Positions 1-64,000 of a stretch of 64,000 bases of DNA are shown piece after piece (the stretch's first letter is position 1; each line of letters opens with the position of its first letter). Origin of the DNA: Desulfitobacterium dichloroeliminans LMG P-21439 (GTDB lineage: Bacteria; Bacillota; Desulfitobacteriia; Desulfitobacteriales; Desulfitobacteriaceae); the NCBI RefSeq assembly GCF_000243135.2, contig NC_019903.1, positions 534,001 through 598,000 of the forward strand, given 5' to 3'. The position numbers were made by a program, and so were the translations under genes. The notes under the pieces were generated by a model. The model saw nothing but the letters and a program-made list of their open reading frames with translations, ran no database searches and was not told the origin of the DNA.

Positions 1-28
1 AGAATATAACCTAAAGACTCTTTTAAGG

Positions 29-60
29 AACGTCGGCATTGGCCGGCGTTTTTAATTTTT
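29..60 (+). terminator. Rho-independent terminator of an upstream gene
   Basis: A 9-bp stem (29-37 with 42-50, one G-T pair) with a four-base loop is followed by a T-rich run to base 60. It would end a plus-strand transcript entering the window from the left. Confidence 0.7.
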
Positions 61-341
61 CAGTCAGAAAGTATAACTTCGTTGCATACCTTCCTTCTGC
101 ATAAGTGCAACTAGGCAGCCGCTTTCGCCAGAGGCTAATAAGGTCGAAGACAGTGTCTTCGGCGCCAGCCAAGTTTTCTTTATTAGAAAGGACAAGTTTC
201 ATGGAGAAATGTAGAATTCTTTGCGTAAATGGTTAGAATTACCATGGGGGAGTTGACTACAGATGCAAAAACCGTAAATAATCGCCTCTTGCTAGCAATG
301 ACCCGGACCGATAGAACAGACATGAAAGAAGTGACAGACTA
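61..341. other. Intergenic stretch with a short palindrome
   Basis: No credible gene is seen here. A perfect 8-bp inverted repeat with a one-base centre lies at 145-161 (CGAAGACA-G-TGTCTTCG). The promoter of the operon starting at 342 must lie in this stretch, but I cannot pick a convincing -35/-10 pair. Confidence 0.4.
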
Positions 342-1283
342 TTGAAAGGTGAAATCACCATAGGAATACCTAGAGCTTTTTTATTCTTTAAATACCAATA
401 CCTTTGGCAAATTTTTTTTGCAGAATTAAACTGCCCGGTGATTATAAGCCCGGAAACAAACAAGAGAATATTGAAAGACGGCATTGATTCTTCCATCGAC
501 GAAAGCTGCCTTTCCGCGAAGATCTATATGGGCCATCTCTCCTACCTAAGAGGGAAAGCCGATTACATCTTGGTTCCTCGGATCGTCGGCTTTGGCAAAA
601 ATGAAGTCGTTTGTACCAAATTCAATGCTCTCTACGATATCGTCAAAAATACTTTTAAAGATGTAAACCTGCTCAGCTATAACGTAGATATGGCTAACCG
701 TGAAAGTGAATGGAAAGGCTTCATGAAGATGGGCAGGGAACTGGGCAAAAACCCTGTCCAGGTATTAAGGGCCTATCTTAAAGCCAAAGCAATCCAAGCC
801 AAGCAGGAACACCAGTTGACTGCTGAGCAGGAGAGCCTAATCCGGACAGAGGACAAGCTGAAGATCCTGATCATTTCCCATGATTATAATACCTACGACA
901 AGGTGGTGGGTTATCCTATTATCAAGTGCCTTAAAAGCTTGGACAGTGTGCCTATCTATGCCAATGCCGCCGACAAAAAGAAAACCTCCCTAAAGTCAAG
1001 GTTCATCTCAGACGCCCTGTACTGGACCTTCAACAAGGAGCTCATTGGTGCGATCCATCATTATCAGAAGGAAGTAGATGGGATAGTTTTTATTTCGACC
1101 TTCCCCTGCGGTCCTGATTCTCTGGTCAATGAATTGTGCCTGAGGAAAATTAAAGGAGTTCCCATGGCCAATATCATCGTGGATGAGCTGCAAGGAGAAG
1201 CGGGCTTACAAACAAGAATTGAAAGCTTTGTCGATATCATCAGGGAGAGGAAAAAAGCCGGGAGGGAAGCGCACATTGGCTAG
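342..1283 (+). CDS. DUF2229-type CoA dehydratase-activase related protein, N-terminal part
   Basis: 313 aa, TTG start. The N-terminus (ITIGIPRAFLFF..., then DESCLSAKIYMGHLSYL) is the DUF2229 pattern of the large 2-hydroxyacyl-CoA dehydratase/activase-related proteins of Firmicutes. Cysteines in the DESCLSAK and FPCGPDSL segments are candidate iron-sulphur ligands. In many clostridia and bacilli these modules are parts of one very long protein with an N-terminal activase; here they are three separate genes with 8-bp and 19-bp overlaps, so translation is probably coupled. The substrate is unknown for the family. The family call is firm; any enzymatic role is inference. Confidence 0.8.
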   Translation: MKGEITIGIPRAFLFFKYQYLWQIFFAELNCPVIISPETNKRILKDGIDSSIDESCLSAKIYMGHLSYLRGKADYILVPRIVGFGKNEVVCTKFNALYDIVKNTFKDVNLLSYNVDMANRESEWKGFMKMGRELGKNPVQVLRAYLKAKAIQAKQEHQLTAEQESLIRTEDKLKILIISHDYNTYDKVVGYPIIKCLKSLDSVPIYANAADKKKTSLKSRFISDALYWTFNKELIGAIHHYQKEVDGIVFISTFPCGPDSLVNELCLRKIKGVPMANIIVDELQGEAGLQTRIESFVDIIRERKKAGREAHIG

Positions 1284-2370
1284 CCAGGAAAAGATCATAA
1301 GCTTTCCTCATATGGGAAATTATCATATCGCCATCGAATTTCTAATCAGACATGTCTTAGAAAACATTCAGGTTCTAACCCCGCCCCCCATTACCAAAAA
1401 AACCCTGGAACTGGGAGCCAAGCACAGTCCGGATTTTGTGTGTGTGCCCTTTAAATATAACCTGGGCAACTATCTTGAAGCCCTTGATGGAGGAGCTAAT
1501 CTCTTGGTGCAGTCCGGCGGTGGCTGCCGATTTGGGTATTATGGTGAAATCCAGGAACAGATCTTAAGAGATCTGGGCTATGATTTTGAGTTCATTAGCA
1601 TTATCGACAACGAAAATGTCAATCCCTTGGCCTTTTTCAGCCGCTTTAAGCGGTTGAATCCCCAGCTGTCTTTTGCCCGATTCGCTTACTACTTTTACTT
1701 GACCTTTAAAATGATTGAGGCAATGGATACCATCGATGCCACTATTCGGGCCAACATTGGTTTTGCGGTCCAAGAAGGTAGCTTTGAAAAGTTGCAAAAG
1801 GAATTCCTCCAGAAGCTTCCCTCAGTGAATGGCTTCAGAAGTTTGGACAGGATCTATCGCCATTACCATGCTCTATTCCGCCAGCTGGAGGTCAATAAAC
1901 CTGCAAATCCCATCAGGGTCGGAATCGTCGGAGAGCTCTATACCCTCATGGAGCCTTTCAGTAGCTGTTTTATCGAAAAGGAACTGGCTAAAAAAGGCAT
2001 CCAAGTCACCCGGTTCATCACCGTATCCTATTTACTGCGTCATCATCCCAAATCAAGTGATTTGCTGAAGTGGGCGGGGAAATACCTAGAGTATGAAATC
2101 GGTGCCGATGGCACAGATAGTGTGGCCCGGGCGAAAATGCTGGCTGAAGCCGGGTATGATGGAGTCATCCATATCAAGCCTTTCGGGTGCACCCCAGAGG
2201 TCAACTCCATGCCCATGATGCAGAATATCAGCAATGATTATAAGATGCCGGTCCTGTACTTTAGCTTCGATGCCCAGACTTCGGAAACCGGTGTGCACAC
2301 AAGGCTAGAAGCGTTCCATGACATGCTGATGATGAGAAGGGAAGCGAACACATGGCAAAATGTTATTTAG
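1276..2370 (+). CDS. 2-hydroxyacyl-CoA dehydratase-like protein of the activase operon
   Basis: 364 aa when started at the TTG at 1276, which has GGAGGG 9 bases upstream and overlaps the preceding stop by 8 bp; the open frame itself reaches back to 1183 without a good ribosome site. The segments FVCVPFKYNLGNYLEAL, SGGGCRFGYYGEIQ and IKPFGCTPEVNSMPMMQ carry conserved cysteines like the (R)-2-hydroxyacyl-CoA dehydratase D-subunit superfamily, which binds a [4Fe-4S] cluster. It is the probable partner of the activase directly downstream. Which reaction, if any, it performs cannot be read from the sequence. Confidence 0.78.
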   Translation: MASQEKIISFPHMGNYHIAIEFLIRHVLENIQVLTPPPITKKTLELGAKHSPDFVCVPFKYNLGNYLEALDGGANLLVQSGGGCRFGYYGEIQEQILRDLGYDFEFISIIDNENVNPLAFFSRFKRLNPQLSFARFAYYFYLTFKMIEAMDTIDATIRANIGFAVQEGSFEKLQKEFLQKLPSVNGFRSLDRIYRHYHALFRQLEVNKPANPIRVGIVGELYTLMEPFSSCFIEKELAKKGIQVTRFITVSYLLRHHPKSSDLLKWAGKYLEYEIGADGTDSVARAKMLAEAGYDGVIHIKPFGCTPEVNSMPMMQNISNDYKMPVLYFSFDAQTSETGVHTRLEAFHDMLMMRREANTWQNVI

Positions 2371-3359
2371 GAGTGGACAGTGGCTCCATTTCTACAAAGG
2401 GTGTAATCGTTGATCAAAACAATAAGATATTGGCTGAGAAGTACCTATGGACGGAAGGGAATCCGGTGGAGGCTGTGAAAGAAGTAATCGGGGGTCTCCA
2501 GACTCAAATCGAGGGCAAGGATATCCGGGTTAAAGCCGTGGGCACCACCGGATCGGCTCGACGCTTGGTCGGTGCTTTACTCAATGCTCAAGTGGTTAAA
2601 AATGAAATTACCGCCCATGCTGTGGGAACCTTATCCGTCTATCCCGAGGTCCGGACTATTTTTGAAATCGGCGGTCAGGATTCTAAGATTATTCTTGTTG
2701 AAGACGGTATCGTGGTGGATTATGCCATGAATACCTTATGTGCCGCCGGAACAGGTTCCTTCCTGTCCTCTCAAGCCAAGCGTCTGGGGCTGGAAGTTGA
2801 GAAATTTGGCGAGTTGGCTTTGCGCTCCCAGAATCCCACCAAAATTGCGGCCCGCTGTACGGTTTTTGCTGAGTCCGATATGGTGCACAAGGCTCAGATC
2901 GGGCATAAGAAAGAGGATATTGTAGCTGGGTTGTGCAAAGCGGTCGTGGCCAATTACCTGAACAATGTGGGCAAGGGCAAACACACCAAAGCCCCGATTG
3001 TTTTCCAAGGGGGAGTCAGTAAAAATGTCGGGGTGATTAAAGCCTTTGAGGAAGCAACGGGAGAGACGATCCATGTGGATCAGCATGCACACTTAATGGG
3101 AGCCTTAGGGGTCGCCTTGCTTGCTAGAAGCTCCGGCCAAGAGCAGGATTTTAACTTCAGTATGACCGAGATGCAATTTGATACTCGTGGGGTAGAATGT
3201 CAGGGGTGCCCCAATAACTGTGAGGTCATCTGTGTTTATAGGAATGACGAGTTGATTGATGCTTGGGGCAACAAATGCGATAAGGGAGCGGTACGAGGCA
3301 ATAAGGTACCGGTGGGCAAGGAAGCGCCGGTTGTTAAAGATGATGTCATGGTGTCTTGA
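2352..3359 (+). CDS. BadF/BadG/BcrA/BcrD-type acyl-CoA dehydratase activase
   Basis: 335 aa. An actin-fold (ASKHA) ATPase of the HgdC type: phosphate-1 motif GVDSGSISTKG (7-17), EIGGQDSK (105-112), NTLCAAGTGSF (127-137) and FQGGVSKN. Cys130 and Cys169 are 39 residues apart, the same spacing as the cluster ligands that bridge the HgdC dimer. Such proteins use ATP to push one low-potential electron into a dehydratase partner. A cysteine-rich tail (ECQGCPNNCEVIC) follows the ATPase core, which short HgdC proteins lack. The gene overlaps the dehydratase-like gene by 19 bp, and the operon ends at the hairpin at 3468-3497. Confidence 0.88.
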   Translation: MAKCYLGVDSGSISTKGVIVDQNNKILAEKYLWTEGNPVEAVKEVIGGLQTQIEGKDIRVKAVGTTGSARRLVGALLNAQVVKNEITAHAVGTLSVYPEVRTIFEIGGQDSKIILVEDGIVVDYAMNTLCAAGTGSFLSSQAKRLGLEVEKFGELALRSQNPTKIAARCTVFAESDMVHKAQIGHKKEDIVAGLCKAVVANYLNNVGKGKHTKAPIVFQGGVSKNVGVIKAFEEATGETIHVDQHAHLMGALGVALLARSSGQEQDFNFSMTEMQFDTRGVECQGCPNNCEVICVYRNDELIDAWGNKCDKGAVRGNKVPVGKEAPVVKDDVMVS

Positions 3360-3467
3360 TAGGGGAACAAATTCTTTGTTTTCTTCGATGTCCAATGGGA
3401 TCCTCACAGATGAGATTAATAAAGCATGGGCAGGCATGACGACAAGGCAGTACAAAACTTTAAAGTG

Positions 3468-3497
3468 AGAAAAACGAGACCTCAGTCTCGTTTTTCT
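3468..3497 (+). terminator. Terminator of the dehydratase/activase operon
   Basis: A 13-bp perfect stem (AGAAAAACGAGAC at 3468-3480 with its complement at 3485-3497) with a CTCA loop ends in T-rich sequence. It lies between the plus-strand operon and the convergent DUF2922 gene and may work in both directions. Confidence 0.8.
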
Positions 3498-3507
3498 TTT
3501 GCCCATC

Positions 3508-3747
3508 CTAGTTCAGAGGGGGGTCATAAAGGTCTTCCGTCGAGGTGCCTACGATCAGCGCATCTCGTTTGGAGCCTAGCTCGCCACTGGAAGTCATGAA
3601 AATATTCTTCGCGAGGATCGTGTTCATCACAGCTTCCACCTCAGTTTTCGTCAGGTCTTCCTTGGGATTGGCCACGGTGATAGTGACGCTTTTCCCACTG
3701 GTCGTGGTAAACGCCAACTGAAGCACTTTCGTCGTAGTGATTGCCAT
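3508..3747 (-). CDS. DUF2922 domain protein
   Basis: 79 aa from the ATG at 3747, which has GGGAGGTGAT just upstream; a GTG at 3756 lies inside that ribosome site and is unlikely. Sequence MAITTTKVLQLAFTT...SGKSVTITVANPKEDL is typical of DUF2922, a small family in spore-forming Firmicutes with no established function. It sits 37 bp downstream of the DUF1659 gene on the same strand, the usual pairing for these two families, so they are probably co-transcribed. Confidence 0.75.
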   Translation of the reverse strand: MAITTTKVLQLAFTTTSGKSVTITVANPKEDLTKTEVEAVMNTILAKNIFMTSSGELGSKRDALIVGTSTEDLYDPPLN

Positions 3748-3784
3748 TGGTATCACCTCCCTAAGGTTTAATACAAGTGGAGGA

Positions 3785-4009
3785 TTACTCCTCGACTAAG
3801 TCAAAGTTTTTCCTAAGGATTGTCTGGATCACAGGATGAATGCTCAAGCTGAATAAAGCGGCCGCTACATCATAGATGTCTTGATCTAAGGCGTCAGCTT
3901 TAATGTCATTTAGGCTCTTCTGCTTGATCACCGGCGCACCGGCCGGAGTTTCCCCAGCTTGATATTTTATAACCACAGTGGATCCCAAAGGGGTAGCATT
4001 AACTGCCAT
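3785..4009 (-). CDS. DUF1659 domain protein
   Basis: 74 aa; GAGAGGAAG ribosome site ahead of ATG. The pattern MAVNATPLGSTVVIKYQ...SLNDIKADALDQDIYDVAAALFSL matches DUF1659, a short family of unknown function usually next to a DUF2922 gene, as here. No signal peptide or membrane segment. Confidence 0.75.
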   Translation of the reverse strand: MAVNATPLGSTVVIKYQAGETPAGAPVIKQKSLNDIKADALDQDIYDVAAALFSLSIHPVIQTILRKNFDLVEE

Positions 4010-4145
4010 ATCGTCACTTCCTCTCCCATTGATTGACGGTGGCCTTAGATAGCCTGTCTGTCTATCATATGTACGGGCAGGGGGCTAAGGTTCCATAAAA
4101 ACGGGGTCAGAAAAATATAGGGAGGTTTAGAGACGGCGGTTCGGT

Positions 4146-4193
4146 ATAGCCTGTCCCAAATACGAAGGCGCCTTCGTATTTGGGACAGGCTAT
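4146..4193. repeat. Perfect 48-bp palindrome, REP-like
   Basis: Two 24-base arms meet without a spacer; the core reads CCCAAATACGAAGGC and its complement. There is no T-run on either side, so it is a poor Rho-independent terminator. A second, shorter copy of the same core occurs at 21477-21518, which suggests a dispersed repeat family. Confidence 0.8.
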
Positions 4194-4272
4194 TATAAAC
4201 GAGCTTTCACCCTCGTGGACATGATTCCATATAATGAAAATAAATTCACCAATAAAAGGGTGTGAAGTAAGT

Positions 4273-5184
4273 ATGGGTGAATTACTGACAGAACGAACGC
4301 CACTCGTTATCGCGTCTGAAATCAATACCATTAAATATCAAACTGGAAAAATCCTTTTAACCAGTGCCATAGAGGTTGGCCGCCGCTTGAAGGAGGCCAA
4401 GGGCCTGCTTCCCCATGGGGAATGGCTGAATTGGTTGGAGGAATCCGTAAATTATACAGAAAGAACGGCCCAGACGCTGCTACGCATCTTCGATGCCTAT
4501 GGGAGCCAACAGCTCGCTTCTGCCGACGCGGCCTCTCTGAACGCTCAGGACCCCAACGCGGATTCGCTGAACACTGCCTCACGCAGAGTAGTGCCATCAG
4601 CCCTTACAGCCCAAGCTCAAGCACAGCCTATCCTAAACTATACCCAAGCGCTTATCCTCTTGGGAGTGCCGGAAGAAGAGCGGGCTCAGTTCATTGCTGA
4701 GCTGGACCTAGAAAGCATGACCACCCGTGAACTGCAAAAAACAGTTCAGGAGCGATGCCAAGTGATTGAGGAACGGGATCTGGCCGTGCGGGAAAAAGGA
4801 GATCTCTCAATGACACTGGAGGATCAGAAGGAGCAGATCGACAGGATGGCCAAGGAGCTGGCAAGTCTGAAGTCGAAGGCTCAGGAATTGAGCAAGTCTC
4901 ATGCAGAAGCCATGGCTAAAGCTGAGAGGCTGAGCCTAGAATTGAAATCTCAGAAGCAGAATACCTCGGCCAAGGCCCTTACAAGAATGACCAACAACCT
5001 TACAGCAGCCTATCACAAGGCCAAAGCTAATCGGATTGCTTTTTTATATGAGAGTATGGATCGGAATTTCAAGGACCTGCTTAGTGAGCTGAAGGAGTTC
5101 GAGGACAAGGAACCGGACACCTATGAAGTGTATAAGAAGAAGATCGTTGATTTCTTGACAGACGGGTTAAAGGGGCAGATGTAA
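4273..5184 (+). CDS. DUF3102 domain protein with coiled coil
   Basis: 303 aa from ATG 4273, preceded by GGGTGTGAAG; an upstream ATG at 4234 has no ribosome site. The N-terminal about 90 residues (EINTIKYQTG..., EVGRRLKEAKGLLPHGEWLNWL) match DUF3102, often found on mobile elements of Firmicutes. Residues of about 170-250 form a long charged coiled coil. DUF3102 proteins have been suggested to bind DNA through a helix-turn-helix-like fold, but no function is proven. Its place at the edge of the accessory island, beside a palindromic repeat, fits a mobile-element gene. Confidence 0.7.
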   Translation: MGELLTERTPLVIASEINTIKYQTGKILLTSAIEVGRRLKEAKGLLPHGEWLNWLEESVNYTERTAQTLLRIFDAYGSQQLASADAASLNAQDPNADSLNTASRRVVPSALTAQAQAQPILNYTQALILLGVPEEERAQFIAELDLESMTTRELQKTVQERCQVIEERDLAVREKGDLSMTLEDQKEQIDRMAKELASLKSKAQELSKSHAEAMAKAERLSLELKSQKQNTSAKALTRMTNNLTAAYHKAKANRIAFLYESMDRNFKDLLSELKEFEDKEPDTYEVYKKKIVDFLTDGLKGQM

Positions 5185-5563
5185 AGCCGGCAGGAGGCAG
5201 GATTAATGCTAGTCTTCAAGTGAGCGGGGCCATGGGCGTCGCTTGTTTGGCTTGCCCTTGTAAAATGCTGATCGATCAGGATGGCGGTGATGCAAGTAGG
5301 TAGGGGCTAGGAGAGTCTAAAATAATTGGCATTTTAAAGGAAATAGATGTAAGTTGTCGAAATCAATAATTTAACAGAGAAGGAAATTAAACGGAGGAAG
5401 TCGTTCGCTTTATTACAACACGCGCAGTGAGATAACTGCGGTCAACTTTTATGTCATTTGGCTAAGCACTAGGAGATGATGAAAAACAATGAAGAGGCTG
5501 ACTTGGAATTTACAAAGAGAAATGTAATTGATCCATTTCCAGCCTGAAAGCGGGTGATTATAA
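5185..5563. other. Intergenic stretch upstream of the Wadjet operon
   Basis: No gene supported in 379 bp. The jetA promoter is expected here, but I see no unambiguous -35/-10 pair and no strong hairpin. Confidence 0.4.
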
Positions 5564-6880
5564 TTGAGCAACCCTTTAAGTGGAAGAAACAGTTATCGGA
5601 CCGCATCCATCGTAGAACTCGCCGTTAGTAATGATCTTCCCGATATCAGCAGCGCTAAAAACGATTATGATTTGGCGCATAAAGATATTGTAATGGTTAG
5701 AAATATTGAAAAACACCTTAAGCTGTTCGAAATCTTTAAGTTGAGAAACTCCCAGATGATTGTTTTAATTCTAGCTGGCGCCAAAACTTTGGCCAGCGAA
5801 GCCGGAAGGTTTTCTCTGGAAGAAGCCCATAAGTATCTGGGTTATATGAGCAAAAGAACCCGGGATAAGGTGCTGAGAGAATTGCAGGAAAAAGGCTGGA
5901 TAGTATTTGACGGATTTGATTACGAAGTCCCCGGTAAGGTGCGCTCTTTTTTATCTTCCATGTTTTTAGCCTTTGCGAAAGAAAATCTTAGTATGGAAGA
6001 ACAGATCAAAACCACCGTTATGCTGGCAGAATTTGTCGATGAATTCAATATGGATGAAGAACAAACTGAGTCCATTAAAAACATGGGATTTCGGGAATTG
6101 GCGGTTTGGCAAGGATATCTGAAGCGTGTCATTCAGAAAAAGTCGCGGCGGGAAATTTTAGAAATCGGCAAACAGACACAGGGAATAATCAAGGTGATCA
6201 AAGAAACGCAGAGGACGCTTAACAGTAACCGTAAGCTCTTTTCCCGGACTAAATATGATGAATTTTTCGATGTAACTAGCAGTATTTTGGATTTAACGAC
6301 GCAAATCTTAGCCATGGCCATTCAATTCCAGCGGGAAAGCCAAAAAGGTCTGGGTGAATTTATTTCCCCCGAGATGATTGAGGTGGCGCTTCATGAGGCA
6401 AGCAAAGAGATATTAGCTGGATTTGCCGAGAAGAACTTTTCGGCCCCCAAACAGGTCTATCAACTAAGAGAAGAAGTGCTGGGAAGCAGAAGCAAGGCTT
6501 TTTTTGAAAATGAGAAAGAAGAAATTATAGCCACACCTGCCCCTGAACCGGTTGATATTGTGGAAGAAGAAATGATTGTGGATCGGACGCAAAGCCCCAT
6601 GGAGCTTTTCTATCAGGAACTTGTTCTGAAAATGAAAGGGAAAGACGATGCCCCTATGGATGAACTGCTTTTTCAAGATCTTAAACAATTCGGTCAGGCC
6701 TTGTATAAAACAGGTCAGTTGCTTAAGTTAACGGGAGAATTAAGAAATCAGGGTCTTGAGGTTCAGGGAAAAGAAGTCTTTGAATTGATCGTCAACGATT
6801 CCTATAAAGAATTGAAGGAAGGTCCGGTGGAACTGGTCACAGATTGCTTGACGAGGAGGGTTAGTCATGGATCAGATTGA
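5564..6880 (+). CDS. jetA: Wadjet anti-plasmid protein JetA (kleisin-like)
   Basis: 438 aa, TTG start with GGGTGATTATAA ahead. First gene of a four-gene operon in the order kleisin-like, KITE-like, SMC-like, TOPRIM protein, the JetABCD arrangement of Wadjet. The mostly helical, charged protein has a winged-helix-like region near residues 85-130 (SLEEAHKYLGYMSKRTRDKV) and a C-terminal helical block. In Wadjet, JetA links the JetC ATPase heads and works in sensing circular plasmid DNA before JetD cleaves it. The assignment comes mainly from gene order and size; my guess is the type III branch, but the subtype should be treated as open. Confidence 0.72.
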   Translation: MSNPLSGRNSYRTASIVELAVSNDLPDISSAKNDYDLAHKDIVMVRNIEKHLKLFEIFKLRNSQMIVLILAGAKTLASEAGRFSLEEAHKYLGYMSKRTRDKVLRELQEKGWIVFDGFDYEVPGKVRSFLSSMFLAFAKENLSMEEQIKTTVMLAEFVDEFNMDEEQTESIKNMGFRELAVWQGYLKRVIQKKSRREILEIGKQTQGIIKVIKETQRTLNSNRKLFSRTKYDEFFDVTSSILDLTTQILAMAIQFQRESQKGLGEFISPEMIEVALHEASKEILAGFAEKNFSAPKQVYQLREEVLGSRSKAFFENEKEEIIATPAPEPVDIVEEEMIVDRTQSPMELFYQELVLKMKGKDDAPMDELLFQDLKQFGQALYKTGQLLKLTGELRNQGLEVQGKEVFELIVNDSYKELKEGPVELVTDCLTRRVSHGSD

Positions 6881-7508
6881 GGGAATCAAGATCAATCCTG
6901 AAGCGCAAAAATTATGCTCTATGTTTCATTACGGCTGGGTTTCTAAAAAGGAAACCGGCCCAATTGAACGGGATCTTAAGTTGTTTCGGGATGTGCAAAC
7001 CTATCTTTCGCTGATGGGCTATGAATTGCTGAACCCACCTGGAACTGAATGGTATGTGATCCGTTTAAAGAAAGAATACGATTCAGCTTCCTTTGATTAT
7101 TTCCTGAAAAAGGTCAAAGGGATAGACCGGAGGCATATGGCCCTGCTGACGATTATTTATGCGAATCTTGTTCTGCCCAAGGAGCTTCGCCATGTGGATC
7201 CGGAAACTGAATTGAGTCTGACAGTTGACGAGCTTGTTTATAACTATGGCGCCAAGTTTCAGCAGGGAAAACAGAACCCGCGCAAAACTATAGAAACCTT
7301 GCTGGCGCCCTTGAAAAAACATCATTACATTCTTTTTGAAAAAGGCAAGGCCAAGATCACTGTCGGACCAGCGATGTATATGCTCCACAGCGATCTTCTT
7401 ATGGACATCTGCGATTATGTCATTCAGGGATTGACGGCTAATTTAAGTGCAATCCCTAAAATTGATGAAGAGGAAACGACTGAGAGTGAGGAAGATGGCA
7501 ATGATTAA
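6867..7508 (+). CDS. jetB: Wadjet protein JetB (MukE/KITE-like)
   Basis: 213 aa, ATG with GAGGAGGGTTAGTC ahead; overlaps jetA by 14 bp and jetC by 8 bp, so the operon is translationally coupled. Size and the two winged-helix-like blocks (residues of about 85-180) fit the small KITE subunit that binds the kleisin in MukBEF-like complexes. The C-terminus is acidic. It has no enzymatic motif. The identification depends on its position between jetA and the SMC-like jetC. Confidence 0.7.
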   Translation: MDQIEGIKINPEAQKLCSMFHYGWVSKKETGPIERDLKLFRDVQTYLSLMGYELLNPPGTEWYVIRLKKEYDSASFDYFLKKVKGIDRRHMALLTIIYANLVLPKELRHVDPETELSLTVDELVYNYGAKFQQGKQNPRKTIETLLAPLKKHHYILFEKGKAKITVGPAMYMLHSDLLMDICDYVIQGLTANLSAIPKIDEEETTESEEDGND

Positions 7509-10380
7509 AGATTTCTCAACCGTATATTGGGGATACCTACCGTCCACCAAAGAACCCTATAAGGTTCATGAGAAAGTCAATGCTTTCATCGGTCCGTCCG
7601 GTCATGGGAAGACAACTATCTGGGACGGACTGCGGCTGATGTTGGGGGCAAGTCATTATGAGAGCAAACGGACATTTTCCTTTTATGTTCATAAAAAAAG
7701 CAACTGGGCGGTGGTCCGGGTCGCCTTTGATAACAAACCTGTGAATGGTGTCCGCCCCTTTGAAAATGTTCGTAAATTTGCGGACGAAGTAACCGCTTGT
7801 TGCAGGATTTATAAAAACGAGCAGAGTTCCTGGGCTAGGGACTATTATTTATTCGATGGTGAATTTCATGATCTCAAAGATCTTCATTTTAATACCAAAG
7901 CATATAGCGAAGCGGCTTTAAGTGTGGGGGAGTATCTGGGTGTTTTGGAGCAATGTCTGGGCATAACCAAAGAATTCCGCAATTTAATGGCTATGAGTCC
8001 CGATACAGTAAGGGAAGTGGTTAACTCTTCACCTCATACCCTGTTCCATTTGATCTTTGACCTCAAAGGCGCGAAAGGTTATAAAAAACGTTATGATGAG
8101 AGCAAGCAGCGCTTGAATGAACAAGAGATCGCCATTGAACGCGCGGCGGAAGAAATGGGGCAAGCTCGGATTCGCTTTGAAGAAACCAAAATAAAAGCCC
8201 AGAAATTTCGGCAATATAAGGTCAAAGAAAAGGAAGTCGAAAGTACTATAGTAAAGCTGAAAAAACTGGAGTACGCCGAATGCCAGGAGATGCTAAAATC
8301 TACGGAAGAAGAAATGACCTCCGTTGAGCAACAAGGACGGATAGAAGCGGATAAGGTTAATGAACTTACGGTAAAAATCACCGCCAAAGAAACAGAAATT
8401 GTGCATTTGGAAACGGAGTACAATAGGTTATATGAGGAAGAGGAAAGGGCCAATCAGGAGAAAACGGAAATTACAAGTACTAAAAGATTTAAGGATAACG
8501 AACTTAAAACACTGGCTCAAGAAATCGAGAATTTGCAAAAAATAGAACCGCAAAATATTGAAGATTTAAGACAACTCAAAAGTATTCTCACTGATGATTT
8601 GGATCAGAAGAAGCAGGATTATGTTCAAGCGAAGACTGCGCTTAATGAGCTGAAGCAAAAGCTTCTTGATCTGGAGAATAATCGTCTTCCTTATAAAGAC
8701 GAGGCCAAAAGATTCAGAAATGCTCTTGAAGAAAACCATGTTTCCTATCTTATGCTTGCCGACGCGATTAGTGTTAAGCCGGAAATGAGCAGATGGCAGG
8801 AAGCAATTGAAGCATATATCGGCAATAATCGTTACCGGGTGATTGTGGAACAGGGACAATACCTTCAGGCCAAGAAATTACAAGAAAAGGCCAGATATGG
8901 AGCTAGGGTATCCTTGCCTAAAACCGGAAAAGAACTGCTGGCGTGTGAGGGTATAAACTATCCCAGCTTGCGCTCGGCTATCAATATAAGTCACCGGGAA
9001 AAAGTTGAGGGATATCTGGACAAGTTGAACAATGTATATCTGGTGGAAACGGTCGAAGAAGGTCATGCCCTTCAGGCCCGGGGAATTGAGAGCATTACGC
9101 TGGGCGGCTTGCTTCAAGACAATGACGGGGCTATTCATTTGAAATACCATACGCTCTGCTGCGGTAAACTAGCTCTCCAAGAAGAGAAAAAACGAACTAA
9201 AGAAATGCTGCCGCAAAAGGAATGCCTGGTTCAGAAACTCCAAGCCGCTGTTCAGTTGCTCCAAAAAGATGTGAACGAAACCGAAGAGACGATTAAAATG
9301 CAAGAGCGATTAGCAAAACTATCTGATCTGGAACAAAACTACAGTTCCTTACTTGAGGAAACTGGAAAGCTATCCAACTTACTCAACGAAGCAGAAAGAC
9401 AGAAAAAAGCAGCAAAGGATAAAAAAGAAGGAGTCCGGCGCCTACAACGAAGTGCAGGAGAGGACCAAAAAGAATTTATTGTAAACAAAGAACAAGCTGA
9501 ACAAAACATGACCATTTTCTCGAGAAAATATTCAGATTTACAGAAAAAACAAGAAGGGCTTGGGTTAGATTTTAAACTGGCAATAGAAGAAGTAAAAGTG
9601 CTGGGGTTAACGGAAGATGATATTGAATTTATCTCTTATGAAATGCAAGGCAGCGCTTTTTCAGATTCTCAAGGAAATCGGACTACAGCAAAGGAAATGA
9701 ACAATAAATTAAACGCCCTTCTTGCCGAAAAGGAAAAGCTTTATGACTCTTCGGTCAATGAAGAAGTTGCTCGTTTAGTCGAGGCGCAAGAGGGGCAGGT
9801 GGAACTGCTGGCCCAAAATCTGCGCAGCTTAAAAGAGGACAGAACGGAATTGGAGAGAACCTGTGATGATTTACTGTTTCAATTCCGGGAGCATATCAAG
9901 GAAATTATGAAGGATTATATCTCTGAATTCGAGAATTTTGCGGATTTGCTCAAAGCGTCAGCCAAAGGGAAATTGGTAGAAGTCACACCGGATCCGGAGA
10001 CGTGGGAAATAAAGTTGTATATCGGCTATGACGGCAAGGAACCGGTCCCAGTGGACGGACCACATCTCAGTTCCGGTCAAAAGGCCAGCACCAGTCTCAT
10101 GATTTTGCTGGCAGCTTTGGGCGACAATAAAAACGGCAAAACAACCCCGATTATGTTTTTGGATGAACCTAAGGCGAGGGTAGACGATGATCGCGGCAAT
10201 GAAATCGGGCAACTTCTGCAAGTTACGGATATTCAGTATTTTATTACCCACCAACAGGGAGAATCCTTGAAGAGCATCGATTGGATCGACCATGCTTTTA
10301 CCTGCAGTGCATGTCGGTCCGATCATGATTTTGCTAATCCGTTAATCCTGAAAAAACGGGCTAGGAGAAGTTTTGCATGA
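7501..10380 (+). CDS. jetC: Wadjet SMC-like ATPase JetC
   Basis: 959 aa from ATG 7501, the start best placed after GAGG; ATG 7495 is possible. Walker A GPSGHGKT at residues 31-38, ABC signature LSSGQK at 856-861, Walker B IMFLDEP with D888-E889. Between the heads are two long coiled coils separated by a hinge-like globular region (roughly 420-570). This is the motor of the MukBEF-like JetABC complex, which extrudes DNA loops and detects small circles. At about 960 residues it is shorter than the JetC of type I systems (about 1100). It overlaps jetB by 8 bp and jetD by 4 bp. Confidence 0.88.
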   Translation: MIKDFSTVYWGYLPSTKEPYKVHEKVNAFIGPSGHGKTTIWDGLRLMLGASHYESKRTFSFYVHKKSNWAVVRVAFDNKPVNGVRPFENVRKFADEVTACCRIYKNEQSSWARDYYLFDGEFHDLKDLHFNTKAYSEAALSVGEYLGVLEQCLGITKEFRNLMAMSPDTVREVVNSSPHTLFHLIFDLKGAKGYKKRYDESKQRLNEQEIAIERAAEEMGQARIRFEETKIKAQKFRQYKVKEKEVESTIVKLKKLEYAECQEMLKSTEEEMTSVEQQGRIEADKVNELTVKITAKETEIVHLETEYNRLYEEEERANQEKTEITSTKRFKDNELKTLAQEIENLQKIEPQNIEDLRQLKSILTDDLDQKKQDYVQAKTALNELKQKLLDLENNRLPYKDEAKRFRNALEENHVSYLMLADAISVKPEMSRWQEAIEAYIGNNRYRVIVEQGQYLQAKKLQEKARYGARVSLPKTGKELLACEGINYPSLRSAINISHREKVEGYLDKLNNVYLVETVEEGHALQARGIESITLGGLLQDNDGAIHLKYHTLCCGKLALQEEKKRTKEMLPQKECLVQKLQAAVQLLQKDVNETEETIKMQERLAKLSDLEQNYSSLLEETGKLSNLLNEAERQKKAAKDKKEGVRRLQRSAGEDQKEFIVNKEQAEQNMTIFSRKYSDLQKKQEGLGLDFKLAIEEVKVLGLTEDDIEFISYEMQGSAFSDSQGNRTTAKEMNNKLNALLAEKEKLYDSSVNEEVARLVEAQEGQVELLAQNLRSLKEDRTELERTCDDLLFQFREHIKEIMKDYISEFENFADLLKASAKGKLVEVTPDPETWEIKLYIGYDGKEPVPVDGPHLSSGQKASTSLMILLAALGDNKNGKTTPIMFLDEPKARVDDDRGNEIGQLLQVTDIQYFITHQQGESLKSIDWIDHAFTCSACRSDHDFANPLILKKRARRSFA

Positions 10381-11663
10381 GCGGAATCAAGAAAACAGAC
10401 TATGAAAGAAGTCCGGAAAAAAGATATCCGAGCTATAAAATTGAATCCGGACAGAATTTCAGAGGAATTCCGTCCACCCTGAATAAACCCCACGGTCTTC
10501 AGGATTTGATGACCCAAATAATCAGGGAAGTCAGCAAAGGAGCCAAACGTTATACTCCATTGGCTGGAAAGCTTGCAAAATCCTATTCTTCCAGCGATAT
10601 TGCCAAAGCAATTGATATCCTAGTTATTGACGGTATTTTGCAAACGAAAAGCAAAAACAAGAAGCCCAATAAAAGCGATTTGGAATGGGACTTGCAAATC
10701 ATCTCTCTTGATCCCCGGGCACAGGAGACCTTTTCCCAGACTGAAGAACCGTTGGTAGAGAAATATCAGCATTTGAAAAACCAAATAGATCAGCTTATTA
10801 CGGAGACCAAGCCTTCCGCACTCAAAACCCATCTGCAGCGATGCCTCAATGAAAAAGTCTTGACGAGTCCGAATAGGGATGTGGTTTGTGGGACCAAGGC
10901 CTGGGTTAAATTTCGATCTGTTGCGTTGACTTTGGCCTATGCCATTGTTTTATTAGAACAAGAAAAAAGAGAACCTCTACGGGTTCTATCAGAAAGAATC
11001 TGGGGTAAAAGCAAGATACTTGACCGGTATAAAAAAGATATCGCGCGGGTTGCGGGGCAATCCCTTAATCGCTTAAACCTAACGAGCATACCTGAAGTAA
11101 CATTTGTTTATGGAGATGTCTCGTACCGCTTTCAGGGATACTTATCATCGTTGATGGCGGGAAGTCCCTATGTGCTAACAGAAGGAACAATAAAAGGGCT
11201 GGAAATAAAGCAAGTCGGCGCTGAAAAAATGCTTATTGTGGAAAATTATGCGGTGTTTCAGGAAGTCTTTGTTCGCAAATATCAGGAAAGGCCCGATGTG
11301 CTGCTTCTGTGGGGTGCCGGTTACTTATCCTCCCCCAAGAAACGGCTAATTGATAAGATTCTTCAAGCCAAGCCAATCCCCGTATATATATGGAGCGATC
11401 TGGATGCGGACGGGCTGGGGTTAACATTGGATATTATCAAAAAAGTGCGGAAGTATGATATTGAGGTTAAGCCTGTTCTGATGTCAGCCTGTGAACTGGA
11501 TTTGGCCAAAGGGGATTATGTCGCCTCCAACCATCATAATTTGGATGACCCGGAGTTGGCGGAAGTTTTCCCGGATGTGATCGAGAGAATACGTTTGCAA
11601 AACGTGATGGAGCAGGAAGAACTTATTCTCCATTATGAGCGGGTGAAGGACAAGCTCCCTTAG
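10377..11663 (+). CDS. jetD: Wadjet nuclease JetD (TOPRIM, DUF2220-like)
   Basis: 428 aa; the ATG overlaps the jetC stop (ATGA). The N-terminal half has a winged-helix-like segment (residues about 45-90). The C-terminal half has a TOPRIM fold: an acidic residue at E289 (IVEN) and the metal-binding D341-L-D343-A-D345-G motif in WSDLDADG, like topoisomerase VI A and other DUF2220 proteins. In Wadjet this subunit cuts plasmid DNA once the SMC complex stalls. All catalytic acids I can recognise are present, and the whole operon has no frameshift, so the system should be functional. Confidence 0.85.
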   Translation: MSGIKKTDYERSPEKRYPSYKIESGQNFRGIPSTLNKPHGLQDLMTQIIREVSKGAKRYTPLAGKLAKSYSSSDIAKAIDILVIDGILQTKSKNKKPNKSDLEWDLQIISLDPRAQETFSQTEEPLVEKYQHLKNQIDQLITETKPSALKTHLQRCLNEKVLTSPNRDVVCGTKAWVKFRSVALTLAYAIVLLEQEKREPLRVLSERIWGKSKILDRYKKDIARVAGQSLNRLNLTSIPEVTFVYGDVSYRFQGYLSSLMAGSPYVLTEGTIKGLEIKQVGAEKMLIVENYAVFQEVFVRKYQERPDVLLLWGAGYLSSPKKRLIDKILQAKPIPVYIWSDLDADGLGLTLDIIKKVRKYDIEVKPVLMSACELDLAKGDYVASNHHNLDDPELAEVFPDVIERIRLQNVMEQEELILHYERVKDKLP

Positions 11664-11942
11664 GGTCATATATTTTTAATTGGAGGGAGGATATGAGTTA
11701 TACTTCTGAGTACGAATAGCAGAGAGGATGCTTTTATTCATCAAAATTCGTAAAAACCGTTTAGGGTTATATTCCACATTTCAGCGACTCGTGCTATAGA
11801 GTTTTTAATCCCTCGAAGTGCAATTAGATCATGGAAACATGAGTGATAGGGAATAAATACTCTGCAAAATGTAGAACTTTTTGTTATCCTGTAACAAAAA
11901 ACATGGCATATGCTGTTGAATAATTAAAATAGGGGGACATAG
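11664..11942. other. Intergenic gap between jetD and the ATPase gene
   Basis: No gene of reasonable length. A strong ribosome site (GGAGGGAGG at about 11682) is followed by ATG and only 8 codons before a stop, possibly the stump of a lost gene. A-rich sequence near 11930 supplies the ribosome site for the next gene. Confidence 0.35.
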
Positions 11943-14900
11943 ATGGAATTCTCAAAGAAAATACAAGAATTGCGGAATAGAGCTCAAGAATCACAAGCTG
12001 CAAATAAAATCATTGACATGTTGATACAATTGAAATTAAAGAATGATAGTACAACTTCTTACCGATGGATTTGGGAACTCATTCAAAATGCAAAGGATGT
12101 TGTTAACTCCAGAGGAAAAGTTGACATTTTTATTAACTTTGACGAAAGCAACAAATTGATTGAATTCAAACATAATGGCAAGCTATTCTCAACAGAGAAT
12201 ATTGTTTTCCTGATAGAGCAAGTTTCTACAAAAGATCGCACAATAACTGATGAAAAGAACAAGAGGACTACAGGAAAATTTGGAACTGGGTTCTTAACTA
12301 CGCATTTGCTATCAGAAGAAGTAAGGGTATCTGGATATTTGCAGGATGTTGGTGAATCCCCATGTTCTTTTAGTGTTGTTTTAGACCGATCCGGTACGAA
12401 TAAACAATCAATAATATATGCGATACAAGAAAGTTGTTTTCAGTTAGATAAAAGCACTACCTTAATTGATAATGCTAAAAAAATAAATGAAAACGATTTT
12501 AATACTTGTTTTACTTACGTTTTGAATGAATCGGGAGTGTTAACCGCAAAAAAAGGGCTGGAAAACCTACTTATTTCTGCTCCATATGTATTTGCTTTTG
12601 TTCCCGAAATAAGTTCAATAATAGTCACAAGCGGCCAATATGTTCAAAAAATTAGCCGGGAAGAGATAATTGAAACCAATCTCAGAAATGCGAAGGCAAC
12701 AAGAACCACGATCACAACAGAGGGCAAAAATAAAGATAGATATATTTTTGTTTTGGGAACGAATGATTTATCTATCGCTGTGGAAGTTGAAGCACATGAA
12801 AAATATAATTTCATAGCAAAATACGATTCTCAGCTACCAAGAATATTTTGTGACTTTCCACTTTTGGGAACGAATGATTTTTCATTTCCGGTAGTAGTAA
12901 ACAGTTCACTGTTCAATCCAACAGAACCTCGAAATGGAATTCATCTAACGAATATAGAACATGAACATACAACGGAAAACAAGCAAAAGTTGGTGGAAGC
13001 TTGTAAGCTCTATATTGAGATGTTGGACTATTTTCTGGAAAAAGATTATGAAGGCATTTACAACATTGTAAAAATTCCTGTGCAGCCTGATAAAGATTGG
13101 ATATCAAAAGAATGGTTTGAGCAAGAAGTAATCGATTCATTAAAATCCCGCATTAAAGAAATCCCACTCGTGTGTACGCAGAGTGGTGAGAAAAAAACTC
13201 TGTTTGATGACTGGGGCAACCCCTGCGTACTTATTCCAAAAGATGCAGATAAAACTGTAAGGGACAAAGTGTGGGCACTATCAAGCAAAATCATTCCTCA
13301 TATGATTACAAAACGTGAAGAATTAGAGTGCTGGTACAATTCTTTATGGGAGGAGTGTCGCACCTATAGTATAGTCGACTTAATTGAACGAGTAGAAACG
13401 TTCGACAACATAGATGAGTTGTCGAAAAATGTTATAAATGATGTAAGCGATTGGCTAAATGAATTATTGGCGCTATTCTACACAAAAGAAAATGCTTTTC
13501 AAAACTGTTTTTCTAGAAACCCATGTATTGTACCAAATCAACATGGTAAATTTTGCACTATAGATGCAATTGCACTTGATTGCGATATTGATGAAATCTA
13601 CAAAACAATTTCAGAGATTATTGAGCTCGATTTCAAAAGCAAATTATTGGATAGCAGTATTAAATATGAATTCTTGCCTATTGTTAAGAATTTTACATTA
13701 GAAGATGTTTTTTCAGAAATTGAAAAGAAGTTACATACTCCCAATCCGAAAGCAGAGGATTTTTATAAAAGAATTATTTGCTTGCAAGCTGAACAAAATG
13801 AAGAACAAGATGATTTTTTGAACCTCTTTAATAAAGATTCTTGGAAAAGAAATAAAGTATCAAAACATTCAAAGGAGATTCTTAAGGCAGCATTAAAATT
13901 TTGGAGAGAGAAAATAAGCAAGCAGATAGGATCGTATGAATGCGTTGAAAACTTTACTTCTCGAAGTTGTTTTTCTAATGAACAAAAGGCAGTTACTTGG
14001 TTGTCAAGGTTCATTCAAATATTAGTTAAATATGAGCAAGAAAATTTACTTGATAGAATCGCTATATTGCCTGATCAATATGGTAGTTTTAAGAAGTGTG
14101 CAGAGTTGTCTCTTGATTCAGGCGAAATTGAAGAAATTCTTAAAGATGCATGTAAATATGCCGGATATGATGTGCGTGAAACATTGTTATTAAAAGACGT
14201 TTATTTGAAGCTACCTAAAAATAGAACTGTTTATTTAGAAGATATTTCCGAGAAGATCACCAAGTATGTGAAGGAGAACAAAAACAATATAGGGCGGAAC
14301 AATTCCGAGGAGAAAGAGGTTTTTCAAAAAACATATCTTTGGCTTAGAGAGAATTTGGCCAATGAAACAGTCAAAAATTGTTTTAAAGAATTATTAACTA
14401 ATCTACATTGGTTTTATAACGATAATGATATCGCCGAAAATATGTTCAAAGTGGATGAATATAACGACATGTTAAAAAAATATGGTGTTTCCGGAATGCA
14501 AGAATTAGAAAGGATATTGTCTCGTTCGGCCATTGAATGTAATTCAAGAGAAGCGGTGGAAATCTCGAAGGAACTTCTTGCGCAATGGGGAATAGCAACA
14601 GAAGATGAGTTAAGTAGAGCATTATCTAATAATGTACTCGGCGCAGATTTTATACATAACTCTAAACCTGATTTTGGAATATTTAACTATGTAAAAGAAA
14701 TTCTCGCACGTTCGAAAAATAATGTTATCGAATATTTAAGTAAACAAGCTGAGTACGATGTTTCAGAATGCATTGAAATCAGTAAAACGATTTTTATTGT
14801 CAAAAAGCATGATATTCAAATTTACATAATTGCGCGCCCATCTGATTATGGACAAATAATTTTATATTATGATTCTGAGTTGGATCTTCTTGATTACGAG

Positions 14901-15023
14901 AAAGATTGTGAATTATGGGTTGAAGATGGGAAAAGCAATCCACAAAAAATTACATTTGGCAAAATATTAAAGCTAACTGGCGTTAACAAAATTCTATTAA
15001 GGAGCATAAGAGAGAATGGTTGA
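11943..15023 (+). CDS. Large Hsp90/sacsin-like GHKL ATPase, probable defence protein
   Basis: 1026 aa, ATG with GGGGG ahead. The N-terminal about 120 residues form a GHKL ATP-binding domain: N-box ELIQNAKD at 45-52, a degenerate G1 (FKHNG at 75-79, with His in place of the usual Asp) and G2 GKFGTGF at 111-117. This is the sacsin N-terminal / Hsp90-like type seen in several bacterial defence proteins. The remaining about 850 residues are helical, Asn/Lys/Glu-rich and not recognisable to me. Codon use is markedly more AT-rich than the Wadjet genes next door, a sign of separate transfer. It overlaps the next gene by 8 bp, so the pair is one unit. Not a named system that I can identify. Confidence 0.72.
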   Translation: MEFSKKIQELRNRAQESQAANKIIDMLIQLKLKNDSTTSYRWIWELIQNAKDVVNSRGKVDIFINFDESNKLIEFKHNGKLFSTENIVFLIEQVSTKDRTITDEKNKRTTGKFGTGFLTTHLLSEEVRVSGYLQDVGESPCSFSVVLDRSGTNKQSIIYAIQESCFQLDKSTTLIDNAKKINENDFNTCFTYVLNESGVLTAKKGLENLLISAPYVFAFVPEISSIIVTSGQYVQKISREEIIETNLRNAKATRTTITTEGKNKDRYIFVLGTNDLSIAVEVEAHEKYNFIAKYDSQLPRIFCDFPLLGTNDFSFPVVVNSSLFNPTEPRNGIHLTNIEHEHTTENKQKLVEACKLYIEMLDYFLEKDYEGIYNIVKIPVQPDKDWISKEWFEQEVIDSLKSRIKEIPLVCTQSGEKKTLFDDWGNPCVLIPKDADKTVRDKVWALSSKIIPHMITKREELECWYNSLWEECRTYSIVDLIERVETFDNIDELSKNVINDVSDWLNELLALFYTKENAFQNCFSRNPCIVPNQHGKFCTIDAIALDCDIDEIYKTISEIIELDFKSKLLDSSIKYEFLPIVKNFTLEDVFSEIEKKLHTPNPKAEDFYKRIICLQAEQNEEQDDFLNLFNKDSWKRNKVSKHSKEILKAALKFWREKISKQIGSYECVENFTSRSCFSNEQKAVTWLSRFIQILVKYEQENLLDRIAILPDQYGSFKKCAELSLDSGEIEEILKDACKYAGYDVRETLLLKDVYLKLPKNRTVYLEDISEKITKYVKENKNNIGRNNSEEKEVFQKTYLWLRENLANETVKNCFKELLTNLHWFYNDNDIAENMFKVDEYNDMLKKYGVSGMQELERILSRSAIECNSREAVEISKELLAQWGIATEDELSRALSNNVLGADFIHNSKPDFGIFNYVKEILARSKNNVIEYLSKQAEYDVSECIEISKTIFIVKKHDIQIYIIARPSDYGQIILYYDSELDLLDYEKDCELWVEDGKSNPQKITFGKILKLTGVNKILLRSIRENG

Positions 15024-15918
15024 TATTACCGAAGTGCAACAATTGTTGAGGGAGCCAACTTCAAAAAACCTTATTTGCAGAGAATTAGAATTCAGACCAC
15101 AAAATTTAGCCTTGTTTATTGCTGCGCTCTCAAATACGACAGATGAATATGGGTATATCGTAATCGGAGCAAGCAAAAATGCAGATAAGTATTCCGTGAA
15201 TGGAATAAGTCCTGAATTTAAGATAGATGAACCCATCAAGCGGGCACTAGGCTTATTGTCTGAGCAGCCGAGAATAGACTTCGGGAGTCTTACAATTGAT
15301 GGCAAAAATATTTATGCAATCAAAGTTAAACAGGTTGCAAGCGACATTTACTTCAAACCTACGCAGAATACAGAGTCACAAGCCGATTTATTTATTCGTG
15401 ATCTTTACTTGGCTTGTATTAAGCTTCAAGCGCGCAAGCTCTATGTGAATGTTACAGAAGATGAGCGTAATGACTTTATTGTTGATTTACTTGAAACAAG
15501 CGGACACTGCATAAAAGATCAATCTCGACGAGGAAGTTCTGCCACTGGAAAATTGTCTGGCGAAGTTGATATTTTTGTTGAAAAAAACGGTATGCCTTTT
15601 ACTCTTATCGAAGCTCTCAATTTAGATAGCTTAAACACTAGTTACATTGATACTCATCTTGACAAAATATATTCTTATGACACAGCAGGAAATGCATTTA
15701 ATGTATGCTTGTCATATGTCAAAGTGAAAGATTTTGGTTCTTTTTGGGATAAGTATTGCGACCATGCTGGAAAGCATGCCTATCCAGTAATGCTTATCTC
15801 ATCAAATATAAATGCGGATAAGGATTATTCATACTCCGACATCAGGTTTATGACAACAACCCATAACCGATCAGGTAAAACCACATGCCTCTACCATATA
15901 TGTGTAAAGATACATTAA
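15016..15918 (+). CDS. AlbA_2 (Schlafen-type) DNA-binding protein with nuclease-like C-terminus
   Basis: 300 aa, overlapping the GHKL ATPase gene by 8 bp. Residues of about 10-115 match AlbA_2: E-x-E-F near 23-26, FIAALSNT and YGYIVIGASKN. The C-terminal half has GEVDIFV (D185) followed by FTLIEAL (E199), the spacing of a PD-(D/E)xK nuclease core, although the usual Lys after the Glu is replaced (EAL). The domain is therefore either a degenerate nuclease or a related non-catalytic fold. With the ATPase it probably forms a sensor/effector pair. The C-terminus is clean, so I take the gene as intact. Confidence 0.65.
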   Translation: MVDITEVQQLLREPTSKNLICRELEFRPQNLALFIAALSNTTDEYGYIVIGASKNADKYSVNGISPEFKIDEPIKRALGLLSEQPRIDFGSLTIDGKNIYAIKVKQVASDIYFKPTQNTESQADLFIRDLYLACIKLQARKLYVNVTEDERNDFIVDLLETSGHCIKDQSRRGSSATGKLSGEVDIFVEKNGMPFTLIEALNLDSLNTSYIDTHLDKIYSYDTAGNAFNVCLSYVKVKDFGSFWDKYCDHAGKHAYPVMLISSNINADKDYSYSDIRFMTTTHNRSGKTTCLYHICVKIH

Positions 15919-16010
15919 ATATTAATTTGATTTTGCTTCAAAGGTCAAAATATTTCGGCTTTTGCTTGACATACGCGTGGTTAAAGGTGTGAAACTGATA
16001 AAAGCATAAT

Positions 16011-16211
16011 ATGAGCATCTGTAGTACGATCAGCAAAGTTGAGGAACTGGAAAATACTTTGTAGGTTTGTTTTGATGCGGGAGCGAAGAAAATAATATTG
16101 CCGATGTCTTCCACTGTGGATATTGGAACGGTGCCCTCGGAGTTTTTCGCCAAATTTCAGACGTCGTTTTACACCAGTCCGGAGGATGCTAGTTTAAAGC
16201 GTTGGGGATAG
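16011..16211 (+). pseudogene. brxL: Remnant of brxL (BREX Lon-like protein), C-terminal end
   Basis: Only about 66 codons remain. Read from 16011, the frame gives ...KVEELENTL, a TAG stop at 16062-16064 where the family has Gln, then VCFDAGAKKIILPMSS and AKFQTSFYTSPEDAS, the conserved C-terminal end of BrxL as I remember it. A one-base deletion near 16191 replaces the usual FKALG ending. No other brx gene is visible. The rest of a BREX system was therefore lost before or during the decay of this region. Confidence 0.65.
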
Positions 16212-16377
16212 TCAAAAGTACCATAAGGAAGTTTATCACTGGATGATTTACGGACTGTCCTATCAGTGTAGGGGTAAAGTTGAATTTTAAACGTTGTATA
16301 TGACCTAAATTCCACGTGTGTTTTTTATTAGCTTCAAAAATCACTATTTCACGAAGAATTTAGACTGCTTCTCACAC

Positions 16378-16407
16378 ATTGTAACATTATTTACAACCAC
16401 CTTTCAA
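16378..16407 (-). promoter_or_regulatory. Outward-facing promoter of the ISEcp1-like element
   Basis: On the minus strand TTGAAA (16402-16407) and TACAAT (16378-16383) are 18 bp apart and point out of the element through the right repeat. This is the same pair known to drive beta-lactamase genes next to ISEcp1. Here it points toward the end of the AlbA_2 gene in antisense. Confidence 0.85.
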
Positions 16408-16510
16408 TCATTTTTGATAAATCATTGATTTCATCTTTGCTGCAATGATACTTAATAAACTCTGCAAGTTATCCACAGAGCAACACTCAATTTTATTGAT
16501 GATATTCTTA

Positions 16511-17773
16511 TTATACCAGACATTTTTCATACACTCCCTTGTACGGATAGTTTTCCGACAACTTCATGATTACATATCTTGCGGTTTTGATTATTTTTGC
16601 TGCAAGAAATACATACTTCAAACGAAAGGTCTTTATTTGCTGTCTGTATTCTGAAGAGTCCAAGGAATCAAACTTGAACAACAAAAATAGGTTATATGAA
16701 AGCATCATCATTTGAAACACGGCTTCATTCGCCCAAAATGACTTTAGCAAGAGATGACCCACCGCCATGTCGTATTTGGCTTCTTTGATATAGTTTTCAG
16801 CATTACCACGCTTTTCATAGTATATAACTACTTTTTCAGAAAGCAAGGTAGTATTTGTTACAAAGAAAAAGTAGTCGTATTCGGAACCTTCTAAAAGTGA
16901 TAATTGTGCTCTTTCTTTTTCTGGTTTCAGTACGCGAGATACGACAAATCTTCTGTCTTTTTCCCATTTAACTAATTTTGTATACAGTTCTGTAGTTTCT
17001 CTACCTTCTTCTCCTTTAACGAATACAATTGATGAATTCGTTGCTTGTGAGGTGAGTGTAGAATAACTTTTGGCTTTAATTAAATATTTGCATCCAAGAG
17101 ATTCTATCGTTTCGATAATTTTTTCATCAAAGTAGCCACTATCCATTCGAAATAAAATTTCTAAATCGTCTGATTTGATGTTAGCAACAATTTCTTTGAT
17201 CATTTCCGCAGCACCGTTTGCAGTGTAAGTATTGCCACTTCTTACAAATCCGGTAACATATGCTTTTAATTCGTCGCAAAATGCAAATTGGATATTGTAG
17301 CATCGGTTTCCCAGTTTCTTAGGATTATATCCTTTTGACGCACCTTCTTGATGACCTTCTACGTTAATTACACTACTATCAATATCAATCGTAATGGATG
17401 TCAATTTACTTTTAGTGAGCAGTTTTTTAAAGACTTTAAAATTAATGTCTCTAAACATTTGGGTTGTCTTGAAGTTGAAGTTTCCTAGAAACCGTGACAC
17501 TGTTTCAGGTTCTTTTACGGAAATATCAAACTCGTTGACGAGGGGATCATTTTGAAGTAGCTTTAGACGTTCTAACTTATCAATGCCAATGAAGTGACCG
17601 CAGAGCATGGTCTTTATATGATTCATCTTGATTTTATTTGTTGAGTCATTATCAAATACGAGGTCATTTTCAATAAAATCAAAAATCCCATTGCTTTTTG
17701 CATTCTCAAGGAGCAGAAAAAGACCTGCATTTGATGTTAGATTCTTAGCTTTGAAATCAATTTTATTAATCAT
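16511..17773 (-). CDS. tnpA: IS1380-family transposase (ISEcp1 TnpA-like)
   Basis: 420 aa, ATG with AAAGGGG ahead. DDE-type transposase: acidic residues in SITIDIDSSV, in LFRMDSGYFDE, and the Glu of YEKRGNAENYIKEAK (the Y-x2-R-x3-E-x6-K signature of IS4-like families). No stop or frameshift, so the element should be able to move. I recognise the sequence as the ISEcp1 transposase or one very close to it. Confidence 0.9.
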   Translation of the reverse strand: MINKIDFKAKNLTSNAGLFLLLENAKSNGIFDFIENDLVFDNDSTNKIKMNHIKTMLCGHFIGIDKLERLKLLQNDPLVNEFDISVKEPETVSRFLGNFNFKTTQMFRDINFKVFKKLLTKSKLTSITIDIDSSVINVEGHQEGASKGYNPKKLGNRCYNIQFAFCDELKAYVTGFVRSGNTYTANGAAEMIKEIVANIKSDDLEILFRMDSGYFDEKIIETIESLGCKYLIKAKSYSTLTSQATNSSIVFVKGEEGRETTELYTKLVKWEKDRRFVVSRVLKPEKERAQLSLLEGSEYDYFFFVTNTTLLSEKVVIYYEKRGNAENYIKEAKYDMAVGHLLLKSFWANEAVFQMMMLSYNLFLLFKFDSLDSSEYRQQIKTFRLKYVFLAAKIIKTARYVIMKLSENYPYKGVYEKCLV

Positions 17774-17962
17774 AATTAGAACCCCTTTTTACTACTTTTC
17801 TTACTATTATTTTACCATATATCGAGTCATAAAAGCTGATAATTTAACATATTTTTGAGCACTTTTCTTTCACCCAATGGGTGAAAGCTGAATTTCGAAG
17901 GAACGCATATTTATCAAGGCTTTGATTATGCTTTTTGAAGTACTGACGTAGAATCTAGGTAT

Positions 17963-18124
17963 GAATATTCTCTCGCCTATGCCCTGAATGACAAAATGTA
18001 CGTCAAGGAGCTGGTGTCTGGACACGACGTGACTTCGATGCGATCCAGCACGGACGACCAGCTCGGTCACGAGAAGCTGATCGACAGCGTTAATGGGATC
18101 GCTTGGCTGTGTACTAGCATATGA
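17963..18124 (+). pseudogene. Unidentified coding remnant cut by the IS
   Basis: An open stretch right after the IS duplication reads EYSLAYALNDKMYVKEL... and ends ...NGIAWLCTSI at a TGA. It looks like true protein sequence but has no start and only a few codons continue across the repaired insertion site before a stop. I do not recognise the family. It is probably the tail of a lost gene. Confidence 0.4.
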
Positions 18125-18556
18125 CAGATACTTCAAAGCGATTGTGATCGCCACGAAAGCACATGATGGTCAGGTTGACCAAGGCGGAAATTCGTATATT
18201 CTACATCCGCTTTGAGTAATGATAAATTACGAAGCGAATATGCGAAGGTTTGTGCTGTTCTACATGATGTGATAGAGGACATAAATATTACTTTTAAGGA
18301 TCTAAAATTGGAGGGTTTTGGCCATGAGATTATTACTGCTCTAGACTGCTTGACAAAGCGAAAAGGCGAATCTTATGATGATTTCAAATGGTCGTATTAT
18401 GCCAAATGAATACGCTTGACGTGTGAAACTGGCGGATTTAATAGATAATATGGACTTGACCGTATCCAAAATCCAAGCAAGGAAGATGAATTGCGGATTC
18501 AAAGATACAAACTAGCTACCGATCGACTTCAGACGCATTGCCGTGTGCTGATGTAA
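18125..18556 (+). pseudogene. Broken HD-domain phosphohydrolase (RelA/SpoT-like)
   Basis: Joined over several frames the text reads AIVIATKAHDGQVDQGG...YILHPL, then KLRSEYAKVCAVLHDVIED, then LKLADLIDNMDLT and RIQRYKLATDRLQTHC. The H...HD...D pattern of a ppGpp-hydrolase-like HD domain is clear. A TGA replaces an Arg codon near 18213 and at least two frameshifts follow. Small HD proteins of this type are common accessory genes; this one is dead. Confidence 0.65.
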
Positions 18557-18750
18557 TTCCGGACCGTCGTTTAGAGGAGATTAATGGAGCCGCTGAGATG
18601 CACCCCGCCATATCGTGTGATCAGTTTTGCTATATGTTTATCCGTTTTATAGAGACACACAGTTGGTTATTCGGCGGTGGTTTTATAGATATAACCGATG
18701 AGAAGTAGGTGTCAACCATGATTCAATTAAACTGAAAGGGAGAAAAAGGC

Positions 18751-19167
18751 ATGAAAATTTCTAAAGCTATTATTCCGGCGGCTGCGGTGGCAACATCGAT
18801 CCTTGGTTATTTGTTCATTAAGGGAAAACCCCCTGTACCGTCCACAAAAATGGTGGTCGATGCTGTGAACACGGTATCTGATGTTACACAAAAAGCGGAG
18901 GGGTCGTTTGCCGGAGTTTCTCAAAGTACCATTGATGATATAGTTAAAAATACTTACCGTGGTGTGAAAGCGGTAATTAACGGTGACACTTTGGAGTATT
19001 GGTATAAATCGTCTTCCGGGAAAACAAACAACATGGCCAGACTGGTAGTGGATGCCGGTGGAGAAATAAAAGCGTATCTTGGAAACGGTCCCTATTTTTA
19101 CGCTAATTCACCGCGGTCTTTTACAGAAAAAATAATTCAAGCAATGAATCAAGTTAAAAACATTTAA
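18751..19167 (+). CDS. Hypothetical membrane-anchored small protein
   Basis: 138 aa, ATG with AAAGGGAGAAAAA ahead. One N-terminal hydrophobic segment (AIIPAAAVATSILGYLFI, about residues 6-23) suggests a signal anchor; the rest is soluble with no known motif. It is intact although the genes on both sides are broken. Family not recognised. Confidence 0.55.
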   Translation: MKISKAIIPAAAVATSILGYLFIKGKPPVPSTKMVVDAVNTVSDVTQKAEGSFAGVSQSTIDDIVKNTYRGVKAVINGDTLEYWYKSSSGKTNNMARLVVDAGGEIKAYLGNGPYFYANSPRSFTEKIIQAMNQVKNI

Positions 19168-19176
19168 GGTGGCTTT

Positions 19177-20121
19177 ATGCCTCTATTATCGTCCGACAGG
19201 ACATCACAAAAATGAAAGTTGGCAGCATCGTCAACGCCGCCAACACCGATTTGCAAATGTGCGATTGGGTTTGCGGAGCTATATTTAAAGCGGTGGGAGC
19301 GGCACAACTTCAAGCTGCTTGTTATAAACTAGCCGCGATTAACACGGGTGAGCTGTTATTACGCTGGGCTTCAACCTCCCGGCAAAATTTTCGTCATCCA
19401 CGCTGCTGGTCCCGCCCATCGGCAGTGGAACAAGGAGCTGAATGAGCAGCACCTCCGTGTCACCTATATGAACTCATTGAAAAGAGACTTTGAAAATAAG
19501 TTACCTCGGAATTCAAGATTTACTTACAAACCGCGACCTTGATGTGATTCTTGTAGTGTTTGACAAGTCAGCATTCACCATCAGCAGTGAACTGCTTGGA
19601 GCAGATGAAAGCTACATGTACGATCATTATGTCGCAGAACACCATATCCGTCGGCGGCAACTACTTGATGTAGAGCGGGATGCCTTATACGAAGCTGACA
19701 AGGATGTTAGCAAATACAACGAGTCTATTTTTGAAGATATGCTCGCCCCATCCGTTGGTGCGCCTGTCCCACTTGATGATTCGGTCGGCAACTTGACGAG
19801 CCGTTTCCCCACATGCTACTTAGTCTTATTGATGCCAAGGAAATGATGGATGTCAAAATTTATAAACGCGCCAACCTTGACCGAAAATTGTTATCTAAGA
19901 TTAGAAGAATTCAAAGGCTATGTGCCAAGTAAGCGCACTGCGATTGCCCTCGCCATTGCACTGGAGAAGCCGACGACCTTTTGGAGCGTGCGATATATGC
20001 CCTCTCCCGTACAGTCAAGTTCGACGTTAATGTAGAATATTTTATAACAAACGGTAAATACGACGTTTTTGAGATAAATGAAGTGCTGATCGAGTACGAT
20101 CAGCCGCTGTTGGAGGGATAG
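19177..20121 (+). pseudogene. Broken macrodomain (ADP-ribose-binding) protein
   Basis: From ATG 19177 a frameshift follows at once (MPL then IIVRQDITKMKV in another frame). Then SIVNAANTDLQM, CGAIFKAVGAAQLQAAC, INTGE and FVIHAAGPAHRQWNKE show a macrodomain of the O-acetyl-ADP-ribose deacetylase type. A long tail (LDVILVVFDKSAFTI..., [26 protein letters not shown]) belongs to a two-domain variant. At least four frameshifts and missing segments make the gene non-functional. The frame ends at TAG 20119-20121, 2 bp before the next gene, so the two were probably one operon. Confidence 0.65.
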
Positions 20122-20123
20122 GT

Positions 20124-20675
20124 ATGAGAAACTACAACTGGGGCATTACTACGAATGTCTATGAAGGCGATGATATTCATAAACGTTTTGTCTTAGGTGT
20201 ATCTGGAAATAATCCACTTATTTGTTTTGGAATAAATCCAAGTACCGCAAATAACCAATACGCCGACAAGACGCTACATATGGTCGAAAAAATAGCAAAC
20301 CTCAATGGTTATGATGGGTGGTTGATGCTAAATATCTACCCACAACGCACGACAGACCCGAATGGTTTAGATCAGATAAGAAACGAAGAGTGGCATATTC
20401 AAAATCTACAACACATAACGACGATTTTGAAGTGCGGTAACTTAAGTCTGTGGGCGGCTTGGGGAAAACCAATAATGACGCGGGAATACCTTGTAGAGTG
20501 TTTAGGGGATATAAATGATCTTGCTATTAAATATTCTTGCCGCTGGATTGCATTTGGCAAGGAAGAGGGTGAAATAATCAATTGTGTGACTGTTGAAGGA
20601 CATCCTCGCCATCCGTCCCGTCTGCCGTTAGCCTCAAGATATATTGGCTACGAAGTTGCTCATTATTTTAGGTGA
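20124..20675 (+). CDS. DUF1643 domain protein
   Basis: 183 aa, ATG with GGAGGGATAGGT ahead. The sequence FGINPSTANNQYADKTL, then MLNIYPQRTTDPNGL and a final GHPRHPSRLP are the conserved blocks of DUF1643, a family of unknown function common on plasmids and genomic islands. Intact. It starts just after the dead macrodomain frame, so it may have lost its original promoter context. Confidence 0.75.
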   Translation: MRNYNWGITTNVYEGDDIHKRFVLGVSGNNPLICFGINPSTANNQYADKTLHMVEKIANLNGYDGWLMLNIYPQRTTDPNGLDQIRNEEWHIQNLQHITTILKCGNLSLWAAWGKPIMTREYLVECLGDINDLAIKYSCRWIAFGKEEGEIINCVTVEGHPRHPSRLPLASRYIGYEVAHYFR

Positions 20676-20759
20676 GATTTGTCGCTTTGGAAGCGATCAT
20701 ATGCCCCTCAGAAAAGTTTAGAATGAAGTCACACTAAAACTTTGAAGGAGAACGTGGCG

Positions 20760-20838
20760 ATGAAAAAAGGGTTAACAGAACTGATTTTTATACTCGACAA
20801 AGCGGGTCGATGGGCGGTTTGGAGGCCGACACCATAAC
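20760..20838 (+). pseudogene. VWA-domain protein stump
   Basis: ATG with AAGGAGAA ahead reads MKKGLTELIFILDKA, then breaks; one base off, the sequence continues SMGGLEADTI. Together this is the MIDAS start of a von Willebrand A protein (D-x-S-x-S with the middle replaced). Only about 26 codons remain before an unrelated fragment. Confidence 0.5.
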
Positions 20839-20851
20839 GGGTGCATTAGCT

Positions 20852-21132
20852 ATGACGGATGCAATATTTATATACCGTTTCTACACTGGTGGTTATGGCG
20901 ATGATACGGGCAATCTCATTAACAGACGCTTAACCCTCGAACAATGCTGCCCGTTTATGCACAAGCAAGGCGCCTGTGCTGCGGGTTGAGCGAATGTAAT
21001 GGGATGTTGGCAGGGAGCAGATTGTGCGGCTTCACGCAGCCGGATATTCAGCCTATTCCTGACCCGGGCAAGAAAGGAACTGTTGGTTTGTTTCTGCTTG
21101 ACGGGGTTGGGTCTTTAGGTTTCAGTAATTAA
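20852..21132 (+). pseudogene. Unidentified frameshifted gene remnant
   Basis: One frame gives DAIFIYRFYTGGYGDDTGNL ... LTLEQCCPFMHKQGACAAG and stops; a second frame continues with CNGMLAGSRLCGFTQPDI and ends KGTVGLFLLDGVGSLGFSN. The two look like halves of one cysteine-containing protein, family unknown to me. It ends just before a strong hairpin, so this was probably the last gene of an operon. Confidence 0.4.
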
Positions 21133-21138
21133 CGAAGC

Positions 21139-21183
21139 ATAGCGCATGTGTAGGAAGAAAAAGCCTCGCATGCGCTTTTTAAT
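21139..21183 (+). terminator. Hairpin terminator
   Basis: AGCGCATG near 21139 pairs with CATGCGCT near 21169-21176, followed by TTTTTAAT. It ends the decayed plus-strand gene cluster. Confidence 0.6.
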
Positions 21184-21262
21184 TTCCCCTATAAAAGAAG
21201 ACGGCAGGACGGACCATTACCGTGAGCCTTGCCGCTGCTTGAGATAGGGGGAAAAGAACAGG

Positions 21263-21430
21263 ATGCCGGATTATAAAAAGATGTACTTTCAACTTGCAGC
21301 AAAAGTCGCTGATGCCATGGATATCCTTTCAAAAGCTCAGCAGGAGGGAGAAGCGGAATTCATGGCTGGAGAGCCGTCTCCCGGAATCAAAGTCATCGCC
21401 ATAAAAGAGGAAGACGGTCCATCGGAATAA
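21263..21430 (+). CDS. Small hypothetical protein (55 aa)
   Basis: ATG preceded by GGGGGAAAAGAACAGG. The protein (MPDYKKMYFQLAAKVADAMDIL...) is short, mostly helical and acidic at the end. Similar short proteins occur, as far as I remember, in accessory regions of clostridia. It is followed at once by a terminator hairpin (21436-21459), which supports a real gene. Function unknown. Confidence 0.55.
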   Translation: MPDYKKMYFQLAAKVADAMDILSKAQQEGEAEFMAGEPSPGIKVIAIKEEDGPSE

Positions 21431-21435
21431 AGAAG

Positions 21436-21459
21436 AGCCACACATGGTTATGTGTGGCT
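21436..21459 (+). terminator. Terminator of the 55-aa gene
   Basis: A 10-bp perfect stem AGCCACACAT / ATGTGTGGCT with a four-base loop, followed by a short T-run. It starts five bases after the stop codon. Confidence 0.65.
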
Positions 21460-21476
21460 TTAGCGGTAAAACAAAT

Positions 21477-21518
21477 GCCAGCCCCAAATACGAATGTGCC
21501 TTCGTATTTGGGACTGGC
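21477..21518. repeat. Second copy of the CCCAAATACGAA inverted repeat
   Basis: Arms at 21477-21494 and 21501-21518 (18 bp, one mismatch) share the core CCCAAATACGAA/TTCGTATTTGGG with the 48-bp palindrome at 4146-4193. It marks the right edge of the accessory island as the other marks its left edge. Confidence 0.75.
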
Positions 21519-21537
21519 TTGTATTTCGAGAGGAAGG

Positions 21538-21572
21538 ATTTCAGTTGCTTACAAATTGTAAGCAACTGAAAT
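21538..21572. repeat. Perfect 17-bp inverted repeat, possible operator or hairpin
   Basis: ATTTCAGTTGCTTACAA and its exact complement flank a single A. It has no T-run and lies 100 bp downstream of the hydrogenase operon end. It could stabilise that transcript's 3' end, or be a binding site or the trace of a mobile element. Confidence 0.5.
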
Positions 21573-21671
21573 TGAAAGCTGCAGATGGAAAACGTTGCTG
21601 AACCATTCAAAATGTGGCTTGCTCAGGTTGGACGCGAGTGGATTAACCAGCGATTGCAGGCTTCAAGTACC

Positions 21672-22412
21672 CTACCTCTTCTTACTCTCTGATGTATTCT
21701 CAAGATCATCAGGCTTAATATTGACCTCCAGCTCGTACTTGTACCCGTTGATCATGGAAGAGACGGTGCCGTCATCATCTAAGATATCCTGCCGGAAGAC
21801 CATATAGAGATGGCCGAGGAGAAATGCTGCGTAGCCCCAAGCGAATAGATGATGAAACATGCGGACGAGATTTTCACTGCCCATAGCAGGGATGACCCAA
21901 GAGAAAACTCCGAGTACACCCTCGGGAGTGGCTGTAGCCCTCATAGCAAAACCGGTGAGGATCATAACCATGCTTGCAAACCAAATGAAGATAAGGTACA
22001 TGAGCTGGGCCATCGAATTATGGCCCACATGAGTAGTATGCTCATGGGTCATAAATAGATAGTATTTTAAAGTAGCGACAGCATCCTGCCAAAATTCTTT
22101 GCGCCAGAAACGCATCTTTGCGAACTCGTTACCCACTATAAACCAGTACAAACGAAAAAGAAGGTTGGCGGTAAAGATGTAGGCTGTGATGCCATGCCAG
22201 TAACGCATGTTACCCATGACAAAGTTTCCGACAGCTTCTCCGGGTGCCACGAGGATGGGGTTGCCGATATACATGCCTGTAATAAACAAAATGACGATGG
22301 CAGTAGCATTGATCCAATGAAAAAGTCGTATAGGCAATTGCCATACATAGGTGGGTTGGCGCAAGCTTGAAGGCCTCGTACTGCTGGGTTGCTTTTTGAA
22401 TGTTTCATTCAT
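21672..22412 (-). CDS. [NiFe] hydrogenase b-type cytochrome subunit
   Basis: 246 aa from ATG 22412 (the open frame reaches 22499 but overlaps the large-subunit gene). Four hydrophobic segments and His residues in PIRLFHWINA, MRYWHGITAY and MFHHLFAW fit the di-haem HupC/HyaC/CybH family. It anchors the hydrogenase to the membrane and passes electrons from H2 to menaquinone. Third and last gene of the hydrogenase operon, 17 bp after the large subunit. Confidence 0.88.
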   Translation of the reverse strand: MNETFKKQPSSTRPSSLRQPTYVWQLPIRLFHWINATAIVILFITGMYIGNPILVAPGEAVGNFVMGNMRYWHGITAYIFTANLLFRLYWFIVGNEFAKMRFWRKEFWQDAVATLKYYLFMTHEHTTHVGHNSMAQLMYLIFIWFASMVMILTGFAMRATATPEGVLGVFSWVIPAMGSENLVRMFHHLFAWGYAAFLLGHLYMVFRQDILDDDGTVSSMINGYKYELEVNIKPDDLENTSESKKR

Positions 22413-22429
22413 AGGCAAAAACACATCCT

Positions 22430-24142
22430 TTAGAGAACTTTTACCTTGGCTAATTCCTCCCCTGTAGGAGAGATAAGATGGGTGGCGCAAGCTAGACAAG
22501 GGTCAAAGGAATGAATAGTCCGCAATAACTCTAAGGGCTGATCTTGGACTGCTACCGGCGTGTCTAGGAGAGAGGCTTCGTAAGGCCCTTTGCCCCCTTT
22601 TTCATCTCGGGGAGCTGCATTCCAAGTGGTTGGAACAACGGCCTGGTAGCTTTCAACTTTGCCATCGCGGATTTTAATCCAATGAGCAAGAGCTCCCCGA
22701 GGGGCCTCGGCAAACCCAACTCCCTGTGCCGTTGCCGGCCAACGGCTGGGATCCCATTTTTCCGGATTAAAGGTCTGGGTATCACCTGACTTAATGTTGG
22801 CAATGAGGTCGGCGTAAAAACCGGCGAGATGATCCACGGAGTATTTGGTTTCTAAAGCTCTAGCCAAGGTTCGACCAAGGGTTGAAATCAAGGCCTTGGG
22901 CGGGAGTTCTAAACGCTTTAAGGCGTCATCAACGAGACCCTTGATTTCCTGATTGCCTCCGGCATAAGCTACCATAACTCGGGCGAGAGGTCCCACTTCC
23001 ATAGGGTGGCCCTTCCAGTGGGGTGTCTTAATCCAACTGTATTTTTTATTTTCATCGAGATTATGATAAGGTGGCCGAGGGCCATCATAGGCTGGATCGG
23101 TTTGTCCCTGCCAAGGATGTAAGCCAGCCTTGGGATCTGCATAGTGATACCAAGAATGGTTGACAAACTCTTTTATATGCTCAGGGTCTTTAAGATCTAC
23201 GTCATAGAGCTGGGTGAGGTCACCGTTTAGAATGGCCCCCTTGGGAAAGAGAAAGCTATCCGAGTCGCGAATATCGGTAAGTGGAACGCCACCGTAGCAA
23301 AGGAAGTTGCCGATTCCGCCACCCCAGAGGTCGCCCTTGTAGAAGCTGGCGATTGCCATAACATCTGGAATCAATACCTTGTCCACAAAAACCTGTGCTT
23401 CATCAATTTTCGCTTTTACTAAGTTTAAACGCTCCATGTTGACGACATGTACATCATTTAAGTTAATAGTCGAGGCATGGCCACCCACGAGATAATTGGG
23501 ATGAGGGTTTTTTCCACCAAAAATGGTATGGATTTTGACTATCTCAGTTTGCCAATTCAAGGCTTCAATATAGTGGGCTACGGCCATCAAGTTGGCTTCG
23601 GGTGGGAGACGATAGGCTGGATGTCCCCAGTAGGCATTGGCGAAAATCCCCAGCTGTCCGCTTTCAACAAGGCCTTTGACTCTGGTTTGGATATCGCGGA
23701 AATAACCTGCGGATGATTTAGGCCAGTCGGAGATAGACATTGCTAAATTGCTGGTTGCTTTAGGGTCAGCCTTAAGAGCACTTAGAACATCGACCCAGTC
23801 AAAACCATGTAAGTGATAAAAATGCACCACATGGTCATGAACCATCTGGGAAAGTGTCATAATGTTGCGGATAAAGTTGGCGTTTTTGGGAATTCGATAA
23901 TCCAGGGCATCTTCAACAGCACGGATCGAGGTTAGGGCATGAATATGAGTACAAACCCCACAGATTCTTTGGACAAAAGACCAAACATCACGGGGATCTC
24001 GATTCTCAACGATTTTCTCAATACCCCGAAATACTGTACCCGAACTCATGGCGTCAGTAATTTTAGTGCCTTCCACAACGGCTTCAATGCGTAAATGACC
24101 TTCTATCCGAGTTAAGGGATCGATAACAATTCTATTAGCCAT
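22430..24142 (-). CDS. [NiFe] hydrogenase large subunit
   Basis: 570 aa. Nickel ligands are visible in both motifs: RICGVC (Cys61, Cys64) and DPCLACATH (Cys549, Cys552, ending at His555). A 15-residue tail after His555 is what a HyaD/HupD-type endopeptidase removes after metal insertion. Membrane-bound uptake-type (group 1) hydrogenase. No hyp or maturation protease gene is in the window, so these must be elsewhere. The gene lies 17 bp after the small-subunit stop. Confidence 0.95.
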   Translation of the reverse strand: MANRIVIDPLTRIEGHLRIEAVVEGTKITDAMSSGTVFRGIEKIVENRDPRDVWSFVQRICGVCTHIHALTSIRAVEDALDYRIPKNANFIRNIMTLSQMVHDHVVHFYHLHGFDWVDVLSALKADPKATSNLAMSISDWPKSSAGYFRDIQTRVKGLVESGQLGIFANAYWGHPAYRLPPEANLMAVAHYIEALNWQTEIVKIHTIFGGKNPHPNYLVGGHASTINLNDVHVVNMERLNLVKAKIDEAQVFVDKVLIPDVMAIASFYKGDLWGGGIGNFLCYGGVPLTDIRDSDSFLFPKGAILNGDLTQLYDVDLKDPEHIKEFVNHSWYHYADPKAGLHPWQGQTDPAYDGPRPPYHNLDENKKYSWIKTPHWKGHPMEVGPLARVMVAYAGGNQEIKGLVDDALKRLELPPKALISTLGRTLARALETKYSVDHLAGFYADLIANIKSGDTQTFNPEKWDPSRWPATAQGVGFAEAPRGALAHWIKIRDGKVESYQAVVPTTWNAAPRDEKGGKGPYEASLLDTPVAVQDQPLELLRTIHSFDPCLACATHLISPTGEELAKVKVL

Positions 24143-24159
24143 AGATTCAGTGTTTCCCC

Positions 24160-25239
24160 CTAATCTTCCTTATGGCGTTTTTCGCTGTTTTTCGTGACAG
24201 CTGTTGCTACAGCATGAGCGACGACACCAACCCCTGCAGCTCCAACAGCAACCATGCCCAGTTCATCGGGATTTTTGCCTATAGCGTTATTGGGAATGTC
24301 CGCTAGGTGAGTATAAAACGGCGTACTCGTGGCATACCAATTGTTTTCAGAGCAGGCCATGCAAGGATGACCCGATTTGACAGGAAAGCTTACCCCATTA
24401 TTCCATTCGGTTACGGCACAAGCATTGTAGGCCACAGGACCTTTACAGCCTACTTTATATAAACACCAACCTTTCTTTGCTCCTTCATCATCGAATTGCT
24501 CGACGAATTGACCGGCATCAAAGAAGGCTCGTCGAGTACAGCCATCATGAACACGCTTGGAATAAAAGGCTTTGGGGCGACCGAGGCTGGTCAGCTCAGG
24601 AATCTCTCCGAAGGTAATGTAATGGACAATAGTTCCGGTAATAACCTCGGCGATGGGTGGACAACCTGGTACATCGATAATCGGTTTGTTTTTGACAATA
24701 TGCCGGATAGGAACAGCCTCCGTGGGATTGGGATAAGCGCCCTGGATACAGGCATTGGTGGCACAAGATCCATAGGCGATGACTGCAGCAGCTCCGTCAG
24801 CGCACTCCTTTAAAAGGTCATTGGCAGTCATTCCGCCAATTGTGCAATATACCCCGCCGTCACCTAAGGTAGCACTTCCTTCGACGACTAAAATATACTT
24901 GCCATAATAGTCTTTCATGGTCTTTAAGCGAACAGATTCGGCCTGGGTCCCCGCGGCTGCTTGCAAGGTTTCCATATAGTCAAGGGATATCATGTCAAAG
25001 ATTAGATCAGAAACAAGCGGATGTGCACTGCGGATAAAGGATTCTGCGCAACAGGTGCATTCCTGTAGACTTAAATAGATAACGGGAAGTCGGGGATTAG
25101 TTTCAAGAGCTTTAATAATTTTGGGTACGGCAGTAGAGTCTAAGCCCAACATAGCAGCGGTCATCGTACAAAATTTTAAGAAGTTACGACGGGATATTCC
25201 TTTACGGCGAGCCCATTGATAATAGGTATCTTCGGCCAT
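24160..25239 (-). CDS. [NiFe] hydrogenase small subunit, Tat precursor
   Basis: 359 aa from ATG 25239, which has AAAGGAGGG ahead; the frame open to 25275 has no ribosome site. The N-terminus carries the twin-arginine motif SRRNFLKF (Arg17, Arg18) followed by a hydrophobic stretch, so the folded heterodimer is exported. The cysteines of CTCCAES, GSCATN, VPGCPP and the C-terminal cluster motifs (GCKGPVAYNAC, HPCMACSE) fit three Fe-S clusters. A C-terminal hydrophobic helix (LGMVAVGAAGVGVVAHAVA) anchors it in the membrane. First gene of the operon. Confidence 0.95.
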   Translation of the reverse strand: MAEDTYYQWARRKGISRRNFLKFCTMTAAMLGLDSTAVPKIIKALETNPRLPVIYLSLQECTCCAESFIRSAHPLVSDLIFDMISLDYMETLQAAAGTQAESVRLKTMKDYYGKYILVVEGSATLGDGGVYCTIGGMTANDLLKECADGAAAVIAYGSCATNACIQGAYPNPTEAVPIRHIVKNKPIIDVPGCPPIAEVITGTIVHYITFGEIPELTSLGRPKAFYSKRVHDGCTRRAFFDAGQFVEQFDDEGAKKGWCLYKVGCKGPVAYNACAVTEWNNGVSFPVKSGHPCMACSENNWYATSTPFYTHLADIPNNAIGKNPDELGMVAVGAAGVGVVAHAVATAVTKNSEKRHKED

Positions 25240-25275
25240 TAGCAACCCTCCTTTGATGAACAAGACTCGTTTCAA

Positions 25276-25569
25276 TAATGATGCCTTTGTTTAATACCTT
25301 ATAGATTTGCATTATTGTGGTAAATTATTCGCCAACTATGGTGATTGCCGATTATCCAGGAGGCTGCTGTTTGTGGAAGGCCTTACTCATTAATAGGCGA
25401 GGTTCTAAAAGCTTGATTTCCGAGGTTCTAAAAGTAGAGACAAGTAGTAAGCATTAATTAAAAAGAATTTAATAGAAATTTAACGTTTCATAAATAAGAT
25501 ATTAACTTTTCCTTGATAGAATAGGGTAGCAAAGATGCAAAAGAGCATAATTTTTTGAGGAGGCCGGTT
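25276..25569. other. Divergent promoter region, hydrogenase / glycosyltransferase
   Basis: This AT-rich gap must carry the promoters for both the minus-strand hydrogenase operon and the plus-strand glycosyltransferase. I do not see a -35/-10 pair clear enough to name. A ribosome site GAGGAGG at about 25557 precedes ATG 25570. Confidence 0.4.
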
Positions 25570-26721
25570 ATGAGCTTAAAGGTATTAGTCATTTCGGCTG
25601 CGTTTGGAGCAGGACATGTAAAAGCTGCTGAAGCGGTAATCGAAGGATTTTTGCAGAAGAACCCGGAGGCCGAAGTTATTCATGTCGATTTTGGCGAATT
25701 CATTAATAGGCCTTTGAACTCAACCCTTAAAACTACTTATATCGATATGATAAAGTACACCCCCAAGCTCTGGGGGAAATTCTATTATAAGACCGCTGAT
25801 ATTTCAGAAGGTTCCTTGTTTCAACGCTTCCTCAATGGTATTGGGCGTCGTCAATTCTTAAAATACATTCATTCCCTACAGCCTGATCTCATCGTTTGCA
25901 CCTATCCGGTCATTGCCGGTGTTCTTTCCCAGCTTAAAAAAGAAAGGCGGCTTAATGTCCCCTTGGCTACGGTGGTGACGGATTATGGCATTCATGGTCA
26001 ATGGGTGCATCAGGACGTTGATTTATATCTGGTGGGTTCAGAAGAAGTACTTGAAGCGTTAGTCAACCGTGGCATCCATCGGGATTGCATTAAAATTACG
26101 GGAATACCTGTAAGTATAAGATTTGAACAGCAGTTGGATCGTCAAGCCTTAATGAAGCAATTCAGTCTGAATGAACAGGTCCCCACAGTTTTGATTATGG
26201 GCGGAGCTTATGGGGTTTTGGGCAGTGCAGTAAGTGTCTGTCAGATGCTCGTTCAAAGAGAAAATCCCGTCCAGGTAATCATTGTTTGTGGAAAAGATAA
26301 ACAGCTTTATCGTTCCCTTAAGCCTTTGGCCTCGGCCTCCAAGCATCAAGTGCTACTTTTCGGCTTCGTGCGCAATGTGGAGGAGCTCATGACCGTGGCC
26401 GATCTTGTGATTACCAAAACCGGGGGCTTAACGGTCACAGAAGCCTTAACGAAACATTTGCCCATCGTTACCTATAAACCCATACCGGGTCAAGAAGAAG
26501 AGAATGCCGAATTTTTGCTGAGAAAGGGTGCCGGCCGCATCGCTTACACAGAGGAGCAGCTCAACCGGATCATCGCTATCCTCCTAGAGAACTTGGAGGT
26601 AAGGGAAGGGATGCGGATAGCTGCCTCAAGGGTATTGCCCGGTCATGCAGCAGAACGCGCTGTAGAGTATATCTTAGAGCTCCGTAATCCTGTAAGCCAG
26701 CATAGCAAGCGAGTAAGTTAG
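25570..26721 (+). CDS. UgtP/MGDG-synthase-like glycosyltransferase
   Basis: 383 aa. GAGGAGG lies 7 bases before ATG 25570. Family GT28: the N-terminal domain starts LKVLVISAAFGAGHVKAAEAV as in monogalactosyldiacylglycerol synthases and UgtP; the C-terminal sugar-nucleotide domain has the LFGFVRNVEEL and TKTGGLTVTEAL motifs, with PIPGQEEENAE. It probably adds glucose or galactose from a UDP-sugar to diacylglycerol at the inner membrane face. Acceptor and sugar are inferred from the family. Stand-alone gene. Confidence 0.82.
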   Translation: MSLKVLVISAAFGAGHVKAAEAVIEGFLQKNPEAEVIHVDFGEFINRPLNSTLKTTYIDMIKYTPKLWGKFYYKTADISEGSLFQRFLNGIGRRQFLKYIHSLQPDLIVCTYPVIAGVLSQLKKERRLNVPLATVVTDYGIHGQWVHQDVDLYLVGSEEVLEALVNRGIHRDCIKITGIPVSIRFEQQLDRQALMKQFSLNEQVPTVLIMGGAYGVLGSAVSVCQMLVQRENPVQVIIVCGKDKQLYRSLKPLASASKHQVLLFGFVRNVEELMTVADLVITKTGGLTVTEALTKHLPIVTYKPIPGQEEENAEFLLRKGAGRIAYTEEQLNRIIAILLENLEVREGMRIAASRVLPGHAAERAVEYILELRNPVSQHSKRVS

Positions 26722-26770
26722 TTAGTTTTAAGACGGAACTAACTAAACCCTATCAGTAAACTAGATACTA

Positions 26771-26783
26771 TTGGCAAAATTGA
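26771..26783. repeat. 13-bp direct repeat, left flank of the IS30 element
   Basis: TTGGCAAAATTGA is repeated exactly at 28608-28620 on the other side of the element. It is probably a target duplication, longer than the 2-3 bp often given for IS30. Confidence 0.6.
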
Positions 26784-26833
26784 GGTTGAATTTCAAAGTA
26801 AGTTCCACTTTATCGAGGTAAATTCCACTGAAA

Positions 26834-26877
26834 GTCACCCATTCTTGTTTGTAGAAAAGAAAAGGGTGACTTTTTTT
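26834..26877 (+). terminator. Rho-independent terminator inside the IS30 left end
   Basis: GTCACCC (26834-26840) pairs with GGGTGAC (26864-26870), followed by seven T. It would stop readthrough from the glycosyltransferase gene into the element in antisense to the transposase. Confidence 0.7.
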
Positions 26878-27049
26878 CAGTTTTGGATTAAAATAGGGCC
26901 AAATCCGGTGTAAAAGCAGCTGAAAAAGGGCGCAGGTATCTGCGAGTGGAATTTAGTAGACTTTTTCGCATAGTAAATTCCACCCGGTTTAATGGGGTAT
27001 GAAGCTGCTTCCCGGTAGTGTCATGACAGGAAGAAATTAACGGGTGAGG

Positions 27050-28468
27050 TTAATTTTTTTCTGTCATTTCTTTGCGTTGTTCTTCAATAGCCCGATAGGC
27101 ATCAAGATAACTGGTCTCCCGTCCTGACTCATCGGTATAACCCCATGGATTGCCTAGACAATGGACGGCAGTCTCCTTAAAAAGAGAGGAATTCATGATG
27201 ACCTCATTGGGCGGAATTTTGTGACACCCCAATGCCTTAAGAAGATCTTCCCCATAGAGGAAAGCCAACATGTCATAAGGGCATTTATTCCCCAAGCTTT
27301 GTCGACTGTAGGAATTGATGTTGTCCATCATGCGGCTGATGTCGACCTGGGTAAACTCATCCATACGGGTGCCTTTAGGAATAAAATAGCGGATCAGCTC
27401 GTGATTCCTCTCGGCAGAGCCTTTCTGCCCAGGTGAAGAGGCATCGCAGTAGAACAGATGAGTTCTGCGGTTTTGTTGTTGGTCAAACTCCAAGGCATTT
27501 GGGTTAGAGAACTCAGAACCATTGTCCGTCAGCAAAATCGGCATAACCCTCATAAAGATGTCTTGGCCAAGGTTGAGTTGAAGGTCTTCCAGGATAGTGA
27601 TGACGGATTGAGAATCGTTGGTTTGCCGTAAAAAGGCAAGCATGAATTCTGCCTTCACGAAATGAAGGGTAAGAAGAACCTTGCCCCCTTTACGACCTTC
27701 TACGGTGTCCATTTCCACAAGAGGTAGGTGGGGATTCTCGTTGAGGAAATGCTGAAAGTCATTGTAGGTTCTACCGATTCGGCAAGCCTTGTCGACCTTG
27801 AGCTGTCTTTTTATCTTGCGCTTAGCATAGCGTACTTTCCGTGGCATATCGATGTTTCTTGCGGTGAAAATATTAAAGTCAATTAGACGATAGAGGGTGC
27901 TTTTGCTAACCATGAGGGAATCCTTATTGTTGGCACAGATATGATTCAGGGATTGCCCCTTTTTGATGAGAGGGGAAATGATGGAGTCGAGGTGTTTTAC
28001 CTCATCTTCCGAGAGAGATATACCCTGTCTGGCTTCGGAAAGAACTGCCTGATATTCGGTATGGGCTGGTGCAGCATGGTAAAAGCGTTTCTCCAAAGTG
28101 CACTTATTAAGCTTATCGCATCCGTTGCAAACATAAGGCGGTTTGGCATGTCGTGGGCAGAGTTGACACTCAAAAGACGGGCACATAGCATTGCATAATT
28201 TGCAGCGGCGGCAAAAGCTGGGCCGGTGCGAATAATGACAGGGTGTGCAGAGCAGCCTATGATCGCAAGTATAGCGGTGGCGGCAAGCATTGTAAGCATT
28301 GCCTTGACAGCCTATCCGTTTGAAGATGATATGGCGGCGAACCTCTTTGGAGATGGTGGTGCAATCCTTATCTAATTCTTTAGCGATTGCCTTAAAAGAG
28401 TAGGTTTTATCCAAAAGCGAAGAGATGGTCACCCGTTCATCAAAGGTTAAATGTTTTTGGTTAGCCAT
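27050..28468 (-). CDS. IS30-family transposase
   Basis: 472 aa, ATG with AAAGAGGG ahead. The N-terminal helix-turn-helix (LTFDERVTISSLLDK..., AIAKELDKDCTTISKEVRRH) is typical of IS30. A cysteine-rich stretch (residues about 54-125, many C-x2-C pairs) looks like zinc-binding fingers. DDE catalytic residues: Asp in VEMDTVEG, Asp in LLTDNGSEF, Glu in GSAERNHELIR. The order and spacing are complete, so it is probably active. Confidence 0.9.
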   Translation of the reverse strand: MANQKHLTFDERVTISSLLDKTYSFKAIAKELDKDCTTISKEVRRHIIFKRIGCQGNAYNACRHRYTCDHRLLCTPCHYSHRPSFCRRCKLCNAMCPSFECQLCPRHAKPPYVCNGCDKLNKCTLEKRFYHAAPAHTEYQAVLSEARQGISLSEDEVKHLDSIISPLIKKGQSLNHICANNKDSLMVSKSTLYRLIDFNIFTARNIDMPRKVRYAKRKIKRQLKVDKACRIGRTYNDFQHFLNENPHLPLVEMDTVEGRKGGKVLLTLHFVKAEFMLAFLRQTNDSQSVITILEDLQLNLGQDIFMRVMPILLTDNGSEFSNPNALEFDQQQNRRTHLFYCDASSPGQKGSAERNHELIRYFIPKGTRMDEFTQVDISRMMDNINSYSRQSLGNKCPYDMLAFLYGEDLLKALGCHKIPPNEVIMNSSLFKETAVHCLGNPWGYTDESGRETSYLDAYRAIEEQRKEMTEKN

Positions 28469-28607
28469 GTCAGTCCCTCTTTCTTTCTACCGGGACACAG
28501 CTATCCCAATATAACCTATTTGTCTGAGTGAATTCCACCCTTTAATCTTTCCAAATTAAATTCCACTTTCCCAAGTGAAGGGGTGGAACTTAGTTTGGAA
28601 ATTAAGT

Positions 28608-28620
28608 TTGGCAAAATTGA
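28608..28620. repeat. 13-bp direct repeat, right flank of the IS30 element
   Basis: Exact second copy of TTGGCAAAATTGA from 26771-26783. Confidence 0.6.
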
Positions 28621-28753
28621 CTTTATCTTAGTGCCTAGTTCCCTTGTAAATTTAAAGAGAGTAGGTTATTCTTTTTGAGTAGCAAATAATCTTATCAGCA
28701 AATGCTCTGACGAGAAACTTTTTTAGAAAAAATTGCTGGAATACATTATTTCC

Positions 28754-28782
28754 TTGACATTTACTGTCACGTTTTATAAAAT
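28754..28782 (+). promoter_or_regulatory. Sigma-A-type promoter of rplM-rpsI
   Basis: TTGACA at 28754-28759, a 17-bp spacer and TAAAAT at 28777-28782. Near-consensus spacing and hexamers fit a strong constitutive promoter for a ribosomal operon. Confidence 0.85.
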
Positions 28783-28810
28783 ACCAATATGAGTCTTTAT
28801 GCTGTTATTT

Positions 28811-28858
28811 GTGCCTGAGCCCCATAAATCTGCATAACTGCCTAGTGCCTGAGCCCCA
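28811..28858 (+). promoter_or_regulatory. Candidate rplM leader element with a 14-bp direct repeat
   Basis: GTGCCTGAGCCCCA occurs twice (28811-28824 and 28845-28858) in the untranslated leader between promoter and rplM. L13 leaders in Firmicutes are known to regulate this operon by binding L13. Whether this leader is a divergent version or a separate structure needs a covariance search. Confidence 0.45.
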
Positions 28859-28902
28859 CGAAGCGGATCGGACTGAAATACGGAATTGATGGAGGGAATA
28901 TC

Positions 28903-29337
28903 ATGTCCACGTTCTTTGCGAAAGCGAATGCGGTGGAGCGTAAATGGTATGTCATTGACGCTGCAGATCTCTCTTTGGGTCGTTTGGCTACTGAAGCTGC
29001 TCGTATCCTTAGAGGTAAACATAAACCAACCTTTACTCCTAATGTTGATACAGGAGATCATGTGATCATCATCAACGCGGATAAAGTTGTTTTAACTGGT
29101 AAGAAATTAGATCAGAAAATGTATCGCCGTCACTCCGGCTATCCTGGTGGTTTGAAAGAAACCCCTTACAGAAAGCTAATGCAAAACATGCCTGAAAGAG
29201 CTGTTGAGCATGCCGTAAAAGGAATGCTTCCTCATAATAAGCTGGGTGCACAGATGTATACGAAGCTTAAAGTGTATCGTAATGAAAACCATCCGCATCA
29301 AGCGCAACAACCCGAAGTTTGGACCATTCAACAATAA
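28903..29337 (+). CDS. rplM: 50S ribosomal protein L13
   Basis: 144 aa, ATG with GGAGGG ahead. Sequence [38 protein letters not shown] and [18 protein letters not shown] are canonical L13. Early-assembly protein of the large subunit. It forms an operon with rpsI 21 bp downstream, under the promoter at 28754-28782. Confidence 0.98.
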
Positions 29338-29358
29338 CGGGAAGGAGGAAGTTAAATC

Positions 29359-29754
29359 ATGGCTGCACAATTACAATATCAAGGTACAGGACGCCGTAAA
29401 AATGCGGTAGCTCGTGTTCGTTTAATTCCTGGAGAAGGAAAAATTATCGTTAACAAAAGAGAACTTGCTGAATACTTCGGCAAGAAAACTTTAGAAATGA
29501 TCGTTCAACAACCGTTCGGGATAACCGATACTGTTGGTAAATATGATGTCATCGCTCTCGCTCATGGAGGCGGTACCACAGGACAGGCAGGTGCTCTGCG
29601 TCACGGAATTGCTCGTGCTCTTCTGAAAGCAGATATCAGCTTGCGCCCAGCTCTGAAACGTGCAGGGTTCCTCACCCGTGACCCACGTATGAAAGAGCGT
29701 CGTAAATACGGCTTGAAAAAAGCTCGTAAAGCTCCACAGTTCTCAAAACGTTAA
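29359..29754 (+). CDS. rpsI: 30S ribosomal protein S9
   Basis: 131 aa, ATG with GGAAGGAGGAAG ahead. Sequence [38 protein letters not shown] and the C-terminal RKAPQFSKR are canonical S9; the basic tail reaches the P-site tRNA. The operon ends at the terminator directly downstream. Confidence 0.98.
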
Positions 29755-29771
29755 TCTTTCAAAGATATTGG

Positions 29772-29804
29772 AACCCTCAAACCTATATGGTTTGGGGGTT
29801 TTTT
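29772..29804 (+). terminator. Terminator of rplM-rpsI
   Basis: A 12-bp stem (29772-29783 with 29789-29800, one G-T pair), loop TATAT and a run of six T. Confidence 0.85.
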
Positions 29805-29813
29805 GACTATATT

Positions 29814-29848
29814 AAAAAATCCCCCACACAGCGGCTGGGGGATTTTTT
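29814..29848. terminator. Bidirectional terminator
   Basis: AAAAAATCCCCC and its complement GGGGGATTTTTT flank an 11-base loop. A-run and T-run on opposite sides allow it to end both rpsI and the convergent minus-strand gene. Confidence 0.8.
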
Positions 29849-29865
29849 AAAATAATTTTTAATTA

Positions 29866-30474
29866 CTACTGGAGGCTTTGACCCATCTGGGAATCTTGGC
29901 CGTTTTGTTGAATCTTTTGCTCCATCGGCGAGGAAGTTCCTTGTCCCATGGAAGTTCCCATAGAAGTTCCCATAGAGGATCCTCCCATGGTCGTTCCCTG
30001 CCCCATACTAGAGCTCAGGCTCATCTGCAGCGAAGAACCCTGCCCCATTTGAGAACCTTGAGACATCTGTTGGCTGCTTGGAGACATGCTCTGAAGTTGA
30101 GATTGAGCCTGTTCGATGAAATCGTTCATTTGTGACAAGGCCTTGGAGGATTGGATCGCTTGACTTGCCTGATTTATGGATTGAGTTGCGGATTGTAGGG
30201 CTGTCTGCAACTGATTTAAACTTTGGGATTGTTCTTGTTTGGATTGACTTTTAAACTGAGTCATTTGATCAAACAGTTGAGTTAGTTGCTGGCTTTGGTT
30301 TTGGCTTTGTCCCGTAGCGCTATTTTGTGAACTAAGATTGGACTGCAAGCTAGAAATAGATTGTTGCATTTGTTCATACTGTGATTTTAGAGTGCTTAAT
30401 TCTTCCGCTACTTCCATTTCTGTTTTCAGTCCGACTAGGCTTTCTAATCCTGGAGCAGTTCTTTTAATAGTCAT
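29866..30474 (-). CDS. Low-complexity Gln/Ser/Met-rich hypothetical protein
   Basis: 202 aa, ATG with GAGGAGG ahead. Residues 20-130 are a Gln/Ser-rich region with likely coiled-coil periodicity; the last 70 residues are dominated by MGQGSS-, MGTS- and MGQGT-type repeats. There is no signal peptide, membrane helix or known domain. A clean ribosome site and terminator support a real gene. The composition resembles spore or surface filament proteins of Firmicutes, but that is only an impression. Confidence 0.6.
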   Translation of the reverse strand: MTIKRTAPGLESLVGLKTEMEVAEELSTLKSQYEQMQQSISSLQSNLSSQNSATGQSQNQSQQLTQLFDQMTQFKSQSKQEQSQSLNQLQTALQSATQSINQASQAIQSSKALSQMNDFIEQAQSQLQSMSPSSQQMSQGSQMGQGSSLQMSLSSSMGQGTTMGGSSMGTSMGTSMGQGTSSPMEQKIQQNGQDSQMGQSLQ

Positions 30475-30793
30475 GATTAACCTCCTCGAAATAAAAGATG
30501 TACAACCTCATCTAGATTGCCCAAGTTCAAGTAAACAATACTGAGTTCTATAGTTTAGGCTGGTTAGAAATTTTTTTCGCCTACATGGTGAACCATCTTG
30601 TCATCACTCCCATCAGCAACTGCATACTCATTATGTGATAGCAAAAATAGAATGGGGTCAGATTTTACTGTGTTCAGCAAGACAGAGCCAAGCATAGTGT
30701 CATTCTCTTACCCAATGATAAAGACAAAACGCTATTCTTAGTAAGGAGGGCTCCGCTACGGCTATAAAAACATCGTCACAAGTCATTTCGATA
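30475..30793. other. Intergenic stretch upstream of hydE
   Basis: 319 bp, no gene supported. A strong ribosome site AAGGAGGG at 30743-30750 has no standard start codon at normal distance in the hydE frame (see hydE). Confidence 0.4.
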
Positions 30794-31837
30794 GTGAAGC
30801 CCATTCTCGATGAGCTTTACCATAAAAACACTAGCTCTCCGGAAGGGCTCCTCTACCTTCTGGATCATCTGGATTCTGAAGCTCAAGAGCTCTTGTCTAC
30901 GTATAGTCACCAAACTCGTCTAAAGCACTACGGAAGGCAAGTCTATCTTCGGGGACTTATCGAGTTCTCTAATGTCTGTATCCGTAATTGTCTTTATTGT
31001 GGAATCCGCAGAGATAACCCAAAGGTGGATCGTTATCGCCTTACTCAGGAAGAAATTTTGGACTGCTGTCGGGAGGGGCATATCCTCGGCTATCGTACCT
31101 ATGTCCTTCAGAGTGGGGAAGACCCCTACTATACCGATGAACGCTTAGTTGAGCTTATAACCGCTATTAAAGCCGAGTTTCACGATGCCGCCGTTACCTT
31201 ATCCCTTGGAGAAAGGCCCTATGAAAGCTATCAAAGACTTTTTGCGGCAGGTGCCAATCGCTATTTATTACGCCATGAAACCGCCTCCGAGAGTCTTTAT
31301 CAACGCTTACACCCAGACTCGAATTTCCACAACCGTCGCCAATGTCTCAAGCATTTAAAGGATATTGGTTATCAGGTGGGAGCGGGGTTTATGGTAGGTT
31401 TGCCGGGCCAGACCAACGAAGATCTTGTCCAGGACTTAATGTTTTTGAAAGTTCTAGAGCCAGAAATGGTAGGCATTGGACCCTTTATACCCCATGGGCA
31501 GACCCCTCTTGGTAGGATTAAGGGCGGGACAGTTGAAAAGACCTTGATAATGCTTGCTTTAACTCGGCTGCTTTTGCCGGAGGTCTTGCTTCCTTCCACG
31601 ACGGCCATGGGAACTTTGGATTCTTTGGGATGGGAGAAGGCTATTAAAGTCGGGGCCAATGTGGTCATGCCCAATCTCTCACCGGTTAAAGTTAGGGACA
31701 AATATGAGCTCTATGATGGCAAGATCTGGACCGGTGACGAATCGGCTCATTGCCGAGGGTGTATTGAAAAGCGCATTATCGGTGCAGGCTTTGAGGTCAA
31801 TATGGGAAGGGGTGATCATCCAACGTGGAGAAGGTAA
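30794..31837 (+). CDS. hydE: [FeFe] hydrogenase maturase HydE (radical SAM)
   Basis: 347 aa from GTG 30794. The radical-SAM cluster motif C-x3-C-x2-C is Cys62, Cys66, Cys69 in NVCIRNCLYCG; GLPGQTNEDL and LLPSTTAMGTL are typical HydE blocks. HydE acts with HydG and HydF to build the 2Fe subcluster (CN, CO and dithiomethylamine ligands). The GTG has no ribosome site, while AAGGAGGG at 30743 points to a start about 30 bases earlier where only ACG (30758) or ATA (30764) are in frame; the true N-terminus may be about 10 residues longer. It overlaps hydG by 13 bp. Confidence 0.93.
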   Translation: MKPILDELYHKNTSSPEGLLYLLDHLDSEAQELLSTYSHQTRLKHYGRQVYLRGLIEFSNVCIRNCLYCGIRRDNPKVDRYRLTQEEILDCCREGHILGYRTYVLQSGEDPYYTDERLVELITAIKAEFHDAAVTLSLGERPYESYQRLFAAGANRYLLRHETASESLYQRLHPDSNFHNRRQCLKHLKDIGYQVGAGFMVGLPGQTNEDLVQDLMFLKVLEPEMVGIGPFIPHGQTPLGRIKGGTVEKTLIMLALTRLLLPEVLLPSTTAMGTLDSLGWEKAIKVGANVVMPNLSPVKVRDKYELYDGKIWTGDESAHCRGCIEKRIIGAGFEVNMGRGDHPTWRR

Positions 31838-33219
31838 AGGCAGATTTTATCGATCAGAAATATATTGAGACTTTGCTGATGCAGACAAAGTCCCCCAGTC
31901 TTAAAGAGATTGAAGATATCTTGATTAAGGCTCAAGCGGCAAAGGGCTTAACCCACCAAGAAGTCGCAAGTCTATTGCAGATTGAGAGTGAAGACACTCT
32001 ACAAAGGCTCTTCAAAGTGGCCGGAGAAATTAAAAAGAAGATTTACGGCAATCGAATCGTACTATTTGCTCCTCTCTATATCAGTGATTACTGTGTCAAT
32101 AATTGTGTCTATTGCGGCTACCGCAGGGATAATTCCTTTCCCCGGCGTCGGCTGTCCATCGCCGAGATCCAAGAGGAAGTCAAGCTCCTTGAGAAGATGG
32201 GGCATAAACGGATCGCTTTAGAGGCCGGCGAAGATCCGCTTCATTGTGATATGGATTATGTCCTAGGGGCCATCGATGCTATATACACCACAGAAAACAA
32301 AAACGGCGCTATTCGCCGCATCAATGTGAACATCGCGGCCACCACGGTGGAAAATTACCGTGAGATTAAGGAGAGGAATATTGGCACCTATATTCTCTTC
32401 CAAGAGACCTACCATCGCCCCACCTATGAGAGGGTCCATCCCCAAAGCATTAAAGGTGATTATGATTACCATACCACCGCTTTTGATCGTGCCATGGAGG
32501 CCGGGATTGAAGATGTGGGGGGCGGTATCCTTTTCGGCCTTGCTGATTATAAATACGAAGTCATGGGACTCCTTCTCCACAACGATCATTTGGAAGAGAA
32601 GTATAAGGTGGGTTTTCATACGATTTCTGTACCGCGGCTTAAAAAAGCCGGGGGAATGGATCTGGCAGAATTCCCTCATTTGGTGGATGATGCCACCTTT
32701 AAGAAGATTGTCGCCATTTTCCGGGTAGCCGTACCCTATACAGGGCTTATCCTTTCCACTCGGGAAACCGCCGAGCTGCGCAAAGAAGTCATTCATTATG
32801 GAGTATCCCAAATCAGTGCTGGTTCTACGGTGGGAGTAGGGGGCTATAAAGAACAGGCGGAGGGCAAAGGGACAGCTCAGTTCGAAGTCGGAGATCACCG
32901 AACTCCTTTGGAAGTGCTTAAAGACCTGATGAAGAACGATTTTATACCTAGCTATTGCACAGCCTGTTACCGGCAAGGACGAACAGGGGATCGCTTCATG
33001 CAGCTAGCGAAATCAGGACAGATTCAAAATGTCTGTGGCCCCAACGCTCTTATGACCCTTATGGAATTCATTCAGGACTACGGGGATCAAGAAATTTTGG
33101 AGCAAGGGGAAAAACTTATCACTAGAGAAGTGAAGAAGATCGCCCGCTCTGACATCCAAGCCCTTGTGCGCAAGAATCTGGAGCTCATCAGACAGGGAGA
33201 GAGAGATCTGTTTTTATAG
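31825..33219 (+). CDS. hydG: [FeFe] hydrogenase maturase HydG (radical SAM tyrosine lyase)
   Basis: 464 aa, GTG start inside the end of hydE with AAGGGGTGAT ahead. The N-terminal radical-SAM motif is Cys90, Cys94, Cys97 (CVNNCVYCG); the C-terminal second cluster motif is CTACYRQGRTGDRF...CGPNA with C-x2-C-x22-C spacing. HydG splits tyrosine into p-cresol and a glycine-derived fragment that yields CO and cyanide for the H-cluster. Full length, all cluster ligands present. Related to ThiH, but the C-terminal motif decides for HydG. Confidence 0.95.
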   Translation: MEKVKADFIDQKYIETLLMQTKSPSLKEIEDILIKAQAAKGLTHQEVASLLQIESEDTLQRLFKVAGEIKKKIYGNRIVLFAPLYISDYCVNNCVYCGYRRDNSFPRRRLSIAEIQEEVKLLEKMGHKRIALEAGEDPLHCDMDYVLGAIDAIYTTENKNGAIRRINVNIAATTVENYREIKERNIGTYILFQETYHRPTYERVHPQSIKGDYDYHTTAFDRAMEAGIEDVGGGILFGLADYKYEVMGLLLHNDHLEEKYKVGFHTISVPRLKKAGGMDLAEFPHLVDDATFKKIVAIFRVAVPYTGLILSTRETAELRKEVIHYGVSQISAGSTVGVGGYKEQAEGKGTAQFEVGDHRTPLEVLKDLMKNDFIPSYCTACYRQGRTGDRFMQLAKSGQIQNVCGPNALMTLMEFIQDYGDQEILEQGEKLITREVKKIARSDIQALVRKNLELIRQGERDLFL

Positions 33220-33233
33220 ACGGCTGGGGTCAG

Positions 33234-33447
33234 TAGTTTTTCGCGCAACCGGACCTTCGGGCGTGAACTCCTGAAACCATCCACCGGAGGCCTTCCTCTT
33301 CGGACTTTACGTCCTCGGTAGCTCCGGAGCTATCGAACGCGCTTCTAACAAGAGCTATGCCACAACCCTTCTGCTTTCTGCAAGCGAACCATTGCGTCGC
33401 TATCCCATAGAAGCTTAGTTTGATGTATCGCTCCTCCGCTAAAACTA
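33234..33447. repeat. Structured intergenic element between hydG and hydF
   Basis: Outer arms TAGTTTT (33234-33240) and AAAACTA (33441-33447) enclose 200 bp with a central near-palindrome at 33316-33335 (perfect part TAGCTCCGGAGCTA). The element has no open frame and is richer in G+C than its edges. It may be an imperfect miniature mobile element. Confidence 0.4.
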
Positions 33448-33472
33448 TTTATAATATAAGGTCGTGAGACAT

Positions 33473-34687
33473 ATGAGCATGAACCAGACTCCTACAGCGA
33501 ATCTTCCTCATATAGCCATCTTCGGTAATCGGAATGCAGGAAAATCCTCCCTGCTCAATGCTCTGCTGGGTCAAGACTTGGCACTGGTCTCCCCGATTAA
33601 AGGGACAACCACGGATCCGGTGCAAAAGACCATGGAGCTAATCCCCTTCGGGCCAGTAGTTTTTATCGATACGGCGGGTCTGGATGATGAGGGGGAGCTC
33701 GGTGAACTCAGAGTGAAACGATCCCTTAAGGTCCTGCAGAAAGCCGATTTGGCCATTTATGTATCGGATATTAACGATATGGATGACCCTTCCTTTGAGG
33801 CGGCGAAAGCGAGCTTCACCAAAACCAATACCCCTTATTTAAGAGTTATCAATAAGATAGACAGCGTTTGCCAAGAGAGACTGGGAGAAATTAAGGACAA
33901 TAAAGACCGAGGAGTTGAGAATGAAGATTCGTCCGTTTATGTCTCTTCGCTAAAGAGCACTGGTATTGTTGAGTTACGCGAGCAATTGATTAAGATTCTT
34001 CAGGATTCAGCCCAGGATCCCGCTATCGTCGGGGACTTATTACCCTATAATAGTACGGTAGTGCTCGTGGTTCCCATCGATTCCGCGGCCCCCAAGGCCA
34101 GGCTGATTCTGCCCCAAGTCCAAGTCATTCGGGATTGCTTAGATCATGGCCTCCAATGTCATGTGGTGAGAGATGCGGAACTGGAGTCTGCTTTGCAAGA
34201 ATTACCTAAAGTGGATTTAGTCATTACAGATTCCCAAGCTTTCAAACAAGTAAGTGCGATAGTTCCTTCAACCATCAAGTTAACTTCCTTTTCCATTCTC
34301 TTTGCTCGACTTAAAGGGGATTTGCAGGAGTTAATTCGCGGAGCTTCTCGCCTGCCAGGCTTACAGGAAGGGGCACAAATTCTCATGATGGAAAGCTGTT
34401 CTCATAACCACTCTCATGAGGATATTGGCCGCATTAAAATCCCTAACCTTATCACGAAAAGATTAGGGAAAACCTTTAGCTTCGATTATAAGATGGGCCA
34501 AGACTTTCCTGAGAACTTGGAGGAATATGATCTGGTGATTCACTGTGGTTCCTGTATGGTGAATAAGAAGACCATGGACTCCAGAATCCAACTCTGTAGA
34601 ACAAAGGGAATACCCATCACCAATTATGGAATTGTTTTGGCATATCTGAATGGAATTATGGAGAGAGCTATTGAGATTTTAGTCTAA
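33473..34687 (+). CDS. hydF: [FeFe] hydrogenase maturation GTPase HydF
   Basis: 404 aa from ATG 33473 (GTG 33464 also possible). P-loop GNRNAGKS at residues 18-25, switch region KGTTTDPV and DTAGLDD show an Era/TrmE-type GTPase. The C-terminal Fe-S part has CSHNHSHEDIGRIKIP and HCGSCMV, the C-x-H-x(46-53)-H-C-x2-C ligand set. HydF is the scaffold that carries the 2Fe subcluster to the hydrogenase. Third maturase of the group; no [FeFe] hydrogenase structural gene is in the window. Confidence 0.95.
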   Translation: MSMNQTPTANLPHIAIFGNRNAGKSSLLNALLGQDLALVSPIKGTTTDPVQKTMELIPFGPVVFIDTAGLDDEGELGELRVKRSLKVLQKADLAIYVSDINDMDDPSFEAAKASFTKTNTPYLRVINKIDSVCQERLGEIKDNKDRGVENEDSSVYVSSLKSTGIVELREQLIKILQDSAQDPAIVGDLLPYNSTVVLVVPIDSAAPKARLILPQVQVIRDCLDHGLQCHVVRDAELESALQELPKVDLVITDSQAFKQVSAIVPSTIKLTSFSILFARLKGDLQELIRGASRLPGLQEGAQILMMESCSHNHSHEDIGRIKIPNLITKRLGKTFSFDYKMGQDFPENLEEYDLVIHCGSCMVNKKTMDSRIQLCRTKGIPITNYGIVLAYLNGIMERAIEILV

Positions 34688-34811
34688 TCTATAATTTCTT
34701 CGAATTCTTGGAAAAGGCTTGTACTAAAGGAATAATTCCAAGCCTTTCTTCCATAAAGTTTTTAGAGGGCAGAGAAAGCATCCTGCCCGTGGGCGGGAAG
34801 GGAGGAAATCC

Positions 34812-35567
34812 ATGAGATTGCGACGAGATTGGGGCAGGAAGCGTCAAGGATGGATAAAAATTGGGCTTGGAGCAGTGGTGGTGATTATTATTGCCGCTGG
34901 CAGCTTTTTTTGGCAGTATAGTCCAGAGGATGAAAAAAGCTGGAGTTGGAGCATTGGTAACCAGGTGATCCTGATTGATGCGGGACACGGTGGGGTTGAT
35001 CCGGGGGCAGTGGGTAAGATCAGTTTGGAAAAGGATATCACATTGAATATTTCAAAGCATCTACAACTCCTGATTCAACAGGCTGGTGGAAACCCGGTCA
35101 TGGTTCGTGTGACCGATGTCGATCTGGGAACTTCTCAGGGTCTGGCTAAGCGAAAAAGAGAGGATCTAGCCCAGCGAATTCAGTTAGCAAAGGATTCCAA
35201 AGCAGATGTCTACTTAAGTATTCACGTCAACAGCTCCCCCAACCATTCTTTAACGGGACCCCAGGTTTTCTATCACACCAACTTACCGGGGGGAAAGATG
35301 CTGGCCGAAGCGATTCAGGCTGAATTAAATAAGCTCGCCGGCACTAAAAGAGTGGCTAAAGATAATCAAGATCTATTTATCTTGAAAAAGGCAGATCAAG
35401 CGGCTGTCACTATTGAAGTCGGATTTCTTTCCAATCCCCAAGAAGAAGCAAAACTTAATGAGACAGATTACCAACACAATTTGAGTGTAGCGATTTATCA
35501 GGGACTTTCTGAATATTGTCGTAAACTGCAAAAGGAAGGGTTGCCTCCTGTCGGAATGACCGAGTGA
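34812..35567 (+). CDS. cwlD: N-acetylmuramoyl-L-alanine amidase, CwlD-like
   Basis: 251 aa, ATG with GGGAGGAAATCC ahead. One N-terminal membrane segment (about 17-36, AVVVIIIAAGSFFW) then an Amidase_3 domain: zinc ligands in LIDAGHGG, SLEKDI and LSIHVNSS, catalytic Glu in TIEVGFLSNPQE. CwlD makes muramic-delta-lactam in the spore cortex together with PdaA, so it is needed for germination. The CwlD assignment among Amidase_3 proteins rests on size and the membrane anchor, without SH3 or LysM domains. Confidence 0.8.
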   Translation: MRLRRDWGRKRQGWIKIGLGAVVVIIIAAGSFFWQYSPEDEKSWSWSIGNQVILIDAGHGGVDPGAVGKISLEKDITLNISKHLQLLIQQAGGNPVMVRVTDVDLGTSQGLAKRKREDLAQRIQLAKDSKADVYLSIHVNSSPNHSLTGPQVFYHTNLPGGKMLAEAIQAELNKLAGTKRVAKDNQDLFILKKADQAAVTIEVGFLSNPQEEAKLNETDYQHNLSVAIYQGLSEYCRKLQKEGLPPVGMTE

Positions 35568-35662
35568 GAAAGAAGGAAATGATGGGTATAATCCCGAATA
35601 ATCTACTTTGGCTCGTGAATATCCACAGGCCATGGTGCTAAGAATTTGGAGGGAATTATCAG

Positions 35663-36205
35663 ATGACTCTATTACCCATCCTTTTGTTTGTCTTAGGAGT
35701 GATTTGTCTTATATGGGCTATGAGAATGGGGAATTCCTCAGGTAAATCTAGCCCGGAGATTCTAACCATCCTGCAAGGACTTGCCGGGGTAAAAAAAGAA
35801 ATCAGCCAAGCTCAAAGAAGTCTCCGCGAAGTTGAGAGTCAATTGGGGGACCACGAATTAAGATTGATGCGCAATGAGAATGTTCAAGCCGATCTGCGCA
35901 CAGAGGTCAACGCCCAAAAGATTAATATTAGTAATCTTGCCGCACAGCCATCCCCTCTTACACAGGAATACTCTCTCCAACGAGGTAACAGACCGCAAAC
36001 CACAACACCCTTCTGTGGGGTTATTGAGCAACCCAGCAAAGAGGAGTTGGCTCCCCAGGTGCTCCCGGAAAAATACCAGTGGGTCGTGGAGTTGCACCAG
36101 CAGGGGTGGTCGGTCGCTGATATAGCGGGTCATTTAGCCATTAGCCGTGATGCAGTCAATATGGTCTTGAGAACAGCCTCCAAGGGAAAGGGGCTGGAAC
36201 GATGA
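35663..36205 (+). CDS. Membrane-anchored coiled-coil protein with C-terminal HTH (DUF6115-like)
   Basis: 180 aa, ATG with GGAGGGAATTATCAG ahead. N-terminal membrane helix (LLPILLFVLGVICLIWAM), coiled coil at about 40-85, a Pro/Gln linker, and a helix-turn-helix-like end (LHQQGWSVADIAGHLAISRDAVNMVLRT). This layout is common in Clostridia beside cell-envelope genes. Function unknown. It overlaps the next gene by 4 bp. Confidence 0.6.
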   Translation: MTLLPILLFVLGVICLIWAMRMGNSSGKSSPEILTILQGLAGVKKEISQAQRSLREVESQLGDHELRLMRNENVQADLRTEVNAQKINISNLAAQPSPLTQEYSLQRGNRPQTTTPFCGVIEQPSKEELAPQVLPEKYQWVVELHQQGWSVADIAGHLAISRDAVNMVLRTASKGKGLER

Positions 36206-36669
36206 AAATATCCCGCTCCTATGTCTTAGGACTGGGTTCCGGCCTTATTTTAAGTGCTTTGATTGCCATGGTTATGCCTCCTCTGAGCATTAATTTATCT
36301 GAAGACACACCGCCGGCACAGCAAACGACGAATCCCAACCCAAATGTATCAGAGAGTGAGAATCCGAGTGCTGAAAGTAGCCAAGATCAGAATACCTCGG
36401 AAAGTGAGGGAGAAGAATCAGCCAAGCCCCCCACAGAGGATACCCCGAAGGTGGAGTCTAAAGATGCTACGGCACCCTTCATGATTCCGGCAGGCTCCAC
36501 TGCTGATAGAATCGCCGACCTATTGCTCGCTGAAGGATGGATAGCATCTAAAGAGGAATTTCTCAATCTTGTTAAAGAGGGCGGTCTTGCTAGTAAGTTC
36601 CGCGCCGGAAGTTATGAATTAAGTCAGGAAATGAACACTGAAGAAATTCTAGATCAGCTTATTCAATGA
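36202..36669 (+). CDS. YceG/MltG LysM-like domain protein
   Basis: 155 aa. N-terminal membrane anchor (about 9-28), a low-complexity Glu/Ser/Pro linker (33-90), then a C-terminal domain (FMIPAGSTADRIADLLLAEGWI...FRAGSYELS.EMNTEEIL) that matches the N-terminal LysM-like domain of endolytic transglycosylase MltG. The catalytic MltG domain is absent, so it is a binding or regulatory protein, not a transglycosylase. Last gene before the terminator at 36683. Confidence 0.68.
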   Translation: MKISRSYVLGLGSGLILSALIAMVMPPLSINLSEDTPPAQQTTNPNPNVSESENPSAESSQDQNTSESEGEESAKPPTEDTPKVESKDATAPFMIPAGSTADRIADLLLAEGWIASKEEFLNLVKEGGLASKFRAGSYELSQEMNTEEILDQLIQ

Positions 36670-36682
36670 GCTTCTTCGAGTG

Positions 36683-36717
36683 ACAGTCTGTCGTTCTAAA
36701 ACCGACAGACTGTTTTT
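36683..36717 (+). terminator. Rho-independent terminator
   Basis: An 11-bp perfect stem ACAGTCTGTCG / CGACAGACTGT with a 9-base loop and TTTTT. Ends the cwlD-downstream genes. Confidence 0.85.
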
Positions 36718-36873
36718 GCTTATAGTGTCAGAAAGTCTATCTTTGTTGTGCCGGACTAATGTTTTTATAGTGTAAAGAGTAAAGAGCGGAGAAGCGACAA
36801 ATGTGAAGGTCAAGATTGTAGGGTATTCTCTGGTGATTGCAGAATAATCTAATAAGAATTACAATGATATTAT

Positions 36874-36900
36874 TGAAACTTTTTAGATAGATGAACCGTA
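36874..36900 (+). promoter_or_regulatory. Candidate ECF-type promoter of the sigma-factor gene
   Basis: TGAAAC at 36874-36879 and CGTA at 36897-36900 with a 17-bp spacer match the SigW-group consensus. It lies 47 bp upstream of the ECF sigma start, so the sigma factor probably drives its own gene. Confidence 0.65.
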
Positions 36901-36946
36901 AATCATGATGAGAGGTAGATCAAAGAGATAGGAGCGGCTTGTCATT

Positions 36947-37495
36947 ATGGAAGATGCTGAATTAGTTCAGCAGGTTCTGATGGGAAAGCGTGAACAGTAC
37001 TCTTTACTCGTTCAGCGCTATCAAGAACCCTTGATTCATTTTTTACGTGGAATTCTCGGCACAGAAGATGAGGTTTTTGACTGTGCTCAAGAAGCCTTTT
37101 TAGCCGCTTATCGTAATCTTTGGCGCTATTCTCCTGCGCACACGTTTCGGGCTTGGCTCTATGCTATTGCCAAGAACAAAGCTATCGACCTGATGCGAAA
37201 AAGGAAGCGAGTCATTCCTTTAGCGATTGATGAGAACTTGGTTGACCGGCAGCTGGGACCTGAGGACACTTGGTTAGCCAAGGAGCAGGCCTTAGATGTT
37301 CAAGCCATAATGGCTGAATTGCCAGAGGCATACCGGCAAGCTCTTTATCTGCGTTATCAACAAGACCTAAGTTATGAGGAGATTAGCACGGTTTTAGATA
37401 TTCCCATCAGTTCGGTGAAGACCCATCTGCATCGGGGTAAGGAAAGACTTCGTCAGATCATGGAAAGGAGGACGATTCATGAAGGAAATGGATGA
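36947..37495 (+). CDS. ECF-type RNA polymerase sigma factor
   Basis: 182 aa. Region 2 (LIHFLRGILGTEDEVFDCAQEAFLAAYRNL) and region 4 (LPEAYRQALYLRYQQDLSYEEISTVLDIPISSVKTHLHRGKERL) are complete; region 3 is absent, as in ECF sigma factors. It most resembles the SigW group. GGAG lies 12 bases before the ATG, a little far. The next gene overlaps by 17 bp and codes for a membrane protein, the usual place of the anti-sigma factor. Confidence 0.88.
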   Translation: MEDAELVQQVLMGKREQYSLLVQRYQEPLIHFLRGILGTEDEVFDCAQEAFLAAYRNLWRYSPAHTFRAWLYAIAKNKAIDLMRKRKRVIPLAIDENLVDRQLGPEDTWLAKEQALDVQAIMAELPEAYRQALYLRYQQDLSYEEISTVLDIPISSVKTHLHRGKERLRQIMERRTIHEGNG

Positions 37496-37943
37496 TATGC
37501 TCAAGCAAGTATTCCAAGATAAGCCAATAGCTCAAGAATCTTTGCAGAGGATGAGTAGTGGTATCATGGATCAGATTCTCGCTGCCCCCATGAATTTTCA
37601 AGAACAGCGTTTGCTTGCTCAGCGTCGCAAAGTGGGCTTCATCTTCCTGGGCACCGTAGTCACCCTTTCGTTCAGCCTTTTCCTGCTGAATTGGTTCCTT
37701 GGTCCTTGGCTAAGTGAGGGGCTGAAAACAATCGGGCTGTGGCTTACTGCTAATGTTCCCTTCCTAGGATATTTCCTCGGCCGGTGGGATTGGCTGATTG
37801 ACACAATAGAAATCCTTGCCAATATTAAATTAGGTTTTGAGTTTCTGTGGGGACAGTATGGTTTTTCGATTATGGGTATCCTCTTCGTGTGGGTGCTCTT
37901 TGAAGGGTTGCGTTCTAAATTGAACCACAGAGTGATCGATTAG
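37479..37943 (+). CDS. Membrane protein, probable partner of the ECF sigma factor
   Basis: 154 aa. A soluble N-terminal about 45 residues is followed by two or three hydrophobic segments (about 52-75, 80-100 and 130-150). It overlaps the sigma gene and has the size and layout of an anti-sigma factor, but no zinc HxxxCxxC motif is present, so it is not a ZAS-type one. Role as anti-sigma factor is inferred from position only. Confidence 0.6.
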   Translation: MKEMDDMLKQVFQDKPIAQESLQRMSSGIMDQILAAPMNFQEQRLLAQRRKVGFIFLGTVVTLSFSLFLLNWFLGPWLSEGLKTIGLWLTANVPFLGYFLGRWDWLIDTIEILANIKLGFEFLWGQYGFSIMGILFVWVLFEGLRSKLNHRVID

Positions 37944-37970
37944 AATTCCTAAAGAGATGGAGATGTTTCA

Positions 37971-39140
37971 ATGGATGCCGTTAAGATGTTTTTTAGAGAT
38001 CAAGCTCAGATTGTCTGGAAAGAAGCTTGGCAGGCAGCACATAAGATTGGCACGAATCCAGAGCTTGGTTATCAAGAATATTTTGCGGTAGAGACCTTAA
38101 CCCAATTGCTCAAGAACCATGGCTTTGCGATTGAACGGCCGGCAGCAGATCTGGAAACGGCCTTTATTGCTCGCTATACAGGACATCAGCCCGGTCCCTG
38201 CCTAGCTTTTCTTGCCGAATACGATGCCTTGCCGGGAATCGGACATGGTTGCGGCCATAATCTGATTGGAGCAGCCAGCGTGGGCGCAGCGATTGCTTTA
38301 AGTAAAAGCTTAGAACTCCCGGGCGAGATCTGGGTTGTAGGGAGCCCCGCTGAAGAAACCAGCGGGGGCAAAGTGACTTTGGTAAATCATGGGGTATTTG
38401 ACAAAGTGGATGCCGCTTTGATGTTTCATCCGGGAAGCCAGAATGTCTCAGAGATATCCTCCTTGGCTTTGGATGCTTTGGAGTTTGTGTTTCAGGGCAA
38501 GGTAGCTCATGCGGTTGCTGCTCCTCATCATGGTATTAATGCTTTGGATGCCCTCATTGATTTCTTTAACCGCATCAATCTTTTGAAGAAAAAGATGGAC
38601 CCTGATCTATACATCAATGGGATTATTACGGAAGGTGGAGCATCACCGAATGTGATCCCGGAGCGGGCAGTTGCCCGGTTCTATCTCAGGGCACGTCAAC
38701 GTAAAACGCTCAATGCTTTGCGAAAACTGGTGATACGCTGTGCTCAAGATGCGGCATCGGTGGTCTCAGCTAAAGTTACCTGGAGCAATTTCGAGCACTC
38801 CTATGATGAGCTGTTGACGAACCGCACTTTAGCCAACGCATTTGAGAAGAACTTGCGTGAGTTGGGAGTAAACACAATATCTCCTCCTCAATCTGCCATG
38901 GGATCGGTGGATCTGGGCAACGTCAGCCGGGTCGTCCCGGCCATCCATCCCTATCTAGTGCTTGGTAAAGGAATGGATATTCCTCATACTCGGGAATTTA
39001 GCCGTGCCTGCCTTTCTTCCTCTGGGGAGAGGTTGCTTTTGCTGGCCATTCAATCCCTGGCTCTCACAGGTTGGGATATCCTGAGTGATCCAGTGCTATT
39101 GAATCATGCCAAGCGGGAATTGAAAGCCTACCGCGGGTAG
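37971..39140 (+). CDS. M20-family amidohydrolase
   Basis: 389 aa, ATG with GAGATGGAG ahead. Metal-binding blocks AEYDALPGIGHGCGHNLIGA, VVGSPAEETSGG and the C-terminal AIHPYLVLGKG fit the M20D / AbgB-like branch, which hydrolyses N-acyl amino acids or p-aminobenzoyl-glutamate-like amides. A dimerisation domain lies in the middle (EFVFQGKVAHAVAAPHHGINALDAL). Substrate not known. It lies 27 bp after the sigma-partner gene and may be in the same operon. Confidence 0.82.
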   Translation: MDAVKMFFRDQAQIVWKEAWQAAHKIGTNPELGYQEYFAVETLTQLLKNHGFAIERPAADLETAFIARYTGHQPGPCLAFLAEYDALPGIGHGCGHNLIGAASVGAAIALSKSLELPGEIWVVGSPAEETSGGKVTLVNHGVFDKVDAALMFHPGSQNVSEISSLALDALEFVFQGKVAHAVAAPHHGINALDALIDFFNRINLLKKKMDPDLYINGIITEGGASPNVIPERAVARFYLRARQRKTLNALRKLVIRCAQDAASVVSAKVTWSNFEHSYDELLTNRTLANAFEKNLRELGVNTISPPQSAMGSVDLGNVSRVVPAIHPYLVLGKGMDIPHTREFSRACLSSSGERLLLLAIQSLALTGWDILSDPVLLNHAKRELKAYRG

Positions 39141-39341
39141 GGTGTATCATTGCGGAGCGGCACAGGGGCTGTTTCTTACATTTTAATGTATAGGGACAAC
39201 TCCTGTGTTGTTCCTTTTTTTGCGCTCTTTTGTCCTATTCTAGGTTATAATTGAATTGCGAAAAGATAATGGACGGGGTTTAGGCCTAGCGTTTGATTCT
39301 ATAGAAATCGTCAGGCATGTAAGTGCGAAAGGGTGGAGCGA

Positions 39342-40568
39342 GTGAGAATTTTACATACAGCCGATTGGCATTTAGGCAAGAACCTAGAGGGCTATAGTCG
39401 TATGGATGAGCAAGAATTATTTTTAAACGATTTCATCAAAATCGTCGAGGAGAATCAGGTGGATCTTATCGTCATCGCCGGTGATGTGTATGACAGTCCG
39501 AATCCACCGGCTAAAGCCGAGAAAATGTTTTATGATACTTTGAAAAAGTTAGCTGCCAATGGCGAAAGACTCACCTTAGTCATCGCCGGAAATCATGATA
39601 ACCCTGAGCGCTTGGTTGCAGCAGGTCCGCTGGCTAGGGATCATGGCATTATCATGGTGGGCACACCAAAAACCGTTGTTGCCGAAGGTCAATATGGTCA
39701 TCATCAGGTTGTTGCTTCCGGAGAAGGTTATGTGGAAGTAGTTATTAAAGGGGAAAAGGCGGTCATTCTGACTGTTCCTTATCCCAGTGAAAGAAGATTG
39801 AATGAAGTTCTCTATGATGCCATGGCAGAGGAAGAGGAGAAATTAAAGTCCTACAGTGAACGGATTAATCTGCTATTTACCAATTTGAGTGAACGGTTCT
39901 GTGAGGACACCATCAATATTGTCGTATCTCATTTATTTGCCATGGGAAGTGAAGAAGCAGGCTCCGAACGAAGTATCCAATTAGGAGGAAGCTTTATCGT
40001 CGATGGCAGCTGTTTTCCTGAGAACGCGCAATATATTGCCTTGGGTCATATTCATAAACCACAAATTGTACCCGGCACAGAGAGAAGAGCAAGGTATGCC
40101 GGATCTCCTCTTCATTACAATAAAAAAGAAATCAATTATACCAAGAAATGTTTCCTCGTCGACTTGCAACCCCAACAAGAATGCAGCATCAAGGAAATAG
40201 ATTTTAAAGTCTATAAGCCGATTGAAGTCTGGAAATGTGAGAGTATCGAAGCGGCCCTCGAGCGTTGTGAAGCCAACCAAGATAGGGAATGCTGGGTTTA
40301 CCTCGAAGTGTCGACGGATCGGTATATCCGTGAAGATGAAATCAAGAAAATGAGAAGTATTAAAAAGGATATCCTGGAAATTTCTCCGATTATCAGCGGG
40401 ACGGAGGCCGAGCTAGCCGTCAACAGCTTTACAGAGAGGTCCTTTGAGGATATCTTTAAGGAATTTTATCTCAAGGAGCGTAAAGTGGAACCTCAGCAAG
40501 AGATTATCGATTTTCTGTTATCCATACTACAGGAGGAGGAAGAGGACGATGAAACCCATCAGGCTTAA
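39342..40568 (+). CDS. sbcD: Exonuclease SbcCD subunit D
   Basis: 408 aa. Start GTG 39342 gives the family-typical MRILHTADWHLGKN; GTG 39333 is possible. Metallophosphoesterase motifs D-x-H (TADWHLG), GDVYD, GNHDNP, SHLFAMG and GHIHKP are complete. Mre11-type nuclease that with SbcC opens hairpins and blocked double-strand ends. It overlaps sbcC by 20 bp. Confidence 0.94.
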   Translation: MRILHTADWHLGKNLEGYSRMDEQELFLNDFIKIVEENQVDLIVIAGDVYDSPNPPAKAEKMFYDTLKKLAANGERLTLVIAGNHDNPERLVAAGPLARDHGIIMVGTPKTVVAEGQYGHHQVVASGEGYVEVVIKGEKAVILTVPYPSERRLNEVLYDAMAEEEEKLKSYSERINLLFTNLSERFCEDTINIVVSHLFAMGSEEAGSERSIQLGGSFIVDGSCFPENAQYIALGHIHKPQIVPGTERRARYAGSPLHYNKKEINYTKKCFLVDLQPQQECSIKEIDFKVYKPIEVWKCESIEAALERCEANQDRECWVYLEVSTDRYIREDEIKKMRSIKKDILEISPIISGTEAELAVNSFTERSFEDIFKEFYLKERKVEPQQEIIDFLLSILQEEEEDDETHQA

Positions 40569-43500
40569 AATCAGAGGGTTAAATAGCTTTACCGATCTCC
40601 AAGAAGTTGATTTCTTAAGGCTGACTGATAAAGGATTCTTTGGTATTTTCGGCCCGACCGGTAGCGGCAAATCGACCATACTTGATGGCATTACCTTAGC
40701 CCTCTATGGTGCCGTAGCTAGAGGAAGTTCCAATTACATGAATACCAACAGCGATGGACTGAATGTAAGCTATGAGTTTCAAATCTCGGAAAAAGAGACA
40801 AGAAGATATAGGGTGGACCGAGAATTCCGTAGAGATTCCAAAACAGGCCATGTGAGAAGTAAATCAGCCAAAATCGTTCATATTACGGATGAGGGTGAGG
40901 TGGTTTTAGAGGAACAAGCCACCAAAGTTACCGAGCAATGTGAAATGATTTTGGGTCTACAACTCGAGGATTTCACGAGGACCGTAGTCTTGCCCCAAGG
41001 AAAATTCAGTGAATTTCTCAAGCTGGAAGGGAAAGAACGCCGGGAAATGCTCGAGAGGCTGTTCAATCTGCAACGCTACGGCGATGACCTGTCGATTCGC
41101 TTAGCGGGAAGAATTAGGCAAGAGAAGGACAAAGCCCAGAACCTGGCGGGCGAGTTGAAGACTTATGAGGAATACAGTGCAGAGTTATTGCAAGAGAGAA
41201 AGAATGAATTAAGCGACTTGGCAGAAAAACTGGTCCTATCTCAAGCGGAATCCCAAAAAGCAGAGGAGGATTACGCCAAGGGGAAGCAGCTTTGGAATCT
41301 CCAGAGTGAATTAGAGCAACACATCTTGCAGAAAGCAGATTTGGAAAAAAGGGAAAATGAAATCAAGGAAAATGAAAACAAGGCTGAACAGGGCGAACGT
41401 GCTCTTCGAGTCAGGCCTTATCTCGATCATTATGAAGAAACACTGAGTGCCATTGCTACTACTCAGAAGCAAGTAGACGACCTCCAAAAAATCGTCACTG
41501 ATTTGGCCCAGAGTCAAAAGCAGGGAGCAGATCGCTTAGAAAAGGCGCGGTTCCAAAAGGATCAGGAACTTCCACTTTTAAGGCTTCGCCAACAGAGTGT
41601 TGCCGAGGCTATAGAGGAGAAGAAGAAGCTAAATACCTTGCTTCAAGAAAAGAGTGCTCTTCAAGTAAGTTTAGATGGAATAGCTAAAGAAGGTGTCGAC
41701 AAGCGGAAAAAGGCCGAAGAAATCACGGCAAAAGCGGAGGCCTTGAATGCCGATATTCTAGCTAAGGAGAAGAAGGCGGAGGATCTAACCCTAGACCAAG
41801 AATACAAGAAAAAGATCAATGATGCGATTGTCGTCCTTAATACTTATAATCATGCGAAGAAGCAAGTGAATGACGAAAGCCAGGTCATCGAGCGGATTAA
41901 AGCAACAATCCAAGTTGCACAAACCAGGGCAGAAGAGCTAGCTGTGCAATTAGCAACGAAAGATGAAGAAGTGGAAAACCATAATCTAGCCTTGCAAAAC
42001 CTGATCTCAGCCTCACCTGGGGATCAAGATACCTTGATGGCGCTGCAGGATAAGGTAAATCAAATTAATGATAAGTGGAGTAAACACACGGAGTACACGA
42101 GTGCCATCGCCAAGGCTCAGGAAACGATTGCCAAAGAAGAACAAGAATTGCAAAAGTCTAAGCTAGAAAATGAAACCCTAGGGCTGGAAGTCGGTAGGCT
42201 GGAGAGCGAGATCAAGACGATTGAAAACGAAAATAGGGCTCATATTTTGCGAGAAGCGCTCAGAGATGGGGAAGCCTGTCCGGTTTGTGGTGCAAAAGAG
42301 CATTTTTTGGAAGCTTTACAATTTCCCTCTGGAATGGACAGCGCAATCAACAGGGGGATTGACGGTGGAACTCTAATCGGTCGTGAGCTTGGGCAACTAA
42401 GTGCACTATTGCATGAAAAGCAAGCCGCTCAGCAGCTAAGTTCCAATCGGGTTGCCACCCGACAGGAAAGTATTCGTATCCAAGAAAGCACTTGTAAGGA
42501 GTATCAAGAGAAACTCGAGGGGCTAGGAGAAGAGTATAAGGCATACAACCTAGAGGAAATTCAAAAGCAATTCGAGCAGTTAAAAGAAAAAATCACCCTC
42601 TTCCATACACAAAAGGGTGATTTAGAGCAGAAAACTATTCTCTTAAAAGAGGAACAAAATGCAATAAAGATGAAGCTGAATACGGAATCGACTATCACTG
42701 GTGAGAATAAAGCCCAGCTGGAAAGTCGCCAACAAAATCTAAGCCCCATCCAAGTCAAATACGAAGAAGCTCATGCCGAACTGATGAAGTATCAGGCAGA
42801 ATTAGGTGTCGAGGATTTCCAGAGCAAACAGGACGACATGATCCAGAAGGACAAGCAGAAAGCAAGTTTAGAGCTTGAATTAAAGCAAGTAAGGGAACAA
42901 TTAAAAGGTGCTCAGGAGCAAAGAGAAGCTCTCAATAATGAATTAGCAGAGCTACGGGAGGTCTTCAAAGAAAAACAGGCAACCCTAGCGGAAAAAGAAA
43001 ATAGCATTCAAGAGAAGGAAACCGGTATCAAGGCGAAGGTAGGTGGGGTAGAGGATTTAGCGGCCTACCAGCAGGAAATATCGGATTCAATTATTAAGAT
43101 AGATCGAGAATACCTTGAGGCAGAAGAAATGAAGAAGCTCTTTGATCAGCGATACAACGAGAGCCACACCCATTATCGATCAGTCGAAAATAGTCTCTGC
43201 GATTTAGCACAGCGAATGAAGAAGAATCAAGAAGCGTTAGCTAAGGTCCTGAGAGAGGAGAAATTCCAGGATAGTGATGAAGTCAAAGGCTACCTAATCG
43301 AACGAGCGGAGATCGAAAGACTCAAAACCCAAGTCAGGGAATACCGAGAACTCCTCACGAAATTAGCCGGGACCATCGAAACCTTAAAAGCCAAAATGGA
43401 TGGACAAAGCTTATCCGCAGAGCAGTGGCAGGTTTTGCAAACCGGCAAGGACGAAAAAAATAGCCTTCTTAAAGGCCTAGAGGAAAGCAAAATTAAACTA

Positions 43501-44091
43501 GAGTCCAGCATCACCCTCATCAAAGCAAAATATGCCGAAAAGACCAAACTGTTAAAGGACCAAGAAAAGTTGGATTATCAGCTGGGTCTATTAAATGATT
43601 TAGAAAAGCTATTTAAAGGCAAGCGCTTCGTCGAGTATGTGGCAGCCCATCAACTGAAATATGTATCCATCGAAGCCGATAAGAAATTAAAAGAGATCAC
43701 GGGCGGAAATTATGGGCTGGAAGTGGATGAGAATGGCAAATTCATCATCCGAGATTACAAAAACGGAGGGGCGCAACGGGATGCGAGCACCTTGTCCGGT
43801 GGAGAAACATTTCTGGCATCCTTAGCTTTAGCCTTGGCGTTATCAGCTCAGATTCAATTAAAAGGGACCGCACCCTTAGAATTGTTCTTTTTAGATGAAG
43901 GATTCGGGACCTTAGATGACAATCTTTTAGAAGTGGTGATGGATACTTTGGAAAGAATCCATCATGACAAATTATCCATTGGGATCATCAGTCATGTAGA
44001 ATCCATCAAGAATCGCGTTCCGGTCAAACTCATAGTAACTCCTGCTAAGGCGGGGTTAGGCGGTAGTAAAGTAGCCATCGAAGTCAGTTAA
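40549..44091 (+). CDS. sbcC: Exonuclease SbcCD subunit C (Rad50-like ATPase)
   Basis: 1180 aa from ATG 40549, which has AGGAGGAGG ahead; the frame open to 40444 lies inside sbcD. Walker A GPTGSGKST at 35-43, two long coiled coils with a zinc hook CPVCG at Cys577/Cys580, signature LSGGETF and Walker B LELFFLDEGFGTLDD near the C-terminus. It drives the nuclease SbcD and tethers DNA ends through the hook. Full length for the family. Confidence 0.95.
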   Translation: MKPIRLKIRGLNSFTDLQEVDFLRLTDKGFFGIFGPTGSGKSTILDGITLALYGAVARGSSNYMNTNSDGLNVSYEFQISEKETRRYRVDREFRRDSKTGHVRSKSAKIVHITDEGEVVLEEQATKVTEQCEMILGLQLEDFTRTVVLPQGKFSEFLKLEGKERREMLERLFNLQRYGDDLSIRLAGRIRQEKDKAQNLAGELKTYEEYSAELLQERKNELSDLAEKLVLSQAESQKAEEDYAKGKQLWNLQSELEQHILQKADLEKRENEIKENENKAEQGERALRVRPYLDHYEETLSAIATTQKQVDDLQKIVTDLAQSQKQGADRLEKARFQKDQELPLLRLRQQSVAEAIEEKKKLNTLLQEKSALQVSLDGIAKEGVDKRKKAEEITAKAEALNADILAKEKKAEDLTLDQEYKKKINDAIVVLNTYNHAKKQVNDESQVIERIKATIQVAQTRAEELAVQLATKDEEVENHNLALQNLISASPGDQDTLMALQDKVNQINDKWSKHTEYTSAIAKAQETIAKEEQELQKSKLENETLGLEVGRLESEIKTIENENRAHILREALRDGEACPVCGAKEHFLEALQFPSGMDSAINRGIDGGTLIGRELGQLSALLHEKQAAQQLSSNRVATRQESIRIQESTCKEYQEKLEGLGEEYKAYNLEEIQKQFEQLKEKITLFHTQKGDLEQKTILLKEEQNAIKMKLNTESTITGENKAQLESRQQNLSPIQVKYEEAHAELMKYQAELGVEDFQSKQDDMIQKDKQKASLELELKQVREQLKGAQEQREALNNELAELREVFKEKQATLAEKENSIQEKETGIKAKVGGVEDLAAYQQEISDSIIKIDREYLEAEEMKKLFDQRYNESHTHYRSVENSLCDLAQRMKKNQEALAKVLREEKFQDSDEVKGYLIERAEIERLKTQVREYRELLTKLAGTIETLKAKMDGQSLSAEQWQVLQTGKDEKNSLLKGLEESKIKLESSITLIKAKYAEKTKLLKDQEKLDYQLGLLNDLEKLFKGKRFVEYVAAHQLKYVSIEADKKLKEITGGNYGLEVDENGKFIIRDYKNGGAQRDASTLSGGETFLASLALALALSAQIQLKGTAPLELFFLDEGFGTLDDNLLEVVMDTLERIHHDKLSIGIISHVESIKNRVPVKLIVTPAKAGLGGSKVAIEVS

Positions 44092-44139
44092 TTGATTTTC
44101 ATCTACCAAGGGTACCGCAAACGAGGCCTCTTGCGTTTT
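44092..44139. terminator. Convergent gap with a hairpin
   Basis: CGCAAACGAGG and CCTCTTGCG form an imperfect stem followed by TTTTT on the plus strand, ending sbcC before the convergent exporter gene. Confidence 0.5.
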
Positions 44140-44586
44140 TCAATCTGATTTAGGGAATACCTTTCTTTGGCTAAAGGTCTCCGTAATAACACTAGAAAAG
44201 ATTAAGCCAAAGGCGATTGAACCAGCAATGAGAAGGGTGATGGAACCCAAGCGAACGCTTTCCATATAGTTATTCTCAATGAATTGTCGAAGAGTATCAT
44301 AGGCCATACCCCCTGGAACGAGAGGTATGATTCCAGCGATACTAAACACCGTGACGGGCATTTTAAACCGACGGGCAAGAATTTGGCTAAGAGTAGCAAT
44401 GCTGAAGGATGCAATCAAGGTAGCCGTGATGAGATTTATCTGCAAATTCAGGGTAAGTCCTACATAAATCATCCAACCTATCATTCCGACGAGACCAATC
44501 GGGAGCAAGGTTTTGCGAGGAACATTAAATAACACTCCGAAACCCATGGTGGCAAAAAAACTGGCATAAAGTGCGGTCCAACTCAT
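44140..44586 (-). CDS. ThrE-type threonine/serine exporter, C-terminal subunit (YjjB-like)
   Basis: 148 aa with four to five hydrophobic segments. GIIPLVPGGMAYDTLRQF is the motif of the DUF3815 / ThrE_2 domain. The single-chain ThrE of actinobacteria is split here into this short protein and the larger one directly upstream (21 bp apart). Together they likely export small neutral amino acids or dicarboxylates by proton antiport; substrate inferred from the family. Confidence 0.78.
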   Translation of the reverse strand: MSWTALYASFFATMGFGVLFNVPRKTLLPIGLVGMIGWMIYVGLTLNLQINLITATLIASFSIATLSQILARRFKMPVTVFSIAGIIPLVPGGMAYDTLRQFIENNYMESVRLGSITLLIAGSIAFGLIFSSVITETFSQRKVFPKSD

Positions 44587-44607
44587 AATGTTACCCCTTC
44601 CTTTTCC

Positions 44608-45369
44608 CTACATGAGCACAGCTAAGACCACTGCAACTCCGGTGCCGATAGCAAAGGCGGTTAAGAAGGCCTCGGTGCCTCGGGCAAGTCCTGCAATCAG
44701 ATCTCCTGCCATCAGATCACGGACTGCATTGGTGATGAGCACCCCGGGTACTAAGGGCATAACCGAACCGATAATGACTTTATCAATCTGAATATGGAGC
44801 CCAAGGTAATAAAAAAAGTAAGCTATAAAGCCGATGGTAAAGGCAGCAAAGATTTCGGCGAAGAACTTTACGGCAATCCGTCGTGAAGCTTTGGCGTAAA
44901 GCAAAAAGCCTAGCCCTCCCGCTGCTACGGATGGTAAAAAGTCTATGCCTGTTCCCCCGAAGGTCAAGCTAAAAAAGCCACTAGTCAGAGCAGCGGCTAA
45001 GAGTTGTAGCCAGAAGGGATAAAGAAATTTGGATTTTTCAAGGGATAAGAGAACGTCATGAGCCTGCTGTAGGGTAAGCTCACCGTCGCCCAATTTACGT
45101 GAGACATCATTGACGCTGACGATTTTATTTAAATCGATTTGTCGATCATAGATTCTCAGAAATTTTGTCTGCTCCTGATCCCGCTCCTGTCCCTGAAGGG
45201 AGAGGAAAATTCCTGTGGGCGTAACGTAACTGTTAGCTTCTTTAACAGCACAGCTACGAGCGATGCGATTCATCGTATCTTCGATGCGATAGATTTCTGC
45301 ACCGCCTTGCAGCATGATTTTACCGGCCAGGAGACAGACTTCCATAACCTCTCCAAGGGCTGCGTTCAT
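44608..45369 (-). CDS. ThrE-type threonine/serine exporter, N-terminal subunit (YjjP-like)
   Basis: 253 aa, ATG with GAGGAGGACC ahead. The soluble N-terminal half has ILQGGAEIYRIEDTMNRIA-type DUF1212 sequence, with TPTGIFLSL; the C-terminal half has about five membrane helices, including GSVMPLVPGVLITNAVRDLMAGD. First gene of the pair. Confidence 0.8.
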   Translation of the reverse strand: MNAALGEVMEVCLLAGKIMLQGGAEIYRIEDTMNRIARSCAVKEANSYVTPTGIFLSLQGQERDQEQTKFLRIYDRQIDLNKIVSVNDVSRKLGDGELTLQQAHDVLLSLEKSKFLYPFWLQLLAAALTSGFFSLTFGGTGIDFLPSVAAGGLGFLLYAKASRRIAVKFFAEIFAAFTIGFIAYFFYYLGLHIQIDKVIIGSVMPLVPGVLITNAVRDLMAGDLIAGLARGTEAFLTAFAIGTGVAVVLAVLM

Positions 45370-45462
45370 GCAAAGGTCCTCCTCGTCAAAGGTTTTAACT
45401 AGCTAATATGATAGCACAGGTCCTTGGGAATTTACAAAATCTTAATCATGCTGTAGGTCCTT

Positions 45463-46902
45463 TCATGTTTGGTTTTCAGCTTCGGGGACAAGTGGAAGGA
45501 TGATAGAAATTCGAGTACCGACATCTAGTCGGCTAAGAACTTCCAGGTGTCCGCCATGCCGCTCGGTAATCCATTGGGCAATGGAAAGACCTAATCCTGA
45601 GCCGCCAGTGGTTCGGGTTCGGGACTCGTCGGTACGAAAGAATCGCTCGAAAATTAAAGGAACCGCTTGCGGTTCGATGCCGATACCTTCGTCCTGAACG
45701 GTGAGGCGGGCAAAGTTCTTCTCTCTGGAAACGGATAGAGTAATTCGCTTTCCCGAAGGAGTATATTTCATGGCATTGTCAATAAGAATCCGCGTGGCCT
45801 GCTTAATAAGGCCTTTGTCCGCATTGATATAAACGGAAGTGAGAGTGGAAGCATACTCATGGCCACCATCGATCATTTGGGTTTCCTGTAGAACTACATG
45901 GGCGAGGGCGGATAATTCGAAACGCTCCATTTGCAAAGCCGTGGTGTTATTATCTCCCCGCGCGAGAAACAAAAGCTGTTCCACCAAGCCCTTCATATTC
46001 TCTGTTTCATGCTTGATGGCATCGATGGATTCCTGAAGGGTTTTTTCATCCTTTTTACCCCAACGATCTAAAAGATTGGCATATCCTTGAATTACAGAAA
46101 TAGGCGTCCTAAGTTCATGAGACGCATCAGAAACAAAACGCACCTGAGAACGGTAGGAATCATTGATGCGGTCCAGCATCCCATTAATTGCTGAGGCAAG
46201 GCTTTTCAGTTCGCTTTGGGTTTCACCTACGGAAATTCTTGTGTCGAGGCGGGTAGCATTGATATCATCCAGTTTCCCGGCCAAATCCTTAAGCTGTTCA
46301 GGTGAAAACGTTCCGTCGTGGCTAAGACTTCGAGTTGCTTCTGCCAATTGTTCAATAGGGCGGAGTGTTTGCCGAATCATTCTCCCATTGGAGGAAATAT
46401 TGCTGAGCAGCATGATGAATTCGATCAACACGATAATTCCAAACAGTGTGATAAGAATCTGCAGGGTATTTTGAGGACGATAGGAGATAATATAGGAACG
46501 ATTGTCCAGTTCGACCGTCACATTATAGGTCACATCTCTTATGCGCTCTAACATCGTCAAATTACCCGGATCAGGCAATTCGATGCTTCTGATTTCTGCC
46601 GCAGTTAATGAGGAGAAGTAGGGCTGTATGCTGAGAGGAAGGTGGAAGCCTTCCGGTTCGACCGTATGAGGAGAAATCTCGATCCCATTGAGGTCAAGCC
46701 ACTCGGTCGATTCTAGAGACGGTAATCCTGTCCTAGCTAATTTCTCGGCTGCATCCCCAGCAATATGCTCTGCATGCAGAAATAGCCCGGCTACACAAAC
46801 TAAAGCCAGGCAAAAATTGAGATTGACAAAAATATTCAACAGCCGCAAGAAGAGCTTCGTATTGAGCTTCCATACGATAGAAGACCGTGCCTTATCTCTC
46901 AT
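45463..46902 (-). CDS. Sensor histidine kinase
   Basis: 479 aa. Two membrane helices (about 19-42 and 148-168) bracket an extracytoplasmic domain of about 100 residues. A HAMP region follows, then the HisKA box with phospho-acceptor His262 (SDASHELRTP) and a HATPase_c domain (N-box LIDNAMKYTP, G1 DEGIGIE, G2 GGSGLGL). It overlaps its response regulator gene by 11 bp. Signal unknown. Confidence 0.92.
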   Translation of the reverse strand: MRDKARSSIVWKLNTKLFLRLLNIFVNLNFCLALVCVAGLFLHAEHIAGDAAEKLARTGLPSLESTEWLDLNGIEISPHTVEPEGFHLPLSIQPYFSSLTAAEIRSIELPDPGNLTMLERIRDVTYNVTVELDNRSYIISYRPQNTLQILITLFGIIVLIEFIMLLSNISSNGRMIRQTLRPIEQLAEATRSLSHDGTFSPEQLKDLAGKLDDINATRLDTRISVGETQSELKSLASAINGMLDRINDSYRSQVRFVSDASHELRTPISVIQGYANLLDRWGKKDEKTLQESIDAIKHETENMKGLVEQLLFLARGDNNTTALQMERFELSALAHVVLQETQMIDGGHEYASTLTSVYINADKGLIKQATRILIDNAMKYTPSGKRITLSVSREKNFARLTVQDEGIGIEPQAVPLIFERFFRTDESRTRTTGGSGLGLSIAQWITERHGGHLEVLSRLDVGTRISIILPLVPEAENQT

Positions 46903-47572
46903 CTTTAATCACATATCCTACTCCTCTGACGGTGTGAATGAGCTTAATATCAAATACCTCGTCAATTTTTCCGCGGAGGAAGCGGATGTAGACATCGACG
47001 GAGTTGGTATCCCCTGTGAAGTCGTAGCCCCAGACATGTTCAAGGAGTGCTTCCCGTGTCACCACGATTCCCTTGTTTTTGAGGAGGAAGTGCAATAGGT
47101 CAAATTCCCGTTTCGTTAAATCTATGGCCTTTCCCATCATCGTTACGGTATGACGGTCCGTATCAAGGTTCAGGCCAGAAGCAGATAACACCTCTGTGGA
47201 GCTTAACGTTGTGGTCGTTCTGAGGGTGTTACGGATACGAGCGAGAAGTTCCTCAATGGCAAAAGGTTTAGTGATGTAATCATTTGCCCCGCTATCAAGA
47301 CCGGAGACTTTATCCATCACACTATCCCGGGCAGTTAGCATAATGATGGGGACGGCAGAGGTCCGGCGAATTCTCCGCAGAACCTCCGTACCGCTTAATT
47401 TTGGTAGCATAACATCTAGCAGGACCAAGTCGAAGTCACCCGTCTCCGCAAGTTCAAGGCCCGTTCGCCCATCATAGGCCTTGGCTACGGTGTACCCTTC
47501 ATAACTAAGTTCAAGTTCCACAAAGCGGGCGATTTTTTCCTCGTCCTCAATAATCAGGATTTTTGGGCTCAT
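46892..47572 (-). CDS. OmpR/PhoB-family response regulator
   Basis: 226 aa from ATG 47572, which has GGTGGG ahead; ATG 47587 lacks a ribosome site. Receiver domain with acidic pocket ED (9-10), phospho-acceptor Asp53 (LLDVMLP) and Lys in TKPF; C-terminal winged helix (TKREFDLLHFLLKNKG, VDVYIRFLRGKID). Resembles the ArlR/CssR group. Co-transcribed with the kinase, and probably with the small membrane protein upstream (10 bp gap). Confidence 0.92.
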   Translation of the reverse strand: MSPKILIIEDEEKIARFVELELSYEGYTVAKAYDGRTGLELAETGDFDLVLLDVMLPKLSGTEVLRRIRRTSAVPIIMLTARDSVMDKVSGLDSGANDYITKPFAIEELLARIRNTLRTTTTLSSTEVLSASGLNLDTDRHTVTMMGKAIDLTKREFDLLHFLLKNKGIVVTREALLEHVWGYDFTGDTNSVDVYIRFLRGKIDEVFDIKLIHTVRGVGYVIKDER

Positions 47573-47597
47573 CAGACGTCCCACCATTTCGATAAAT

Positions 47598-48146
47598 TTA
47601 TTTGTTCATAGAGGTTTTGAGGTTTTCAGCGGCATCGGCTGCACTATCCATTGCGTCATTGATTTTGGTGCTTTTAAAATCAGGCCCCACAAAACGATAG
47701 CGAAAGCCGAAGAACAGTCCGATAATCATCAGGGGAATGGCAACCCAAAAGGTGAAGACTAAGAGTATGACGAGAGCAGTGATGGGAAATGAGCCCTTAA
47801 CGTCCTCTCCCTTAAGCACTTCAAAGGTATTTGCATTGCCCTTACCAAGTAGTTTTGAGAAAGCGTCCCAAGCATTCTTGCCGAAAGAAATAAAAGGATT
47901 CTCCTTAGCGCTGCTATATTGGTGATTTTTCCAGTCCTTTGCTGGATAGGATACCACATCGGCGTCAACAGTTTTTTCACTGCTGTAGTAACCGCCACCG
48001 GAAGGGGCATGGATTTTGCCTTGTTTTTCGAGATGGATGATGGCGTCGAGCAGATCACCGTTAGCTGCATCCAGAGCCGTTTTAGCCTCTTCATAGGTGA
48101 TATTGCCCATTGAATACAGTTTTTCTACTTTTTCTAAGGTTGTCAT
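47598..48146 (-). CDS. UBA-like / DUF4342-type membrane protein
   Basis: 182 aa, ATG with AAGGAGGAAC ahead. The N-terminal 45 residues (TTLEKVEKLYSMGNITYEEAKTALDAANGDLLDAIIHLE) are a UBA/TS-N-like helix bundle as in DUF4342. One or two membrane helices lie at about 122-148. It lies 10-25 bp upstream of the response regulator gene, so it may sense or be controlled by the two-component system. Function unknown. Confidence 0.68.
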   Translation of the reverse strand: MTTLEKVEKLYSMGNITYEEAKTALDAANGDLLDAIIHLEKQGKIHAPSGGGYYSSEKTVDADVVSYPAKDWKNHQYSSAKENPFISFGKNAWDAFSKLLGKGNANTFEVLKGEDVKGSFPITALVILLVFTFWVAIPLMIIGLFFGFRYRFVGPDFKSTKINDAMDSAADAAENLKTSMNK

Positions 48147-48407
48147 AGTTGTTCCTCCTTGTTTTGGTGTTAGATTATCAATTAACTAAATTCTAACCCC
48201 AAAAGCTTTAAGGAATATTTGCCGAAAATTAAAATTGGATTAAAAAGTGATGAAAACAATGCATTAGCTTACCCTAGTATTTTACAACTTAGCTTTAATC
48301 CTAGCAAACATATAATCTTTACACAAATGATTAAGAATGATTAGACCAAAGGAATCCCGACCTTTCGAATCTTTCTAAATTCCACCGGAAAAAAGTTTTT
48401 AAACTTG
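48147..48407. other. Divergent intergenic region
   Basis: AT-rich stretch between the minus-strand sensor cluster and the arg operon. No gene. The arg promoter is at its right end; the promoter of the minus-strand cluster should be near 48160-48220 but is not clear. Confidence 0.4.
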
Positions 48408-48442
48408 TTGAATGTTTATGCATTAAGATGTATAATTATAAA
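48408..48442 (+). promoter_or_regulatory. arg operon promoter with overlapping ArgR-box-like site
   Basis: TTGAAT (48408-48413), 17-bp spacer, TATAAT (48431-48436). TGTATAATTATAAA at 48429-48442 covers the -10 box and matches 11 of 14 positions of the ARG-box core TGAATAATTATTCA. ArgR/AhrC bound there would block RNA polymerase when arginine is high. Confidence 0.65.
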
Positions 48443-48467
48443 AATAAATAATCAAGGAGGTATGGGT

Positions 48468-49493
48468 GTGAAAGTCGGTATTATCGGAGCAACAGGCTAT
48501 ACAGGTCAAGAGCTAGTGCGTTTACTTCAACAACACCCTGAAATAGAGCTCGCCTATTTAGGATCATCTAGCCATAGCGGAGCGGCGTATGAGGAGATGT
48601 TTCCGCAGTTTTCAGGGATAGGAGCAGGACAACTTCAAAACGAGCAGGTACCGGATTTGGATGTCTTATTTTGTGCTCTTCCCCATGGTCTTACGGCGGG
48701 CCGTACAGCCGAGTGGCTGAACCGTGGCATCAAGGTCATTGATTTAGGAGCGGATTTCCGGTTAAAGGATGCCGCAGTGTATGAAGCTTGGTATAAGACT
48801 GAGCATCCTGCCCAAGAGCTTCTTCCCGAAGCAGTCTACGGTCTTCCAGAGTTGTATCGAGATCGGTTGGTTGGTAAGACTCTCGTGGCTAATCCTGGCT
48901 GCTATCCCACAGCCACGATCTTAGCCCTAGCACCCTTGCTAGGCAAAGGACTGCTGCAAAAGGATGGCTTGATTATCGATGCTAAGTCGGGAGTTTCTGG
49001 AGCGGGACGTAGTGCTACCTTAGGGAATCATTTTAGCGAAGTGAATGAAAATTTCAAAGCCTATGGAGTCGCAAGCCACCGCCATACTCCTGAGATTGAG
49101 CAGCAATTATCGGAAGCTGCAGGGGCAGAGCTCTTCGTTAACTTTACCCCTCATCTTGTGCCCATGATCCGTGGAATTTTAGCCACTATTTATGCTGAAG
49201 TTACACCTGGTGTTACGGAGGAAGACCTTAAGGCCTGCTGGCATGAACGCTACGAGAGTGAAGAATTCGTCCATGTGCTGCCAGAGGGAACCTGGCCCCA
49301 AACGAAGTTTGCCACAGGGAGCAACCATGTCTTTCTGCAGTTAAAGGTCGATCCTCGCACAGGGCGGGCCATTCTGGTCTCAGCCCTTGATAATGTCGTC
49401 AAAGGGGCTTCGGGGCAGGCCATCCAGAATATGAATCTCGTCTGTGGGTTGCCGGAGAGTATGGGGCTTAAGATGAGAGGGCTTTGGCCATAA
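48468..49493 (+). CDS. argC: N-acetyl-gamma-glutamyl-phosphate reductase
   Basis: 341 aa from GTG 48468, six bases after AAGGAGGT; an ATG at 48462 touches the ribosome site. NADP-binding GATGYTGQELVRLL, active-site Cys in NPGCYPTA and SGAGR are all typical ArgC. Third step of ornithine synthesis: reduction of N-acetylglutamyl phosphate. First gene of argCJBD. Confidence 0.95.
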   Translation: MKVGIIGATGYTGQELVRLLQQHPEIELAYLGSSSHSGAAYEEMFPQFSGIGAGQLQNEQVPDLDVLFCALPHGLTAGRTAEWLNRGIKVIDLGADFRLKDAAVYEAWYKTEHPAQELLPEAVYGLPELYRDRLVGKTLVANPGCYPTATILALAPLLGKGLLQKDGLIIDAKSGVSGAGRSATLGNHFSEVNENFKAYGVASHRHTPEIEQQLSEAAGAELFVNFTPHLVPMIRGILATIYAEVTPGVTEEDLKACWHERYESEEFVHVLPEGTWPQTKFATGSNHVFLQLKVDPRTGRAILVSALDNVVKGASGQAIQNMNLVCGLPESMGLKMRGLWP

Positions 49494-49520
49494 GGCTTAA
49501 AGAAAAGGGAGCGAATTGAG

Positions 49521-50777
49521 ATGAATGAATTAACTCAAGCTATAGAAACTCAACCCAAATGGTCTTGGATTGAAGGCGGGATTGCGGTTCCCCAAGGGTT
49601 TAGGGCGGTAGGAGTTAAAGCTAAGATTAAAAATCCGGATAAATATGATGTAGCCTTGGTCTATTCGGAGGTGCCCGCCCAAGCGGCTGGGGTATTTACT
49701 CGGAATAAAGTAAAGGCCCATCCACTTATCCTGACGAAAAAGCATTTAGAAAACGGGATAGCTCAGGCTATGGTAGCCAATAGCGGCAATGCCAATGCTT
49801 GTGTGGGCAAGCCCGGCGACGAGGCGGCTTGGGCAATGGCGACCACGACAGCTCAGGCTTTAGGGATAAAAGCCGAAGACGTATTAGTGGCTTCCACTGG
49901 AGTAATCGGGGTAGAAATGCCTGTGGAGCAGGTACTTAAGGGAATTGAGCAAGCATCCTTAGAGGTTTCCCAAGAGGCTGACCTTCAACAATCCAGACAA
50001 GCTGCACATCAGGCAGCTTTGGCAATCATGACGACAGACCTCATGGTCAAAGAGGTGTCCTGTGAATTCGTTACTGAGCAAGGTGTGATCCGTTTAGGCG
50101 CTATGGCCAAAGGATCGGGCATGATTCATCCTAATATGGGCACCATGCTGGGATTTATCACCACCGATGCCGATATCCCTTCTGCCGACCTTCAAGTCTT
50201 GCTCACGAATGCCGTGGAAGATAGCTTTAATATGGTGACCGTGGATGGGGATACCAGCACGAATGATATGGTGTTGGTTCTAGCTAATGGCCAAGCAGGA
50301 ATCCAGTTGGGCCCCGATGATTGGGCAAAGTTCCAAGAGATGTTTTTCGCAGTCTGCAAAAAATTAGCTCAAGAGATCGCTCGTGACGGAGAAGGGGCCA
50401 GTAAGTTCCTGGAAGTCAAGGTTCAAGGAACCCATACCCTAGCAGATGCTCGCCTCATTGCCAAAAGTATTTGCGGTTCCAGTCTGGTGAAGACTGCGGT
50501 CTTTGGCGAAGATGCCAACTGGGGGAGAATCCTAGCTGCGGCTGGGTATTCCGGAGCTGACTTTAATCCCGACCGAGTGGATATCTTTCTAGGTCATGTT
50601 CTTGTGGCCAAGGAGGGTCAAGGGGTTAATTTTTCGGAAGAGGAAGCGAAGGAAGTCCTCAGCCAAAAGAATATCAGCATCCGGGTGGTTCTTCAGGAAG
50701 GGGAAGCTCAGGCTACTGCCTGGGGCTGCGACTTGACGCATGAATATGTCACCATCAACGGGTCTTATCGAACATGA
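49521..50777 (+). CDS. argJ: Bifunctional ornithine acetyltransferase / N-acetylglutamate synthase
   Basis: 418 aa, ATG with AAAGGGAGCG ahead. Precursor of two chains: autocleavage before Thr208 in HPNMGTMLGF, the new N-terminal nucleophile. KGSGMIHP and NTFNMVTVDGDTSTND-like blocks are conserved. ArgJ recycles the acetyl group from N-acetylornithine to glutamate, so no separate argE is needed. Whether it is bi- or monofunctional cannot be read from sequence alone. Confidence 0.94.
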   Translation: MNELTQAIETQPKWSWIEGGIAVPQGFRAVGVKAKIKNPDKYDVALVYSEVPAQAAGVFTRNKVKAHPLILTKKHLENGIAQAMVANSGNANACVGKPGDEAAWAMATTTAQALGIKAEDVLVASTGVIGVEMPVEQVLKGIEQASLEVSQEADLQQSRQAAHQAALAIMTTDLMVKEVSCEFVTEQGVIRLGAMAKGSGMIHPNMGTMLGFITTDADIPSADLQVLLTNAVEDSFNMVTVDGDTSTNDMVLVLANGQAGIQLGPDDWAKFQEMFFAVCKKLAQEIARDGEGASKFLEVKVQGTHTLADARLIAKSICGSSLVKTAVFGEDANWGRILAAAGYSGADFNPDRVDIFLGHVLVAKEGQGVNFSEEEAKEVLSQKNISIRVVLQEGEAQATAWGCDLTHEYVTINGSYRT

Positions 50778-50855
50778 GCGAGGTCGGGTGTACGAGCTTT
50801 GAGGCTTGAGTAGATGCGAAATGGGGACAGGTCCCAGTTTTCAAGCTGTGTCTCC

Positions 50856-50989
50856 AGGATTTTGATTTGCGCCGTTCGCTCAGTAAGCTGCGCGGACAAA
50901 ACTAACGCTCAAGTACTCCGCTACGTACTTCTCGCGAAGTTTTGTTTCCACTCGCTTAAAAGTCGCTCACTCCTGTAAATCAAAATCCT
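50856..50989. repeat. 134-bp inverted-repeat element between argJ and argB
   Basis: Terminal arms AGGATTTTGATTT (50856-50868) and AAATCAAAATCCT (50977-50989) are perfect 13-bp inverted repeats; inside, ACAAAACT/AGTTTTGT and AAGTAC/GTACTT pair again toward the centre. No open frame. It has the build of a miniature inverted-repeat element inserted in the arg operon; no target duplication was clear. Confidence 0.55.
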
Positions 50990-51202
50990 TGGGTATACTT
51001 TTTAGATTCGGTTAGGTATGCCTTGAGTGGGACAGTCACTGGTTCTTTGTCTTAGAGCGATTAAGATAAGATTAGATTTAGAATAGACCTGGAACAGAGA
51101 TCGAAAAGTAAGGGGATGTTGAGTTAATGCTTAACATTAACGGACAGCACTATCTGACCCCTGGCTTCTGGCCTCTGACTTCTGAAAAAGGAGATTATAA
51201 AG

Positions 51203-52099
51203 ATGACACCCTTAGATCGAGGTTTAGATAAAGCGAGAGTGCTGATTGAGGCGCTCCCCTATATTCAAAAGTTTGCCGGAAAGACTGTGGTCATAAAGTA
51301 TGGAGGCCACGCTATGCTGGAGCAAGATCTGAAGGAGAAAGTAATGCTAGATCTTCTGCTCCTGCATTCCGTAGGAATTCGTCCGGTGGTGGTTCATGGG
51401 GGAGGTCCTGAGATCAATTCCATGCTGACGAAGGTCGGCAAAGAAAGCCATTTTATTCGGGGGCTGAGAGTTACCGATAAAGAAACCATGGAGATTGCAG
51501 CCATGGTCTTAGTGGGCAAGCTCAACACAGATATCGTCTCGATGTTGAACCGTTTCGGTGGTAAGGCAGTTGGACTTTCAGGAATGGATGCGCAGCTGCT
51601 CCAAGCGGTGAAGAAGCCCATGCAGATGCAAAATTCCCAAGGGGAATTAGAAGATGTGGATTTGGGCTTCGTAGGTGAAGTTGAGCAGGTTCGGCCGGGG
51701 ATTCTCACCACTCTTCTTGAACAAGGTTACGTCCCTGTTATTTCACCACTAGCTGGCGGGGAGGATGGGGAATCTTATAATATCAACGCGGATACGGCAG
51801 CTGGAGAAATTGCTAAAGCTCTTAAGGCAGATAAATTCCTCTTGCTAACGGATGTGCCTGGAGTTTTACGAGATGTTGAAAACCATGATTCCTTGATTTC
51901 CGTGATTGAGGAAAAAGAGATTCCTAAATTGGTTGAGGAAGGTGTCATCAGTGGGGGGATGATCCCCAAGGTAGAGTGTGCTCAAGAAGCTCTCCAAGGG
52001 GGAGTTGGAAGTGTGCACATTCTAGATGGACGCATACCTCATGCTATTCTCTTAGAACTATTCACTGATGGTGGGATTGGAACCATGTTCCAACCTTAA
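51203..52099 (+). CDS. argB: Acetylglutamate kinase
   Basis: 298 aa, ATG with AAAGGAG ahead. [26 protein letters not shown] and the C-terminal [22 protein letters not shown] are canonical ArgB. It phosphorylates N-acetylglutamate. The N-terminal helix ([21 protein letters not shown]) is the extension linked to hexamer formation and arginine inhibition, so feedback control is likely. Confidence 0.96.
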
Positions 52100-52148
52100 A
52101 ACAAGAGCTTTATGAACCCAAAAAAGCGATATGAAGGAGGAAAAAAGG

Positions 52149-53345
52149 ATGAACGAAACTAATGCTATTGTTCAGCGGGGTCAAGCCGTTGTGATGAATA
52201 CCTATGGCCGTTTGCCCATGGCCCTTGTCAAAGGGAAGGGCACCTATGTCTGGGATGCCGAAGGAAATAAATATCTAGATTTTGTGACCGGGTTAGCTGT
52301 CAGCTCTCTGGGGCATAGCCATCCAGTCGTTGCTGAAGCCATTCAAAAGCAAGCAGAAGAGATTCTGCATACATCGAATCTCTATTGGATTCCTAAGCAA
52401 ATTGCTCTAGCTGAAAAATTAGTGGAGAACTCCTTCGCGGATAAGGTCTTTTTCTGCAACAGTGGGGCCGAAGCGAACGAAGCTGCTATAAAATTAGCCC
52501 GTAAATATGCCAAAGAGCATTATGGTAAGGATAAATATGAAATTCTGACTCTGGTCAATTCCTTCCACGGTCGGACTTTAGCCACCTTAACCGCTACAGG
52601 ACAAACCAAATATCAAGAAGGTTATGCTCCTTTACCAGAAGGCTTCTCCTATCTTCCTATCAATGATGTGGTCCAATTGGAAGAGAAAATGAGTGAAAAG
52701 GTAGCCGCCGTGATGTTGGAGCCCATTCAAGGGGAGGGTGGAATACTTCCCGTGGATGTGGAGTTTATCGAGAGGGTCCGCGAACTTTGCAATCAACAGG
52801 GTGCCCTCTTGATCTTCGACGAAGTCCAAGTAGGATTGGGGAGAACGGGTAAACTCTTTGCCTATGAGTGGACTGGTGTAACACCCGATATTATGACCCT
52901 AGCCAAGGCTTTGGGGGGTGGAGTGCCCATCGGAGCAATGCTGGCCACAGACAGGGTAGCTTCCACCTTTAAGCCGGGAGACCATGCCTCTACTTTTGGG
53001 GGGAATCCCTTGTCTACGGCTGTGGGCAGTGCGGTGATGGACATTCTCACCGAGGAAGGGTTTATGGAAGATGTCCAGAAGCGGGCCCAGTATTTTAAGC
53101 ACGAGCTGCAAAAGCTAGCGGACAAATACCATACCGGAGAAGGAATTCGCGGGCAGGGCTTTATCCTTGGTTGGCCCATTGACCGCTTAGGACCAGAGAT
53201 TGTGGAAGCCGCCCGAGCCAAGGGACTACTCATTAATTTTGCAGGAGGGAAGGCCTTAAGGTTTTTGCCACCTCTGAATGTGTCCATTGAAGAGATGAAT
53301 CAAGCCATAGCTATTTTGGATCAGATTTTTAGCGAACGTTGGTAG
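52149..53345 (+). CDS. argD: Acetylornithine aminotransferase
   Basis: 398 aa from ATG 52149, seven bases after AAGGAGG. Class-III PLP aminotransferase: FCNSGAEANEAAIKLAR, NSFHGRTLATL, LIFDEVQVGLGRTG and the PLP lysine in TLAKALGGG. Last arg gene of this cluster; argF, argG, argH and carAB are not in the window. Confidence 0.95.
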   Translation: MNETNAIVQRGQAVVMNTYGRLPMALVKGKGTYVWDAEGNKYLDFVTGLAVSSLGHSHPVVAEAIQKQAEEILHTSNLYWIPKQIALAEKLVENSFADKVFFCNSGAEANEAAIKLARKYAKEHYGKDKYEILTLVNSFHGRTLATLTATGQTKYQEGYAPLPEGFSYLPINDVVQLEEKMSEKVAAVMLEPIQGEGGILPVDVEFIERVRELCNQQGALLIFDEVQVGLGRTGKLFAYEWTGVTPDIMTLAKALGGGVPIGAMLATDRVASTFKPGDHASTFGGNPLSTAVGSAVMDILTEEGFMEDVQKRAQYFKHELQKLADKYHTGEGIRGQGFILGWPIDRLGPEIVEAARAKGLLINFAGGKALRFLPPLNVSIEEMNQAIAILDQIFSERW

Positions 53346-53373
53346 AGTGCCAAAAAGCGTTCCCGTAATGCAG

Positions 53374-53418
53374 AGGGACAGGTGTTTCGTATTGAACGAA
53401 GACAACCTGTCCCTTTTT
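53374..53418 (+). terminator. Terminator of the arg operon
   Basis: AGGGACAGGT (53374-53383) pairs with ACCTGTCCCT (53405-53414), an inner TTCGT/ACGAA pairing extends the stem, and TTTTT follows. Confidence 0.85.
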
Positions 53419-53576
53419 GCTTATCCACTTCACTAAATTCCCCACTAAAGATGTGGAATATTTCATTAATACCTTTACACTTAGTCCTTTTCGTTCCCTT
53501 GAGCTAGTCGATTTGAATTAAAGATATACTATAATTCATCTATGGAATTATCATTAGCCCCCTTCCTATTGTTCTG

Positions 53577-53789
53577 ATGATTTGTTATCATTATCACAGG
53601 CTATCTACTACTAAATTAACATTCTGGCTGGATTCGTTCAATAGGTCTTCAGTGAAATGCGACACGATAACACAACACATCCTTGATGTGTTCTCTTCGA
53701 TGATGTCCAAGAACGAAAGAGCAGAGATGATTGATGAAATGACCGATACGGTCCATAACATGGTCTTTGCACTTCAAAGAGTCTCGTAG
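53577..53789 (+). CDS. Doubtful small open frame
   Basis: 70 codons; a GTG start at 53652 would give 45 aa (TQHILDVFSSMMSKNERAEMIDEMTDTVHNMVFAL). No good ribosome site at any start. The helical C-terminal part looks protein-like, and nothing else fills this 545-bp gap, so I keep it at low confidence. Confidence 0.3.
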   Translation: MICYHYHRLSTTKLTFWLDSFNRSSVKCDTITQHILDVFSSMMSKNERAEMIDEMTDTVHNMVFALQRVS

Positions 53790-53890
53790 GCGAATAGAAG
53801 TATTAGTCCACGGCAGATAAGGTCTGTTTACTATCTAGCGTTAGGAATCAAAGAACTTGCCTAGAGTGAGGTTGTTTGGAGGGATGGTTG

Positions 53891-55753
53891 ATGAAAGAAC
53901 TTACAAATACTAACAAGGTTTATGGCAAGGGGCAAACAAGGATCAATCAGGAATGGTTTGAGAAAGCCCAATATGCTTTAAACCCTAGCAACATGAAAAG
54001 TTGGACGACGGGGATACGCTTTTCCCAGATCCCGTATCTCATTATTTCTCATCTCAAGCCAGCCCTTCTGAATACCTATATTGATCTGGCCAAAAGCTCA
54101 GGTGAGTTAAATAGCTCCTTACTTGACAGGTATTACTTCATTTATTGCACCGATGAAAAGGGCAATATCCGTAACCTTTCTCTGAGTCCTGATGTCAGTC
54201 ACCATGTGGATCAACATCTGCGCAATTATATGATCGATCTTTTTGATCGAGAAAACATCTGGGAAGACGCTGTTCAATGGTATTGGAATAATTCTATGAC
54301 CTGGACGATTGAAGCCATGTCCCATGAGTTTTGCCTAGGAGCTCAGGCTCGTATGTCGGAAAAAACTTGGTCGAAGGTCTATTCCAAAACCCTTTGTTAT
54401 GCTGGCTCTGAGCGATTTAATGACATGTTTGATATTTATGCTCAAAACTTCGTTACCCTGTATATGCAATCTTTTGGTAAAAAACACCTTGAACCCTCTC
54501 GTTTTGAGTTAACGACTTTTGAGGAACTTTTAGGCTTAAATTCGCCCTCGAGAGGGTTACAGACTATTCTACAACCGAAAATTGAGAATGACCGATTGAC
54601 TTACCTTACTACCCTAAGTCAGGCAATGTATCAGCAGTTGCGCAAGGCTGTAGCGATTGTGGATTTTCCGTATAGCGATTCAAAGATATGGCCAAGTGCA
54701 AATCTCGAGACCCAAAGCGGTAGCTCTAAGGGGAAGGCAGTCCTTAAAGTGGGACGGGACGAAAATCTGAGCGTCCTGGAGAAGTTTCCTCTTGGTATGA
54801 ATGATGAAACGGTGGATGTTATGGATTCCATCTGTCATTTATGGCTCAAGAAAGCACAGTCCCACCAAACAAGAATTCTAATTCGTGCTGATGATATCTT
54901 AGATTTGCGTGGCTTGCGTAAACAAAAGAATGGTCAAGGCCAGCGGGGAGGTTACAAGAGTGAGTGGCGGGAGCGCATCGCCAATCACATGGATATTTTA
55001 GACCACCTCTGGATTAGTCCGGATAAGGAAGGGTCACCTCTTGATGAAGAAAAGGCCTTTATCTTCTCCCAGCTTAAGGACTTTCAGCAAGTCGGTAGCC
55101 AAGGGGAATACACCTGGGAGGTGAGACCTGGGGATCCCCTCATTCGAGAAATGCAGGAAGGTAAACGACAAACTGCTTTGCTTTCTAAAAGAGTCTTAGA
55201 ACTCGACCCCTACCGGCAATCTTATGAAAAGCGAGCCTCTCGTTATTTTTCTTGGCTATGGCGGAGCAGACAGTCTCGCGCCCAATATTTGAAGCCTATT
55301 CGGGTCCCTACTCTTCTCGAAGCTATTCATCTTGACTATAAAACATCCCGTTCGGCGAAAATCATTGAACGGTTTGAGAAGGTGCTGGATGTTTTGAAGG
55401 ATAAGGGGATTATTGCCCATTGGCAATATGATCGGGTCTATAAAAATGGACGTGACTGGCTTGACTTAAAACTGGTCGTGGAGCCTCCCCAGGCCATTTT
55501 TGATCAATATGCCAAGATTAAATCACCAACCAAGTACCCCGCGAAGACCCTTCAATCAGATAAGATGATGCTCTTCGGAATTGGGCCTCAATTGAGAAAC
55601 GAGCGATTAAGGCGAAGATTGACTCAGATGCAGGCAGCTGAAGAGATTGGAATTGACCAGACTACCGTTTCAAAGCTAGAACTTGAACGAAGAAGTCCTG
55701 ATTCTCAGACTGCCAGGAAGATTGAACAATGGCTTCAAAAATCTTCTCGTTGA
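53891..55753 (+). CDS. Large protein with C-terminal XRE helix-turn-helix
   Basis: 620 aa from ATG 53891, with GGAGGG seven bases ahead. The last about 60 residues (IGPQLRNERLRRRLTQMQAAEEIGIDQTTVSKLELERR) are a clear HTH_3. The middle contains two winged-helix-like blocks, one with ILIRADDILDLRGLRKQK and one around RSAKIIERFEKVLDVLKDKGIIAHWQYDR, reminiscent of plasmid replication initiators. No catalytic motif. It could be a chromosomal regulator or a domesticated Rep protein. Stand-alone gene. Confidence 0.55.
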   Translation: MKELTNTNKVYGKGQTRINQEWFEKAQYALNPSNMKSWTTGIRFSQIPYLIISHLKPALLNTYIDLAKSSGELNSSLLDRYYFIYCTDEKGNIRNLSLSPDVSHHVDQHLRNYMIDLFDRENIWEDAVQWYWNNSMTWTIEAMSHEFCLGAQARMSEKTWSKVYSKTLCYAGSERFNDMFDIYAQNFVTLYMQSFGKKHLEPSRFELTTFEELLGLNSPSRGLQTILQPKIENDRLTYLTTLSQAMYQQLRKAVAIVDFPYSDSKIWPSANLETQSGSSKGKAVLKVGRDENLSVLEKFPLGMNDETVDVMDSICHLWLKKAQSHQTRILIRADDILDLRGLRKQKNGQGQRGGYKSEWRERIANHMDILDHLWISPDKEGSPLDEEKAFIFSQLKDFQQVGSQGEYTWEVRPGDPLIREMQEGKRQTALLSKRVLELDPYRQSYEKRASRYFSWLWRSRQSRAQYLKPIRVPTLLEAIHLDYKTSRSAKIIERFEKVLDVLKDKGIIAHWQYDRVYKNGRDWLDLKLVVEPPQAIFDQYAKIKSPTKYPAKTLQSDKMMLFGIGPQLRNERLRRRLTQMQAAEEIGIDQTTVSKLELERRSPDSQTARKIEQWLQKSSR

Positions 55754-55899
55754 AGAGACTCAATCATCTCTACCTTATAATGTCCTGCACTCTACCTTAT
55801 CCTTCTGGATACTCTACCTTATCTGTGCTTGAGAAGGGCTTTAATCCATTGATACCAAGGGTTATGCTCTCTTAATGACATAAACTATACTGACCGTTT

Positions 55900-55931
55900 G
55901 CCCATCTGCGCGCCTGCAGATGGGCTTGTTT
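55900..55931 (+). terminator. Rho-independent terminator
   Basis: GCCCATCTGC / GCAGATGGGC, a 10-bp perfect stem with a six-base loop, followed by TTGTTTTA. Confidence 0.75.
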
Positions 55932-56011
55932 TATAATGATAAGGGTTATAGACAAAGGAGGAAATGGACCTCTCAGAAATGTGAAAGTGAATTCAAAGAG
56001 GAGGTGAAACC

Positions 56012-56392
56012 ATGAAAAAAGGTATGAATCTGATAAAAAGTGCTTTTTTAATCGTCGCTTTTGCTCTGGTCATCTTGGTTAGCTCAACAAGCGAAACTCA
56101 AGCTTTCGTCTCTATGAGTGAGGATCAGGTCACGTGTACACCCTGCCATGAAGATGGACGTAAAGGGGATGGTAAGGGCGGAGAAATCCATCCTGAAGCG
56201 ACAGGTAGTGGCGAAACAACAGAAGGTGAAGGTACAAAGGCAGAGAACCCGATTCTCTCCCAGTATCAAAGCACGATGAGTGGTAACCTTATCATTGCTC
56301 CAGTGGCTACTTGGGACGATCTCTTTGGTTGGGTTCAAGCTCAACCCGCAGTGAAAATCGAGGCTAAATATGACGAAGCTTTTGCTAAGTAA
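56012..56392 (+). CDS. Secreted one-haem c-type cytochrome
   Basis: 126 aa, ATG with GAGGAGGTGAAACC ahead. A signal peptide (LIKSAFLIVAFALVILV, cleavage near 30) is followed by a single haem-c site CTPCH (Cys42, Cys45, His46). The rest is a flexible Gly/Glu linker and a short C-terminal domain. It lies 37 bp upstream of the flavoprotein gene, so it probably feeds electrons from the membrane to it. Confidence 0.75.
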   Translation: MKKGMNLIKSAFLIVAFALVILVSSTSETQAFVSMSEDQVTCTPCHEDGRKGDGKGGEIHPEATGSGETTEGEGTKAENPILSQYQSTMSGNLIIAPVATWDDLFGWVQAQPAVKIEAKYDEAFAK

Positions 56393-56429
56393 AAGAGATT
56401 TCAATATTGAATAAGGGAGTGAATTCTCA

Positions 56430-58136
56430 GTGAGCGAGAATACAAATGTAAGTCGACGAAATTTCGTAAAGGGAGGTCTCGCTACGGCAGTTGCTGCAGC
56501 AGCAGTGGGAATAGGTCTCGTAGGTTGTAGTAGCGAGACGAAAGCACCTGCTCCCCAAGATTCTACCGGATCTTGGGATGCTGAAGCCGATGTTGTGGTT
56601 GTTGGATTTGGTTGTGCTGGTGGTGGGGCTGCGGTGTCTGCAGCTGAAGCTGGAGCATCTGTATTGGTCCTAGAATCGATGGCCATTCCCGGTGGAACGA
56701 CGCGGGTTTCTGGTGGAGCCTTATGGGTGCCAGCTAATCCTATGATGAAAAAGGAAGGCATCGCGGATTCCATCGAAGAAGGTCGTCAATATATCCTGAA
56801 GGGAAACGATGGTCAAGTTGATGAAGAGCTGATCGACGCTTACTTGGAAAATGGACCGAGCGTTGTTGAGTTTCTAATCAATAAACTGGGTGTTGAATTT
56901 AAGTTCGGCTATCCAGATTATCACCCTGAATGGGCAGGAGGTAAAAGACTGGGGCGCAGTATCAGCCCTGCCTACGACGGCAAAGGCTCCGGTGAAGCTT
57001 TGATGGCTGCTCTTTATGACTATTCCTTAGCAAAAGGGGTTAAATTTGCCCTCAATACTCATGCCAAGAAACTGATTAAAGATGAATCCGGTAAGGTGAT
57101 TGGGGTCTTCGCTCATCAAGAGGGCAAAGAAATCCGTGTCAAAGCCAACAAAGGTGTTATCCTAGCAACAGGCGGCTTTGAGTGGGACAAATCCTTATTG
57201 AAGACCTTCCAAAGAGGTCCAGTGGAAGCTTCCGTAGCCTTTAACCCTGGCAGTGGCGGCGGAGTTTATGGCTGCGGCGACGGCTTGAGAATGGCCATGG
57301 ATGCAGGGGCAGATCTCCGCAACATGAACGAGTCTTGGGGTTTGATGGTCTACCTACTCCCAGGTTGGGAAGAGGAAGTTGCTAATTACCGCCAAAATGC
57401 CAAAGATTATAAAAAGAGCACCTGGAAAACCATTATTGGGGACTGGTTCCTTTGGAGAGGAAAACCTGGTACCATCGTCGTCAATAAAGAAGGCAAGCGC
57501 TTCCTCAACGAAGCTTGCGACTATGACACCTCGGCTTATCCCTTCTATGAGCGGGATACCTTTGGTGAAACCCGTTGGCGCAACCTGCCAGCGTTTGTCA
57601 TCGCTGACTCCGTTCAATGGAGCAAATATGGCATTGCTGGTGCTAAAGGGGATAATGTCCCTGCACATATCACCCAAGCCGATACTTTGGCCGAATTAGC
57701 CCAGAAGCTTGGCATTGATGCCAAAGGCTTGGAAGCTACAGTTACCGAATTCAATAAACATGCTTCCCAAACTCCCCCCACAGATCCTCACTTCCATCGT
57801 GGGGAAAGCTATTTCGATCGCTTTGCCTCCGGAGATTATGCTATGGCCCAGGCTGACCCTGAAAATCCTGCCTGCACTTTGGCTCCTCTGACCAAAGGCC
57901 CATACTACGGTATTCAGATTCACTCGGCTAACTGCGGAACTTGCGGTGGAGCACGCATCAATAGTAAAGCCCAAGTCATCGACGTCTATGGTAATGTCAT
58001 CCCTGGCCTCTATGCCGCTGGTAACGCAGCTGGCCTAGGTGGACCTGGAATTACCTATCATGGTCCTGGAAATCCCATCGCTGGTGGAGTGATTTTCGGC
58101 TACCTCGCCGGACTGGACGCAGCCCAAAAAGCGTAA
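56430..58136 (+). CDS. Tat-exported fumarate-reductase-like FAD flavoprotein
   Basis: 568 aa, GTG start with AGGGAGTG ahead. Twin-arginine motif SRRNFVKGG (Arg9, Arg10) and then a lipobox-like GLVGC (Cys33) suggest a Tat-exported lipoprotein. FAD-binding GFGCAGGGAAVSAAEAG at about 58-74 and the C-terminal GLYAAGNAAGLGGPG are typical of the flavocytochrome c / urocanate reductase branch. No FMN-binding domain and no own haem, so the cytochrome upstream is the likely donor. Substrate (fumarate, another enoate or unknown) cannot be told. Confidence 0.85.
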   Translation: MSENTNVSRRNFVKGGLATAVAAAAVGIGLVGCSSETKAPAPQDSTGSWDAEADVVVVGFGCAGGGAAVSAAEAGASVLVLESMAIPGGTTRVSGGALWVPANPMMKKEGIADSIEEGRQYILKGNDGQVDEELIDAYLENGPSVVEFLINKLGVEFKFGYPDYHPEWAGGKRLGRSISPAYDGKGSGEALMAALYDYSLAKGVKFALNTHAKKLIKDESGKVIGVFAHQEGKEIRVKANKGVILATGGFEWDKSLLKTFQRGPVEASVAFNPGSGGGVYGCGDGLRMAMDAGADLRNMNESWGLMVYLLPGWEEEVANYRQNAKDYKKSTWKTIIGDWFLWRGKPGTIVVNKEGKRFLNEACDYDTSAYPFYERDTFGETRWRNLPAFVIADSVQWSKYGIAGAKGDNVPAHITQADTLAELAQKLGIDAKGLEATVTEFNKHASQTPPTDPHFHRGESYFDRFASGDYAMAQADPENPACTLAPLTKGPYYGIQIHSANCGTCGGARINSKAQVIDVYGNVIPGLYAAGNAAGLGGPGITYHGPGNPIAGGVIFGYLAGLDAAQKA

Positions 58137-58160
58137 ACCAGTAGAAAAATAGTATACAAA

Positions 58161-58211
58161 AATAGGACGGGTTTTAGCATATCATAGGGCTAAAGACCGT
58201 CCTATTTCCCT
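58161..58211 (+). terminator. Terminator of the flavoprotein operon
   Basis: AATAGGACGG (58161-58170) pairs with CCGTCCTATT (58198-58207), an inner TTTAGC/GCTAAA stem supports it, and a T-rich run follows. Confidence 0.75.
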
Positions 58212-58390
58212 TTTGTTCTAGGTATTATGGTATTGTATAATTCATATATTCCAAAAGTATAATTGCTTTAGGTGCGCTGCACTCATTGTTGCCTTTATGA
58301 CGCTCATCATGACCCAAAGGTGCTGTTGGAAAAATGTAACATGTGATAGACTAGAGAAAAGATTGTAAACGTAGAAAGAAGGGATATTCG

Positions 58391-58741
58391 GTGTCAGAAT
58401 ATAAGGTTGTATTTCATATTGATGAGATTGGTAAGTGGAAGCTTCTATTAGCAAATGTTAGCAATTTATTAAATGCTATAGAAGACAAGAAGTTCCGGAT
58501 TGAGGTTTTGGCGAATGCGGAAGCGGTTAAGTATTATGACACTACTCAAGATTTAGATACTGACATTAGTACTATGGAAGTTTTAAAGGATAAAGGGATA
58601 GAATTTGTTGCCTGCAATAATGCCCTGACGGCTAATCATATCGAAAAACACAACATGCTTCATTTTATTAATATTGTGCCTGCTGGCGTTCTTGAACTTG
58701 TAGAAAAACAAAGTGAGGGATACGCTTATATAAAACCATAG
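58391..58741 (+). CDS. DsrE-like family protein
   Basis: 116 aa, GTG start with AAGAAGGG ahead. YKVVFHIDEIGKWKLLLANVSNLL, IEVLANAEAVKYY, LKDKGIEFVACNNAL and INIVPAGVLELVEKQSEGYAYIKP fit the DsrE/DsrF-like fold. The Cys in FVACNNAL sits where sulphur-carrier DsrE proteins have their active Cys, but no other dsr or tus gene is near. Lies 24 bp upstream of the ATPase gene. Confidence 0.75.
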   Translation: MSEYKVVFHIDEIGKWKLLLANVSNLLNAIEDKKFRIEVLANAEAVKYYDTTQDLDTDISTMEVLKDKGIEFVACNNALTANHIEKHNMLHFINIVPAGVLELVEKQSEGYAYIKP

Positions 58742-58765
58742 ATATCGTTTGGAAGGAGATTAGTG

Positions 58766-59518
58766 ATGGAATCCAAAAGAATAAGTCAGTACATAAGATC
58801 GATTGAGTTGGCTAGAGATAAGGTTCCATCATTTTCTCAGTATCCTTTTAATTTACCGGCTGTGACAAATTTAGACACTCTATCGTTGCATCCAAAGGTC
58901 ACATTTTTTGTTGGAGAGAATGGTTCAGGTAAGTCGACAATATTGGAAGCAATAGCGGTAGCTTATGGATTTAATGCTGAGGGAGGGACTAAGAACTTCA
59001 ATTTTTCATCCCGTGCGACCCATTCTGACCTGGATAACTATATGAAGATCGTTAAAGGTATCCGCAAGCCTCGCACAGGTTTTTTCTTTCGAGCTGAAAG
59101 CTTCTATAATTTCGCTTCGAATATTGATGACCTAGATTCAGAATTATCGTGTGGGCCACCTTTAATCGATTCTTATGGAGGTCGTTCTTTACATGAACAA
59201 TCCCACGGAGAATCCTTTTTTGCTGTATTTCTTAATAAGTTTAGTGGTGAAGGTCTCTACATTCTGGATGAACCCGAGGCTGCCTTGTCCCCCTCTCGAC
59301 AGATGTCGATGCTTGCGAGGATGCATGAACTAGTTGAGCAGGGGTCTCAGTTTATTATTGCCACCCATTCCCCCATAATCATGGCCTATCCGGAGGCTAC
59401 GATCTATCAAATACAAGATGAAATTGAAGAAGTAAGCTATGAGGAAACGGAACATGTCCAAATCATGCGCACCTTTTTAAATAAACCACAGAAAATGCTT
59501 AGACTCCTATTGGAGTAA
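58766..59518 (+). CDS. ABC-type AAA ATPase (AAA_21-like)
   Basis: 250 aa from ATG 58766, with AAGGAG seven bases ahead. Walker A FVGENGSGKST, a signature-like QSHGESFF and Walker B LYILDEPEAALSP, then a switch His in ATHSPII. A soluble, small SMC/RecF-like ATPase without transporter or coiled coil. Such genes are common single ATPases of unknown role; some belong to defence systems, but no partner nuclease is adjacent here. Confidence 0.75.
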   Translation: MESKRISQYIRSIELARDKVPSFSQYPFNLPAVTNLDTLSLHPKVTFFVGENGSGKSTILEAIAVAYGFNAEGGTKNFNFSSRATHSDLDNYMKIVKGIRKPRTGFFFRAESFYNFASNIDDLDSELSCGPPLIDSYGGRSLHEQSHGESFFAVFLNKFSGEGLYILDEPEAALSPSRQMSMLARMHELVEQGSQFIIATHSPIIMAYPEATIYQIQDEIEEVSYEETEHVQIMRTFLNKPQKMLRLLLE

Positions 59519-59695
59519 GGCCTATTGGAATGATACTTACGCGCTCCCCCTTTTGCTAGTCAAGCTCAGTATTATTTGATATACTCATCTTGGGCAGTAT
59601 CATTTAGAACTGCACCTTTTACTTGGAATCCAAGTTATTCAATTATTACTGCCTGTATCCATGTGGAATAGGACAGAGGGATGAAACAGTTTTTT

Positions 59696-59725
59696 AAAGT
59701 TCCTTCTGTGAAGGGACTTTTTTGT
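59696..59725 (+). terminator. Hairpin with T-run ahead of panB
   Basis: AAAGTTCCTTC and GAAGGGACTTT pair over a three-base loop, followed by T. It ends the ATPase transcript, or acts as an attenuator of panB 30 bp downstream. Confidence 0.65.
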
Positions 59726-59757
59726 TTTATACCTCTCCTGAAGAAGGGGGAAAAATG

Positions 59758-60594
59758 ATGAAAACAACAACAGATTTCTTGGCAATGAAAGAGCAAGGGC
59801 AAAAGATAGTCATGGTCACCGCCTACGATTATCCTGGGGCTAAGCAAGCGGAGCATGCGAACGTGGATATGATTCTTGTAGGTGATTCCTTAGGAAATGT
59901 CGTACTGGGGTATGATTCAACCATCTATGTGACGATGGATGATATGGTTCATCATGCGAAGGCGGTTAAACGGGGAGCCGGCAATACATTTGTTGTGGTT
60001 GATATGCCGTTCATGAGCTGTCATCTCTCCGTTAGGGATACCCTGATTAATGGCGCAAGGCTGCTTCAGGAAACGGGTGCGCAGGCAGTGAAGATTGAAG
60101 GGGCGGACGAAGTGCTCACCCATATCTCCGCACTTGTCAGAGCCGGGATACCTGTGGTATCCCATCTGGGGCTGACTCCCCAATCTGCGGCAGTCCTCGG
60201 TGGGTATAAGGTTCAGGGGAAAGATGCCGAAGCGGCTAGGAAAATAGTCGAAGATGCAAGGAAATGTCAAGAAGCAGGGGCCTTTGCGCTTGTCCTTGAA
60301 TGTGTTCCGAAACAGCTAGCTGAAGAAATTACCTCGATACTCGCCATACCGACTATTGGGATTGGGGCAGGTGTCAATGTGGATGGGCAAGTGCTTGTCT
60401 ATCATGACCTGCTCGGTTACGGAGTAGAACGGGTTTCTAAATTTGTCAAAACGTATGCTCGCGTGAATGAAGCGATGGTGCAAGGTATTCAGGCCTATGC
60501 CGACGAAGTAAGAAATGGAATTTTCCCTACTGATCAGCATAGCTTTACTATGAACGAAGAAGAGTTAAAGACACTTTATGGTGGCAGAGAATAG
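59758..60594 (+). CDS. panB: 3-methyl-2-oxobutanoate hydroxymethyltransferase
   Basis: 278 aa; two ATGs in a row (59755, 59758) follow AAGGGGG, the second at the better distance. [33 protein letters not shown] and the metal site around [10 protein letters not shown], with KIEG and HLGLTPQ, are canonical PanB. It makes ketopantoate for pantothenate and CoA. panC and panD are not in the window. Confidence 0.95.
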
Positions 60595-60606
60595 TTGAGG
60601 TAATTG

Positions 60607-61545
60607 ATGGAGATTCAAAATCCACGCATGAGTCGTCGCAAATTTATTGCCCTTGGGGCTGCAGCAATAGGAGGGGTAGCCTTGACCACCAAGGTGGGAT
60701 CGCTGGATGATACAACGGATAAAATGGTGAAACCTGCTTTTACCCTGACCCCCGGGAAATGGAAGGACCAAGATCTAACCGTAGCGTGGCTTGGCCATGC
60801 AGGTTTTTTAATAAACTTTTACGGAACCAAAATCTTGATTGATCCAGCGTTTTATGAGCGAATCGGCTTAACTCCTGTAGGTAACTTCACCATCGGGATG
60901 AAGCGATACATTGCTAGTCCGGTCACGGCAGAGCAGATTGGACATGTGGATCTCCTTATATGTTCTCATGCCCATACGGATCATTTTGACTATCCAAGTA
61001 TAAGGGACATGCAGTCCTTGAATACCTCTGTTATCACGGCTAAGGGCACCCAATCCCTTTGGGAGGGGTTGGCATATAAAAGCATCGCTGAGATGAATTG
61101 GGGTGACGAAAAGGATTACGCGGGAGGGCTCCGAGTCAAAGCCATCGAGGGTGAACATTGGGGAGCTCGTTTACCTTGGAACAAAGAAATGGAGTCTAAC
61201 TCTATCCTTCTTTCGAAAAACGGCGTCAACATCTTCTTCGGTGCGGACACAGGCTACACCGAAAAGTTCCAACAGCAGCTCAGGGAAGTGGATATCGAGC
61301 TGGCAATCATGGGTATAGGAGCCTATTCCCCTAAATCCTTTGAAGCCCGCCATGCCACTCCGGAGCAAGCTATTCAGATGGCAGAGGAAATAGGCGCAAA
61401 AAAGATCCTACCCATGCATTGGGGGACCTTTAAGATTTCCCAGGAGCCCATGGATGAGCCGATTAAACGCTTTAATCAGGCAATGGCGGGCAAGCTGGAT
61501 AAGGTTGCACTTCAAGAGGTTGGGGCGACTTGGGTTCAGCCTTAA
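60607..61545 (+). CDS. Tat-exported metallo-beta-lactamase-fold hydrolase (UlaG-like)
   Basis: 312 aa from ATG 60607, with GAGGTAATTG ahead. Twin-arginine signal SRRKFIALGAAAIGGVALTT at about 9-28. The UlaG-like MBL fold has CSHAHTDHFDYP (HxHxDH), a second metal His in GEHWGAR and a C-terminal PMHWGTFK. Export sets it apart from cytosolic UlaG lactonases; the fold is close to NAPE-phospholipase-D-like enzymes. Substrate unknown. It starts 12 bp after panB. Confidence 0.8.
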   Translation: MEIQNPRMSRRKFIALGAAAIGGVALTTKVGSLDDTTDKMVKPAFTLTPGKWKDQDLTVAWLGHAGFLINFYGTKILIDPAFYERIGLTPVGNFTIGMKRYIASPVTAEQIGHVDLLICSHAHTDHFDYPSIRDMQSLNTSVITAKGTQSLWEGLAYKSIAEMNWGDEKDYAGGLRVKAIEGEHWGARLPWNKEMESNSILLSKNGVNIFFGADTGYTEKFQQQLREVDIELAIMGIGAYSPKSFEARHATPEQAIQMAEEIGAKKILPMHWGTFKISQEPMDEPIKRFNQAMAGKLDKVALQEVGATWVQP

Positions 61546-61560
61546 CTTTTGGCATAGTCG

Positions 61561-61602
61561 ATAAGAAACATTCTGGGCATCACTGGGATGTTTCTTATTA
61601 TT
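61561..61602 (+). terminator. Terminator after the MBL-fold gene
   Basis: ATAAGAAACAT and ATGTTTCTTAT form an 11-bp perfect stem over a 16-base loop, followed by T-rich sequence. Confidence 0.65.
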
Positions 61603-61639
61603 CGCTTAATCCCATGAAGTGAATATCTCGCATATATGT

Positions 61640-61672
61640 AAACGCTCCACAGCCGAGGCTAGGAGCGTTTTC
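61640..61672. terminator. Second hairpin between convergent genes
   Basis: AAACGCTCC (61640-61648) pairs with GGAGCGTTT (61662-61670), with TTCC after it. It separates the plus-strand MBL gene from the minus-strand GOLPH3-like gene. Confidence 0.55.
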
Positions 61673-61714
61673 CATATTATCTAGTAGTTTTTTATAACTA
61701 TGTGTAACACGATC

Positions 61715-62353
61715 TTAGCTTACAGCTACAATTCCAGCGGAGTTTTGCAGCTGGATTGATTTTTTAACCGCATTTGCTAGAATATCTTCTTTAGACATCT
61801 CTTTGGCTCGACGTTTTGCTTCTTTGCGATCTTCTTTATCGAAAAGGTAAAGGAGGAGACCACTGGCATAAAGCAAGCCGATGAGTCTTGCAGTACGCTG
61901 ACTCGGCTTTTCTCCCCTGATAAGAGCTCGATGAATTCGTTCAACAATGTCTTTCTTGGTCCGGGGGTCTCGGACGGGATAGCGGGTAGTGGTAAAGAAG
62001 AAAAATTGCTTTTCTTCTTCTCGCACCAGAGCTTTATCCACCATTTCTTCAAGAAGTCCTTTTCTTAAGCCCTTCAAGGAGCCACTCAGTTTTCCTACCC
62101 AATGCTCGGGGGAGCGCTGGCGCTTGCCGGAATGGAGTAGACTGAGGGCTGAATTAAGTCGCGAATTATTTAGCGATCTGGAATCAAGAACGCTCAAAAT
62201 CTTTTTATCCGCGGCAATGCGCTTATGGAGTTCTAGCTCCATAAGGATAGCTCCGGCGAGACAGTAGTTCATCACCGTACTGGCAGTAAAAGAAAAATTG
62301 CCTTTATCTTCGTTGAGGGAGAGGAGAAGAACTTCTTCCATGAGGCTTAACAT
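61715..62353 (-). CDS. GOLPH3/Vps74-like (GPP34) protein
   Basis: 212 aa. The N-terminus LSLMEEVLLLSLNEDKG and the following NYCLAGAILMELELHKRI fit the GPP34 family, known in eukaryotes as phosphoinositide-binding Golgi proteins and found in many bacteria without a proven role. The ATG overlaps the stop of the upstream ribbon-helix-helix gene (TAATG), so they are translationally coupled. Confidence 0.75.
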   Translation of the reverse strand: MLSLMEEVLLLSLNEDKGNFSFTASTVMNYCLAGAILMELELHKRIAADKKILSVLDSRSLNNSRLNSALSLLHSGKRQRSPEHWVGKLSGSLKGLRKGLLEEMVDKALVREEEKQFFFFTTTRYPVRDPRTKKDIVERIHRALIRGEKPSQRTARLIGLLYASGLLLYLFDKEDRKEAKRRAKEMSKEDILANAVKKSIQLQNSAGIVAVS

Positions 62354-62541
62354 TATCCATCGCCTCCTTCGTCAGGTGTCACGGTTTCTTTATCCTTATT
62401 CAGGCGTCCCGCTTTACGGACGGATTCTCGAAGCAAAAACTCGATATGAGCATTGACACTTCTGAATTCATCGATAGCCCATTTTTCAAGGGCAGTATAT
62501 AGTTTAGGGTCAAGTCGTAAGGCGAATTGTTTTTTGGGCAT
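62353..62541 (-). CDS. Ribbon-helix-helix (Arc-type) protein
   Basis: 62 aa from ATG 62541 (alternatives ATG 62547, GTG 62553). [34 protein letters not shown] is a clear Arc/MetJ-type ribbon-helix-helix. It has no toxin partner nearby, but sits between an SPFH gene and a GOLPH3-like gene, a trio I believe recurs in Firmicutes. It may regulate this operon. Confidence 0.75.
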
Positions 62542-62739
62542 ACTCATCAACACCTGTCTTATCTCAGAGGTCAGAAATTAATGGTACGAGGCCGAACGTC
62601 AGAACTTGCAGTTCTCCAATAGGTTGTATTTTACTTGCACATTCGAAACTCTCTTAACTCTGATTTAATATTATTGTGCGTTGCTTTGGGATCAAATGAC
62701 CTGTCACCGCAGTTCTGTCCCGCGGTTTCCTAAGATTCA

Positions 62740-63582
62740 TCAGTAAAGAGAACCTGTGTTTATGACAGGCTGGGCAGAGCGGTCTGAGACAATAGCCACC
62801 AGCAGATTGTTAATCATAGCGGCTTTGCGCTCTTCGTCGAGCTGAACCACCTTATCCTTTTCCAAACGTTCCACCGCCATTTGTACCATGCCCATAGCCC
62901 CTTCGACAATGATCTGGCGGGCATCCAGAATAGCATTAGCTTGTTGACGTTGGAGCATGGCCCCGGCGATTTCGGTGGCATAGGCTAAGTGAGTTAGACG
63001 TGCTTCTATAATTTGAACTCCTGCAACCTTGAGACGCTCTTCAAGCTCAATAGTGAGCTGTCCGGCCACTTCTTCAGAGTTTCCTCGGAGAGAATAGCCT
63101 TCTTTTTGGAAATTGTCATAGGGGTAGCGGCTGGTCACATGGCGGAGTGCCGTTTCGCTTTGGATCTCGACAAACTGCTCATACTTATCCACATCAAAAA
63201 TGGCCTTGGCAGTATCCACGACCTTAAAAACGATGACTGCAGCAATCTCAATCGGGTTTCCTTCTATATCATTGACCTTGAGGGTTTTACTGTTGAAGTT
63301 ACGAACCCGTAATGAGACAGATTTGCGCATGGAAAGGGGAATGGTGAGCCAGAGTCCAGGTTCACGAATGGTCCCGGTGTAGCTACCGAAGAAAGTGATG
63401 ACATAGGATTTATTGGGCTGGACCACAACAATCCCGCTGGACAGAAGCAAGCCAATGAGGATCAGAACGCCTCCCAGGATAAACTGCATCTGGAATAGAA
63501 GTGCAATGCCGCCGACAAGTAAGGCCAAAAAGATGACCACAGCAAGATAACCATTGAGGACCCAAGCTTTTTTTTCTTTCAT
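62740..63582 (-). CDS. SPFH/Band-7 domain membrane protein
   Basis: 280 aa, ATG with AAAGGAGG ahead. Two N-terminal membrane helices (about 12-30 and 33-52), then an SPFH domain (VQPNKSYVITFFGSYTGTIREPGLWLTIPL, then RVRNFNSKTLKVNDIEGNPIEIAAVIVFKVVD) and a helical C-terminal part (EIAGAMLQRQQANAILDARQ...). Flotillin/stomatin-like scaffold that forms membrane microdomain assemblies. First gene of the SPFH / Arc / GOLPH3 cluster. Confidence 0.85.
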   Translation of the reverse strand: MKEKKAWVLNGYLAVVIFLALLVGGIALLFQMQFILGGVLILIGLLLSSGIVVVQPNKSYVITFFGSYTGTIREPGLWLTIPLSMRKSVSLRVRNFNSKTLKVNDIEGNPIEIAAVIVFKVVDTAKAIFDVDKYEQFVEIQSETALRHVTSRYPYDNFQKEGYSLRGNSEEVAGQLTIELEERLKVAGVQIIEARLTHLAYATEIAGAMLQRQQANAILDARQIIVEGAMGMVQMAVERLEKDKVVQLDEERKAAMINNLLVAIVSDRSAQPVINTGSLY

Positions 63583-63750
63583 AGTGGATAGCCTCCTTTG
63601 ACTCGTTAAGTCAAATATTATTTCGATAGTACTATGATATCACTGTTGCAGTAATATGTAAACAGATTTCTAGGGTATATTTTAGCGAGTTATAGTACAG
63701 TTTGTCTAACGAGAGGGAATTAGAGTTTGATCGGAACGTATGGGTATATA

Positions 63751-63776
63751 AAAAAAGCCCGGCGAAGCCGGGCTTT
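63751..63776 (-). terminator. Terminator of the cupin gene
   Basis: AAAGCCCGGC and GCCGGGCTTT form a 10-bp perfect stem with a three-base loop; on the minus strand a T-run follows. Confidence 0.85.
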
Positions 63777-63844
63777 CGTTAAGTTTCTCAGAAGAGGAGT
63801 CATTGATTGAACACGGGTTATACTTTTGGCCGTTGCGTCCTTCG

Positions 63845-64000
63845 TTAACCTTCATTGATAATCAGAGCCATCATAACAAGGTCGTCATCAGTAAGATTCT
63901 CTAGGCCATGGTGTTCTCCCACTTTAATCACGCAGACATCACCAGCACCGACTTCAGTTTTCGTCCCATCATTATCGGTGAAGATACCTTTACCGGAAAG
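63845..64000 (-). CDS. Cupin-domain protein, C-terminal part (runs off the window)
   Basis: The last 51 residues are present and end in a TAA at 63845-63847. VGAGDVCVIKVGEHHGLENLTDDDLVMMALIIN is the second half of a small cupin barrel (G-x4-P/V...H...N). The start lies beyond base 64000. Metal ligand His in GEHHGLEN is visible. Function cannot be given. Confidence 0.7.
   Translation of the reverse strand, partial: LSGKGIFTDNDGTKTEVGAGDVCVIKVGEHHGLENLTDDDLVMMALIINEG

What the first reader, a model, noticed from the sequence alone, without database searches (positions are those of the whole stretch)
5564..11663. Complete Wadjet-type jetABCD operon with unusual size profile
Four overlapping genes (14, 8 and 4 bp) with kleisin-like, KITE-like, SMC-like (959 aa) and TOPRIM (WSDLDADG) products. 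All recognisable catalytic motifs are intact. JetC is shorter than in type I systems and the JetA/JetB sequences look distant, pointing to a less studied branch, perhaps type III.
Basis: partly seen in the sequence, partly recalled or inferred. Interest (0 to 1): 0.6.

Follow-up and report, generated by a model that had tools for sequence, protein, structure and literature searches.

The report
Unclassified Wadjet branch with swappable effector
The four genes look like a rare, untyped relative of the bacterial machine that finds and cuts small foreign DNA circles, and in two close relatives the same motor genes carry a protein kinase where the DNA-cutting part should be, which suggests its "weapon" can be exchanged.

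Summary
jetA (5564-6880), jetB (6867-7508), jetC (7501-10380) and jetD (10377-11663) overlap by 14, 8 and 4 bases, and the JetC ATPase and JetD TOPRIM motifs are intact. The type III guess is wrong. A true type I and a true type III locus, used as controls, score hundreds of bits on PADLOC's own-type models. Here JetA and JetB hit nothing, JetC reaches 50 bits and JetD 69 bits, both best on type I models. This is a deep, rare, untyped Wadjet-like branch: only 5 intact loci turned up in the genomes searched.

The most interesting part lies outside the window. Relatives fall into two sets. Three intact loci (window, G104, G460) carry a TOPRIM JetD. Two loci in different genera (G013, G003), whose JetA/B/C are 68-86% identical to the window's, carry a 618-aa protein that keeps the JetD N-terminal wHTH-CAP half (about 29% identity) but ends in a Hanks-type Ser/Thr kinase (Pfam E 2e-35) and has no TOPRIM. 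I found no report of this in the open literature I could search.

Most likely the window operon cuts small circular DNA; its motor appears able to drive a kinase effector instead. Function is inferred throughout.

The parts
5564..6880 (+). jetA, 438 aa, putative kleisin
   Evidence: Position and size; 74-77% identical in G104/G013/G003 and 30% in G460. No curated family matches at E<=0.001. The only link to another JetA is a weak profile match (E 1.4e-4, residues 80-288) to JetA of a cousin system L019.
6867..7508 (+). jetB, 213 aa, putative KITE subunit (DUF4194/JetB-like)
   Evidence: Pfam DUF4194 E 0.0031, below its cut-off; 25% identity, E 3e-10, to JetB of the cousin locus L019.
7501..10380 (+). 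jetC, 959 aa, SMC-like ATPase
   Evidence: PADLOC JetC1 E 3.5e-14; Pfam SMC_N 44 bits, over cut-off; PDB JetC E 4.2e-5 over query residues 405-452 = chain 458-505.
7591..7614 (+). JetC Walker A GPSGHGKT (residues 31-38, K37)
   Evidence: Invariant in the four aligned JetC.
10066..10083 (+). JetC ABC signature LSSGQK (residues 856-861)
   Evidence: Invariant in the four aligned JetC.
10156..10170 (+). JetC Walker B end FLDEP (residues 886-890, D888/E889)
   Evidence: Invariant in the four aligned JetC.
10377..11663 (+). jetD, 428 aa, wHTH + CAP + TOPRIM nuclease
   Evidence: Pfam JetD_C 8e-13, over cut-off; PADLOC JetD1 1.1e-19; model matches topoisomerase VI-A and the Wadjet nuclease MksG 8b7f.
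10437..10766 (+). JetD N-terminal winged-helix region (residues 21-130)
   Evidence: VIA-align Z about 10-11 to ArsR/MarR-type winged helices; shared with the kinase-type JetD.
10806..11096 (+). JetD CAP-like helical region (residues 144-240)
   Evidence: Aligned with the CAP of topoisomerase VI-A (9o0g from residue 144); shared with the kinase-type JetD.
11091..11660 (+). JetD TOPRIM domain (residues 239-428), replaced by a kinase domain in relatives G013 and G003
   Evidence: Z 15.6, rmsd 2.9 over 175 residues to 1d3y; replacement in L017 and L018.
11241..11243 (+). JetD E289, putative metal-binding/catalytic Glu
   Evidence: Invariant in six JetD; aligned with the topoisomerase VI-A/Spo11 acidic residue.
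11391..11414 (+). JetD WSDLDADG motif (residues 339-346, D341/D343)
   Evidence: D341, D343 and G346 invariant in six JetD; aligned with the TOPRIM DxD of topoisomerase VI-A.

Best explanation
The locus encodes a Wadjet-like SMC complex of a deep, untyped branch. By analogy with characterised Wadjet, JetC dimers held by the putative kleisin JetA and KITE JetB would extrude DNA using ATP. When a small circular molecule has been fully extruded, the two motors meet, and the JetD dimer changes from a closed to an open form and cuts the DNA with its TOPRIM active site (E289, D341, D343). Linear DNA and the chromosome are spared. Shown here: gene order, overlaps, motifs, TOPRIM/CAP/wHTH fold prediction, conservation, and a patchy island-like occurrence. 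Inferred: complex assembly, extrusion, plasmid cleavage. In two relatives the same JetABC (68-86% identical) is paired with a JetD whose TOPRIM half is a Ser/Thr kinase. I therefore infer that JetABC is the circular-DNA sensor, that the wHTH-CAP half of JetD is the docking and switch part, and that the C-terminal half is an exchangeable effector (nuclease here; kinase, probably growth-arresting or signalling, in the relatives).
For: JetD: JetD_C and TOP6A/Spo11 TOPRIM over Pfam cut-off; the model matches topoisomerase VI-A (Z 15.6, 2.9 A over 175 residues) and MksG 8b7f (Foldseek E 2.3e-7); E289/D341/D343 invariant. JetC: PADLOC JetC1, Pfam SMC_N and PDB JetC matches. Operon recurs in G104, G460, G013 and G003. 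Effector exchange: L017 and L018 kinase Pfam E 2.3e-35 and 2.2e-36; nucleotide loop, Lys392, HRD 491-493 and DFG intact in both copies; N-terminal 245 aa aligned to JetD at 27-30% with the same order of predicted secondary-structure elements; purifying selection, pS 0.63 against pN 0.18; no TOPRIM partner in cis. Tree: the two kinase loci group on JetC (91/87), with TOPRIM-bearing G460 outside. Mechanism of characterised Wadjet: review PMC10586767.
Against: No experiment. JetA has no detectable family and its kleisin role rests on position. JetB similarity to DUF4194 is below the curated cut-off. Only five intact loci were found, so the profiles are shallow and the kinase-type model is poor (pLDDT 54). 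Nothing tested here shows that the window operon acts on plasmids rather than phages. The kinase could regulate the complex instead of being an effector.
Confidence: 0.78

Rival explanations
1. It is a Wadjet type III (or II) system.
For: Some JetC3/JetD3 profile similarity; JetC differs in length from type I.
Against: JetC1 and JetD1 score higher, and JetA/JetB hit no type III model. A true type III locus in G013 scores 257-298 bits for A/B/D and has order D-A-B-C. Type II/III complexes are discussed as having an enlarged SMC periphery (PMC12647877), the opposite of a 959-aa JetC.
Confidence: 0.04
2. It is a housekeeping MksBEF-type condensin for chromosome folding, with an accessory nuclease.
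For: SMC/kleisin/KITE-like set; MksBEF is a relative of Wadjet (PMC10586767).
Against: Found in only 5 of 82 genomes of the class and 3 of 398 sampled from the phylum; synteny with congeners ends just upstream at 3363; lies beside a Tiamat gene, a Schlafen-like gene and a transposase; carries an intact TOPRIM jetD; decayed copies exist (G056).
Confidence: 0.06
3. The window system is primarily anti-phage (abortive), with JetD cutting host or phage DNA, not an anti-plasmid system.
For: Kinase-type relatives suggest that JetABC triggers a cell-level response; the kinase's best PADLOC hits are phage-defence kinases (mad6, PD-T4-6, Stk2).
Against: JetD is close to the MksG/JetD nucleases of anti-plasmid Wadjet; no direct evidence.
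Confidence: 0.12
4. In G013 and G003 the kinase regulates the complex and the nuclease is supplied in trans, so there is no true effector exchange.
For: Both genomes carry other TOPRIM JetD genes elsewhere.
Against: In G013 the two TOPRIM hits are a separate complete type III Wadjet and a gene next to ksgA that looks like RNase M5. The kinase sits in the jetD position and keeps the JetD N-terminal half in both genera.
Confidence: 0.2

Closest known systems
Wadjet type I (JetABCD / MksBEFG / EptABCD)
   Same: Gene order A-B-C-D; SMC ATPase; DUF4194-like JetB; CAP-TOPRIM JetD with the same acidic residues; best HMM matches for JetC and JetD.
   Different: JetA and JetB not recognised by type I models; JetC 959 aa instead of about 1,100; an N-terminal winged helix modelled in JetD ahead of the CAP; scores 50-69 bits against 475-1,320 for a true type I locus.
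Wadjet type III
   Same: JetABC plus TOPRIM JetD.
   Different: Type III control has order D-A-B-C and its own JetA3/JetB3 families, none of which match here.
Lamassu
   Same: SMC-like sensor combined with different effector domains in different loci; JetC also hits LmuB weakly (E 1.4e-10), as SMC-like proteins do.
   Different: No LmuA/LmuC partner; the effector here is joined to a JetD-type wHTH-CAP half. In the review, effector variety is given as a contrast to Wadjet (PMC10586767).
Topoisomerase VI subunit A / Spo11
   Same: CAP plus TOPRIM fold and DxD motif of JetD.
   Different: JetD belongs to a jetABC operon and has an extra N-terminal winged helix; the review says type I JetD lacks the catalytic tyrosine, which I did not test here.
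Defence Ser/Thr kinases (Stk2, PD-T4-6, MADS mad6)
   Same: Kinase domain of the G013/G003 JetD.
   Different: Here fused to a JetD wHTH-CAP half and encoded as the fourth gene of a jetABC operon.

Membership tests
Wadjet (JetABCD) | Four-gene operon of kleisin, KITE, SMC and TOPRIM nuclease | tested here: inconclusive
   Operon and TOPRIM/SMC parts met. KITE only below cut-off; kleisin without any family match.
Wadjet (JetABCD) | JetD with CAP and TOPRIM domains and conserved acidic residues | tested here: met
   Pfam JetD_C over cut-off; fold match to topoisomerase VI-A and MksG; E289/D341/D343 invariant.
Wadjet (JetABCD) | SMC ATPase JetC with Walker A, signature and Walker B | tested here: met
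   Motifs invariant; JetC1 and SMC_N matches.
Wadjet (JetABCD) | Restricts small circular plasmids | not testable with these tools
   Needs a transformation assay.
Wadjet type I | All four proteins match type I families | tested here: not met
   JetA and JetB match none, JetC/JetD weakly; the control locus L022 matches all four strongly.
Wadjet type III | JetA3, JetB3, JetC3 and JetD3 families, D-A-B-C order | tested here: not met
   control L055.
Wadjet type II | JetA2, JetB2, JetC2 and JetD2 families | tested here: not met
   Only JetC2 E 0.0041 and JetD2 1.4e-6; none for JetA/JetB.
Lamassu | LmuB with LmuA effector and LmuC | tested here: not met
   No LmuA or LmuC match among the four genes; TOPRIM JetD instead.
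Kinase-effector variant of this branch (G013, G003) | JetABC with a wHTH-CAP protein ending in a kinase, no TOPRIM | tested here: not met
   The window carries TOPRIM; the kinase variant is met in L017 and L018.

The most novel reading that the evidence does not exclude
JetABC of this branch is an effector-neutral detector of circular DNA. The JetD wHTH-CAP half is an adaptor that can carry either a TOPRIM nuclease (window, G104, G460) or a Hanks-type Ser/Thr kinase (G013, G003). The kinase form turns completed loop extrusion into a phosphorylation signal, probably growth arrest or abortive defence, instead of DNA cleavage.
Probability: 0.55. Interest if true: 0.78.

Novelty: new variant of a known kind. 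Interest (0 to 1): 0.6.

Why it matters
Wadjet is described as a sensor (JetABC) with a fixed nuclease (JetD), and effector variety is cited as a trait of Lamassu, not Wadjet (PMC10586767). A branch whose near-identical motors carry either a nuclease or a kinase would separate sensing from killing in an SMC complex. It would offer a natural test of the 'extrusion completed, then effector activated' model: swap the D genes between window and G013 JetABC and read out cutting or phosphorylation. It would also mean that current HMM sets miss a Wadjet branch, since JetA and JetB are invisible to PADLOC.

Tried and rejected
Type III assignment: rejected with type I and type III control loci scored on the same HMM library. 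Assembly artefact for the kinase swap: rejected, because it occurs in two genera, once inside a single-contig chromosome (G013), with purifying selection. TOPRIM partner elsewhere in G013: the hits are a separate type III Wadjet and an RNase M5-like gene. Separate origins of the kinase swap: not needed, the two kinase loci are sisters on JetC, though the branch is short and the concatenated support is only 69/66. Structure of the kinase-type JetD: model poor (pLDDT 54), its fold search meaningless, so the kinase rests on sequence. JetA/JetB profile comparison with type I JetA/JetB: no signal. No relatives in viral contigs or phage records; among plasmids only a distant truncated jetC fragment. 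One early script read gapped copies of the window proteins; it was redone with ungapped sequences, and those numbers are used. Literature searches for a kinase-bearing Wadjet found none, but only open-licence full texts could be searched.

Full report
What is there. JetC has Walker A with K37, an LSSGQ signature and FLDEP Walker B, all invariant in the aligned relatives. JetD has E289, D341 and D343, invariant in six diverse JetD proteins. The AlphaFold model of JetD (mean pLDDT 65) gives a winged helix (residues 21-130, Z about 10-11), a CAP-like region, and a TOPRIM that matches topoisomerase VI-A at Z 15.6, 2.9 A over 175 residues; the C. glutamicum Wadjet nuclease MksG (8b7f) is among the top Foldseek matches, E 2.3e-7.

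Type. PADLOC gives JetC1 50 bits and JetD1 69 bits as best hits and nothing Wadjet-like for JetA or JetB; Pfam gives JetD_C over its cut-off and DUF4194 below it. As controls on the same library, a type I locus in genome G169 scores 787/321/1320/475 bits (JetA1/B1/C1/D1) and a type III locus in G013 scores 257/258/298 bits (JetA3/B3/D3) with order D-A-B-C. So the window operon is neither typical type I nor type III; it is a deep branch, somewhat nearer type I. The local match to the PDB JetC starts 53 residues earlier in the window protein (405 against 458), consistent with shorter coiled-coil arms.

Relatives. The branch is rare: JetB profile searches hit 5 of 82 genomes of the class and 3 of 398 sampled from the phylum; it is absent from the phages, plasmids and viral contigs searched, apart from a distant truncated plasmid fragment. 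Intact members: window, G104 (another order; A/B/C/D 76/81/71/66%), G460 (split over two contigs; A 30%, C and D 39%), G013 and G003. G056 keeps jetB but only fragments of jetC and jetD; G033 keeps jetD fragments. G003 also holds a further cousin operon, L019, with JetC 934 aa and JetD 475 aa, 23-25% identical.

The effector swap. In G013 and G003 the fourth gene encodes a 618-aa protein. Its first 245 or so residues align to the wHTH-CAP half of JetD at 27-30% identity, and the predicted secondary-structure elements follow in the same order. The rest is a Ser/Thr kinase (Pfam Pkinase E 2.3e-35 and 2.2e-36) with the nucleotide loop at 370, Lys392, HRD 491-493 and DFG at 514-516 in both copies, and no TOPRIM motif. 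JetA/B/C of these loci are as close to the window (G013: 77/86/72%) as the window is to G104 (76/81/71%), yet the D N-terminal halves are only 28-29% identical, less than window against the much more distant G460 (36%). So the whole D gene, not only its tail, has a different history from jetABC, or it diverged unusually fast. On JetC the two kinase loci are sisters (91/87) and TOPRIM-bearing G460 lies outside; this favours TOPRIM as the ancestral state and one exchange, though the inner branch is short and the concatenated data support it only at 69/66. The kinase genes are under purifying selection (pS 0.63, pN 0.18). G013 has no TOPRIM gene in cis; its other hits are an unrelated type III Wadjet and an RNase M5-like gene.

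Mechanism. Characterised Wadjet is a JetABC motor that is thought to extrude DNA and, on small circles, to activate the JetD nuclease (PMC10586767). The window operon has the parts for this, so circular-DNA cleavage is the best reading (inferred, not shown). The swap suggests that the wHTH-CAP half is the adaptor and switch, and that the C-terminal domain is replaceable; the kinase form would signal or arrest growth instead of cutting (inference). The closest kinase models in PADLOC are defence kinases mad6, PD-T4-6 and Stk2.

Context. Synteny with congeners covers about 549-3363 and stops there. Downstream lie a Tiamat TmtA gene (E 7e-134), a Schlafen/AlbA-like gene and an IS1380 transposase at 32-37% GC, against about 42% for the jet genes. 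This is a defence-island setting and fits poorly with a housekeeping condensin.

Limits. No experiment; JetA is a kleisin by position only; few members; poor model for the kinase protein; only open-licence papers could be searched for earlier reports of a kinase-type Wadjet.

Noticed in passing
11943-15023: Sacsin-type ATPase matching Tiamat TmtA (PADLOC E 7.4e-134), followed by a Schlafen/AlbA-like gene (15016-15918) and an IS1380 transposase (16511-17773, - strand); GC falls to about 33% here.
   Followed up: partly
3363-5563: Synteny with two congeners stops at about 3363, 2.2 kb before jetA; a DUF3102 gene (4234-5184) lies between.
   Followed up: partly
L015 9886-11103: In G104 the TOPRIM-type operon is followed by a SIR2 defence gene (PADLOC E 1.7e-135); it is not overlapping and may be a neighbour only.
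   Followed up: no
L033 2046-8474: Next to the G460 operon: a 1,472-aa protein, then a 557-aa and a 122-aa protein that look like Cas4-Cas1 and Cas2 of a CRISPR system (by eye).
   Followed up: no
L019 8173-14334: G003 carries a second, 22-29% identical short-JetC (934 aa) JetABCD operon, another untyped Wadjet-like branch.
   Followed up: partly
L055 1441-9109 and on: G013 has a type III Wadjet (D-A-B-C) preceded by a 1,365-aa protein with an LmuA-like N-terminus.
   Followed up: no
L023 / L002 9026-11972: G056 holds a decayed copy: jetB intact, jetC cut after about 128 residues, jetD in fragments, followed by what look like a cytosine methylase fragment and a Vsr-like nuclease.
   Followed up: partly
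L035 8998-10461: A Variovorax plasmid carries a jetC-like N-terminal fragment (21.5% identity) next to an IS1071-family transposase gene.
   Followed up: no
JetD Tyr188 (window 10938-10940): A CAP-domain tyrosine conserved in this branch, also in the kinase-type proteins that lack TOPRIM, but not in other JetD; probably structural, not a topoisomerase-like catalytic residue.
   Followed up: no
59591-59680: pan cis-regulatory RNA motif (RF01749, E 3.2e-9).
   Followed up: no
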